From assembly GCA_947631295.1 (NCBI GenBank), contig CANRKU010000009.1:1-42055 (forward strand): DNA of 42,055 nucleotides, written 5' to 3'. Source of the stretch: an uncultured Bacilli bacterium (GTDB lineage: Bacteria; Bacillota_I; Bacilli_A; RF39; UBA660). The translations under genes and the position numbers were made by a program. The notes beneath the pieces are model-generated. The model was not told where the DNA came from. It worked only from the letters and a program-made list of their open reading frames with translations, and did not search any database. Numbering within the stretch: position 1 is the stretch's first letter; every line of letters starts with the position of its first letter. This document shows, in pieces, positions 1 through 42,055 of the stretch.

Positions 1-2
1 AT

Positions 3-2396
3 TATACAAAAGAAGGAACAACCGAAAATACAGTAACAAGTGGTACTATTACATTTTTGTATACGGAAGTATCAGGAGTAGGAAAAGGAATTCAAATTAG
101 TGATGCCTATCCGATGACAGATGAACAAGGAAAGAAGCAAACAGGACAAGGAAGCTATTTTGATTTTAAGATAACTAGTCAAACAACTAGTAATATTTCT
201 ATTCCTTATGAGGTAACAGCTAGAAAGAGTAATGACTCTACTTTAGAAAACGATGCCATAAAAGTCTATTTGACAGAAAAAGTAGGAGAAGAGGAAAAAT
301 TAGTTTTATTAGAAAACTATAGTAAGTTAGAAGATACCAGTCAAGTAACAGCTAAAGGATATACAGAAAAAGTAATTTATACAGATAAAGTACCAGCAAA
401 TCAAAGTAATTATGAAAAGAATTTTAGACTAAGAATGTGGATAGATGAAAAAACAGATTTTAGTGGAAAAGAAGAAGAAACAGGAAATGTAACTTATCCA
501 TATAATGGGAAAACATTTACTCTAACAGTAAATGTATATTCAAATGGTAAAGTAGTAACGAATAAAGAAGGAGTAATGGAAGGAGATAGTATCTTATCTA
601 TTTTAAGTGATAATGAATTTGAAGATGGTTATTATCAATTTGAGGTGAAAGAAGAAACATATCTAGTACATATGTATGTATATGATGGTAATCAACATTG
701 GACAAGTGAAGATGAAACTATATTTGGAGATGCACAAGATGTAGCAACAGCAACAGAAAATGCCAAGAATATGGTCATTGTAAAGGTAAAGGGAGATTTA
801 ACAATAGAAGAAGATACAGTAGTAGGACCTTATTTTACTGATTATGGAGGACCGAAAGGATTCTTATTATATGTAGAAGGAACTTTAACTAATAAAGGAA
901 CGATAGATAATTCCCATGGAGCAAAAGCAGAAGGACAAAATGTATATTTATGGAGAAATTCTAATGGAAGTTATGAAACTGTACCTGCAGTAGGTGGAAA
1001 AGGTCATGCTGGAGTTACTACTACGTCTACATTTGGTGCTTATCCAGGAGAAAGTGGAAAAGGACGTCAAACTGGAGGTGGAGGATCAGCTGGTGGATGG
1101 AATGGTACTACTGGAAATGGAGGAGATGGAACAAGTTACTCTGGAGGAACAGGATCTGGAGGTGGAGATAAAGGAAATGGACAGGCTGGAAGTCCCAATG
1201 GAGGAGCTGGTGGAAATGCACTAGGATCTGGAGGTGGAGCTGGAGGAGGAGCCGGAAATCCAGGAGGCTCTTCTATAGGAAACGCTTCAAAAGGCTCTAA
1301 CGGAACTGGTGGATTATTAGTGGTTTATGCTAATACGCTTATTAATCAAGGAAAGATTACAGCAGAGGGGGCAGCAGGAGGAATAGGAAATAATTTAGGT
1401 GGATATTCAGGAGGAGGTTCTATTAATCTTTTCTATACTGGAGAATATCAAAATAAAGGTATGATTTCTGCTGTTGCTAAATCTTATAATAATGTTATGG
1501 TAGGAGGATGTGGAACTACTACCGTAGGTGTGATTCAAACAGGGGATTTTATAGAAATAGAAAAATCATACATTTATACTGGAACAGAAGAAACTTTTGT
1601 AACGCCAGTTTCTGGTAATTATAGATTAGAAACATGGGGTGCACAAGGTGGCAATGCGTCTAGTAGTTATTTAGGTGGATATGGTGCCTATGCTAGTGGT
1701 ACGATACATCTTTCCAAAAATGAAATTTTATATATTAATGTTGGTGGGCAAGGACAAAACACCACTACTTCTAGTAATCAAATAGCTATGGGTGGCTATA
1801 ATGGTGGTGGTAATGCTTATAATTTTAGTTCTAGTGGTAGAATTGCCGCATCAGGTGGAGGTGCCACTCATATCGCCAAAAAAACAGGAATTTTATCATC
1901 TCTAGAAAATAATATTGATCAAATATTAATTGTTTCAGCAGGAGGTGGCGGTACTTGGTATTATTCATCTGCTTATCATACTGTTAATATTGGCCATGCT
2001 GGAGGATATATTGGAAATGGTTCTTCTTATATTCGTTCTTCTGCTAGTGGTACATGTAATGGAGGTACTCAAAATGGTCCTGGTCCTGATGTTGATGGTG
2101 GCATATTAGCTTCTTTTGGTCAAGGTGCATCTAGTTCAACTTCCTATAGTTCCGGTAGTTCTGGAGGCGGAGGTGGATTTTATGGTGGTAATGTTAATAT
2201 TTATGCATCAGGTGGAGGTTCTAGCTATATAGGTAATGTTTTACTATCTAATAAAGTCATGTACTGCTATAGTTGTGCAGAATCAGAAGATGAAGCTACT
2301 AAGACCATTTCTACAACTAATGTCTCTAAAGATCCAATTAGTTATTATGCTAAAGAAGGAGATGGCTACGCCAAAATTACGTATTTAGGGGAGTAA
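3..2396 (+). CDS. Glycine-rich surface protein, 5' partial
   Basis: The reading frame is open to the left edge, so the true start and any signal peptide lie outside the window. The first ~180 residues are beta-rich and resemble the extracellular domain of Gram-positive surface or fibre proteins (ISDAYPMTDEQG, then a YDF-type strand). A glycine tract follows (bases ~1010-1310, rich in GGG, GSGG and GAGG). The C-terminal ~270 residues (bases ~1550-2390) carry the pattern YTGTEETF, LETWGAQGGN, INVGGQGQ, ASGGGATH, LIVSAGGGG, GGGGFYGG. This is the glycine-rich domain also found in bacterial adhesins and in ALK-type receptor ectodomains. No LPxTG motif is visible at the C-terminus. A hairpin terminator follows. 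The role is inferred as cell-surface structure or adhesion; the ligand is unknown. Confidence 0.75.
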   Translation, partial: YTKEGTTENTVTSGTITFLYTEVSGVGKGIQISDAYPMTDEQGKKQTGQGSYFDFKITSQTTSNISIPYEVTARKSNDSTLENDAIKVYLTEKVGEEEKLVLLENYSKLEDTSQVTAKGYTEKVIYTDKVPANQSNYEKNFRLRMWIDEKTDFSGKEEETGNVTYPYNGKTFTLTVNVYSNGKVVTNKEGVMEGDSILSILSDNEFEDGYYQFEVKEETYLVHMYVYDGNQHWTSEDETIFGDAQDVATATENAKNMVIVKVKGDLTIEEDTVVGPYFTDYGGPKGFLLYVEGTLTNKGTIDNSHGAKAEGQNVYLWRNSNGSYETVPAVGGKGHAGVTTTSTFGAYPGESGKGRQTGGGGSAGGWNGTTGNGGDGTSYSGGTGSGGGDKGNGQAGSPNGGAGGNALGSGGGAGGGAGNPGGSSIGNASKGSNGTGGLLVVYANTLINQGKITAEGAAGGIGNNLGGYSGGGSINLFYTGEYQNKGMISAVAKSYNNVMVGGCGTTTVGVIQTGDFIEIEKSYIYTGTEETFVTPVSGNYRLETWGAQGGNASSSYLGGYGAYASGTIHLSKNEILYINVGGQGQNTTTSSNQIAMGGYNGGGNAYNFSSSGRIAASGGGATHIAKKTGILSSLENNIDQILIVSAGGGGTWYYSSAYHTVNIGHAGGYIGNGSSYIRSSASGTCNGGTQNGPGPDVDGGILASFGQGASSSTSYSSGSSGGGGGFYGGNVNIYASGGGSSYIGNVLLSNKVMYCYSCAESEDEATKTISTTNVSKDPISYYAKEGDGYAKITYLGE

Positions 2397-2436
2397 ATTA
2401 TTATTTCTTAAAAATATATCGAATAGTTCATTGTTC

Positions 2437-2477
2437 AAAAGAAAAATATGATATTTTTTTGTATTTTTCTTTTTTAA
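2437..2477 (+). terminator. Rho-independent terminator after the glycine-rich protein gene
   Basis: AAAAGAAAAATA (2437-2448) pairs with TATTTTTCTTTT (2462-2473) and is followed by T residues. Confidence 0.7.
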
Positions 2478-2506
2478 TTGAAATTTCAATAAGAATGATT
2501 TATAAT
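2478..2506 (+). promoter_or_regulatory. SigA-type promoter for the PMT-like gene
   Basis: TTGAAA (2478-2483), a 17-nt spacer, then TATAAT (2501-2506). AGGAGG and the ATG at 2530 follow. Confidence 0.7.
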
Positions 2507-2529
2507 GATTAATATAGGAGGCTATAGAT

Positions 2530-4437
2530 ATGAAAAAGAAATTGAAAAATCAAGATAATAAGGAATCTAGATTAAAAAACTTTTTTCATAACTTTTCTGA
2601 TCATTCTTCAAAATTAGATAGAAAAGACTGGATTGTATTAGGAATTTTGATGGTTTTTTATTTTATCATTTCTTTTTATCATTTAGGAACTTTGCAGAGT
2701 CCTAAAACTTACTATCAATTTACTTATGAAGGAGATAGTGTTGGAGTTAGTTTACCAGGTGTTAGTCAAGAAATATCTAAAATTCGTTATTATAATGGCC
2801 CAGAAATAGGAAATTTTTCTGTACAAACATCAACTGATGGTGAAACCTATACTGAAGTTGCAACACTACAAGGAACCTATGTTTTTGCATGGGAAGATGT
2901 CATAATTGAATCTAATGCAAAATATATTAAAATTGTCGCAAATACTCCTGGTAGTTATTTAGGAGAAATTCAATTATATGATCAATATGGCGAAAAGTTA
3001 TTAACAAAAGCATCTGATGACCAAAGTGCAGTTGTAATTGACGAAGCTGAAACAGTTCCTGCCAGCATTAGTAGTATGAATAGTAGTTATTTTGATGAAA
3101 TTTATTTTGCTCGTAGTGCTTATGAATATGTGCATGGTATTAATACCATGGAGTGGGTTCATCCGCCATTAGGAAAATTAATTATGGCAATACCTATATT
3201 ATTATTTGGTATGAGTACATTTAGCTATCGTTTAATGGGAACTTTAGCTGGATTATTGATGATACCTGTTATTTATATTTTTGCTAAACGTATTTTTAAA
3301 AATAGAAAATGGGCAACCTTAGCAGGAATATTAATGACTTTTGATACTTTCCATTTTGCTCAAACTAGAATGGGTACCGTTGATAGTTTTCTAGTATTAT
3401 TTATTATGTTATCCGCTTTATTTATGTATCAATATCTGTCTTTAGATAAAAATAGTAAATTTAGTACAAAATTAAAAAATTTATTTTTATCAGGTTTATT
3501 TATAGGATGCAGTATTGCTACTAAATGGACAGGATTATATACTGGTCTTGCTTTGGCAATTGTATTCTTTAGTGATTTGATTGTTAAAGGTATTAAGAAA
3601 AAGAAAATAAAGATAGATGTGAACCGTGCTTTATTATTAGGTTTATTTACTTTATGTATTGTTCCAATTACGATTTATTATCTTACGGCTTTATTTGCAA
3701 CTGGTCAACTGGCAATTTTACTTACGGTTATATATTATATTTTATTGGTATTAATTGGCATTTTCTACTATATTGTTAAGGTAGATCGAGAATCTTTAAA
3801 AATTATTCTTGCTTGTATATTATTTTTCTTAGTAATTCCTGCAATTATTTATATTTTATGTTATTTATTATTCCCAACTGTATATGGATATCAGGATAAT
3901 AGTATTTCAGGAATTATTACTCAGATTCAAAATATGTATGACTATCATTCTAAATTAACCGCAAGTCATGATTTTTCATCAAAATGGTATACGTGGCCAT
4001 TTATGATTAAACCAGTTTGGTATTATGTTGGATATTATGGAGGAAATGTAAAATCTACTATTGTCGGAATTGGAAATCCAGCAATTTGGTGGTTTGGAGT
4101 TTTAGCATTTATCTTTGTACTGATGGCAGCAATTATTAAAAGAAAAAAAGAAATGCTATTTATACTAACATTTATTCTATGCAGTTATTTACCTTATATG
4201 TTTATTGGTAGAGTTATGTTTATGTATCATTATTTTCCAACATTACCGTTTATTATGCTTGCTATTGTTGCTTTTGTTAGGTGGATTACTAAAAAAATCC
4301 AAAGTAATAGTTTTTATATTTTCTATATTGCGTTGGTAGTTTTATTATTCTTTATATTCTATCCAGTTGTATCTGGTTTACTAACAACAAGTAATTACAT
4401 AGATAGTTTAAAATGGCTTTCTACTTGGATTTTTTAA
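2530..4437 (+). CDS. PMT-like (GT39-type) protein mannosyltransferase with discoidin-like domain
   Basis: This is a 635-residue polytopic membrane protein. After a cytosolic lysine-rich tail and one membrane segment (~residues 35-55) comes an external domain of ~130 residues (~60-190) that looks like an F5/8-type beta-sandwich (YYNGPEIGNFSVQTSTDG, AKYIKIVA). Then comes the family signature FDEIYFARSAYEY, with the acidic D-E pair, and HPPLGK, followed by about nine hydrophobic helices. PMT enzymes transfer a sugar from a lipid-linked donor to Ser/Thr of exported proteins. The N-terminal beta-sandwich is an addition to the core fold. The start has AGGAGG at good spacing and its own promoter. 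The Ser/Thr/Pro-rich protein encoded just downstream (4841-6301) is a plausible substrate, which is inference only. Confidence 0.8.
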   Translation: MKKKLKNQDNKESRLKNFFHNFSDHSSKLDRKDWIVLGILMVFYFIISFYHLGTLQSPKTYYQFTYEGDSVGVSLPGVSQEISKIRYYNGPEIGNFSVQTSTDGETYTEVATLQGTYVFAWEDVIIESNAKYIKIVANTPGSYLGEIQLYDQYGEKLLTKASDDQSAVVIDEAETVPASISSMNSSYFDEIYFARSAYEYVHGINTMEWVHPPLGKLIMAIPILLFGMSTFSYRLMGTLAGLLMIPVIYIFAKRIFKNRKWATLAGILMTFDTFHFAQTRMGTVDSFLVLFIMLSALFMYQYLSLDKNSKFSTKLKNLFLSGLFIGCSIATKWTGLYTGLALAIVFFSDLIVKGIKKKKIKIDVNRALLLGLFTLCIVPITIYYLTALFATGQLAILLTVIYYILLVLIGIFYYIVKVDRESLKIILACILFFLVIPAIIYILCYLLFPTVYGYQDNSISGIITQIQNMYDYHSKLTASHDFSSKWYTWPFMIKPVWYYVGYYGGNVKSTIVGIGNPAIWWFGVLAFIFVLMAAIIKRKKEMLFILTFILCSYLPYMFIGRVMFMYHYFPTLPFIMLAIVAFVRWITKKIQSNSFYIFYIALVVLLFFIFYPVVSGLLTTSNYIDSLKWLSTWIF

Positions 4438-4454
4438 AAAAATGAAGAATTTTG

Positions 4455-4483
4455 TTTCAAGATAATTCCTTTTTTGCTATAAT
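4455..4483 (+). promoter_or_regulatory. SigA-type promoter for the Smr gene
   Basis: TTTCAA (4455-4460), a 17-nt spacer, TATAAT (4478-4483). Its position rules out the upstream TTG at 4452 as the start of the next gene. Confidence 0.6.
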
Positions 4484-4499
4484 AGTTTTGGGTGGTAGA

Positions 4500-4784
4500 G
4501 TGGAAAGACATAAAATTAAAAGTGGCATGCTACTACAAAGTAATTTTCCAAGCATTGATTTGCACGGAGAAGATCGAAAATCGGCAGAATTATTAGTAAA
4601 ACAGTTTTTGAATGATTTAGAAAAACAAAAATATGAAAAAGCAGTTATTATTCATGGAATTGGTACTGGAATTTTAAAGAAACAAGTTCATCAAGTATTG
4701 CAACATGATAAGAGAGTTGAGAAATATTATATTGATTTTTTCAATGTTGGATGTACGATTGTAGAACTTAAAAAAAATAATTGA
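4500..4784 (+). CDS. Stand-alone Smr-domain protein
   Basis: This 94-residue protein is almost entirely a small MutS-related (Smr) domain, with the motifs IDLHGE and [11 protein letters not shown]. The same domain forms the C-terminus of MutS2, where it has nicking or RNA-cleaving activity. I chose the GTG at 4500 because a promoter (-10 at 4478-4483) lies between it and the longer in-frame TTG at 4452, and GGTGGTAGA precedes it. Stand-alone Smr proteins are common in Bacillota, but the substrate here is not shown by sequence. The next gene's -35 box overlaps this stop codon. Confidence 0.75.
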
Positions 4785-4809
4785 CAAAATTTTCTTTTTA
4801 TGCTATTAT
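4781..4809 (+). promoter_or_regulatory. Strong SigA promoter overlapping the Smr stop codon
   Basis: A perfect TTGACA (4781-4786), a 17-nt spacer and TATTAT (4804-4809). TTGACA contains the TGA stop of the upstream gene. Confidence 0.8.
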
Positions 4810-4840
4810 ATACGGCATAAAACGAAGGGGGAATGTATAT

Positions 4841-6301
4841 ATGTATACAGAAGAAAGAAAAAAAAGAAGTTTACTTGTAGACTTTATTTTAAAACTAATC
4901 TTAATTATCATATTTGTTTTATTGCTTATTTGGTTAGTACCATGGCCAAATATGGATTCTTTAAATCCATTAAAGGATCAAATCTTTAATGCTAATTTGC
5001 AGACTATGAAAGAAGCTGGTATTTCATACTTTACTACAGAAAGATTACCAGTAGAAGTAGGGGATAAGACTACTTTGACACTTCAGAAAATGTTAGATAT
5101 GAAATTGTTAGTACCATTTACTGATAAAAATGGTGAATCTTGTGATGTTACTGCATCTTATGTTTCATTAGAAAAACGTGAGACTGAGTATTTAATGAAG
5201 GTTAACTTAAAATGTGGTGAAGAAGAGGATTATATTTTAGTACATTTAGGATGTTATTCATATTGTACTACTGATATTTGTGAAGCTAAACCAGGTAATA
5301 CTGAATCACCATCAACAACACCTAAGAATACACCTAAACCAAGTTCAAGTCCTACACCTACGAACAATCCTAATCCTTCAAACAGTCCAAAACCAAGTAC
5401 GAATCCAACACCAACAATTAGTCCAAGTCCTACTGTTAGTCCAAAACCTACACCAACTGTTTCACCATCGCCAACTGTTTCACCATCGCCAACTGTTTCA
5501 CCATCACCAACTGTTTCACCATCGCCAACTGTTTCACCATCACCAACTGTTTCACCATCGCCAACAACTACTCCTAAACCTCAGGTTAATAAGGAATATG
5601 AATATAAAAAATCAGTAGAGGCTACTTATAGTGCATGGTCAGCTTGGAAAAGATATATTAAAAAGAATAATGATGGTGTTGTATTTGAATTAACTGATAC
5701 CAAAGAAGTTGTAGATTTAGGTACTATTCGTACACAAATTGGTAATACTAAAGAAGTAAAAGGTCAAACTGTTGTTACAAAATCTGTTCAAAAGCAAGTA
5801 GGTACTTATACGTATAAAGTATGTACTAATTATACTTATGAAGCTGATGCTCATACTATTTATAAAATTGACAGTGATTGGCAATATGTAGACAATTATT
5901 ATAGTGGTTATAATCCTCCAGCAGATACTATGACATCACGTTGGATTTATCAAGGAGTTATTACTGATGAATGTAAAGAAGATTGTACTAACCATCCATT
6001 TACTCGTTATAGAGAGCAAAGAAGAACCGTAACTGCTTATACTGAATATTCTAATGTAACAGCTTCATGTACTAATATTGAAGAAAGATCTATTCCAGTA
6101 TATGGTACAGAATTAGAATCTTCTATTCAAGAATATGTGGTAAAACCATCAGAACCTGTATATGCAAATGTTAGATATTATAAAGTTAGAACTCGTACAT
6201 TGTTATCTAATGCTCAAACGTTATATAAATGGTCTTCATATAATGATCAATCATTATTATCACAAGGATATACTTATACTGGTAAAACAAGAACTAAATA
6301 A
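4841..6301 (+). CDS. Membrane-anchored protein with Ser/Thr/Pro repeat stalk
   Basis: This 486-residue protein begins with a basic tail (EERKKRS) and one strong membrane helix ([17 protein letters not shown]). A small extracellular domain of ~100 residues with several cysteines follows. Then comes a low-complexity Pro/Ser/Thr stalk (bases ~5290-5580) that includes six exact PTVSPS units. The ~240-residue C-terminal domain is rich in Tyr and Thr and has several Cys residues (CKEDC). I do not recognise the globular domains. The ATG at 4841 is chosen because AAGGGGG precedes it and a perfect promoter overlaps the longer in-frame start. The stalk is the kind of segment PMT enzymes glycosylate. 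Only 16 bp separate it from the next gene, so the two are probably co-transcribed. Confidence 0.7.
5453..5560 (+). repeat. 18-bp tandem repeat, six copies
   Basis: Six in-frame copies of CCAACTGTTTCACCATCR start at 5453, 5471, 5489, 5507, 5525 and 5543. The only change is G or A at position 18, which is silent. It encodes PTVSPS units and should vary in copy number by slippage without breaking the frame. Confidence 0.95.
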
Positions 6302-6317
6302 AAAGGAGGAGTAAAAT

Positions 6318-9032
6318 ATGGATACAAATATTGTTGGTATTGTATTTGATCTAGATAAAGATAAATATAAAAAATTAAGAAAGCAAAATCCAAATACTGC
6401 TACTGTTTTAGCTGCACAAGCAATGTTGGTTTTTCATGGTGACAATAATCATGAATATATCGATATGACTAACTATGCGGATAGTGCTAAATTAAAAAAA
6501 GTACAAGAGTATATGAATAAAGCTAGTGCTGCTAGAGTAAATGGTGAGATTGTTGCTTATTATAGTGATGATATTAAGCTAATAGATTCTGTAGAAAGGG
6601 CAACAGGACATAAAGACTTTTTACCAAGAGCTGAAAGAGATAGAATTGTAGAAAAAGTTGTTGATAATGCTTTAAGTTCTATCGACGTTGATGAAAATCA
6701 AAATGAAAATTCTGATTTAAAGAAAAAAGTAACAGTAGGAGCTCTTGCTGCAGCTGGGTTATTAGCTCTTGCTGGTGGTGCTGGTGCTGGTTATGCTATG
6801 GGTCAGAAAGATGATAGCAAAAATGCTAATCCAGAAGCTCTTAATAGAATTGTTACAGAAATAGGTAATACTGATGTTAATATTGATAATATCAGTACCC
6901 CAATTTCATTAGAAGGTCAAGATTGGCTTTATTATGTAAATGAAGCTTTAGATAGTGACCAAAAATCACTTTTTATCAACCAAATCAGTCCATGGTTAAA
7001 TGAGGTAAATGCTAAAGAAGATTGGGAAAGAGCTACTCTTTCTCAGGAGCAAATGACTAATTACAAGTTTGATGATCCTGAATGTATATATGGTTTTACT
7101 GCTGATGAAGCTTATGCCCTTGCTTTGAGATTTAATGAGTATACTAACGATCAATATGTTTCTCTTACTGGTGGTAAAGAAATAGATACTATTGATATTA
7201 TGAATGATTCTAATAGTCAAAGTAATGGAGCTTTATCAAAAATTATTTCTTATTATGTTAATAGTGATGATTGCAATTTAAATATTTCAGCTTTGTTAAA
7301 TTTTAATGAAAAAGAACAAGCTAAAATTGTAGAATTTGAGACTTTATTTAGAGAATATAAAGCTTTGGATAATGAAAAAGGAAAAGAAAAAGAAGCAGAA
7401 ACTAAAATGCAAGAAATTAAAAAATCCCTAGTAAATTATGCTATGGATATTGATAGTGAACAGGTTAATGCTAAATCGTACATTTTAAGAACTTTTTTAC
7501 CAGCTGCTTCTATTATTTCTCAAATGCATCAATATCAAGATAAAATCCCAGTAACTTTATATGATACAAAAACTCAAACTAATGTAGATAAGGATATCAA
7601 AACAGCATTGTTTGATGAAATTACTATGAGAACATTAGTACTTGGTTATAATGAGACTGCAGTTATGGGTGCTTTTGATTCAGAAGCATTCTTAGAAGAA
7701 CATAATATTTCCACTTCAAGATATAATTTATTAAATACGGATGTAGCTAGAAGTATTGCTGATCAATCATGTGGTACTCAAGCTACTAGATTAGATGAAG
7801 CAAATAAATATATTGCAGCTCAAAGAAGTGAAGACCTTGCTATGGAGACAGCTTATGCTGGTAGTCAAAATATTGATTTATCTACTGTTGGTGCTTATGA
7901 TAATTTAAATAATGTTAGATCTCATTATGATCAATTGGTAAATGGAACTTTTGATGCTAATACAATTATTGAATTACTTAATAAAGATTTAATGGATAAA
8001 AATATTTATCCTAAAAATGTTGAATATTTTACTCAATACTTAATTACTGAAAAAATGATAGAGTACAAAAATACTCATGGAGTTACTCAAGGTAAAGTTG
8101 GAGATATTATTAAAGAAACATATCAACAAAATGTAAAAGTTACTGAAGCTGATTTAACTGCTCCAAATGTTACTGTTCGTAATCATGCTGGTGAAGTAGT
8201 ATCAGCTAGTGAAGCTATGGCTGAAGCAAGACAAGAAGATGCTAAAAATTCTACCTCATATGATTATGCAGCTTCTACTCCAGAAGAAAGTAAACAAGCT
8301 CAACAACAAGCTCAGGCTAGTCAAGGTTATGTTGATAGAACTGCATTATTACAAAATGTTTATAATGCTACTTATAATCATTTTTATGGTCAAGATGTAC
8401 TTGAAGCTACAACGGGATATGATCCTAGTTGGGCAACTTCTAGTGATCCTGAAATTGTTTCAAGACATAATAGTGCAAAGGCTTCTGCTGAAAATCGTAA
8501 AGCATTAGAAGAACAAGCTGCTCAGTTTAATCAACAACAACAGTCTCAGGCTCCAGTAATTGATGAGCAATTTAAAAATGCTGAAATTTATGAACAACCA
8601 CAAGCGCCTGTTGAAAGTCAAAATAATACTACTCAATCATCTACTAATGCTGATGTTATAAATAGTGCTCAGCAGGATGTTTCATCACAAGCTACACAAA
8701 ATTCAAATGCTGTTGAAAGTAATCAGCAAGTACCAGATTTTGATTATCTTCCAGGATTTGAAGATGCTGAAATTGAAGGAGATATTGAAATAGGAAATTC
8801 TAATTCTAATGAACAGATAAGTTTTTATACTACAGATACTGCAAATGATTTTTCTCAGGATTCTGCTTCATCAACCTCAAATGATAATATACCAACAATC
8901 GATGCTTCTCAATTTGGTTCTTTAGCTGATTTTGAAAGTTATATTGAAAATTTATCAGATGAAGAATTTAATTCTTTAATTGAAGGTTATTCTGAAGATG
9001 AACCAGTAGAAGAAGCAGGTTTTTCAAAATAA
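6318..9032 (+). CDS. Large single-pass membrane protein of unknown function
   Basis: This is 904 residues. The first ~135 look cytosolic and folded (GIVFDLDKDKYKKL, NGEIVAYYSDD). A Gly/Ala-rich membrane segment follows at ~146-166 (GALAAAGLLALAGGAGAGYAMG), then a ~730-residue, mostly helical, acidic extracellular part. The last ~200 residues are Gln/Asn/Ser-rich low complexity ending in an acidic segment. I see no cysteine pattern, enzyme motif or sorting signal that I can name. The AAGGAGGAG site lies just upstream, and the gene is 16 bp after the stalk protein, so it probably shares that operon. A role in the cell envelope is inferred from the topology only. Confidence 0.6.
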   Translation: MDTNIVGIVFDLDKDKYKKLRKQNPNTATVLAAQAMLVFHGDNNHEYIDMTNYADSAKLKKVQEYMNKASAARVNGEIVAYYSDDIKLIDSVERATGHKDFLPRAERDRIVEKVVDNALSSIDVDENQNENSDLKKKVTVGALAAAGLLALAGGAGAGYAMGQKDDSKNANPEALNRIVTEIGNTDVNIDNISTPISLEGQDWLYYVNEALDSDQKSLFINQISPWLNEVNAKEDWERATLSQEQMTNYKFDDPECIYGFTADEAYALALRFNEYTNDQYVSLTGGKEIDTIDIMNDSNSQSNGALSKIISYYVNSDDCNLNISALLNFNEKEQAKIVEFETLFREYKALDNEKGKEKEAETKMQEIKKSLVNYAMDIDSEQVNAKSYILRTFLPAASIISQMHQYQDKIPVTLYDTKTQTNVDKDIKTALFDEITMRTLVLGYNETAVMGAFDSEAFLEEHNISTSRYNLLNTDVARSIADQSCGTQATRLDEANKYIAAQRSEDLAMETAYAGSQNIDLSTVGAYDNLNNVRSHYDQLVNGTFDANTIIELLNKDLMDKNIYPKNVEYFTQYLITEKMIEYKNTHGVTQGKVGDIIKETYQQNVKVTEADLTAPNVTVRNHAGEVVSASEAMAEARQEDAKNSTSYDYAASTPEESKQAQQQAQASQGYVDRTALLQNVYNATYNHFYGQDVLEATTGYDPSWATSSDPEIVSRHNSAKASAENRKALEEQAAQFNQQQQSQAPVIDEQFKNAEIYEQPQAPVESQNNTTQSSTNADVINSAQQDVSSQATQNSNAVESNQQVPDFDYLPGFEDAEIEGDIEIGNSNSNEQISFYTTDTANDFSQDSASSTSNDNIPTIDASQFGSLADFESYIENLSDEEFNSLIEGYSEDEPVEEAGFSK

Positions 9033-9035
9033 TCA

Positions 9036-9064
9036 TTGACAATTAATCATAAAAAATATATAAT
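9036..9064 (+). promoter_or_regulatory. SigA promoter of the infC operon
   Basis: TTGACA (9036-9041), a 17-nt spacer and TATAAT (9059-9064). Confidence 0.85.
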
Positions 9065-9069
9065 GGAAT

Positions 9070-9207
9070 AGTAATTAAAAAGGAAAGAGATTTATAAATC
9101 CACCTGACGATAGCGAATAGCCGTAGGTAAAGAGCCAATATCAAAAATATAGATTATTCTATGATTAGGTTTTTAAAGGTGGATTTATATGTCCATCTTT
9201 TTTATAT
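9070..9207 (+). promoter_or_regulatory. L20-type leader with attenuator ahead of infC
   Basis: ATAAATCCACCT (9094-9105) can pair at long range with AGGTGGATTTAT (9177-9188). An alternative hairpin, GGTGGA (9179-9184) with TCCATC (9192-9197) and a T run, uses part of the same 3' arm and would act as a terminator. In Bacillota the infC-rpmI-rplT leader is bound by L20 and controlled by premature termination. Position and the two competing structures fit this; the L20 binding site itself was not verified. Confidence 0.75.
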
Positions 9208-9225
9208 TTTATGGAGGTGTTTTTT

Positions 9226-9756
9226 ATAGCAAGTAACAAAAATAATCAGCTTATTAATGAGCAGATTAAAGCAAGTCATGTTCTAGTAATTGGACCAAAT
9301 GGTGAACAGGTAGGGGTAAAGCCGATTCAAGATGCTTTGACACTCGCTTCTTATGCTGGATTAGACTTGGTAATGTTAAATCCAAATCAAAATCCGCCTG
9401 TATGTAAAGTGATGGATTATAATAAATATCGTTACGAAAAACAGAAAAGGGAAAAAGAAGCTTTGAAAAAGCAGAAAGCCAGTAGTTCTGAATTAAAAGA
9501 ATTTCGTTTATCTCCAGTGATTGATGTTGGTGACTTTGAAACTAAGTTAAGACAAGTTACAAAATATCTTGAAAAAGGGGATAAAATTAAGTTATCAATT
9601 CGTTTTAAAGGAAGACAGATGGCTCATACAGAACTTGGTCGTGAAGTATTAGAAAAATTTGCATCTAGATTAGAAAATATTTCTACCATTGAACAAAATG
9701 CAAAAATAGATGGTAGAACTATGATAATGTTATTAGCACCAAAAAAAGAAAAGTAA
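9226..9756 (+). CDS. infC: Translation initiation factor IF-3
   Basis: IF-3 binds the 30S subunit and checks the start codon. The 176-residue product shows the N-terminal domain (LINEQIKASHVLVIGPNGEQ, then PPVCKVMDYNKYRYE) and the C-terminal domain (EFRLSPVIDVGDFETKLRQ, IRFKGRQMAH). The start is unusual. The only nearby ATG, at 9211, is joined to the Shine-Dalgarno sequence GGAGGTG (9213-9219) and has no site of its own upstream. Homology begins at about IASNKNNQLINEQ, and an ATA codon at 9226 sits at the right spacing. A rare start (AUU in many bacteria) is a known feature of infC, used by IF-3 to repress itself. AUA here is inferred. Confidence 0.9.
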   Translation: MASNKNNQLINEQIKASHVLVIGPNGEQVGVKPIQDALTLASYAGLDLVMLNPNQNPPVCKVMDYNKYRYEKQKREKEALKKQKASSSELKEFRLSPVIDVGDFETKLRQVTKYLEKGDKIKLSIRFKGRQMAHTELGREVLEKFASRLENISTIEQNAKIDGRTMIMLLAPKKEK

Positions 9757-9770
9757 TATAGGAGGAACTT

Positions 9771-9959
9771 ATGGGAAAAATAAAAACACATAAAGGAATG
9801 AAAAAAGTACTTAATATTAGAAAAAGTGGTACGATTACTATTGGACATCCAGGTACAAGACATAATACAGGTAGTAAGTCAGCTTCTTTTAATAGAAAAG
9901 GAAGAAAACAATCTGGTCTTAGTAAAGCCGATCAAAATAGATTTAAAAATATGATTTAA
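9771..9959 (+). CDS. rpmI: 50S ribosomal protein L35
   Basis: This 62-residue basic protein has the family pattern KTHKGMKK at the N-terminus and a lysine/arginine-rich body. It lies between infC and rplT in the canonical order, 14 bp after infC, with AGGAGG before the ATG. It is a component of the large ribosomal subunit. Confidence 0.95.
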   Translation: MGKIKTHKGMKKVLNIRKSGTITIGHPGTRHNTGSKSASFNRKGRKQSGLSKADQNRFKNMI

Positions 9960-9988
9960 TATTTGATATAAATTAGGAGGGAATAATT

Positions 9989-10543
9989 ATGGCAAGAGTT
10001 AAAAATGGAGCTACTACAAAAGCTCGTCATAAAAAAGTATTAAAACAAGCAAAAGGATACTTTGGTAGTAAACATAGATTATATAAAACTGCTAAAGAAC
10101 AATTAATGCATTCAGGACAGTATGCATTTAGAGATCGTAAGCAAAAGAAAAGAGATTTTAGAAAATTATGGATTACTCGTATTAATGCTGCATGTCGTGA
10201 AAATGAAATCAGCTATTCTAGATTTATAGAAGGATTAACTAAAGCTGGTGTTGAAGTTAATAGAAAAATGTTATCAGAAATCGCTATTAATGATCCAAAA
10301 GCATTTAGCGAATTAGTTAAAATCTCTAAAGATGGAAAAGCTGGTAAAGTTACCAAACAAGAAGTAGTAAAAGAAGAAAAGAAAACTGCTCCAAAAAAAG
10401 AAGAAAAAATTGATTCAAAAAGTGTAGCAGTTGATTATAGTAAATTAACAGTAGCAGAATTAAAAGCTATTGCTAAAGATAAAAATATTGAAGGATATAC
10501 ATCCATGAAAAAAGCTGAATTAGTAGAAGCTTTACAAAAATAA
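9989..10543 (+). CDS. rplT: 50S ribosomal protein L20 with C-terminal Rho_N-like extension
   Basis: Residues 1-~115 are canonical L20 ([47 protein letters not shown]). L20 helps assemble the 50S subunit and represses its own operon through the leader RNA. The usual length is about 117-120 residues, whereas this protein has 184. The extra part is a Lys/Glu linker followed by a ~37-residue domain ([19 protein letters not shown], then [12 protein letters not shown]) resembling the Rho N-terminal helical domain. Almost the same domain ends the neighbouring rpsB product. Confidence 0.95.
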
Positions 10544-10560
10544 ACATATTAATGAATTTA

Positions 10561-10590
10561 CTAACCTAGTGCCTATGGGTGGTTAGTTTT
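10561..10590 (+). promoter_or_regulatory. Hairpin between rplT and rpsB (attenuator, terminator or S2 leader)
   Basis: CTAACC (10561-10566) pairs with GGTTAG (10581-10586), followed by TTTT. It could end the infC operon transcript or regulate rpsB. I see no clear SigA promoter between it and rpsB, so read-through control is possible. Confidence 0.5.
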
Positions 10591-10630
10591 AGAAATTAGT
10601 AGAAGAAAAAACGAAAAGGAGAAAATAATA

Positions 10631-11593
10631 ATGACAGTAGTTTCAATGAATTATTTATTAGAAGCAGGTGTACATTTCGGACACCAAAAAAGAAGATGGA
10701 ATCCAAAAATGAGAGAGTACATCTTCACAACTAGAGATGATATTTATATTATCGATTTACAAAAAACAGCTAAGAAAATTGAAGAAGCATATAAAGCATT
10801 AAAGGAAATTGCTTTAAACGGTGGTAAGTTTTTATTTGTTGGTACAAAGAAGCAAGCTCAAGAAGCTGCTGAAGAATGTGCTAATAGAACGAATATGTAT
10901 TTCGTAAATGAAAGATGGTTAGGTGGAACTCTAACAAACTTTAAAACAATTCGTTCTAGAATTAAGAGATTAGAAGAAATCGAAAAAATGGAAGCTGATG
11001 GTACTTTCGAGTTATTACCTAAAAAAGAAGTTATTCAAATTAGAAAAGAATATGATAAGTTAAATAAAAACTTAAGAGGAATTAGAGATATGAAAAAAGC
11101 TCCAGATGCTATGATTATCGTTGATCCTCGTAAAGAAGAAATTGCTATTAAAGAAGCACATATTTTAGGAATTCCTGTATTTGGTATTGTAGATACAAAT
11201 TGTGATCCAGATATGGTAGATTATGTAATTCCTGGAAATGATGATGCTGTTAGAAGTGTTAAATTAATGGTTGGTGTACTTGCTAATGCTATTAGTGAAG
11301 CTAATGGTACAGAAATGGTAGATTATTTAACTGATGAAGATAAAGGAAAAGCTCCAAAGAAAGAAACTAAGAAGGAAGAAATAGCTGAAGAAAAAGAAGA
11401 AGATATACCAAAAGAAGATGTTAAAGTACAAAAAGCTACTCCTAAAAAAGAAACAAAAAAAGCAGAAAAAGTTGATACAGTTGATTATAGTAAATTAACA
11501 GTAGCTGAATTAAAAGCTGTGGCTAAAGAAAAAGGCATTGAAGGATATACTTCTATGAAAAAAGCAGAATTAGTAGAAGTTTTAAGTAAATAA
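10631..11593 (+). CDS. rpsB: 30S ribosomal protein S2 with C-terminal Rho_N-like extension
   Basis: Residues 1-~235 are a typical S2 ([61 protein letters not shown]). S2 is a late-assembling 30S protein needed for S1 recruitment and initiation. After the core comes a charged Lys/Glu linker (~245-280) and a ~37-residue C-terminal domain ([32 protein letters not shown]) nearly identical to the one on L20. The total length is 320 residues, against about 240-255 in relatives without the extension. AAAGGAG precedes the ATG, and tsf follows after 19 bp. Confidence 0.95.
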
Positions 11594-11612
11594 AATTTAG
11601 GAGGATGAAGAT

Positions 11613-12488
11613 ATGTTTAGTGCTAGTGATGTAAAAAATCTAAGAGAAAGAACAAATGCTGGAATGATGGATTGTAAGAAGGCATTAGAAGCAACTAATG
11701 GTGATATGGAAAAAGCAATTGATTGGTTAAGAGAAAATGGTATGGCAAAAGCTGCTAAAAAAGAAGGAAGAATTGCTGCTGAAGGAATTACTAAAATGGT
11801 TGTAAATGGGAATGAAGCTATTATTCTTGAAGTAAATTCTGAAACTGATTTTGTTGCTAAAAATGAAAAATTTATAAATTTTGTTGATAAACTAGCTAAT
11901 ATATTAATGAATAGTAAGGTAACAGATATGGATAGTGCCTTAACGCTTTCTACGGAAGAAGGAACTATTGCAGATATGGTTGCTGCAACAGTTGCTCAAA
12001 TTGGAGAAAAAATTTCATTTAGAAGATTTGCAAGACTTACAAAAGAAGATAATCAAGTATTTGGTACTTATTCACATATGGGAGGAAGAATTGCTTCTTT
12101 AGTACTATTAAATGGATCTAATGAAGAAGTAGCTAAAGAAGTAGCTATGCATGCTGCTGCTATGAATCCTCTTTATGTAAAATCAAGTCAAGTTCCAGCT
12201 GATGTCTTAGAACGTGAAAAAGAAATTATGAGAGAGCAACTTCTAAAAGAAGGAAAACCAGCTGATAGAATTGAAAATATTTTAGTTGGAAAAGTAAATA
12301 AATATTATTCAGAAGTTTGTTTAGAAGATCAAATTTTTATTAAAGCTGAGAACAAAGAAACGGTTAATGATTATGTTAAAGCAAATAATTGTGAAATCGT
12401 AGATATGATTCGTTATGAAGTAGGGGAAGGTATTGAGAAAAAACAAGAAAACTTTGCTGAAGAAGTAATGAATCAAATTAATGGATAA
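11613..12488 (+). CDS. tsf: Elongation factor Ts
   Basis: EF-Ts recycles EF-Tu by exchanging GDP for GTP. The 291-residue product has the N-terminal UBA-like module (VKNLRERTNAGMMDCKKAL), the NSETDFVAKNE motif of the core domain and HAAAMNPLYV. It is in the standard rpsB-tsf order with AGGAGG upstream, and a terminator follows at once. pyrH, which usually comes next before frr, is absent. Confidence 0.95.
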   Translation: MFSASDVKNLRERTNAGMMDCKKALEATNGDMEKAIDWLRENGMAKAAKKEGRIAAEGITKMVVNGNEAIILEVNSETDFVAKNEKFINFVDKLANILMNSKVTDMDSALTLSTEEGTIADMVAATVAQIGEKISFRRFARLTKEDNQVFGTYSHMGGRIASLVLLNGSNEEVAKEVAMHAAAMNPLYVKSSQVPADVLEREKEIMREQLLKEGKPADRIENILVGKVNKYYSEVCLEDQIFIKAENKETVNDYVKANNCEIVDMIRYEVGEGIEKKQENFAEEVMNQING

Positions 12489-12490
12489 TT

Positions 12491-12518
12491 AAAGAGCATC
12501 AAAAAAAGATGCTTTTTT
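12491..12518 (+). terminator. Terminator of rpsB-tsf
   Basis: AGCATC (12495-12500), a 7-A loop, GATGCT (12508-12513) and a run of T. Confidence 0.85.
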
Positions 12519-12521
12519 CTA

Positions 12522-12550
12522 TTGTTTCCCTATTATAATAATGTTAAAAT
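12522..12550 (+). promoter_or_regulatory. Probable promoter of frr
   Basis: TTGTTT (12522-12527), a 17-nt spacer, TAAAAT (12545-12550). Confidence 0.45.
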
Positions 12551-12587
12551 AAATACATAAGGTTAAATAAAAGGAGAATTTAAGTAT

Positions 12588-13133
12588 ATGGATATTAATA
12601 TTATTAGCTTAACAGAAGAAAAAATGCAAAAAACATTAGAGAATTTAGATCATCGTTTTGCAACCGTTCGTGCTGGACGTGCTAATCCCTCTAGTTTAGA
12701 TGGAATTATGGCAGATTATTATGGAACGCCTACACCATTAAAACAACTTGCTACGATTTCTGTACCAGAAGCAAGACAATTATTGATTAAACCATTTGAT
12801 AGAAGCTGTTTAGGTGCCATTGAAAAAGCTATTTTTGAATCTAATTTAGGATTTACTCCTAATAACGATGGAGAAACCATTCGTATTATCATTCCTGTCT
12901 TAACAGAAGATAGAAGAAAAGAGTTAACTAAACAAGTTCACTCTATGGCAGAAGATGCTAAAGTATCAGTTAGAAATATTAGACATGAAGCTAATGAAGA
13001 AATTGAAAAGCAAGAAGCTTCAGAAGATGAACAAAAAAATCTTCAAAATCAAGTACAAGATTTAGTTAATAAGTATAATAAGTTGATTGATGATAAAACC
13101 AAAGAAAAAGAAACTGAATTAATGACGGTATAA
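12588..13133 (+). CDS. frr: Ribosome recycling factor
   Basis: RRF splits the post-termination ribosome together with EF-G. The 181-residue product has normal length, with the motifs VRAGRANPSSLDGI, YYGTPTPL, KPFDRS and IIPVLTEDRRKELTKQV, and the C-terminal helix of the three-helix bundle. AAAGGAG lies upstream. It has its own promoter because the tsf terminator lies before it, and a hairpin overlapping the next gene's start follows. Confidence 0.95.
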   Translation: MDINIISLTEEKMQKTLENLDHRFATVRAGRANPSSLDGIMADYYGTPTPLKQLATISVPEARQLLIKPFDRSCLGAIEKAIFESNLGFTPNNDGETIRIIIPVLTEDRRKELTKQVHSMAEDAKVSVRNIRHEANEEIEKQEASEDEQKNLQNQVQDLVNKYNKLIDDKTKEKETELMTV

Positions 13134-13151
13134 AACTAAATAATAATACAT

Positions 13152-13186
13152 AGACTTGCCATGAGAGGTGAGTCTTTTGTTTTTTA
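13152..13186 (+). terminator. Hairpin after frr that overlaps the spoVD ribosome-binding site
   Basis: AGACTTGCC (13152-13160) pairs with GGTGAGTCT (13167-13175) around the loop ATGAGA. TTTTGTTTTTT follows. It looks like the frr terminator, yet its 3' arm contains the GAGGTGA that would serve spoVD, and the T run covers the first spoVD codons. Confidence 0.6.
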
Positions 13187-14235
13187 AAAAAATAGATTCT
13201 AGAATTAAATTTGTATTTTTTGTTATTGTTTTAATGTTTATCTTCATCGTGTTAAGAGTTGCTTATATTCAATTAATTAGTTATGAAAAATTATCCTTAC
13301 TTGCTAGTGATTTATGGAGTAGAGATTTACCAATTGAAGCCAATCGTGGGTTAATTTTAGATCGTAATGGGGTGATTTTGGCTGATAATCTAACAACTAC
13401 TTCTTTGGTATTAATTCCTAATCAAATTAAAGATAAAGAGGATACAAGTCAAAAATTAGCTGATATTTTAGGTGTTAGCAAAGAAGAAATGGATAAACAT
13501 GTAAATAAGATATCTTCTATTGAAAGAGTGCATCCAGAAGGTAGAAGATTATCTTATGAAGTTGCTGATCAAATTAGTAGTTTAGAATTACCTGGTGTTT
13601 ATCTCGTTAAAGAAGCAAAACGTTATTATCCTTATGGAACACTACTTTCTCATGTATTAGGCTATGTGGGGATTGATAATCAAGGTTTAAGTGGTTTAGA
13701 GCTCGAATATGATAAGTATTTAGCTGGCGAAAGTGGTGCTATTAAATATTTTTCTGATGCAAAGGGAAATAAATTAAAATTATCTGATATTTATGTTGCT
13801 CCTACTAGTGGAATGAACTTACAATTAACTATTGATTATAATATTCAAATGTCTTTGGAAAGGGAACTAGATAATGCTGTTAAGGCATTTAATCCTGATA
13901 TGGCACTGGCTGTTGTGATGGATCCTAATACGGGTGAAATACTTGGTATGTCTTCTCGTCCTACTTATGATCCAAATCATTATCAAAATTATAGTATGGA
14001 AGTATTAAGTCGTAATTTACCTATTTGGGCTTCTTACGAGCCAGGTTCGACTTTTAAAATTTCGACATTCGCGGCTGCTTTAGAAGAGAATTTAATTGAT
14101 ATGGATAATGATCATTTTTATGATTCTGGAAGTGTTCATATCGGTGGTGCTAGAATTGGATGTTGGAAAGCAGGGGGACATGGAGATCAAACTTATATTC
14201 AGGTATTACAGAACTCTTGTAACCTAAGGTTCTAG
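13177..14235 (+). pseudogene. spoVD: spoVD, 5' segment (class B PBP split by the element)
   Basis: SpoVD is the membrane transpeptidase that cross-links spore cortex peptidoglycan. This segment encodes a membrane anchor (~10-30), the PBP dimerisation domain and the start of the transpeptidase domain, including the nucleophile motif STFK (serine ~291). It then runs into the element at the SCN motif and stops four codons later (L-R-F-stop). The sequence before the break (FYDSGSVHIGGARIGCWKAG, QNSCN) matches SpoVD rather than FtsI. The TTG at 13177, with GAGGTGA six bases upstream, is preferred over the GTG at 13168. Alone it lacks the KTG box and should not be an active enzyme. Joined at AACC to base 35184 it gives 636 residues, close to the family length. 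Confidence 0.93.
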
Positions 14236-14245
14236 CGAGAGATAC
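14201..14245. other. Left junction of the element (attL)
   Basis: The AACC core is 14221-14224, inside the imperfect palindrome AACCTAAGGTT. The left half is spoVD sequence. The right half (element side), read on the minus strand, is GGTATCTCTCGCTAGAACC. The right junction carries the related GTATCTCTTGCT on the + strand, so the element ends form an inverted pair. Confidence 0.8.
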
Positions 14246-14408
14246 CTGTAAGTTTCGAGAAAAGCTAGCAAATAAAAGGGTAATAGAGTATATTTATGAA
14301 ATTGAATTGATCGCCATCTGGGGTTTTGTTAAAGAGAGACCAGAAAAATTTACTCATGGTTTTAATGAATTTGTGCGCCAAGAAAATGAAAAAATGATAA
14401 ATAAGTAA
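14225..14408 (+). pseudogene. Gene remnant starting at attL
   Basis: An open frame without a start codon runs from the attL core to a TAA at 14406-14408. It reads PKVLARDTCKFREKLANKR, then VIEYIYEIELIAIWGFVKER, and ends QENEKMINK. It looks like the C-terminal ~60 residues of a helical protein, cut off where the element joins spoVD. In the circular form of the element the frame could continue upstream across attP into the recombinase end. I do not recognise the family. Its stop codon lies in repeat B1. Confidence 0.4.
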
Positions 14409-14431
14409 ATATTTGTATGTTGGGTTGGTGG
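14398..14431 (+). repeat. Repeat B, copy 1 (34 bp)
   Basis: It begins TAAATAAGTAAATATTTG and ends GTTGGGTTGGTGG. It is identical over 34 bp to 21309-21342. It marks the left border of cargo unit 1. Confidence 0.95.
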
Positions 14432-14442
14432 CAAAATATTTT

Positions 14443-14471
14443 TTGTATATGTGGTATCTTTGTGATATTAT
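14443..14471 (+). promoter_or_regulatory. Promoter of cargo unit 1
   Basis: TTGTAT (14443-14448), a 17-nt spacer, TATTAT (14466-14471), just after repeat B. Confidence 0.65.
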
Positions 14472-14513
14472 ATAAATGATGAATAAATAGTAATTTAAAA
14501 GGGAGTTAATTAT

Positions 14514-15050
14514 ATGAAAAGAAAAATATTAAATATATTTTTCCTAGGAATTTTATGTTTTAGTTTAGTAGGTTGTGGAAAAACTGAAGATATGGAATAT
14601 GAGTTAAGTATGATTGATAACAAAATAGTTGAGTATTTTTTATCTGATAATGAAGAACTTGATAATTTAAGTTTCAATTATATAGATAGAGCTAATAACA
14701 AAGTTATTGTTGGTTTATTAGATAATAGTAAAGAACAACAAGAAAAAATAGAAAAATTTATTGGCGATACTGAATTTATTGAATTTGTGCAAAGTAAAAA
14801 ACAAATAGATGATAATGATGATTCAACATTAATGGATACTTACAATAAGGTCAGTGATTATTTTGGAAATGAAAATGTTGACCGCCACGGTTTAAGTACG
14901 CTTTCTATTGATGAAAAAAAGAGTGTAGTAATAGTTGGACTAGCAGAAAATAGTAAAGAAGAACAGGAAAAATTTTTGAACAATGTTCAAGTTAGTTCAA
15001 AATATATTTTATTTAAACAGGGAGGAATAAATGAATTAGTGAATGGATAA
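14514..15050 (+). CDS. Small lipoprotein with internal duplication
   Basis: The 178-residue product has a type II signal peptide (ILNIFFLGILCFSLVGC), with the lipobox LVGC and Cys21 as the lipidation site. The mature part holds two similar segments: NKVIVGLLDNSKEQQEKIEKF and, ~80 residues later, SVVIVGLAENSKEEQEKFL. No enzyme motif is visible. GGGAG lies upstream of the ATG. As first gene of the unit with the ABC transporters, it may bind or sequester the transported compound at the membrane surface, as immunity lipoproteins of peptide-resistance loci do. That role is inference from context. Confidence 0.7.
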   Translation: MKRKILNIFFLGILCFSLVGCGKTEDMEYELSMIDNKIVEYFLSDNEELDNLSFNYIDRANNKVIVGLLDNSKEQQEKIEKFIGDTEFIEFVQSKKQIDDNDDSTLMDTYNKVSDYFGNENVDRHGLSTLSIDEKKSVVIVGLAENSKEEQEKFLNNVQVSSKYILFKQGGINELVNG

Positions 15051-15133
15051 TAATTTATTTTCTAGGAATAAAGTAGTCTTTTTATTAAGCAATAAAAATA
15101 ACGAAAATGATATTGAATTTGACAAAAATCACT

Positions 15134-15170
15134 AAAAATGAGTATTTTATATACAAAAATGTTCATTTTT
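15134..15170. promoter_or_regulatory. Inverted repeat upstream of the XRE gene, possible operator
   Basis: AAAAATGA (15134-15141) and TCATTTTT (15163-15170) form a dyad just after a TTGACA at 15119-15124. It could be the autoregulatory site of the XRE protein. Confidence 0.3.
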
Positions 15171-15209
15171 AATTATAATTTTATGATACTAATTAAGGAA
15201 GTGACAATC

Positions 15210-16322
15210 ATGAATCAAGAAAAAATTGGTAAATTTATTGCAGAATTAAGAAAAGAAAGAAAAATGACACAAGAAGATTTAGCAAAAGAATTATTAACTG
15301 TTCGTGAGACTGTCTCAAAATGGGAAAGAGGAATTTATATTCCTAGTAATGAAATGTTAATGAAGTTGGGTTCTTTTTTTGATGTCAGCATAAATGAAAT
15401 TTTTTATGGAGAAAGAAAAAATCAATATAATGATAAAAAAATTGATTCTGTTCCCCTCAATATAATGCGAGAAAATAAAAAGAAATTTCGAAAATTATTA
15501 ATATTTAGCACTACCACTATAATATTACTTGTAATTTCTTTCCTTACTTATTATTTTTTGAATAATTATAATTCTATTCATGTATATAAAATTTATGGTA
15601 GTAGTGATGACATATCATTAAATGATGGACTTATGATAGTTTCCAAAGAAAAAGGTTACATTCAGTTAGGAAATATAGATAATTATTCAAAAAATGATAT
15701 AGAAAAAGTTAGACTTTTTTTTAAAAAGAATGGTCAAGAAAATAATATATATATTGATTTTAATAATGTACTAAATCATTTACTAATTAACAATTTTAAT
15801 TATAATGAATTATTTAAATACAGTGATTTAAAAAATATAATTAATAATTTATATTTAGAAATTACTTTCACAACTGGAAATGATAGTGTAATAAAATTAA
15901 ATTTAGAAAAAGATTTTTCCAATAATAAGATTTTCGATGACAATAGTAATTCTAATATAGATGACAAAAAACAATCAGAAAATAAAAATTTGGATATTCC
16001 AAAATATATAGAAGAAAACTTTGAATTTAATAAAGAGCTTGATGAATATTATTTGAAAACAGAAAGAAGTGATATGATTATAGATCATAAATTTAATGTA
16101 GAAACAAATTTATATACAATTGAAGAAATTCAACAAAATAGTAAAATTAGTCATTATGATTATTTCCTACTTGATAACAGCTTGATGTATTATCAATTAA
16201 ATAATGATAATATAGAAAATAATTTTACATTTGAATTAACAAATAAACAATGTATTTATGGACAATGTGATTTAAAAATTGTTGAATATTTTCAGAAAAA
16301 CTATTTAAAAAATTTGAAATAA
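15210..16322 (+). CDS. Membrane-anchored XRE-family regulator
   Basis: The 370-residue protein begins with a cytosolic HTH_3 domain (IGKFIAELRKERKMTQEDLA, TVRETVSKWERG, SFFDVSINEIFYGE). One membrane helix follows at ~95-117 (FSTTTIILLVISFLTYYFL), then a ~250-residue extracellular part of unknown fold, very rich in Asn, Asp and Lys. The ATG at 15210 is chosen over an in-frame ATG at 15138 because AAGGAAGTG precedes it and the HTH begins at once. The layout suggests a one-component sensor that binds DNA inside and an envelope signal outside. It probably controls the neighbouring lipoprotein and ABC genes. Two hairpin terminators follow directly. Confidence 0.8.
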   Translation: MNQEKIGKFIAELRKERKMTQEDLAKELLTVRETVSKWERGIYIPSNEMLMKLGSFFDVSINEIFYGERKNQYNDKKIDSVPLNIMRENKKKFRKLLIFSTTTIILLVISFLTYYFLNNYNSIHVYKIYGSSDDISLNDGLMIVSKEKGYIQLGNIDNYSKNDIEKVRLFFKKNGQENNIYIDFNNVLNHLLINNFNYNELFKYSDLKNIINNLYLEITFTTGNDSVIKLNLEKDFSNNKIFDDNSNSNIDDKKQSENKNLDIPKYIEENFEFNKELDEYYLKTERSDMIIDHKFNVETNLYTIEEIQQNSKISHYDYFLLDNSLMYYQLNNDNIENNFTFELTNKQCIYGQCDLKIVEYFQKNYLKNLK

Positions 16323-16326
16323 TTAC

Positions 16327-16384
16327 GGACTTGCTAAGTCCTTTTTATTATTTTTAAAACGGACTGAATTAGTCCTTTATTTTT
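16327..16384 (+). terminator. Tandem terminators after the XRE gene
   Basis: GGACTT/AAGTCC (16327-16332 with 16336-16341, then TTTTT) and GGACT/AGTCC (16361-16365 with 16371-16375, then T-rich). Confidence 0.7.
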
Positions 16385-16453
16385 TCTTTTTGGTATTTTA
16401 AGATGAATGTGACAGGAGTTAAACCTGAAAATAAGTCTTAGTAGGAGGTATTG

Positions 16454-17317
16454 ATGAAAAAGAAAAATAGAAAACTTACAATTCTAATTGTACTTTTTTT
16501 TATTATAATTGCATGTACAACTGGATGTGGGAAAAAGGAAAAAACATATGCTGAGAAAAAGAAGGAACAAAGGCAAAATATAGCATCACAGAGAGTAGAA
16601 AAAATGTATTCTGTAAAAAAGGAGGATGGTTGGTATTATTATTTTATGATCACTTTTTTAGGAAATAATATTGATAAGATGTATACATTTAATGGATGTA
16701 ATTTAAAATACTCTTCATTAACTGATTATAATGTATTAGTTGTTGATGATAGTGGAAATATTATAGATAGAATACCAACTCAACCGACATTAGCGGTTTC
16801 TGAAAAATCCATAAATGGTATTATGGAGAGAGAAGATATACCTACTATTAATAAATATTTTAATACAATGCAATTTAATAATAAAATTACCTTAGAAGAT
16901 ATTCAGACTTTAGAGGTTAATAATTTTTCTAAAGAAGAAATTATATCATTGTTTAATAGTGTACAGGATGTAGAATATAGAAAAGAATTTGGCAAATACG
17001 ATTTACCCGATTGTTCGGTATACACAGAAAATACAACTGAAACTCCTAAGTTTCAGATTGGAACTTTAATGAGTTGGGGAAATTTTGAGGCTTTGGAGAT
17101 TGATATGGATTATGGTGATGGTGTATATTTGTCTGATAAAATAGCCAAAGGAAATGCTACTATAGAAGAAAAAAATTTATATGATAACTTACAAAAAATA
17201 GAAAAATATATATTAGAGTCACAAAATATAGATATTGCTACCAAATTTTCAAACTTCAAAGGGAAACAGTATGATAGACTATTTACATTTATAAAGTCTT
17301 TAGGTAATATGCAATGA
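16454..17317 (+). CDS. Lipoprotein linked to an ABC transporter pair
   Basis: The 287-residue product has a signal peptide (LTILIVLFFIIIACTTGC) with lipobox TTGC. The mature part is mixed alpha/beta with no motif I can name (for example YYFMITFLGNNIDKMY, LMSWGNFEALEID). The ATG at 16454 is preferred over the TTG at 16451, with AGGAGG (16443-16448) five bases away. The stop overlaps the next start by four bases (ATGA), so it is translationally coupled to the first ABC protein and probably works with it as an external partner. Confidence 0.7.
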   Translation: MKKKNRKLTILIVLFFIIIACTTGCGKKEKTYAEKKKEQRQNIASQRVEKMYSVKKEDGWYYYFMITFLGNNIDKMYTFNGCNLKYSSLTDYNVLVVDDSGNIIDRIPTQPTLAVSEKSINGIMEREDIPTINKYFNTMQFNNKITLEDIQTLEVNNFSKEEIISLFNSVQDVEYRKEFGKYDLPDCSVYTENTTETPKFQIGTLMSWGNFEALEIDMDYGDGVYLSDKIAKGNATIEEKNLYDNLQKIEKYILESQNIDIATKFSNFKGKQYDRLFTFIKSLGNMQ

Positions 17318-19257
17318 ATGCATTAATAAAATGTTCTCATCTAGAAAAATCATATCAAGATGTATCTGTATTAAAAAATTTTAATTATACATTTGGTAGT
17401 AAGGGTTTATATGTTTTATTTGGAAATAGTGGGACAGGAAAAACAACCTTTATAAATATTTTACTTGGACTTACTAATTTTGAAAAGGGAACTATTTATT
17501 TTAATGGAAAACAGTACATTAATATGGTTCATTATGAGGATATTGCAAAATATATTTCTTATATTTCCCAAGATTCTTACTTTGTTGACTATTTAAGTGT
17601 GTATGATAATATTAAAGTTTGTTCTCCAAATTTTAGCAATAATGAAATAGAAAAAGTATTACAACAAGTTCAGCTAGAAAATAAAAAAAATATATATCCT
17701 AATAAACTTAGTGGCGGTGAAAGACAAAGATTAGCAATTGCTCAATTGTTGTTAAAGAAAAAGAAAATTTTGATTCTAGATGAACCAACATCATCATTAG
17801 ATCATAAAAATAGAGATTTGTTTTTTCAAATAATTAATGCTTTAAAAGAAAAAGTATTAATTATTTGTTGTACGCATGATCAAAAAATTTTTGAATATGC
17901 TGATAGTATAATAAACTTTAATAGTTTACAAAATTATAATCAGATTGAAAAAAATAACGATAAAAATACAAACCATCAAATAATAGTAGATGAAGTTCAA
18001 CAAATAAAAGGTAGTATACTTTTAAAATATATATTAAAAAAGGACAAATATAAAAATCGAGAGAAAAAATCAGCCTTTTTTCTAATTTTAGTTTTTTTGA
18101 TTTCCTTATTATTATGTTTTATATGCTTTGGCTATAAAGAAAAATTATTACAAAGTTTAATTAATAGATATTCAGTTAATATGGTGAAAGTATTTTGTTC
18201 GATAGAGGAAGAAAATTATTGCGATAATATTTTGCAAAAGTATAATTCTACTTATAAAATTTATAATTATGCAGAAAATATTCCATCCGTTGAGGATGAG
18301 GTAGTTGATGGATCTTCAAGTGCAATTTATTTTGATCCTACTTTACTTACTTTGCCTTCAGAAAAACAGAGATTTAAAATTTCAGATTCCATTTTATATG
18401 GAAAATACTTTGAACAACCAAATCAAGTAATGCTAGGCTATAAATTGGCTTTTTCAATAAGCGAAGAGCCAGAGAAACTCATTGGAACAGAATTGGAAAT
18501 TGCACTTCCAGATGGGAACGAAAATTTTATAATTACAGGAATTTTTAATGAATTCTCTCCATCAGAAATTAACTATCTTAAAAGTGTTTATAATGATTTG
18601 GCGTTTGATTCTTATATGTATATAAATAGTGATTATGTTTCTAAATATTTATATGATGAACAGTTAGGGTTTAATGAAGAGGGAGATTTAAAATCAACAG
18701 TATTGACCGTATATTTTGATAACACAAAAGATTTATATAAATTTTATAAAGATTATGTAAATAAAGATCCAAGAATAAGTGGAATTAGTGCTAATGATTT
18801 TATTAATGGATTTGTTGAATATGAACAAGATATAGAGTTAGCAAAAATGATTTTTTATCCTTTAGTTATTTGTGTAACAGCAGTATCTGTTTTATTTTAT
18901 TTTCAGATTCAAAAAATAGAATTAATTTACAATAAACATATATCTGCTGTATATCAATATTATGGTTTTACAACTAGGCAAATTGAATATGCAAATATAC
19001 TTTATTCTTTAATTAATATTTTAAAAAAATATATGATTTCAATAGTTCTTGCAATTTTAGTTTCAAATTTAGTAAATATGGTAGTAGAATACCATAATAT
19101 TTTAGAATTCAAATTATTTATGATTGATTATAAGGTAATAATATTAATGTTATTTTCCTTATCGATATTTTCAGTTGTCTTATCATTGGTAAATCAAAAA
19201 AAAGTGCAAGTAAAAGGTTGGTTTAATGTACTGAAAGAAAGAAGTGATCTATTATGA
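17314..19257 (+). CDS. ABC transporter, fused ATPase-permease (MacB-like), first of pair
   Basis: Residues 1-~215 form an ABC ATPase: Walker A GNSGTGKTTF, signature LSGGERQRLA, Walker B ILILDEPTSS and the H-loop CTHD. The rest has the MacB/FtsX layout: one helix (~247-268), a long external domain, then three helices near the C-terminus (LVICVTAVSVLFYFQI and later). Such type VII ABC systems do not usually pump through the membrane. They pull on external partners, resist antimicrobial peptides or release peptides and lipoproteins. The ATPase is fused to the permease, unlike BceAB. It overlaps the preceding lipoprotein and the following paralogue by four bases each. Substrate unknown. Confidence 0.85.
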   Translation: MNALIKCSHLEKSYQDVSVLKNFNYTFGSKGLYVLFGNSGTGKTTFINILLGLTNFEKGTIYFNGKQYINMVHYEDIAKYISYISQDSYFVDYLSVYDNIKVCSPNFSNNEIEKVLQQVQLENKKNIYPNKLSGGERQRLAIAQLLLKKKKILILDEPTSSLDHKNRDLFFQIINALKEKVLIICCTHDQKIFEYADSIINFNSLQNYNQIEKNNDKNTNHQIIVDEVQQIKGSILLKYILKKDKYKNREKKSAFFLILVFLISLLLCFICFGYKEKLLQSLINRYSVNMVKVFCSIEEENYCDNILQKYNSTYKIYNYAENIPSVEDEVVDGSSSAIYFDPTLLTLPSEKQRFKISDSILYGKYFEQPNQVMLGYKLAFSISEEPEKLIGTELEIALPDGNENFIITGIFNEFSPSEINYLKSVYNDLAFDSYMYINSDYVSKYLYDEQLGFNEEGDLKSTVLTVYFDNTKDLYKFYKDYVNKDPRISGISANDFINGFVEYEQDIELAKMIFYPLVICVTAVSVLFYFQIQKIELIYNKHISAVYQYYGFTTRQIEYANILYSLINILKKYMISIVLAILVSNLVNMVVEYHNILEFKLFMIDYKVIILMLFSLSIFSVVLSLVNQKKVQVKGWFNVLKERSDLL

Positions 19258-21089
19258 TTAAGATAAAGAAATTATCTAGAACCTTTGACTTTAAAGTATT
19301 AGATAATATTGACTGTGAATTTGAATGTGGAAAAATTTATATATTAAAAGGAATTAGTGGTAGTGGAAAAACGACTTTTTTAAATATTTTAGCAGGATTA
19401 GATAATGGCTATACTGGTGAATGTAGCTATTGTGGAAAAGATTTAAAAAAAATGACCAAAAGAGAAAATAAACAGTATAGAAATGGTATTGGCTATATTT
19501 TGCAAGATAGTCTTCTAATTCATCACATGAATGTTATAGATAATTTAAGATTTATTGAGGATAATAATCAAAAGATTCTATATCTTGCAAAAAAATTTGG
19601 GGTAGAACATTTATTATATAAGATGCCATATCAGTTATCTGGTGGTGAAAGACAAAGATTTTCATTGATTAGGTCACTATTAGGAAATAGTAAAGTAATT
19701 TTAGCGGATGAACCAACATCATCATTAGATATGAAAAATTCAATGTTATTTGCTTCCTATTTAAATGAATTAAGGCAAAATAATAAAATATTGATTATAG
19801 CTACTCACAAAAATATTTATGATACAATAGCGGATAAGATCTATAATATTCAATTTGGCAAATTAAAAGAGATTAAAGGAAAAGTTAAAAATACAAAAAC
19901 TATTGAAAATAAGAAAAATAGTGCACTATTAGGTACTGAGTTTAAATTTAATCTTAAATATAACCTAAAATATCTTATATTAAGGGCAAAAAAAAATAAA
20001 AGCATTATATTAAATATATTTTTAGTATTATTGTTTGTTTTACTCTTTTTTTCACTAGCTATAAGGTTTAATTTTAAAAATGAATATATTCAATATAATA
20101 TGAATAAATATCCATATAATGTTCTCTCATTAACGGAAAGAGATTATAAGTATTTAGAAGAATTGATTGTTAGAAAATATGATGAATATGTTGTATTTGC
20201 TGATAATTATAATGGTTATGTATTGCCAAATAAAGAAGATAGTAATTTGAATATACCAGGTATTATTAAATATGGATCTTTTCCTCAGTTAGATAATGAG
20301 ATATTAATTAATAATGAATTTGCAAATTTATATTTTCCTAATGAAAAACTAGAAAAAGTTATTAATAAGCAAATTGAAGTTAATGGAAATAATTTTATTA
20401 TTTCTGGTATAGTAATGAAGGATGTCAATAATTATTTTGAAGTATATGGATGTAACCCCTATTATAAAAATATTAATAAAGGAGGGTATAATGAAATATC
20501 TTCACCAGCTATTTTTATTCCTTATAATACTATAATTAAAATTGGAAAAAAGATAGAATCTAATATATCCCTTAAATTAGTTGTAATAGATAAAGAAATC
20601 ACAGCAGATTTATATAATAATAAAATATTTACTGAAGCAAATAAACCAGTATTAGGAAACTATAGATCATGGGAAAACAAAATAGATTCAGTATCAAAGG
20701 ATGCCAATTTTATTGCTAATATATTTTTACTATTATTATTGTTTATTTCAATTGTATCAATTTTATTTGTAAGTAATAAAATAGGATTAGACTTATATTA
20801 TCGAAAAAAGGAACTTGGTTATTTACAACTATTTAGACTATCAAAAACTAGAATATTTTTTATTTATGTAGGAGAGTATTTGTTAAATATTATTAAGTCA
20901 TTATTTATATCCTTAATTCTGTATAATATTTTTTGTTTATTAATATATCAATTATATGAATTTAATCTGTTTTTGAACATTGAAATTAATATTATTTTAG
21001 TTTTAGCAATACTTATATACTGTGTTACTATAATTACTATTCCAATGTTAAAATATATGAAAAAAGATATAATTGAACTAATTAGATAA
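19254..21089 (+). CDS. ABC transporter, fused ATPase-permease (MacB-like), second of pair
   Basis: The 611-residue paralogue of the preceding gene has an intact ATPase domain (Walker A GISGSGKTTF, signature LSGGERQRFS, Walker B ILADEPTSS, H-loop ATHK). It has one helix at ~255-275, an external domain of ~210 residues and three C-terminal helices (ILVLAILIYCVTIITIPML is the last). Because both members keep complete ATP sites and are coupled by an ATGA overlap, they probably form a heterodimer. This is the last clear gene of unit 1. The most likely role is peptide-antibiotic or bacteriocin resistance or export; no bacteriocin precursor with a double-glycine leader was found nearby. Confidence 0.85.
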   Translation: MIKIKKLSRTFDFKVLDNIDCEFECGKIYILKGISGSGKTTFLNILAGLDNGYTGECSYCGKDLKKMTKRENKQYRNGIGYILQDSLLIHHMNVIDNLRFIEDNNQKILYLAKKFGVEHLLYKMPYQLSGGERQRFSLIRSLLGNSKVILADEPTSSLDMKNSMLFASYLNELRQNNKILIIATHKNIYDTIADKIYNIQFGKLKEIKGKVKNTKTIENKKNSALLGTEFKFNLKYNLKYLILRAKKNKSIILNIFLVLLFVLLFFSLAIRFNFKNEYIQYNMNKYPYNVLSLTERDYKYLEELIVRKYDEYVVFADNYNGYVLPNKEDSNLNIPGIIKYGSFPQLDNEILINNEFANLYFPNEKLEKVINKQIEVNGNNFIISGIVMKDVNNYFEVYGCNPYYKNINKGGYNEISSPAIFIPYNTIIKIGKKIESNISLKLVVIDKEITADLYNNKIFTEANKPVLGNYRSWENKIDSVSKDANFIANIFLLLLLFISIVSILFVSNKIGLDLYYRKKELGYLQLFRLSKTRIFFIYVGEYLLNIIKSLFISLILYNIFCLLIYQLYEFNLFLNIEINIILVLAILIYCVTIITIPMLKYMKKDIIELIR

Positions 21090-21187
21090 GTACATTTATA
21101 TTAATTTATTGCATTTTAGTAGTTTAATATAATATTGAGTAGATATTAAAAAAATTGCTATAATTTTAATTAATAGAAATCAATATA

Positions 21188-21265
21188 ATGAAAAATAAAA
21201 AATACCAAAAAGAGCCAAAAAGTTCTTGCATTGTAAATGTCAAGTATTATAATAATGTAAAATGA
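21188..21265 (+). CDS. Possible 25-residue peptide at the end of unit 1
   Basis: An ATG frame reads MKNKKYQKEPKSSCIVNV and ends YYNNVK before a TGA inside repeat A1. There is no good Shine-Dalgarno site, though TATAAT occurs at ~21160. The same C-terminal NNVK and stop end the small lipoprotein that enters repeat A2. It may be a remnant of a similar gene. The rest of 21090-21425 holds only repeats A1 and B2 and the promoter of unit 2. Confidence 0.25.
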   Translation: MKNKKYQKEPKSSCIVNVKYYNNVK

Positions 21266-21309
21266 AATTAGTATGCAAAAGAGGAAAAATCCTCTTTTTC
21301 TATTTCATT
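21250..21309 (+). repeat. Repeat A, copy 1 (60 bp, contains terminator)
   Basis: It matches 31403-31461 with one substitution and one 1-bp indel. It begins TAATAATGTAAAATGAAATT and ends CTATTTCATT. Inside, AAAGAGGA/TCCTCTTT forms a hairpin with a T run, nested in AATGAAAT/ATTTCATT. It marks the right border of cargo unit 1. Confidence 0.95.
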
Positions 21310-21342
21310 AAATAAGTAAATATTTGTATGTTGGGTTGGTGG
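21309..21342 (+). repeat. Repeat B, copy 2 (34 bp)
   Basis: It is identical to 14398-14431 and abuts repeat A1 with one shared base, so A and B are directly joined here. Confidence 0.95.
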
Positions 21343-21379
21343 GAAATTTAATAAATATTTTATTAGTAAACTTTTATGA

Positions 21380-21385
21380 TATAAT
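21380..21385 (+). promoter_or_regulatory. -10 box of the unit 2 leading gene
   Basis: TATAAT at 21380-21385; the -35 region is T-rich (TATTTT, 18-nt spacer) but weak. Confidence 0.4.
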
Positions 21386-21425
21386 ATTTATATATTAGTA
21401 GAGATTTATGAGGAGAAATAACTTT

Positions 21426-22454
21426 ATGAACGAAGCAATGAAAAAGTTAAAAAAGTTAATCTTTGATAATTTAAATAAAAAAATATTAATTTTAGGAACT
21501 ATTGGTATTCCTGTTAACGAAATTAAATATAAATTAGGTGTTGGCCAATTATATAAAAAAGTACTAGATGATTTATTTATAGCTAAATATGGTTACATTA
21601 ATATGAATCAAAATGATGCTAAATCTCTTGAAACATTAATTGAAATAAAAAAAGGAGAACCCTTATTTAGCAATAAAATTATTCCGTGTGATTTAATAAT
21701 ATTTATTTATGTAAATCCCAAAATATTAAGAATATTATGTGCTAAGGAAAATGAGTACTATGATGAAGCTCTTAAATTACAAAATGAATTATTAAAAAAT
21801 TTGCATAGTAATAATTACTCATTTATTAAAGTAGAATTTTATAAAAACAGTATTGGCTTAGACCATGTGGGTAGAAACGTTTACATATGTGGTGATTATA
21901 ATGGTTTTCTTACTGATAAAAGAGATATTGCTAAATATGATGATGAAGATAATAACTTTTTTCATTTTCCTTATATTAAACCCGTCAAAAATATAAATGA
22001 TCTTCAAAGAAAACAAGGATTTTTATTACTTATTTATGATAATTTTTTAGAAGTAAAAGATTGTCTTAGTATAGATAAAAAATATCGTAAATTATTTAAT
22101 CATTTTAATTTAGTTTATATTATTACTGAAGATGAGGAAAAACTTGAACAAGGCCATATTAAATATACTAATATTAATTTTGCAAGTGAAATACTTGATG
22201 ATGAGGATATAAATGAATTATATTATGATTATATTTTAAATACTGAAACAATAAATTTTTCTTCATCGAAGATTAAAATTCTTTCTGATATAAATAATTT
22301 TTTGAAGAATAAAAAAACTATAAAAACTAATGATTTAGCAAACAATTTTAATATTTCAATAAGACAAGCTGAAAGATATATGATAGATTACAATAAATTA
22401 TATCGAAACATTGGCTATGATTATAGTAAAAATGAATGGTATATTATTCATTAG
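21426..22454 (+). CDS. Winged-helix protein, likely regulator of the unit 2 operon
   Basis: The 342-residue protein ends in a helix-turn-helix segment (~285-342: KTNDLANNFNISIRQAERYM, then a wing ending NEWYIIH), the type found in WYL and DeoR-like regulators. The middle ~200 residues are alpha/beta (PCDLIIFIYVNP, NVYICGDYNG, FLLLIYDNF) and could be a ligand-binding fold, but I do not recognise it. The ATG at 21426 is preferred over 21408 because GAGGAG lies ten bases before it. It is transcribed separately: a terminator and a new promoter follow before the operon. The most likely job is to sense a signal and control the seven downstream genes. Confidence 0.6.
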   Translation: MNEAMKKLKKLIFDNLNKKILILGTIGIPVNEIKYKLGVGQLYKKVLDDLFIAKYGYINMNQNDAKSLETLIEIKKGEPLFSNKIIPCDLIIFIYVNPKILRILCAKENEYYDEALKLQNELLKNLHSNNYSFIKVEFYKNSIGLDHVGRNVYICGDYNGFLTDKRDIAKYDDEDNNFFHFPYIKPVKNINDLQRKQGFLLLIYDNFLEVKDCLSIDKKYRKLFNHFNLVYIITEDEEKLEQGHIKYTNINFASEILDDEDINELYYDYILNTETINFSSSKIKILSDINNFLKNKKTIKTNDLANNFNISIRQAERYMIDYNKLYRNIGYDYSKNEWYIIH

Positions 22455-22473
22455 ATACAATTATAAAAAGTAT

Positions 22474-22512
22474 GTTATTCTTTTATTTTAAAAGGAAATA
22501 ACGTATTTTTTT
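22474..22512 (+). terminator. Terminator between the winged-helix gene and the operon
   Basis: GTTATTCTTTT (22474-22484) pairs imperfectly with AAAAGGAAATAAC (ending 22502), followed by a run of eight T. Confidence 0.7.
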
Positions 22513-22540
22513 TGTCTTTTAAAAAAGAACGAAAAAAGCA

Positions 22541-22549
22541 TGATATACT
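22541..22549 (+). promoter_or_regulatory. Extended -10 promoter of the unit 2 operon
   Basis: TGATATACT: TG plus TATACT at 22544-22549. No good -35 lies at 17 nt, as expected for an extended -10 or an activator-dependent promoter. AAAGGAGG and the ATG at 22580 follow. Confidence 0.5.
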
Positions 22550-22579
22550 TGATGCATATTGAAAGGAGGAAAAAGTTTA

Positions 22580-23359
22580 ATGAATTATGCATGGGCAAGT
22601 AAGTATGTCCAAAAAATAGTTGATAGCAAGGACAATATTGTTGACCAATTAAAGGAATTAAGTAAGTTTAAGTATCGAAAGGGGGTAAGACAATATATTG
22701 ACCGACTTATTCTTGCTAATACAACTCGTGATTATGATTTAGATGCCAAGTATATTTTATATTGTATTATTAAATATTATTATGGTTTAGAAGTACAAGA
22801 TGGTGAGGAACCACTAATTATTCCTAATTCTCTTGGTATTATTACACCTGCCGATTATAATATAGATTTCATTGCAAACCTTCTAAATACTAAAGATAAT
22901 ATTATTGATCAATGTAAATTATTAAAAAAGCATCAAGATTCTCCTGATGTTCAAAAATATATATCTTGCGCTACAACTTATTTTGACTATGATGCTCCAG
23001 TACTTTATGGCTTATCTACGGAATACGAAATGTATTGCATTAATAAATATTTTTATGGTTATGATGTCCCTTTAGTAAAATCTAATCATGTTAGATTAGG
23101 TGTTTGGCCAAAGAAAAGAGCTAGCAAAAAACCTAGCATAGAGGAATCAATAGTCGAATATACCCCATTTGAAGATGTTAAGAAAGGAGATAAAGTTAAA
23201 ATCTTAACGGGACCATTTACTGGTATATTTGGTACCATTGATTCTGTTGATCATGATAATCAAAAAATTATGTTACTGGTTGATTTATTTGGTCAAGAAA
23301 CTTCTGTTGAACTTACTGAGGATGACAGAATATTAAAGGAGGATGATCCTCATGAATGA
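22580..23359 (+). CDS. Duplicated helical domain fused to a NusG-like KOW domain
   Basis: The 259-residue protein has two copies of a ~62-residue helical unit (residues ~11-72 and ~102-163), each with the pattern KDNI-DQ-K-L, then -YI, then Y--YCI-KY-YG. The C-terminal ~55 residues (KKGDKVKILTGPFTGIFGTI, VDLFGQETSVEL) match the KOW domain of NusG, which contacts NusE/Rho and the ribosome. The N-terminal NGN domain of NusG, which binds RNA polymerase, is missing. The duplicated unit is unfamiliar. As first gene of the operon it may link the system to transcription or translation. ATG 22580, with AAAGGAGG upstream, is preferred over the TTG at 22559. Confidence 0.65.
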   Translation: MNYAWASKYVQKIVDSKDNIVDQLKELSKFKYRKGVRQYIDRLILANTTRDYDLDAKYILYCIIKYYYGLEVQDGEEPLIIPNSLGIITPADYNIDFIANLLNTKDNIIDQCKLLKKHQDSPDVQKYISCATTYFDYDAPVLYGLSTEYEMYCINKYFYGYDVPLVKSNHVRLGVWPKKRASKKPSIEESIVEYTPFEDVKKGDKVKILTGPFTGIFGTIDSVDHDNQKIMLLVDLFGQETSVELTEDDRILKEDDPHE

Positions 23360-23954
23360 TAATATTTCTGTTATCCTTAGTGATAACTTTAAAAATCGTA
23401 TTCCTTTGTTAGTTAATATTTTAAAAGAATACGGAATAAGAGAACAAAAAAGAGTTTATATCCAATCTTTTTTATTCCATTCTTCTCATTATGTTAATCG
23501 CTTAATTTCTTTAATTTCTAAAATAGACTTTAAACTTGTCGAAAGTTATATATTTCCTGTTGGGGCTAAAACAAAGGCAGTAATAAAAGAAAAAATTGAT
23601 TATAATGAATTTATGTCAGCATTAGAAAAAATACGTCATTCTAATATTGTAATAAGTAGCAATAAAGTTTTTGATGAAGATTGGCTAGATTATATATTTG
23701 ATAAAACGATTGAACCTTATGATGTCATCATAATTGATGATTTTGACAAATTTTTAAAAGAATCAAATAAAGATATTAAAACGATTAAAGAAACTATAGA
23801 AGAGTATAGTAAAAAGTATAATACTTCTGTAATTTTATTTACTAATAATAGTAAATTAAAAAATAATTTTTTAAATTGGAAAATTGCTAAAGTAAATGAT
23901 CCATTAGAATTCGTATTTGATGATAAAAACTATAATATTATTGATATATGTTAA
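23352..23954 (+). CDS. DnaB-like RecA-fold protein lacking Walker A (first of two)
   Basis: The 200-residue product follows the core of the replicative helicase DnaB strand by strand: the P-loop position (ISVILSDNFKNRIPLLVNIL), the strand-helix matching DnaB FSLEMS-x-x-QL (RVYIQSFLFHSSHYVNRLIS, then KIDFKLVES), the Walker B position (YDVIIIDDFD, ~123-132) and the next strand (NTSVILFTNN). The P-loop Gly-Lys-Thr is gone, so ATP use is unlikely. There is no DnaB N-terminal domain. It is 203 residues shorter than the DnaB core plus tail would suggest and ends soon after the RecA fold. The start at 23352 gives nine bases to AAGGAGG and overlaps the previous gene by eight bases. It is a distant paralogue of 26721-27455. 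Confidence 0.6.
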   Translation: MNDNISVILSDNFKNRIPLLVNILKEYGIREQKRVYIQSFLFHSSHYVNRLISLISKIDFKLVESYIFPVGAKTKAVIKEKIDYNEFMSALEKIRHSNIVISSNKVFDEDWLDYIFDKTIEPYDVIIIDDFDKFLKESNKDIKTIKETIEEYSKKYNTSVILFTNNSKLKNNFLNWKIAKVNDPLEFVFDDKNYNIIDIC

Positions 23955-23969
23955 GGAGTTGATATTAAA

Positions 23970-26021
23970 ATGCCAGAAAGAGTAGAATTTAAAGTTTTTA
24001 CTAAAATGACAAAAGATAGTATTGTTGATTTTAAAGAATTAATTAACTATGCAAAAAGTATAGGATTAAATAAATTAGCTATTACTGATTTTAATAATGT
24101 TTATAATTTTCCTAAAATAGAGAAATATCTAAAAACTAATAATATTACGGATTTGAAGATTATCTATGGAACGGTTGTAAAAATGCTTGTGTTTGATACA
24201 ATTATCCCAATTACAGTATTAGTAAGAACCCAAGAAGGATTAAAAAACTTATATAAAATAATTACTAAAATAAAAACGACAAACTTAGATAAATATGGAA
24301 AACAAGTTATAACTAAAGATGAATTAGGTCTTTTAAGTGATGGATTATTATATGGTCTAGATTTATCGTATATGGAAGATATATATAATGATTTAGAAGA
24401 TTATCAAATAAAAGATGATTTAATATGGTGGGATTTTATTGAGGTAAATTCATTTTTAGATAAAAACTATTTAAAAAGAATAATAAATATTGCTAAAGGG
24501 GTTCATAAACTTGTTATAGCATCAAATAATGTTTGTTATTTAAAAAAAGAAGAACAAGATGATTATAAAATGCTTTTCAAAGATAATAAACTAGCTAGTT
24601 ATTTAAAAACAACTAAGGAAATATTAAATGATTTTAACTTTTTAGAAGATGATTTGGCATATGAAATAGTTATCACAAATCCAAATAAGCTGGCAAACTT
24701 AATGAATGATATAAAAATACTTGGCGATAAATGTTATTTACCTCAAATTAAAGATAGTAAAAATAAAATATTGGGAATAATCAATAAAAAAATAAATGAA
24801 TTATGTGGTGAAAACGTTCCAACTATTATTACAAATAGAATAAATGAAGAATTATATGGTAAAGATGACTCTTGCAAATATGGAATAATTAACATGAATA
24901 CAGAATCTTTATTTTTAATATCTAAAAAACTTGTTGATAGGTCTTATGATATGGGATACCCTTCATTTGTCAGAGGTGGTGTTGCGTCATCTTTTATTGC
25001 TTATTTAATGGGTATTACAAGTATAAATCCTCTTCCTTCTCATTATTATTGTCCTAAGTGCAAAAAATTTTATTTTGATGAATCTTTAACTTATAATTAT
25101 GGAATAGATATGCCTGATAAAAATTGTCCTAAGTGTCATAGTGAATTAAAAAAAGATGGCTTTAATATCCCTTATGAAAACTTTTTAGGTTTAAATGTTG
25201 AAAAAATACCAGATATTGATATTAATTTTGCATATTGTATTCAAAAAGATTTAATCAAGTATTTAATTGATTCTTGGGGAAAAGATTACACTATTAGAGC
25301 TAGTGCTATTGCTTTAACAGGGACCATCAATGCTGAAGAAAAGATTATCCAAAAAAATTTGGATGTAAGTAATCAAGAAAAATCTCGATTAATAAAAAAA
25401 TTAGAAGGCAAGTTAAAATATACTGGCCAACATCCGGGTGGTGTATTTTTAATACCTAAGGATAAAGAAGTATATGATTTTACCCCTTGTAACTATCCGA
25501 ATAACGATAATAAATATCATTATTTAAGCACGCATTTTGATTATCATGATCTTGATTCAAATCTTATTAAATTTGACATATTGGGACATAGATTACCTAC
25601 ACTAATAAAAGAATTAGAAGACTTAACTAAAGTTAAATTAGTTGATATACCATTAAATGAGAAAGATGTTTTTGATTTAATAAATAAGGGAGATACAGAA
25701 GATTTGTTTGAATTAGATGATGAATGTGCTAAAAGCTTAATAGATATTATAAAACCACATGATTTTGAAGATTTAGTGAAGATCATTGGTCTTTTACATG
25801 GTAATGGTATAACAGATAAAATTAAAGAATTATCGGAAAATAAAGCATTAATTAAAGATTTAAAAGTCTATCGAGAAGATATATCTAACTTGGAAAATAT
25901 TGGTTATGTACCAGTAAAAGCACACATTATTTCTTATACTTTAATCGCATATAAATTTGCTTGGTATAAAGCTAAATTCCCAACGATTTTTGTTGATTTA
26001 ATGCATAAATATCATGAATAG
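23970..26021 (+). CDS. Shortened PolC-type DNA polymerase III alpha-like protein
   Basis: The 683-residue protein is clearly derived from Gram-positive PolC, which is about twice as long. Residues ~1-280 are a PHP domain that has lost its metal ligands (KVFTKM for HTHTKM, ITDFNN for ITDHG) and has no 3'-5' exonuclease insertion. The polymerase core follows: RGGVASSFIAYLMGIT (~335), a zinc site with C361/C364/C386/C389, IPDIDINF with the palm aspartates D415 and D417, TGQHPGG (~486), and KFDILGH with the third aspartate D536. It ends near KAHIISYTLIAYKFAWYKAK, where PolC would go on to HhH and duplex-binding domains. The palm triad is intact, so nucleotidyl transfer is possible, but clamp- and duplex-binding parts are missing. 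AAGGAG lies upstream. Confidence 0.85.
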   Translation: MPERVEFKVFTKMTKDSIVDFKELINYAKSIGLNKLAITDFNNVYNFPKIEKYLKTNNITDLKIIYGTVVKMLVFDTIIPITVLVRTQEGLKNLYKIITKIKTTNLDKYGKQVITKDELGLLSDGLLYGLDLSYMEDIYNDLEDYQIKDDLIWWDFIEVNSFLDKNYLKRIINIAKGVHKLVIASNNVCYLKKEEQDDYKMLFKDNKLASYLKTTKEILNDFNFLEDDLAYEIVITNPNKLANLMNDIKILGDKCYLPQIKDSKNKILGIINKKINELCGENVPTIITNRINEELYGKDDSCKYGIINMNTESLFLISKKLVDRSYDMGYPSFVRGGVASSFIAYLMGITSINPLPSHYYCPKCKKFYFDESLTYNYGIDMPDKNCPKCHSELKKDGFNIPYENFLGLNVEKIPDIDINFAYCIQKDLIKYLIDSWGKDYTIRASAIALTGTINAEEKIIQKNLDVSNQEKSRLIKKLEGKLKYTGQHPGGVFLIPKDKEVYDFTPCNYPNNDNKYHYLSTHFDYHDLDSNLIKFDILGHRLPTLIKELEDLTKVKLVDIPLNEKDVFDLINKGDTEDLFELDDECAKSLIDIIKPHDFEDLVKIIGLLHGNGITDKIKELSENKALIKDLKVYREDISNLENIGYVPVKAHIISYTLIAYKFAWYKAKFPTIFVDLMHKYHE

Positions 26022-26037
26022 CTATGGATGATTAAAG

Positions 26038-26718
26038 ATGAAATTAAAAGATGAAAAGATAAATAAGTTCTTTAAAGCAACTATATCGTTTGAGAATGAT
26101 AAATACATGAGTATAGTTTTATATTTAGTTTATAATGGCAAAGAAAAATTAAAAGGGTTAATTCCACAAATAAAATTTAAAGTTTGGGAAAAAGAAAAAT
26201 TTATGACAGTTGATATAGAAAATATAAAAATTCTAGAAGAGTGGAAAGAAATTCATAAAAATGATAAATTATATATAAAGGATGTATTAGATTATGTAAA
26301 AACACACCAACAATTATTATTAGATTATTGGAATGCTGATATACCAGAGTTTGAAGCAAAACAAATATTTTTTGATGAGACAAATGATCGTTTCGGATGT
26401 ACTAGTTTAAGTAAAAGAAAATCAGGTTTACCTATGAATTTAGTTTTTTATTGTTCTTATACACTTGATAGAGATAATATATTATTTTTTCAGAATGATT
26501 ATGAAAACCTTAATTATAATAACATGATTATGATGAGTGTTGATAAAGAAAACCCACAAGTATTAGTAAATAGAAAAATAAATATAAAAGAAGAAGATAT
26601 GATACTATTAAAAAATTTTATAAAGAAATATTATAAAGTAATAACAAAATATAATGATGATACTATTAATGATGCTGAAATATTTGATTTAATTGATGAA
26701 GATGCAAAGGAGTTTTAA
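26038..26718 (+). CDS. Orphan 226-residue protein of the unit 2 operon
   Basis: I do not recognise this protein. It is soluble, with a beta-rich first half (FFKATISFENDKYMSIVLYL, IPQIKFKVWEKEKF), a helix KTHQQLLLDYWNADI and a second mixed half (LPMNLVFYCSYTLDRDNILF) ending in an acidic tail. There is no cysteine cluster, P-loop or nuclease motif. It lies 16 bp after the polymerase-like gene and 2 bp before the second DnaB-like gene, so it is made with them. The ribosome-binding site is weak, which suggests translation depends on coupling to the gene before. A structural partner of the polymerase-like protein is possible but unproven. Confidence 0.55.
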   Translation: MKLKDEKINKFFKATISFENDKYMSIVLYLVYNGKEKLKGLIPQIKFKVWEKEKFMTVDIENIKILEEWKEIHKNDKLYIKDVLDYVKTHQQLLLDYWNADIPEFEAKQIFFDETNDRFGCTSLSKRKSGLPMNLVFYCSYTLDRDNILFFQNDYENLNYNNMIMMSVDKENPQVLVNRKINIKEEDMILLKNFIKKYYKVITKYNDDTINDAEIFDLIDEDAKEF

Positions 26719-26720
26719 AA

Positions 26721-27455
26721 ATGAATGATTTTAAAGAAAATTATATACCTTTAACAGTAGTTGCATCAGAACCTTTAAATGGTAAAATGGAATTAATTTA
26801 TAAAATAATTTGTGATTTTGGAATAAATGCTAAAAAAAGTATCCAAATTTTTAACTTTGATGGAAATAATCATTGGTTTACAGAAAATTTAATCGCTAGT
26901 ATATCTAAAATGGATAAACATAAAGTTGAAGCTTATTTTAATCCTTGTGAGGTAGTAGGTAAACTTTATAAAGATTCTTTAGATATAAAAAAATTGGACT
27001 ATGCTGTTAAATTATTACAAGAACATGATATAATAATGGTAGATTTTGATAAGCAAATAATTTCCAAAGATTATTTAGACTATTTAATAGACTATCATCA
27101 AGATGTTAATAGAAAACCACGAGATATTTATATTATAAATACTTTGGATGCTCTTTTAAAAAAAACTACTTATAGTAAAGAAATGGTACTTGAAAAACTT
27201 TCTAATTTTGCTAAGAAGAATCAAGTTCAAATAATTGTAATTGCAGATGCCAAATATAGAAATAGTCAAAATCTTGAATTAAATGATATCATAGAATATG
27301 AAACAATTTGTAAATATACTACCAAATATTTATTATCCAAAAGAGAAACTAAAAATACACTAGCTGTTTTAGAATATAATGCTGAAAATGATATAACTTC
27401 AATAAAAAGATATAAAGTAAATTTCGATAGTCATTATATCAAGGAGGAGATATAA
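26721..27455 (+). CDS. DnaB-like RecA-fold protein with degenerate Walker A (second of two)
   Basis: The 244-residue product matches the DnaB ATPase core: the P-loop position reads VVASEPLNGKMELI where DnaB has AARPSMGKTAL, so Gly-Lys remain but Thr is Met. KSIQIFNFDGNNHWFTENLI corresponds to the SLEMS helix, ISKMDKHKVE to the S-RVD-x-x-LR turn, IYIINTLDALL (~136-146) to Walker B IVIDYLQLM, and VQIIVIADAKY to VPVIALSQLSR. The Walker B acid is changed to Asn (IINT). Helicase activity is therefore unlikely. The protein is related to 23352-23954 and has the same lack of an N-terminal domain. A structural or decoy role, for example a mixed ring with host or phage DnaB, is inference. Confidence 0.65.
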   Translation: MNDFKENYIPLTVVASEPLNGKMELIYKIICDFGINAKKSIQIFNFDGNNHWFTENLIASISKMDKHKVEAYFNPCEVVGKLYKDSLDIKKLDYAVKLLQEHDIIMVDFDKQIISKDYLDYLIDYHQDVNRKPRDIYIINTLDALLKKTTYSKEMVLEKLSNFAKKNQVQIIVIADAKYRNSQNLELNDIIEYETICKYTTKYLLSKRETKNTLAVLEYNAENDITSIKRYKVNFDSHYIKEEI

Positions 27456-27459
27456 AAGT

Positions 27460-28740
27460 ATGAAAGTAAGAATTATTAAAGGCACTAATCAAATAGGTGG
27501 TTGCATTACTGAAATAACTAGTGATAAAGGAACGAAAATTATTATTGATTTTGGTGAAGAATTAACTGACGAATCTAATTCATGTATTGATTATCCATTG
27601 GATGGACTTACTTATGGAAAAACAAAATATAAGGGAGTTTTTATAACACATAGTCATGGTGATCATATTGGACTTATTCCTAATATTAAAAAGAATATTC
27701 CAATATACATAGAAGAAATCTCAGCAAAGATTTTTGAGGTGTCAAATGCCTTCTGTTCAGGAAAATCATTTCATGGCAAATTAAAGAAATTTAAGTTTGA
27801 AGAAAAAATAACCATAGATGATTTAGTTATAACACCATATCGCACTGATCATTCGGCTTATAATTCTACTATGTTTTTGATAGAAAACAATGGTAAAAGA
27901 GTGTTACATTTAGGTGATTATCGTTCTACAGGTTACAGTGGAAAGACATTTTATGATAATTTAAAGAAAATTGGATCTGTCGATTTATTAATAACTGAAG
28001 GCACTAACGTAACCAATCCTAACAAAGAAAGTAGTACAGAAGTAGAATTAAAAGAAAAAGCTAAAAATATATTTAAAAACTATAAACAAATATTTATTTT
28101 ACAAGCCTCTACAAATTTAGATCGTTTACGTAGTTTTAGAGAAGCAGCTTTAGAAACAGGTAAAAAATTTATTTTAGATATTTCAACCGCAAATATATTA
28201 AAAGCCATAGATGACCCTAATTATCAGTATTTAAATGATGAAGATGTAACTACATGGGTACCTAATGCCTATTCAAAAAATAATAAATCTAAAAGAGTAG
28301 ACAGTTTTTATTCTCACAAAGATTCTGATTTTTATCAAAAATACATTGAACCATTTGATAATATTAAATTCAAAAAAGAACATGTTCATGGTGAGTATGT
28401 CATGTTAGTTAAAACATCCATGGCTAAAGATATAGAATGCAATTTAAAAAATTATCGGGATAATGCCCATTTAATATATTCGATGTGGCTTGGGTATAAA
28501 GATAAGACAAGACCTAATACAGAAAAGACAAGAGAATTTTTAGATCATATGAAGAATCTGAATATTGATGAAGAATATCTTCATACATCTGGACATGCTG
28601 ATTTAAAAACAATTCAGGATGTCTTTGAAATAGTTAAACCTAAGAAAGCTATTGGTATACATACTAAAGATAATACTAAATTAGCAGAATATTGTGCTAA
28701 TTATGTCATAATAAATGATAATGAAGAAATTGAGGTGTAA
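27460..28740 (+). CDS. RNase J-like beta-CASP metallo-beta-lactamase nuclease
   Basis: The 426-residue protein has the full metal site: HSHGDH (H64, H66, D68, H69), then TDHSA, LHLGDYR, and the beta-CASP motifs ITEGT, SGHAD and IGIHT. RNase J and CPSF-like enzymes of this family are 5'-3' exo- or endonucleases on RNA, and some act on DNA. It lacks the ~100-residue C-terminal domain that RNase J uses to form dimers. All catalytic residues look intact, so this is probably an active nuclease. GGAGGAG lies upstream, 4 bp after the DnaB-like gene. In this operon it is a candidate effector. It is not the housekeeping rnj gene judging by location and divergence. Confidence 0.8.
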   Translation: MKVRIIKGTNQIGGCITEITSDKGTKIIIDFGEELTDESNSCIDYPLDGLTYGKTKYKGVFITHSHGDHIGLIPNIKKNIPIYIEEISAKIFEVSNAFCSGKSFHGKLKKFKFEEKITIDDLVITPYRTDHSAYNSTMFLIENNGKRVLHLGDYRSTGYSGKTFYDNLKKIGSVDLLITEGTNVTNPNKESSTEVELKEKAKNIFKNYKQIFILQASTNLDRLRSFREAALETGKKFILDISTANILKAIDDPNYQYLNDEDVTTWVPNAYSKNNKSKRVDSFYSHKDSDFYQKYIEPFDNIKFKKEHVHGEYVMLVKTSMAKDIECNLKNYRDNAHLIYSMWLGYKDKTRPNTEKTREFLDHMKNLNIDEEYLHTSGHADLKTIQDVFEIVKPKKAIGIHTKDNTKLAEYCANYVIINDNEEIEV

Positions 28741-28742
28741 TC

Positions 28743-30386
28743 ATGGAAATAGATGGAATGAGTTTTGAAGAATTTATAGAAATTTTTGATGAGTATTTTC
28801 AAAATTTTATTTTGAGAGTAAGAGATTCTAAACAAGATTATAATAAGAGTAATGATAAGGAATGTTTAGTTTATTACAGTGGGATAGAGGCTTTTACTGT
28901 CATAGAATATAAAAAAGATGGCAAAAAAGGTATCAAGTTAGATTTTCCAATAAATGTATATAAATTAAATCCAACAGGACTAAGGAATGCAAGTAAAAAA
29001 AGTAATGATGAAGAAGTTTTGATTGATGAACAAATAGAAGATTTTGAAGAAGGTCAAACGAGAGAACAAAAAGAAGCCAAATATCGTATTGGTGTTGGAA
29101 ATATATGTGATGCGATGCATAAATTGTTTGATTTTGAGATGGATAAAATTACTTTTAATATAAATTTTAGTGAAAATAAAAAGATAGATAAAGATAAAAT
29201 AATAAACAATTTTTATAAATTAATAGTTCATGAATTTGCTCAGCTTACAAATAGTCATAATCGAGATAAAAATACCAAAAACTTAACTAACAATTCTATT
29301 TTTAAAATAACTAATAATAAAAATAATAATATTATAGATTCTATTTCATCTAAAGCAGAATGTTATGATATTTGTCAGGAGTTTTCTGATCAGGTTGAAT
29401 TTACTTTAAAATTTACTCCAAAATTGACAACTAGGGATGAAGAAAGAAATTCAACACCTAAAGACATTATCGCTTTACAATGTTGGTTTTTAAGAAAAGC
29501 AAGAGATATGGGTGTAACTAGTGGTGTTGAATTTACTGTTAATTCTTATTATAGAGGTAGATATGATACTGAAAAGTCATTACAAAGGTTTTCAGAAAAT
29601 ACTAAAAATGCTATTGAAAAATATAAATTTACCTCTTGTAGAAAATTAGAAAAATCATATCAGCATTTCTTTATGCTTCGGGCACATGAGATGAATGATT
29701 TATTTGAAATTCAAAAAGATGAAAAAATAGATTATTTTGAACAAGAATATGGTATATATAATCCAAAAGTATATGGATCTGAGCATTTTAAAAAAGATAA
29801 AAAAACAGATAAAACTGGTAGAATAGATTGTATAGTTTATAAATACAAATTAGATGGCAAGAAGAGATTAATAAGTGATCTATATATGATTGAATTAAAA
29901 GTTAATTGCGATGTTATATTAGGGGATAATGGGGTTATGACACATCTAGAAGATATTTGTGCATTCTTGAATTATGAAGGTAATGTTAAATATCGATATT
30001 CTACGTTAGAAAAGAGAATTAATGATCGTATAAAAATATTATCAGGAGGAAAAGAAGAAGCAAGATTTGAAAATGTTGCTAAGCACTTTTATACAGTAAT
30101 TGGATATACTAACGAGAACGAGTCTGAGAAAGAGATCATAATGGGAATGTTAAAAAAGTTAAATGATAAGGATACTGTTGATGAAATGATAAAATGTGGT
30201 TATCCTAAAACTGTAGATGGTAAGACTAAAAAATTTTACTTGAATAAACGTTTTAAAGGCATAACGCTTCGCGATTTAAAACAAAATATTAATAAATGTG
30301 ATATCAAATTCTTCTTAGAAAAAAATATTTTTAATGAAAAAAATATAGGAGTAGATTTTGATGATATTACTAAAGAATTATTTTAA
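28743..30386 (+). CDS. Probable PD-(D/E)xK nuclease, last gene of the unit 2 operon
   Basis: In this 547-residue protein the segment ~358-390 reads TGRIDCIVYKY, then ISDLYMIELKVN. An Asp (D362) followed 22 residues later by E384-L-K386 in consecutive strands is the PD-(D/E)xK signature, and upstream glutamates (~333-347) could complete it. The N-terminal ~290 residues include a beta-rich region (MDKITFNINFS, VEFTLKFTPKL) and are unfamiliar. The stop of the previous gene is two bases away and its end supplies the GAGGTG site. It is a second possible nuclease effector. It could instead be a structural protein with a relict nuclease fold. No strong terminator follows. Confidence 0.6.
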   Translation: MEIDGMSFEEFIEIFDEYFQNFILRVRDSKQDYNKSNDKECLVYYSGIEAFTVIEYKKDGKKGIKLDFPINVYKLNPTGLRNASKKSNDEEVLIDEQIEDFEEGQTREQKEAKYRIGVGNICDAMHKLFDFEMDKITFNINFSENKKIDKDKIINNFYKLIVHEFAQLTNSHNRDKNTKNLTNNSIFKITNNKNNNIIDSISSKAECYDICQEFSDQVEFTLKFTPKLTTRDEERNSTPKDIIALQCWFLRKARDMGVTSGVEFTVNSYYRGRYDTEKSLQRFSENTKNAIEKYKFTSCRKLEKSYQHFFMLRAHEMNDLFEIQKDEKIDYFEQEYGIYNPKVYGSEHFKKDKKTDKTGRIDCIVYKYKLDGKKRLISDLYMIELKVNCDVILGDNGVMTHLEDICAFLNYEGNVKYRYSTLEKRINDRIKILSGGKEEARFENVAKHFYTVIGYTNENESEKEIIMGMLKKLNDKDTVDEMIKCGYPKTVDGKTKKFYLNKRFKGITLRDLKQNINKCDIKFFLEKNIFNEKNIGVDFDDITKELF

Positions 30387-30687
30387 AATAAGTTGTTTAA
30401 GAAATATAAAATACATTCAATTTAGTTTATTATATAATATCATTAGTTAATAAGTGTTTAAAAGTAGGATATTTTTTAAAGATAATCACAAACAGTTCAA
30501 AAATTTTAAAAATAATATTTGAAACAACAGTTGAATTTTATTATTAAATTATAATATCAAAAAAATAACTAGGATTAGAAATTTGAACTAATTTTCTCCT
30601 AAGCGATAGTTCGGCAGTTCTATTCTATCCGGGAACACTAGATTGATAAGAAATTCAGAAAAATACGAGTAAAAATAGAAAGCGTAC

Positions 30688-30716
30688 TTGATAAAAACAC
30701 GTTTTTATGTTATGAT
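30688..30716 (+). promoter_or_regulatory. Promoter of the antitoxin RNA
   Basis: TTGATA (30688-30693), a 17-nt spacer, TATGAT (30711-30716). No protein start follows. The predicted RNA start is ~30723. The stretch 30387-30680 shows no gene I can support. Confidence 0.75.
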
Positions 30717-30722
30717 GAATAT

Positions 30723-30840
30723 GTCAAGGAAACTTGCATAAAATAAAAAGGATACATTTGATTGCTTGGATCAGATGTTATCCCTTATGTGGAATGCATC
30801 TGAAATCAACACATGTTGAAATCAGATGCTTTTGCTATTT
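30723..30840 (+). ncRNA. Predicted antisense RNA antitoxin (type I)
   Basis: It runs from a strong promoter to the hairpin GCATCTGA (30796-30803) / TCAGATGC (30822-30829) with T-rich tail. It is ~115 nt, has no credible ORF, and is fully complementary to the 3' part of the toxin mRNA, which runs the other way. This convergent overlap is the layout of txpA/RatA and bsrG/SR4 in Bacillus. Confidence 0.65.
30740..30786 (-). terminator. Terminator of the toxin mRNA
   Basis: On the minus strand AAGGGATA (30786-30779) pairs with TATCCTT (30754-30748), followed by a T-rich run. This also places the complement of the toxin mRNA's 5' end at its 3' end. Confidence 0.5.
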
Positions 30841-30912
30841 TAGAAGTAAAATAATTACCACTAAGAATAGGAGTAATATTATAATAAATTGAGAAAATTC
30901 TCTTTTTGTCAT
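30835..30912 (-). CDS. Type I toxin: 25-residue hydrophobic peptide
   Basis: The minus-strand ATG is at 30912-30910 and the stop TAG at 30837-30835. The product begins MTKREFSQF and continues as one uninterrupted hydrophobic helix of Ile, Leu, Val and Phe to a final Lys. This is the form of the Fst/TxpA/BsrG group of membrane toxins. GAAAGGTGGTGG is a very strong ribosome-binding site. Its promoter lies ~70 bp before. The RNA of the opposite strand should repress it. A repeat of GGATACATTTGA at both ends of the mRNA in opposite orientation would let the 5' and 3' ends pair and hold translation down, as in other type I toxins. It would help keep the element in the population. Confidence 0.75.
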   Translation of the reverse strand: MTKREFSQFIIILLLFLVVIILLLK

Positions 30913-30990
30913 AAATACCACCACCTTTCTTTTATCCTTTGATAAATAGAAAGGGAAAGCATCTGATATATTTCAAATGTATCCAATAGC

Positions 30991-31019
30991 ATCATATCAA
31001 ACAAACGTTCTTTGTGCAA
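30991..31019 (-). promoter_or_regulatory. Promoter of the toxin mRNA
   Basis: On the minus strand: TTGCAC (31019-31014), a 17-nt spacer, TATGAT (30996-30991). The predicted start is the G at ~30984, at GGATACATTTGA. Confidence 0.7.
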
Positions 31020-31262
31020 TATATTTGTGTTAAAAATTATACAATTTCAAAATAAATATTTTGGTTTTTAAGCTTTTTATACAAAATGAAATATGTAATC
31101 TTTTATTTTATTGACTTTATATGCTAATGAAGTATACTTATAATAGATTATAATATTCTGTCTGTATTTTAATATATACCTTACTAGGATAATGAAATTA
31201 TCTAAGTTTAAAATGAATTCATAGATTTATTATTATTTTGTGAGGTGCAATTAAGAGGTTAT

Positions 31263-31418
31263 ATGAAAAAAATTAAATTGAATGTTTTTTTTAGCCGATT
31301 ATTATCGCTATTATTATTCATAGTAGTAATAGCAGTAGCATTTTTGTTTATAGGATGCAAAGAATGTGAACAAAAGGAAACATGGGATACAATTCAAGAC
31401 ATTAATAATGTAAAATGA
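31263..31418 (+). CDS. 51-residue lipoprotein-like peptide
   Basis: The ATG at 31263 has AAGAGG just upstream. The product has a basic start, a long hydrophobic segment (LLSLLLFIVVIAVAFLFIGC) with a plausible lipobox FIGC, and a short tail CKECEQKETWDTIQDINNVK. The stop lies inside repeat A2. It is too short for a typical solute-binding lipoprotein. It may be a small membrane peptide or the cut end of a gene that recombined at repeat A. I do not recognise it. Confidence 0.5.
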   Translation: MKKIKLNVFFSRLLSLLLFIVVIAVAFLFIGCKECEQKETWDTIQDINNVK

Positions 31419-31461
31419 AATTAGTATGCAAAGAGGAGAAATCCTCTTTTTCTATTTCATT
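31403..31461 (+). repeat. Repeat A, copy 2 (59 bp, contains terminator)
   Basis: Second copy of 21250-21309, with AAGAGGA/TCCTCTT hairpin and T run. It marks the right border of cargo unit 2. Confidence 0.95.
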
Positions 31462-31524
31462 TTTATGAAAGTGATGAGCAATCAATAGATTTTGCATATA
31501 ATATCATAGAAAGGAGAAGAACTG

Positions 31525-33144
31525 GTGAGTAATAAATTTTGTAATGTCCCAACGAACTGTTACATTTTTGGTCCAACAGGCCCAACAGGACCTACTGGTG
31601 AAGCAGAATCCATTACAATTGGTAACGTTAGTACAACAGATTATCAAGATGAAGCTCAAGTAATAGATCATAAAGAAGGACTTGTTCATACACTAGATTT
31701 TGTGATTCCAAGAGGACAAATAGGAATACCAGGGCCTAGAGGAAAAGATGGGACTAGTGTTACGATTTTAGGATCTTATGTATCTGTTTCAGAACTGAAT
31801 AAAGTACATCCTATAGGCCATATGGGAGAATCTTATTTAGTAGGTAACAATTTATATATATGGTCTGAAACAGATGATACTTGGAAAGATGTAGGTCAAA
31901 TTAAAGGTCCGCAAGGAGAAAGAGGAATTCAAGGAGTACAAGGTATTCAAGGAGAAATAGGTCCTCAGGGTGAAAAAGGAGAACAAGGAATACCAGGGCC
32001 AGTAGGAATGCAGGGAGAAGTAGGTCCTAAAGGAGATCCTGGTGAACGAGGAGAGCAAGGTCCACCTGGGCCTCAAGGTATTCAGGGTGTTCCTGGACCA
32101 AAAGGAGATAAAGGAGAAAAAGGTGACCAAGGAATACCAGGACCAGAAGGAATTGAAGGTCCAAAAGGTAATCCTGGAGAAAGAGGAGAACAAGGACCAC
32201 CCGGACCACAAGGTTTGCAGGGAATCAAAGGAGATCCTGGTGAGCCAGGCGAAAGAGGTGAACAGGGTCCACCTGGGCCTCAGGGTATTGCTGGTCCTAA
32301 AGGAGATCCTGGTGAACGAGGAGAAAAGGGTGAACAGGGTCCACCTGGACCTCAAGGAATGCAAGGAGAAGTAGGTCCTAAAGGTGATACTGGGTTAGGA
32401 GAAACTATCAGTCTTGGAGTTGTAGTAACGGGAGCAGCTGGAACTTTTGCGAAAATTGTAGATCATAAAGATGGATTAAATCATCGATTAGATTTTGTGA
32501 TTCCTCGCGGTGTAAATGGTAGTGATGGCGAGAAAGGTGAACCGGGACCTCCAGGACCTCAAGGCGAGCAGGGTTTTCCTGGACAAAAGGGTGAAAAAGG
32601 AGAACCCGGGGAAAGAGGTATTGCTGGTCCACCCGGACCTCAAGGGCCTCCAGGTCCATTAGTAATACCTACCGTTTCTATTACTACTTTTCATCCTGAA
32701 AATTCCGATAATGGGATTAAAGTAGAAGCCAATCAAAATCTTCCACTAGATTTAAAAATTACGAATGAAGAAGCAGATTTTATTTTAAATGAAGAAGAAC
32801 AGACTATAACCATAAAATACCCAGGTACTTATCGAGTAGATTTTGTGGTATATGCTAATTCAATTAGTAGTGGTAGTTTTATAAAATCAAAGGATATTGT
32901 CTCTATTGGTTTTAAAAGAATCAATGAAGAAACAGTATATGCAGGTGCAAGTATTTGGAGTGATAATCAATTACCTTCAGCAGTTGTTGGAAGTGGTATT
33001 ATTACAGTAGTTGATAATGATGATACTTTTGAATTAGTCAATGTTGGAAAACAAGATATCTATTTAAATAGCCCTACTTTAGATGATGATACTTCCTTAT
33101 TTTCTAATCCTGTTGTTAGCATGATTATTCAGAAAATTCAATAA
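31525..33144 (+). CDS. Collagen-like protein with BclA-type C-terminal domain
   Basis: The 539-residue protein starts with GTG after AAGGAG. A short N-terminus ([20 protein letters not shown]) resembles exosporium-targeted proteins. Two Gly-X-Y tracts follow (bases ~31720-32395 and ~32515-32660, rich in GPPGPQG and GERGEQG). Before each tract sits a similar non-collagen segment ([18 protein letters not shown] and [18 protein letters not shown]). The last ~150 residues ([41 protein letters not shown]) have the C1q/TNF-like beta form of BclA, which trimerises spore-surface filaments. Cargo of this kind inside an element that interrupts a sporulation gene is notable. A CATATAATA lies at 31495-31503 with no SigA -35, so a sporulation sigma factor could read it. 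That is inference. Confidence 0.85.
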
Positions 33145-33170
33145 GAGTAGTTTTTTAATTACTCTTTTTA
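33143..33170 (+). terminator. Terminator of the collagen-like gene
   Basis: AAGAGTA (33143-33149) pairs with TACTCTT (33160-33166), then T. A second weaker hairpin, AGAAC/GTTCT with a T run, lies at 33187-33220. Confidence 0.75.
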
Positions 33171-33259
33171 TGTGTATTTCTTTTTTAGAACATTTTTCCA
33201 TGATTTAAGTTCTTTTTTTAATTTTTATTAATAATTTTATATAGAAGGAGGTATTATGA

Positions 33260-33457
33260 TTGATTTCCATACAAGAACCAATATCTATTGATGTTAAAAA
33301 ATTACCAAAAGAGTACCAAGTTTTAAATTTAAGAATGCTTTTTAATAAAGAATTATATGATGAAAAAATAATAACTTTTGATATCTTTGATCGGATGCAA
33401 AAATTATTAATGAAGAAGATGGATCAATTTATTTTAAAGAATAGGAATAATCTATAG
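33260..33457 (+). CDS. Small protein next to the recombinase, possible directionality factor
   Basis: This 65-residue helical protein (EPISIDVKKLPKEYQVLN, MLFNKELYDEKIITFDIFDR) starts at TTG 33260, eight bases after AAGGAGG. The ATG at 33256 gives only an 11-residue frame. The KELYDEKIITFDIFDRMQK part resembles the short helical segments often found in small proteins beside large serine recombinases. It is 25 bp before the recombinase gene and co-directional. Excision by large serine recombinases needs a small partner protein. This is the only candidate in the element beside the recombinase, so an RDF role is a fair guess, not shown. Confidence 0.55.
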   Translation: MISIQEPISIDVKKLPKEYQVLNLRMLFNKELYDEKIITFDIFDRMQKLLMKKMDQFILKNRNNL

Positions 33458-33482
33458 TCAAATTAGAAAGGAACCAAATACC

Positions 33483-35123
33483 ATGGATATTATAAAAGCA
33501 AGACAAGAGCTTTTAATGGGAAAAACCATTTATGATATGGAGTTAAAAGTTGCCGATTATGGTAGAGTTTCTACTGATAAAGATGATCAATTAAACTCAT
33601 TAGAAAATCAAATACATTATTTTAGTGATATGATAGCAGGAGTAAAAAAATGGACACATGTAAAAAGTTATGCTGATGAAGGAATTAGTGGGACGCAGGT
33701 ATATAAACGGGAACAGTTCCTTAAAATGATAGAAGACGCAAAGGATGGAAAAATTGATTTAATCCTTACCAAAGAAGTTTCACGTTTTGCTCGTAATACG
33801 GTAGATAGTATTGAATATACAGAACTTCTCTTACAATATGGGGTGATAGTTTTTTTTATATCGGATAATATTAATACGATTTATCCTGATAGTGAATTTC
33901 GACTCACTTTAATGGCATCTATGGCACAAGATGAGGTTAGAAAATTATCAGAAAGAGTTAAATTTGGTATCAAAAGAAGTATTCATGATGGAAAATTAGG
34001 TGGAGGATCTTTAACAGGGTATCATAAAAAAGATGGAAAACTTGTTATTAATGAACAAGAAGCTCCTATTGTTCAAATGCTGTTTTCACTTTATGCAACC
34101 GGAGAATATGGATTTCAGAAAATAGGTGAAATGTTATCAGAACATGGTTATTATACAAGAAAAGGAAAAGTATTTAGTGATACTACTTTAAAAAAAATGT
34201 TAAAAAATCCTAGATATAAGGGCTATTATACAGCTAATTTAAGTACTGTAGAAAATTATAAGACACATAAGAAAAAGAAAAATCCCAAAGAAGAATGGAT
34301 TGTCTATAAAGATGAAAAAGGATTTGTTCCTGCTATTATCTCAGAAGAACTTTGGGATAAAGCAAATAAAATATATGATGAAAGAAATTCCAAATGGAAT
34401 AAAAATGTAGTAAATAAAGAGTTTTATTTAGAAAATAGAGGTTATACATCCAAATTATTTTGTAAAGAACATCATAGTACGTTTATTAGATATGCATCCG
34501 GTAAAAGAAAAGCTAATCCTGTTTGGCAATGCAATGAATATTTAAGACATGGACTTGATGGATGTAGAACTCCTATATTATATGAAAGTATTTTAAATCA
34601 AGTTTTTACCAATGTAATAGAAAAAATTTTTTGCAATCAGGATGAACTATTTGATCAAATTATGAGTGATTATAAAAATATTCTGAAAGAAAGTCATGCT
34701 AATATTGATGTTTCTAGTGTGAATGAGAAAATACAAGAACAATTGAATTTTAAAGATAAGTTACTGGATATGTCATTAAGAGGAATGATTTGTGATGAAG
34801 AATTTAAAATAAAGAATAGTAAAATAGATCAGGAAATTAAAACTTTAAAATTATCACTTGCGAAAATGGAAATTCAAATGAATTCCATAGAGTATTATGA
34901 AAAAATGATTCAGGCGATTGCTGATTATGTTAAGTTACAGATGAATGTTCAACAAAATATCAAAAAATATTTTCATTTATTTATTGATCAAGTGATTGTT
35001 AGCAAAATAAATCATGATCGAAAACAGATTCAATTAGAAATACTTTTTTCTTTTCATCATCCTAATGAAATCGTAAAACTTGATATGCGCAATAGTAGTA
35101 AAATAGAGAAAATAGTAAATTAA
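33483..35123 (+). CDS. Large serine recombinase
   Basis: The 546-residue protein has an N-terminal resolvase domain with the catalytic serine in DYGRVSTDKDDQ (Ser30), then EGISGT, KEVSRFARNTVD and ISDNINT. The Recombinase domain follows (GYHKKDGKLVINEQEAPIV, GEMLSEHGYYTRKGKVF), then a zinc ribbon (LFCKEH, later WQCNEY and DGCRTP) and a coiled coil. This is the class of SpoIVCA, SprA and phage integrases such as TP901. It cuts both att sites with a two-base stagger. The gene ends 57 bp before the right core. SpoIVCA, which removes skin from sigK, is the functional analogue. All catalytic motifs are intact. Confidence 0.93.
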   Translation: MDIIKARQELLMGKTIYDMELKVADYGRVSTDKDDQLNSLENQIHYFSDMIAGVKKWTHVKSYADEGISGTQVYKREQFLKMIEDAKDGKIDLILTKEVSRFARNTVDSIEYTELLLQYGVIVFFISDNINTIYPDSEFRLTLMASMAQDEVRKLSERVKFGIKRSIHDGKLGGGSLTGYHKKDGKLVINEQEAPIVQMLFSLYATGEYGFQKIGEMLSEHGYYTRKGKVFSDTTLKKMLKNPRYKGYYTANLSTVENYKTHKKKKNPKEEWIVYKDEKGFVPAIISEELWDKANKIYDERNSKWNKNVVNKEFYLENRGYTSKLFCKEHHSTFIRYASGKRKANPVWQCNEYLRHGLDGCRTPILYESILNQVFTNVIEKIFCNQDELFDQIMSDYKNILKESHANIDVSSVNEKIQEQLNFKDKLLDMSLRGMICDEEFKIKNSKIDQEIKTLKLSLAKMEIQMNSIEYYEKMIQAIADYVKLQMNVQQNIKKYFHLFIDQVIVSKINHDRKQIQLEILFSFHHPNEIVKLDMRNSSKIEKIVN

Positions 35124-35146
35124 ATTGTCTTTTGACAATGATTTTT
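35124..35146 (+). terminator. Terminator of the recombinase gene
   Basis: ATTGTC (35124-35129), loop TTTT, GACAAT (35134-35139), then GATTTTTT. Confidence 0.6.
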
Positions 35147-35154
35147 TATGGCAG

Positions 35155-35200
35155 AAGTATCTCTTGCTTACACCCCAGCAACCCAGGGTTTGTAAAGTTA
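35155..35200. other. Right junction of the element (attR)
   Basis: The AACC core is 35180-35183 within AACCCAGGGTT, a palindrome like that of attL (AACCTAAGGTT). The element side has GTATCTCTTGCT (35158-35169). The spoVD sequence resumes with CAGGGTTTGTAAAG. Confidence 0.8.
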
Positions 35201-36046
35201 GGACAGATGCTCGGAAAAGAAAAATTGTTTTCTTATTTAGATTTATTTGGCTTTGGTTCCAAAACAGGAATTGATTTAAATGGTGAAGGAACAGGTATCA
35301 TTTTTCCTTTAGAAAAAGTAGGGGAATTGGAACTTGTTACTACTGCTTTTGGTCAAGGAGTTAGTGTAACACCTATACAACAAGTAACAGCGGTATCTTC
35401 CATTGTAAATGGTGGAAAATTATATCAACCTTATGTAGTGAAAAGTTTATTAGAACCAGAAACCAATACAGTCATTCAGGAAAATAAACCCGTTCTTGTT
35501 AGAAATACCATTTCTGAATCTACTAGTGAAAAAATGAGAAGAGCTTTGGAAAGTGTCGTTGCTTTAGGGGGAGGAAAAGCTGCTTATATTGACGGATATC
35601 GAATAGGTGGAAAAACAGGAACCGCACAAAAGGTAGAAAATGGTAAATATTTAGTAGGAAATTATATTATGAGTTTTATGTCTGTTGTGCCTTCTAATAA
35701 TCCTCAAGCTGTTTTATATATTGCACTGGATAATCCTAAAAATACAGCATTGCTTTCCAGTTATACAACGACGCCTATTGCTAGACGAATTCTATTAGAT
35801 ATTATTGATGCTTTAAATATTCCAAAACAAGAAGGACAGTTAGAAAAAGATTATACTTGGGAAGATAAAATTTATTATGAAGTTCCGAATGTAGAAGGAT
35901 GGGATTTAAAAGATGCTAAAAAAATTCTAACTAATTGGAAACTAGAATATGTTGGTAGTGGTGATAAAATCATTACGCAAAGTCCTAAGGCAGGAGAAAG
36001 ATTAGCAGCTGATGAAACTATTGTCTTATTATTAGGAGAGGAATAA
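35183..36046 (+). pseudogene. spoVD: spoVD, 3' segment (class B PBP split by the element)
   Basis: This segment continues the transpeptidase right after the SCN motif: PGFVKLGQMLGKEKLF, TGIDLNGEGTGIIFPLEKVG, TTAFGQGVSVTPIQQV and the KTG box GGKTGTAQK. It ends with one PASTA domain (VPNVEGWDLKDAKK, then SPKAGERLAADETIVLLL). A single PASTA domain fits SpoVD; FtsI-type PbpB often has two. In the present arrangement there is no proper start: the frame extends back to a TTG at 35132 without a Shine-Dalgarno site. After excision, codon CCA (35183-35185) follows AAC of the 5' half exactly. All residues look functional, so this is a reversible interruption rather than decay. Confidence 0.93.
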
Positions 36047-36068
36047 AACACTTTTGTGTTTTTTTTCT
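36045..36068 (+). terminator. Terminator of spoVD
   Basis: AAAACAC (36045-36051), TTTT loop, GTGTTTT (36056-36062), then T. Confidence 0.75.
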
Positions 36069-36075
36069 TTTGGTA

Positions 36076-36104
36076 TTGACAACTATAAAAATTGGTATTA
36101 TGAT
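36076..36104 (+). promoter_or_regulatory. SigA promoter of the ytr-like operon
   Basis: TTGACA (36076-36081), a 17-nt spacer, TATGAT (36099-36104). Confidence 0.8.
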
Positions 36105-36114
36105 TAAAATGTAA

Positions 36115-36137
36115 TTGTACTATTACAAGTAGTACAA
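36115..36137. promoter_or_regulatory. Palindromic operator for the GntR/YtrA regulator
   Basis: TTGTACTA (36115-36122), a 7-nt centre, TAGTACAA (36130-36137). The perfect dyad lies at about +5 to +27 of the predicted transcript, suited to repression by the GntR protein encoded at 38999-39364. Confidence 0.7.
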
Positions 36138-36161
36138 TAATAAAAATTTATGGAGGTTTGT

Positions 36162-37067
36162 ATGATTGAAATTAAAAACATTTCCAAGAAATTTGATGAC
36201 TTTCAAGTTCTAGACAATTTAAACTGCACGATTAAAGATCATTGTATTTATGGCTTGGTAGGAGCTAATGGTAGTGGAAAAAGTACTTTGCTTCGATTAA
36301 TTAATGGTATTTTTAAGCAAGATCAAGGAGAAATCTTAATAGATGGAAAACCTTCTTTTGATCAAGAAGAAATTAAACAAAAAATTGCTTTTGTACCAGA
36401 TGATTTATACTTTTACCAAGCTTATTCACTAAGTGATATGGCATCTGTTTATGAAGCAATGTATCATCAGTTTGATAGGTCATATTTATTTGATTTAGCT
36501 AGTAAATTAAAATTAAATGTAAAGGCTAAAATCAGTAGTTTTTCTAAAGGAATGAAAAGGCAATGTGCATTAATACTTGCTTTGGCAACGAGAGCAAAAT
36601 ATCTTTTCTTTGATGAAACATTTGATGGCTTAGATCCTGTTATTCGTAACTTTTTCAAAAAACAATTAGCAAAACAAATGGAAGAAGATCAATCTACGAT
36701 TATTATGACTAGTCATAATTTAAGAGAATTGGAAGATATTTGTGATAATTTAGGTCTATTATATAAAGGTGGTATTTTATTTGAAAGCGATATTGATTCT
36801 ATTAAGACCAATATGCATAAAGTACAAATATCATTAAAAGATGAAGAATTTAACATAGATACTTTTACTGATATTGGAATCAAAGTAATGTCTTTTAAAA
36901 AAGTAGGTAGTGTTGCTAGTATGATTATTGATGATTCTAAAAATAATGCAAGAGGAAAATTAGAAAAATTAAAACCACTAATTTTAGATTTTTTACCTCT
37001 TACTTTAGAAGAAGTATTTATCTATGAAATGGAGGCGTTAGGATATGAATTTAATGAAATTCTTTAA
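36162..37067 (+). CDS. YtrB-like ABC transporter ATPase
   Basis: The 301-residue ATPase has Walker A GANGSGKST, a degenerate signature FSKGMKRQ, Walker B YLFFDETFDGLDP and the H-loop TSHN. The FSKGMKRQ signature is typical of YtrB-like ATPases that serve antibiotic-stress operons under a GntR repressor. ATG 36162 is preferred over 36150, which sits on the GGAGG. It overlaps the permease gene by 23 bases and is first in the operon, just after promoter and operator. In B. subtilis the ytr operon responds to antibiotics that bind peptidoglycan precursors. Confidence 0.85.
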   Translation: MIEIKNISKKFDDFQVLDNLNCTIKDHCIYGLVGANGSGKSTLLRLINGIFKQDQGEILIDGKPSFDQEEIKQKIAFVPDDLYFYQAYSLSDMASVYEAMYHQFDRSYLFDLASKLKLNVKAKISSFSKGMKRQCALILALATRAKYLFFDETFDGLDPVIRNFFKKQLAKQMEEDQSTIIMTSHNLRELEDICDNLGLLYKGGILFESDIDSIKTNMHKVQISLKDEEFNIDTFTDIGIKVMSFKKVGSVASMIIDDSKNNARGKLEKLKPLILDFLPLTLEEVFIYEMEALGYEFNEIL

Positions 37068-39012
37068 TTATCGTTATATGATTCAAAATTTGAAAAAATC
37101 TAAATCTATTTTAGCTTTCTTTTTAGGAATTTTTCCCGTTATTAGTATCTTATCTTTTTTAGCCATTATTAACACCAATTCTTTAGCAAATGCTAATTTA
37201 GAAATGATCTCCATTATTCATTTTATTGGAATATATGTGATACCAATTATCTTATCATTTTGTTTATTTGGTTTTGTCTATAAGAAAAAAAGTGTTGATT
37301 TTGCCTTATCGATGCCAATTTCTCGTAGAACCATCTTTACAACAAATACTATCACCGGAATCTTATTACTTATTCTTATGGTTTTCTTATGTGCAATTAG
37401 TATTTTTATTACATCTTTATTTACCCCTGTTATTTTACCTTTTCGAATGATTCTTGATTATCTATTCATTTGGGGCTCAACTTACATTTTTGTTTTTATT
37501 CTTACCAATATAGCGATGAGTGTTTCTGGTAATCGTATTACTCAATTTGTTGTTACAATGTTATTATTATTTTTTCTACCTTTTTTCATCGATTCTTGCC
37601 ATTTTCCCAATATTTTAGATATTTCCTATAGCGATTTATCTATTTGTTTTGATATCAATATCATGAATGGTACTTGTATTTATACTACTCCTTCTCATGT
37701 TTCTAATTTTACTTTACCATATAATATTATTCGTTCTTTTTTGGTATCATGGAAATCTTTATATAATATTGTTTCTATTTTTAAAATGTTGGTAATAGCA
37801 ATTATTGGTTTTATCATTGGAAAAAAATTATTTTTAAAACGTAAAATGGAAATAAATGAAACTAGTTTTCAAAATCTAAAAACACATAATATTGTAAAAG
37901 CATTTACGATGTTTCCTATTGTTATGATAATTAGTACCTTTATTACCAATGATAGTATGAATTTGTTAGGTGCTATTATTTCCTTAGTGATTCTTCTTAG
38001 CTATTATCTTATTTATGATTTTATTACAAGACATTCTCTTGCTAATTTGAAGAAAACAGGGATTCATTTTGTGGTTACGCTTCTCATTTTATTTCCAGTT
38101 TGTATTATTATCACAAATCAAGAAAGTCATTCTTATACAAAATCTATATCGATAACAGATATTGATGAAATCAGTAATTACAAACTCTCTTTATATCATA
38201 ATAATTATTCTTCATTTGATTATGTTTTAGTAACCGATAAAAATATGATTCAAATGATTAGCGATAGTTTGAATCATTTTGACGAAGCTGTCAACGATCA
38301 AGAAATAGAAGAATCTATATATCGAGAAATCATTGTTACCATTGATCATCATGAGTATTTATTACATGGAAGATTTTTAAAAGAAGATTATGATAAAATC
38401 CAAGATGCTATACAAAAACAAACCAATCAAAAGACAAACACTTTATTAGATGGAAATGCTGTTTATGCTTTGGGAGTGGAAGAAAATTATCTAACTCATT
38501 ATACAAATGATCAAAAGATTTTAGCAGAGGCTAAAAAGGTTATTCGTAATCATGCTACTAAAAAAGAAGAGTATAAAGCTTGTTATAATTTAGTTTTATA
38601 TGCTTATCAAGATGGTGTTATTTCTTCTTATTCCATCGATAGTTGTAGTTCTGATATTTTAAATGATTATGTAAATCAGGTATTAATATCTGAAAATAAA
38701 AAGATTTATGAAAAAATAAAAAATGTAAATTATCATAGTCCTGCTAGAGCTACTATGTCTATCGCATTACTTACAGAACCCAAAACAGATATGTTATCAG
38801 TTGATACTGAAAGTTTTAGGCAAAGATTTTATGGAAGATTAAAACTCATTTATCGTTTTATGCAACAGCATGCCAAAGATTCTTTTTCTACTAGTGAAGA
38901 TTATATTTCTTTTGGCGGATATTATGATGGAAAGAAATTTATTTTTCATACCAATCAAATCGAAGAATTTGTTCAATTAATTGAAGAGGATGATTCTTAT
39001 GATTTTGATTAA
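37045..39012 (+). CDS. ABC transporter permease with large extra-membrane domain (YtrC/D-like)
   Basis: The 655-residue protein has about six helices in residues 20-265 (SILAFFLGIFPVISILSFLA, IIPI and later), then more at ~290-355 (LLGAIISLVILLSYYLIY, FVVTLLILFPVCIII). The C-terminal ~290 residues are soluble (YVLVTDKNMIQMISDSLNHF, YLLHGRFLKEDYDKIQDAI), probably outside. No ATP motif, so it depends on the ATPase it overlaps. The architecture fits the DUF6449-type permeases next to YtrA-family regulators. Substrate unknown. Confidence 0.75.
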   Translation: MNLMKFFNYRYMIQNLKKSKSILAFFLGIFPVISILSFLAIINTNSLANANLEMISIIHFIGIYVIPIILSFCLFGFVYKKKSVDFALSMPISRRTIFTTNTITGILLLILMVFLCAISIFITSLFTPVILPFRMILDYLFIWGSTYIFVFILTNIAMSVSGNRITQFVVTMLLLFFLPFFIDSCHFPNILDISYSDLSICFDINIMNGTCIYTTPSHVSNFTLPYNIIRSFLVSWKSLYNIVSIFKMLVIAIIGFIIGKKLFLKRKMEINETSFQNLKTHNIVKAFTMFPIVMIISTFITNDSMNLLGAIISLVILLSYYLIYDFITRHSLANLKKTGIHFVVTLLILFPVCIIITNQESHSYTKSISITDIDEISNYKLSLYHNNYSSFDYVLVTDKNMIQMISDSLNHFDEAVNDQEIEESIYREIIVTIDHHEYLLHGRFLKEDYDKIQDAIQKQTNQKTNTLLDGNAVYALGVEENYLTHYTNDQKILAEAKKVIRNHATKKEEYKACYNLVLYAYQDGVISSYSIDSCSSDILNDYVNQVLISENKKIYEKIKNVNYHSPARATMSIALLTEPKTDMLSVDTESFRQRFYGRLKLIYRFMQQHAKDSFSTSEDYISFGGYYDGKKFIFHTNQIEEFVQLIEEDDSYDFD

Positions 39013-39364
39013 TTTAGATTATCAGGGAAGACTTCCTATTTATGAACAAATCGTATCCACAATCGAAAGATATGTAGCGTTAGGTATCTTAAAACCAGAA
39101 GAACAGATTCCTTCTATTCGTGAACTTGCCTCTAATTTAGGAATTAATCCTAATACTGTAAAAAAAGCTTATGATATTTTGGAAAATAAAAAAGTCATTA
39201 CTTCATATTCTACGAAGGGTACGTTTATTTCTAAACAAATTGATAAAGTTTTAGAAAATAGAAGAAAAGAGGAAATGGAAAAATTAAAAGAAGAAGTACA
39301 ACTTTTGATGCATCTTGGTGTAGAGAAAAAAGAGATTATCAAAGTAATTAATGAAGGAGACTAA
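38999..39364 (+). CDS. GntR-family (YtrA-type) transcriptional repressor
   Basis: The 121-residue protein has a GntR winged helix (PIYEQIVSTIERYVALGIL, IPSIRELASNLGINPNTVKK, YDILENKKVITSYSTKGTF) and a short C-terminal helical dimerisation part, as in the YtrA subfamily, which lacks the usual large ligand domain. ATG 38999 is chosen over 38981 by spacing to GAAGAGG and by where homology begins. It overlaps the permease gene by 14 bases. The operator at 36115-36137 is its likely target. YtrA-type repressors release DNA under cell-wall antibiotic stress. Confidence 0.85.
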   Translation: MILINLDYQGRLPIYEQIVSTIERYVALGILKPEEQIPSIRELASNLGINPNTVKKAYDILENKKVITSYSTKGTFISKQIDKVLENRRKEEMEKLKEEVQLLMHLGVEKKEIIKVINEGD

Positions 39365-39366
39365 AA

Positions 39367-41922
39367 ATGATTGAATTAAAAAATATATCGAAAACCTATC
39401 AATCTAAAAAAGGTGGAATTACTCATGCTTTAAATGATGTTTCTTTAAAATTTGATTCGAAAGGTATGACCTTCATTTTAGGAAAAAGTGGAAGTGGAAA
39501 AAGTACTTTATTGAATATATTAGGTGGCTTAGATCAATATGATAGTGGCGATATGATTGTTTTTGGAAAAAGTAGTAAAAATTTTTCTAGTCGTGATTTT
39601 GATTCATATCGTAATACTTATATAGGATTTGTTTTTCAAGAATATAATATTTTAGAAGATTATAATGTTTATGAAAACATCATTTTAGCTCTACAGCTTC
39701 AGCAAAAAAAAGTAGATGAAGAGAAAATAGATGAACTTCTAAAAAAATTGGAATTACTAGATTTAAAGAAAAGAAAAGTAAATGAGTTATCAGGAGGACA
39801 AAAACAAAGGGTAGCTATTGCTCGTGCTCTTATTAAAAATCCTAAAATTATTTTGGCTGATGAACCTACGGGAAATTTGGACAGTAAAACAAGTCAACAA
39901 GTGATGAAGCTTTTGAAAGAAATTAGTCAGGAAAAATTAGTAATCGTAGTATCTCATGATGAAGAAAGTGCTACTACTTATGGAGATCGTATTATTCGAA
40001 TTAAGGATGGTGAGGTTGAGGATGATACCAATTCTGATATTGAATTAGTTTCTTCTTCTTATCAAGTTATTTCCTCAAAATTACCATGGCTTGAAAGTTT
40101 AAAATTAGGTTTTGGTAGTTTAAGACATAAAAAAATAAAATTAGTCTTTACTATTATTCTGACTGTTTTTGCTTTATTATTTTTAAGTATTACCGATACT
40201 TTAGCAAGTTATAATGTTAATTTAGCTCATGCTAAGTTATTAGTAGATCAGGAAGAAAAATTTGTTCAAATTCAAAAATATAGAATCCATAAAGATGATT
40301 ATGCTTATCGAGAACAATTAATATTAAAACAAGATGATGTGAATCAGATTACTAAAAACTTGAAAAAAGATTATCATTTTATTTATCGTTTGAGTAGTGA
40401 TTTCCGTTACCAAAATATTTATAATGTATTACATATTTCTAGTGAATATGATAGCTATTATTATGGAAATGGTTCTTTCGATATGGAATTAGTAGAAATG
40501 AATTCTTTTGAAGATTTAAAAAATGATTCTTTGATTGGTAATTATCCTACTAAAACAGATGAGATTATTATTTCTAATGTAGTAGCTAATCTGATTATGG
40601 AAAAAGGAATTACTCCTTATCAAAAAGATACTATTTATTTTCCAAAAAATTATCAAGAACTTTTAAATTGTGATTTTGATTTTTATTTTGGAAGTGCTGG
40701 TAAAGTTAAAATTGTAGGAATTATTGATTATGATTTATCTTCTTATCAAGAAGTATTAAACAAGCAAAAGAATAAGAAGAATTTAACTACCAAAGAAAAT
40801 TATATTTTAATAGAATATTATAAGAAATTAAATAATATCTATAATAAGATTTATGCAAAAGAAGGATTTATAAAAGATTTAAAAATAGAAGATTACTTAC
40901 CACTAGATCAAAATTATAGTTATCAAGTAAAATCCTCTGAAAATTTAATTTGGCAAGAGGGGCTTTATATAGAACCAAGTATTATTCATGATTCTATTAC
41001 TTACTTTGATGGAAAAAATTGGGTTGTTACTTCTTCTTTAAAGGAAAATGAAATTCTTTTAAATGTAGAACAACTGATTCATTTTGATATTAGTGATTAT
41101 CGAGAAAAACTTACGAATTATATTAATCAGAATTTAGGTAAATCGCAAATTGAATTAGAAAAAGAATTCTTTGCGGATTATGTTAAAAATTTAGATATTA
41201 TTGGTCATGAAGTTGATCTTGAAATTGATGAATATGGAAATTCTAATTTGGATTCTAAAACAACTCGTACTGATATCAAAAATTTAAAAGTAATTGGATT
41301 AGTTGGATTAATTAGTGATAATCAAGAATATTATTATGTACCTTCTTATTTATCTAGTTATCAGATGAATCCTACTCCTATGACCGGAGTTTTGGTTTAT
41401 GAAGATAATCAAAAGGATTTTTATCATTTAATGAATACATTTTCTTATCATGATACGTTATCAGCTACTAGTACTTTTAGTGATGATGTTAATAGTATTC
41501 TACAAACGATTAGTGTTTTAAAGAAAATTGCTTTTTATGTTGCTATTGTATTTATTGTATTTACTATTATTTTGATTACAAGTTTTATGTTTTCTAGTAT
41601 TAGTTATCGTAAAAAAGAAATTGGAATTTTAAGAGGACTAGGAGCTAAAAGCTCAGATGTTATGAAGATTTTTTTGTGGGAGGGAATCCTTTTAGCTGGT
41701 ATTTCTTTTCTACTTGCTTCTATTATTTTAGTAGGTGTGACAAACTTATTAAATAGTATAATTATGTCAGGTATGAGTTTAATTTTAACACCGTTTATTT
41801 TAACACCAAGACAATTTATTATTATTTTATTACTAGTATATAGTATTGTGTTTATTGCTAGTGTACTTCCTATTTTGAAAATAGCTAAATTAAAACCAAT
41901 TGATGCGATTTTGAAAAGATAA
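39367..41922 (+). CDS. ABC transporter, fused ATPase-permease (MacB-like)
   Basis: Residues 1-~225 form an ABC ATPase of the LolD/MacB type (Walker A GKSGSGKST, LSGGQKQRVA, Walker B IILADEPTGNLDS, VSHDEE). One helix lies at ~253-275 (IILTVFALLFLSITDTL), then a ~460-residue external domain, then three helices (YVAIVFIVFTIILITSFMF, ILLAGISFLLASIILVG, FIIILLLVYSIVFIASVL). It is last in the ytr-like operon, with AAGGAG three to nine bases from the ATG and only 2 bp after the regulator gene. It corresponds to the ytrE/ytrF pair in one chain. Likely role is cell-envelope stress resistance. Confidence 0.85.
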   Translation: MIELKNISKTYQSKKGGITHALNDVSLKFDSKGMTFILGKSGSGKSTLLNILGGLDQYDSGDMIVFGKSSKNFSSRDFDSYRNTYIGFVFQEYNILEDYNVYENIILALQLQQKKVDEEKIDELLKKLELLDLKKRKVNELSGGQKQRVAIARALIKNPKIILADEPTGNLDSKTSQQVMKLLKEISQEKLVIVVSHDEESATTYGDRIIRIKDGEVEDDTNSDIELVSSSYQVISSKLPWLESLKLGFGSLRHKKIKLVFTIILTVFALLFLSITDTLASYNVNLAHAKLLVDQEEKFVQIQKYRIHKDDYAYREQLILKQDDVNQITKNLKKDYHFIYRLSSDFRYQNIYNVLHISSEYDSYYYGNGSFDMELVEMNSFEDLKNDSLIGNYPTKTDEIIISNVVANLIMEKGITPYQKDTIYFPKNYQELLNCDFDFYFGSAGKVKIVGIIDYDLSSYQEVLNKQKNKKNLTTKENYILIEYYKKLNNIYNKIYAKEGFIKDLKIEDYLPLDQNYSYQVKSSENLIWQEGLYIEPSIIHDSITYFDGKNWVVTSSLKENEILLNVEQLIHFDISDYREKLTNYINQNLGKSQIELEKEFFADYVKNLDIIGHEVDLEIDEYGNSNLDSKTTRTDIKNLKVIGLVGLISDNQEYYYVPSYLSSYQMNPTPMTGVLVYEDNQKDFYHLMNTFSYHDTLSATSTFSDDVNSILQTISVLKKIAFYVAIVFIVFTIILITSFMFSSISYRKKEIGILRGLGAKSSDVMKIFLWEGILLAGISFLLASIILVGVTNLLNSIIMSGMSLILTPFILTPRQFIIILLLVYSIVFIASVLPILKIAKLKPIDAILKR

Positions 41923-41931
41923 ATTTAATCA

Positions 41932-41960
41932 AAGAAGATATTACATGATCTTCTTTTTTT
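41932..41960 (+). terminator. Terminator of the ytr-like operon
   Basis: AAGAAGAT (41932-41939) pairs with ATCTTCTT (41948-41955), followed by T. The remaining ~95 bases to the window end hold no gene. Confidence 0.8.
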
Positions 41961-42055
41961 GTTTAACTAAAAGTAAAAACGTTAAATTTAGAGATAACTT
42001 ACCGGTAATAAGGGAATTACCCATATTTTTTTTAACTTACCGTAAAATAAGGAAA

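Follow-up and report, generated by a model that had tools for sequence, protein, structure and literature searches.

Why should a genome that already has genes for PolC and DnaE, on a different contig, also carry the gene for a half-size PolC? The gene lies in a stretch of 42,055 nt (hereafter the window), which is one contig of the 1.1-Mb genome of an uncultured Bacilli bacterium. A preliminary description, made from the sequence alone, read its product as half of a PolC that keeps the palm aspartates, the zinc site and the RGG and GQHPGG motifs, and proposed that the selective loss of the other parts points to a new function. All of these features are present in the 683-aa protein, which we call mini-PolC. 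As argued below, mini-PolC is most likely not a working polymerase but a look-alike part of a putative defence-type system. Replicative polymerases are usually seen as enzymes that a cell cannot do without, not as a source of pseudo-enzyme sensors.

Domains, motifs and fold of mini-PolC

The product of the mini-PolC gene matches the Pfam families PF07733 (E=2e-37), PF17657 (finger domain, 1.1e-13) and PF02811 (PHP, 1.8e-12) and the NCBIfam PolC model (2.7e-142), and its residues 3-624 match the Geobacillus PolC structure 3f2b (2.2e-91). The palm aspartates D415 and D417 (in IPDIDINF) and D536 (in KFDILGH) are kept, as are RGG (residues 335-337), GQHPGG (residues 486-491) and the zinc cysteines C361, C364, C386 and C389. 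Alignment and domain searches also bore out what had been said of the missing parts. The metal ligands of the PHP domain are lost, with HxH changed to K8/F10, the histidine of TDH to F41 and the glutamate of GTE to V69, and the DVHH histidines are gone too. The DEDDh exonuclease insertion in the PHP domain is absent, and the chain stops past the fingers, at residue 683, with no HHH_6 domain and no HhH/duplex-binding or clamp-binding C-terminus. Inactivated PHP sites are common in PolC, and a dead PHP domain is by itself ordinary (PMC12926913).

Damage to the fingers had been overlooked. The fingers are the part of the polymerase that binds the incoming nucleotide. Against L089 and L102 (labels of this kind are our own), relatives about 75% identical that served as the reference, mini-PolC has lost 48 fingers residues in frame, between VYRED (at about residue 637) and ISNLE. 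In the fingers SGLSHGTDVWLGNA has become IGLLHGNGITDKIK, by which the SGLSHGTDVW motif is broken; complete fingers with nucleotide-binding motifs are therefore not present. The deletion and the broken fingers motifs are a feature of the clade to which the window protein belongs.

Structure prediction, compared with the PolC crystal structure as the preliminary description had suggested, indicates that the fold is kept: the AlphaFold model has a mean pLDDT of 88.3 and a TM score of 0.88 to 3f2b, with the lowest confidence at residues 637-645, the join of the fingers deletion. Pairwise dN/dS is about 0.2 for the whole gene, 0.16-0.31 for the PHP and palm parts and 0.2-0.4 for the fingers, and the reading frame is intact in every close relative. 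Mini-PolC is under purifying selection; relaxed selection across the family, which had been named as a sign against a new function, is not what these values of about 0.2 describe. Given the kept fold and the purifying selection, we regard the protein as a scaffold and not as a pseudogene.

The operon and the mobile element that carries it

The mini-PolC gene belongs to a tight, conserved operon, which the preliminary description had missed (Table 1). Eight genes make up the operon at 21408-30386, and from the KOW gene to the PD-(D/E)XK gene the intergenic gaps are 2-16 nt or the genes overlap. Its regulator gene, found in almost all related operons, has a weak WYL-type HTH match (15.8 bits). 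A deoxynucleoside-kinase origin of the regulator N-terminus, an idea formed by eye, gained no support from searches and is not claimed here. The KOW domain is absent from some members of the KOW protein family.

Table 1. Features of the window, in positions of the 42,055-nt stretch
Feature	Position	Strand	Remarks
Regulator-like protein	21408..22454	+	348 aa, C-terminal winged HTH; first gene of the module
KOW protein	22577..23359	+	Two related N-terminal helical segments and a NusG-type KOW domain
DnaB-like protein 1	23343..23954	+	Walker A replaced by SDNFKNRIP; DnaB_C E=0.012
Mini-PolC	23970..26021	+	683 aa; PHP without metal site, palm aspartates intact, 48-residue fingers deletion
226-aa protein	26038..26718	+	No significant family match; only in operons of the window clade
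DnaB-like protein 2	26721..27455	+	PLNGKM where GRPSMGKT is expected; DnaB_C E=0.0013
Recombination junction between sensor-like and nuclease modules	27456..27558	+	Switch in DNA identity
Beta-CASP metallo-beta-lactamase, RNase J-like	27460..28740	+	All catalytic motifs invariant in the family
PD-(D/E)XK-like protein (putative)	28743..30386	+	E335, D362, E384-x-K386 invariant
Serine recombinase	33483..35123	+	Resolvase 2.4e-28, Recombinase 2.7e-24; right end of the mobile element
Mobile element inserted in spoVD	14223..35187		spoVD halves and junction sequences

Both DnaB-like neighbours of mini-PolC are weak but reproducible relatives of DnaB_C (E values in Table 1), and the family profile of these proteins matches replicative helicases in the PDB (E=1.5e-4). 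The Walker A motif (GxxxxGK[ST]) is gone in all DnaB-like proteins compared, the two window copies included. One lineage (L092, L100 and L119; 903-905 aa) has a PolC-like protein that continues at its C-terminus into a DnaB-like domain; this fusion argues for a physical complex.

The metallo-beta-lactamase belongs to the RNase J/beta-CASP type, and its HxHxDH motif and motifs III, IV, B and C (HSHxDH, DH, HxGD, SGHA and IHT) are invariant in 14 members. The invariant residues of the last operon protein (Table 1) form a PD-(D/E)XK-type pattern. Since a Foldseek search with its predicted model gave no significant match, we treat this assignment as putative, based on the motif and on predicted secondary structure that fits the alpha-beta-beta topology. 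Used as a query against genome contigs and viral contigs, the PD-(D/E)XK protein found no match, its sequence being too divergent for such scans. The metallo-beta-lactamase and the PD-(D/E)XK-like protein are fused in L012, L013 and L091. The pair recurs with no mini-PolC nearby in Bacteroidetes and others, and on a Rhizobium plasmid it lies beside restriction-modification genes. On the Butyrivibrio proteoclasticus plasmid pCY186 (L189, 4089-12635), genes for a WYL regulator, a PD-(D/E)XK-like protein and a metallo-beta-lactamase are followed by dnaX and then by a gene, annotated as hypothetical, for a 480-aa DnaE-like protein with no PHP domain and with a broken palm motif, possibly a parallel pseudo-polymerase in a cultured strain.

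The two halves of the operon have different histories. For window DNA at 21411-27558 the identity to L012, L013 and L044 is 86-89%, and there the match ends; window DNA at 27456-30383 matches L105 and L106, at 79-80% identity. At the protein level the window is 86% identical to G190 in PolC and 45% in the metallo-beta-lactamase, whereas for L106 the values are 50% and 84%. The point of crossover coincides with the conserved start of the metallo-beta-lactamase gene. The sequences give direct evidence of a module swap between the two operon halves, which appear to be mixed and matched and which we would call 'sensor' and 'effector'.

The spoVD gene is split in the window into an N-terminal half (13168-14235) and a C-terminal half (35132-36046). 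AACC is common to both element junctions, and joining the flanks there restores QNSCNPGFVK. From the split gene, the serine recombinase and the shared AACC junctions we conclude that the operon is part of a mobile element some 21 kb long. The arrangement resembles that of intervening elements in sporulation genes: excision at AACC would restore spoVD. Other cargo comprises genes for an ABC transporter pair with FtsX-like permeases and lipoprotein-like genes (16451-21089), resembling genes for lantibiotic or peptide export and immunity, and a gene for a 539-aa collagen-like repeat protein (31525-33144). A non-coding stretch of 346 bp with inverted repeats (30680-31025) has a second copy in the same genome (C5, 83% identity) and another upstream of a KOW gene in L110 (91%). 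It reads as a small repeat element or RNA; an Rfam search of the window at 20.9-33.6 kb gave no match.

Elsewhere, one cassette lies near Wadjet JetA and a second immediately precedes a PADLOC candidate gene, and JetA occurs anywhere in the genome in 4 of 14 carrier genomes. Most other cassette neighbours are ordinary chromosomal genes, which makes the defence-island context weak. In two genomes (loci L096/L118 and L011) cassettes that have no mini-PolC nearby adjoin the full-length polC of the host; in G312 a cassette lacking mini-PolC is directly upstream of host polC, and in G221 a PD-(D/E)XK gene directly follows host polC. Though only two cases, they are suggestive of a functional tie between the cassette and PolC. 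The 1590-aa PolC of L096, annotated as a part of the system, is not one: it is the ordinary PolC of the host, encoded just after a cassette that has no mini-PolC. The polC end at L011 is likewise that of the host.

The family of operon-linked PolC-like proteins

About 30 other genomes of Bacilli and Clostridia contain related operons, and uncultured gut Bacilli and Clostridia are among the relatives carrying related sequences. Among the matches listed for 291 genomes of the same family were five further half-size PolCs (672-688 aa), and all half-size PolC-type matches listed there sit in the same cassette neighbourhood. Further operons were found with the KOW protein, whose N-terminal part is the marker, and with the metallo-beta-lactamase as queries; KOW matches spanning only model positions 192-238, which are NusG KOW domains, were left out. 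Solo members of the KOW family, outside full cassettes, occur at L088, L094, L095 and L098, the last of which has 83% DNA identity to the window at 22436-23441.

Twelve of the 31 operon-linked PolC-like proteins compared have retained the palm triad, and in 19 (four of them short, under 360 aa) it is broken or absent. It is kept in the window's six-member clade, where D415, D417, D536, RGG and GQHPGG are conserved in 6 of 6 members, and in L090, L109, the Clostridia proteins L139, L144 and L146, and the viral contig L187. Among the losses, G221 has PQII in place of PDID and KIN in place of KLD, L106 has PNIN, and G103, L134 and L143 have no palm motif at all. Fingers or palm broken in other members had been named beforehand as what would refute the first interpretation, and for the palm this is what the family shows. 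A tree separates the Bacilli PolC-like set from host PolCs with strong support; plain parsimony explains the triad states on it by two changes, and if loss is irreversible the tree reads as at least four triad losses. Domains are lost progressively across the family.

The Clostridia proteins L139, L144 and L146 and that of L187 look catalytically competent. The viral contig L187 (IMG/VR, 6338-11263) encodes a 790-aa PolC composed of exonuclease, PHP, palm and fingers, with an intact palm, near a metallo-beta-lactamase of the cassette family. Phage PolC matches are about 30% identical, the best being L192, a PolC with no metallo-beta-lactamase nearby. Two other candidates were set aside: L157 is an ordinary DnaE, and the 'PolC' matches of L172 are only DnaQ-like exonucleases.

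Given the triad loss in relatives and the damaged fingers of the window protein, DNA synthesis is not supported as the function of the PolC-like family. We propose that catalysis by the PolC-like protein is dispensable for what the family does.

What the operon may do

A new function after selective loss, as first suggested, agrees with the purifying selection, the kept fold and the conserved operon. Of the particular functions put forward at that time, the best fit is mimicry of the replicative polymerase: the DnaB-like proteins encoded in the same operon have no Walker A motif, and in one lineage such a protein is fused to the PolC-like protein. We infer a role in defence. Stated broadly, it is somewhat more probable than not that mini-PolC belongs to a replisome look-alike that has no catalytic role and acts through a two-nuclease effector in a conflict or defence-type system. 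The look-alike module would consist of the regulator, the KOW protein, the DnaB-like proteins and mini-PolC, coupled exchangeably to the effector made of the beta-CASP metallo-beta-lactamase and the PD-(D/E)XK-like protein. Such a module might occupy or recognise replicating foreign DNA, or phage or plasmid proteins aimed at PolC and DnaB, and recognition would license the nucleases to cut the nucleic acid of the invader or to stop the cell. The palm aspartates of the window protein are kept from its ancestor and could still serve to bind a metal or the end of a primer. A narrower version, which we hold tentatively, is immunity by a replisome decoy, in which a polymerase and a helicase would have been turned into a non-catalytic bait or guard for invader action at the fork that fires the exchangeable pair of nucleases.

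The look-alike could instead act as a dominant-negative mimic that blocks phage, plasmid or host replication at primer-template or helicase sites, with the nucleases merely carried along. A fold that is kept while catalysis degrades, next to DnaB-like proteins that have lost Walker A, is what such a mimic should look like. However, passive carriage is at odds with nucleases that are constantly coupled to the module and whose active sites are invariant, and with the exchange at that junction, and the clamp- and duplex-binding parts needed to compete at the fork are missing. We consider this reading unlikely. A little less likely still is a replication or maintenance module whose proteins join the host replisome to replicate or partition the mobile element. 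It would account for the polymerase and helicase homologues and for their location on an integrative element with a serine recombinase, but the surroundings of other copies differ and show no element genes in common, the cassette has no initiator or origin that we could find, a pair of nucleases is an odd partner for such a task, and the palm has been lost repeatedly.

Active synthesis by the palm-intact members, non-processive or untemplated, whose product, a short DNA or a nucleotide, would activate the nucleases, is favoured by the complete conservation of palm motifs in the window clade and by the purifying selection on the palm region. It is improbable, with the palm broken elsewhere in the operon family and the fingers damaged here by the deletion, and the initial suggestions of template-free or non-processive synthesis or of nucleotide signalling are not supported as the function of the family: the triad is broken or absent in the majority of its linked members. 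That the gene is a decaying remnant of a mobile PolC heading for loss, as the progressive loss of domains might suggest, is contradicted by the uniform constraint and the intact frames and can hardly be maintained.

If a look-alike of the replisome does serve defence, the module-swapping operon of PolC-like, DnaB-like and two probable nuclease proteins would rank as a new candidate for a defence system in gut Bacilli and Clostridia, and the operon suggests the replication fork as an immune checkpoint. The family would also give a natural series, from an apparently competent exonuclease-less PolC to a fully dead palm, and its palm-intact and palm-broken members make the need for the palm directly testable.

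Comparison with known systems

The component families and the logic of a sensor coupled to a nuclease are already known. PADLOC (2023) gave no convincing match for any cassette protein; in the open-access literature we found no PolC-like or DnaB-like defence component and no description of a decaying replicative polymerase as part of a sensor-plus-nuclease system.

With the PolC-type DNA polymerase III alpha of Geobacillus kaustophilus (3f2b) the window copy shares the PHP, palm and partial fingers fold, the palm aspartates, the zinc site and GQHPGG. Unlike it, mini-PolC has no exonuclease, HhH, OB or clamp-binding part and no PHP metal site, and it has the 48-residue fingers deletion, an operon with nucleases and relatives that have no palm. 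The DnaB-like proteins have an RecA-like region recognisable by profile as that of the C-terminal domain of DnaB-type replicative helicases, but they are weakly similar, lack the N-terminal domain and a normal Walker A, and come as two paralogues per operon. The cassette metallo-beta-lactamase has the catalytic motifs of RNase J/beta-CASP enzymes (2az4 EF2904, RNase J1), yet it is shorter (about 420 aa), forms a separate family and is paired, sometimes fused, with the PD-(D/E)XK-like protein. Like Lamassu or Wadjet in PADLOC, the cassette has swapping sensor-like and nuclease parts and is found on mobile elements, while it has no SMC and no protein in common with them. A further parallel is offered by ImuB/iPolY in DnaE2 mutasomes, where a polymerase fold is likewise used with no catalysis of its own; those proteins are of the Y family and serve repair synthesis together with an active DnaE2, whereas mini-PolC is of the C family, is encoded with nucleases and has no active polymerase in its operon (PMC12926913).
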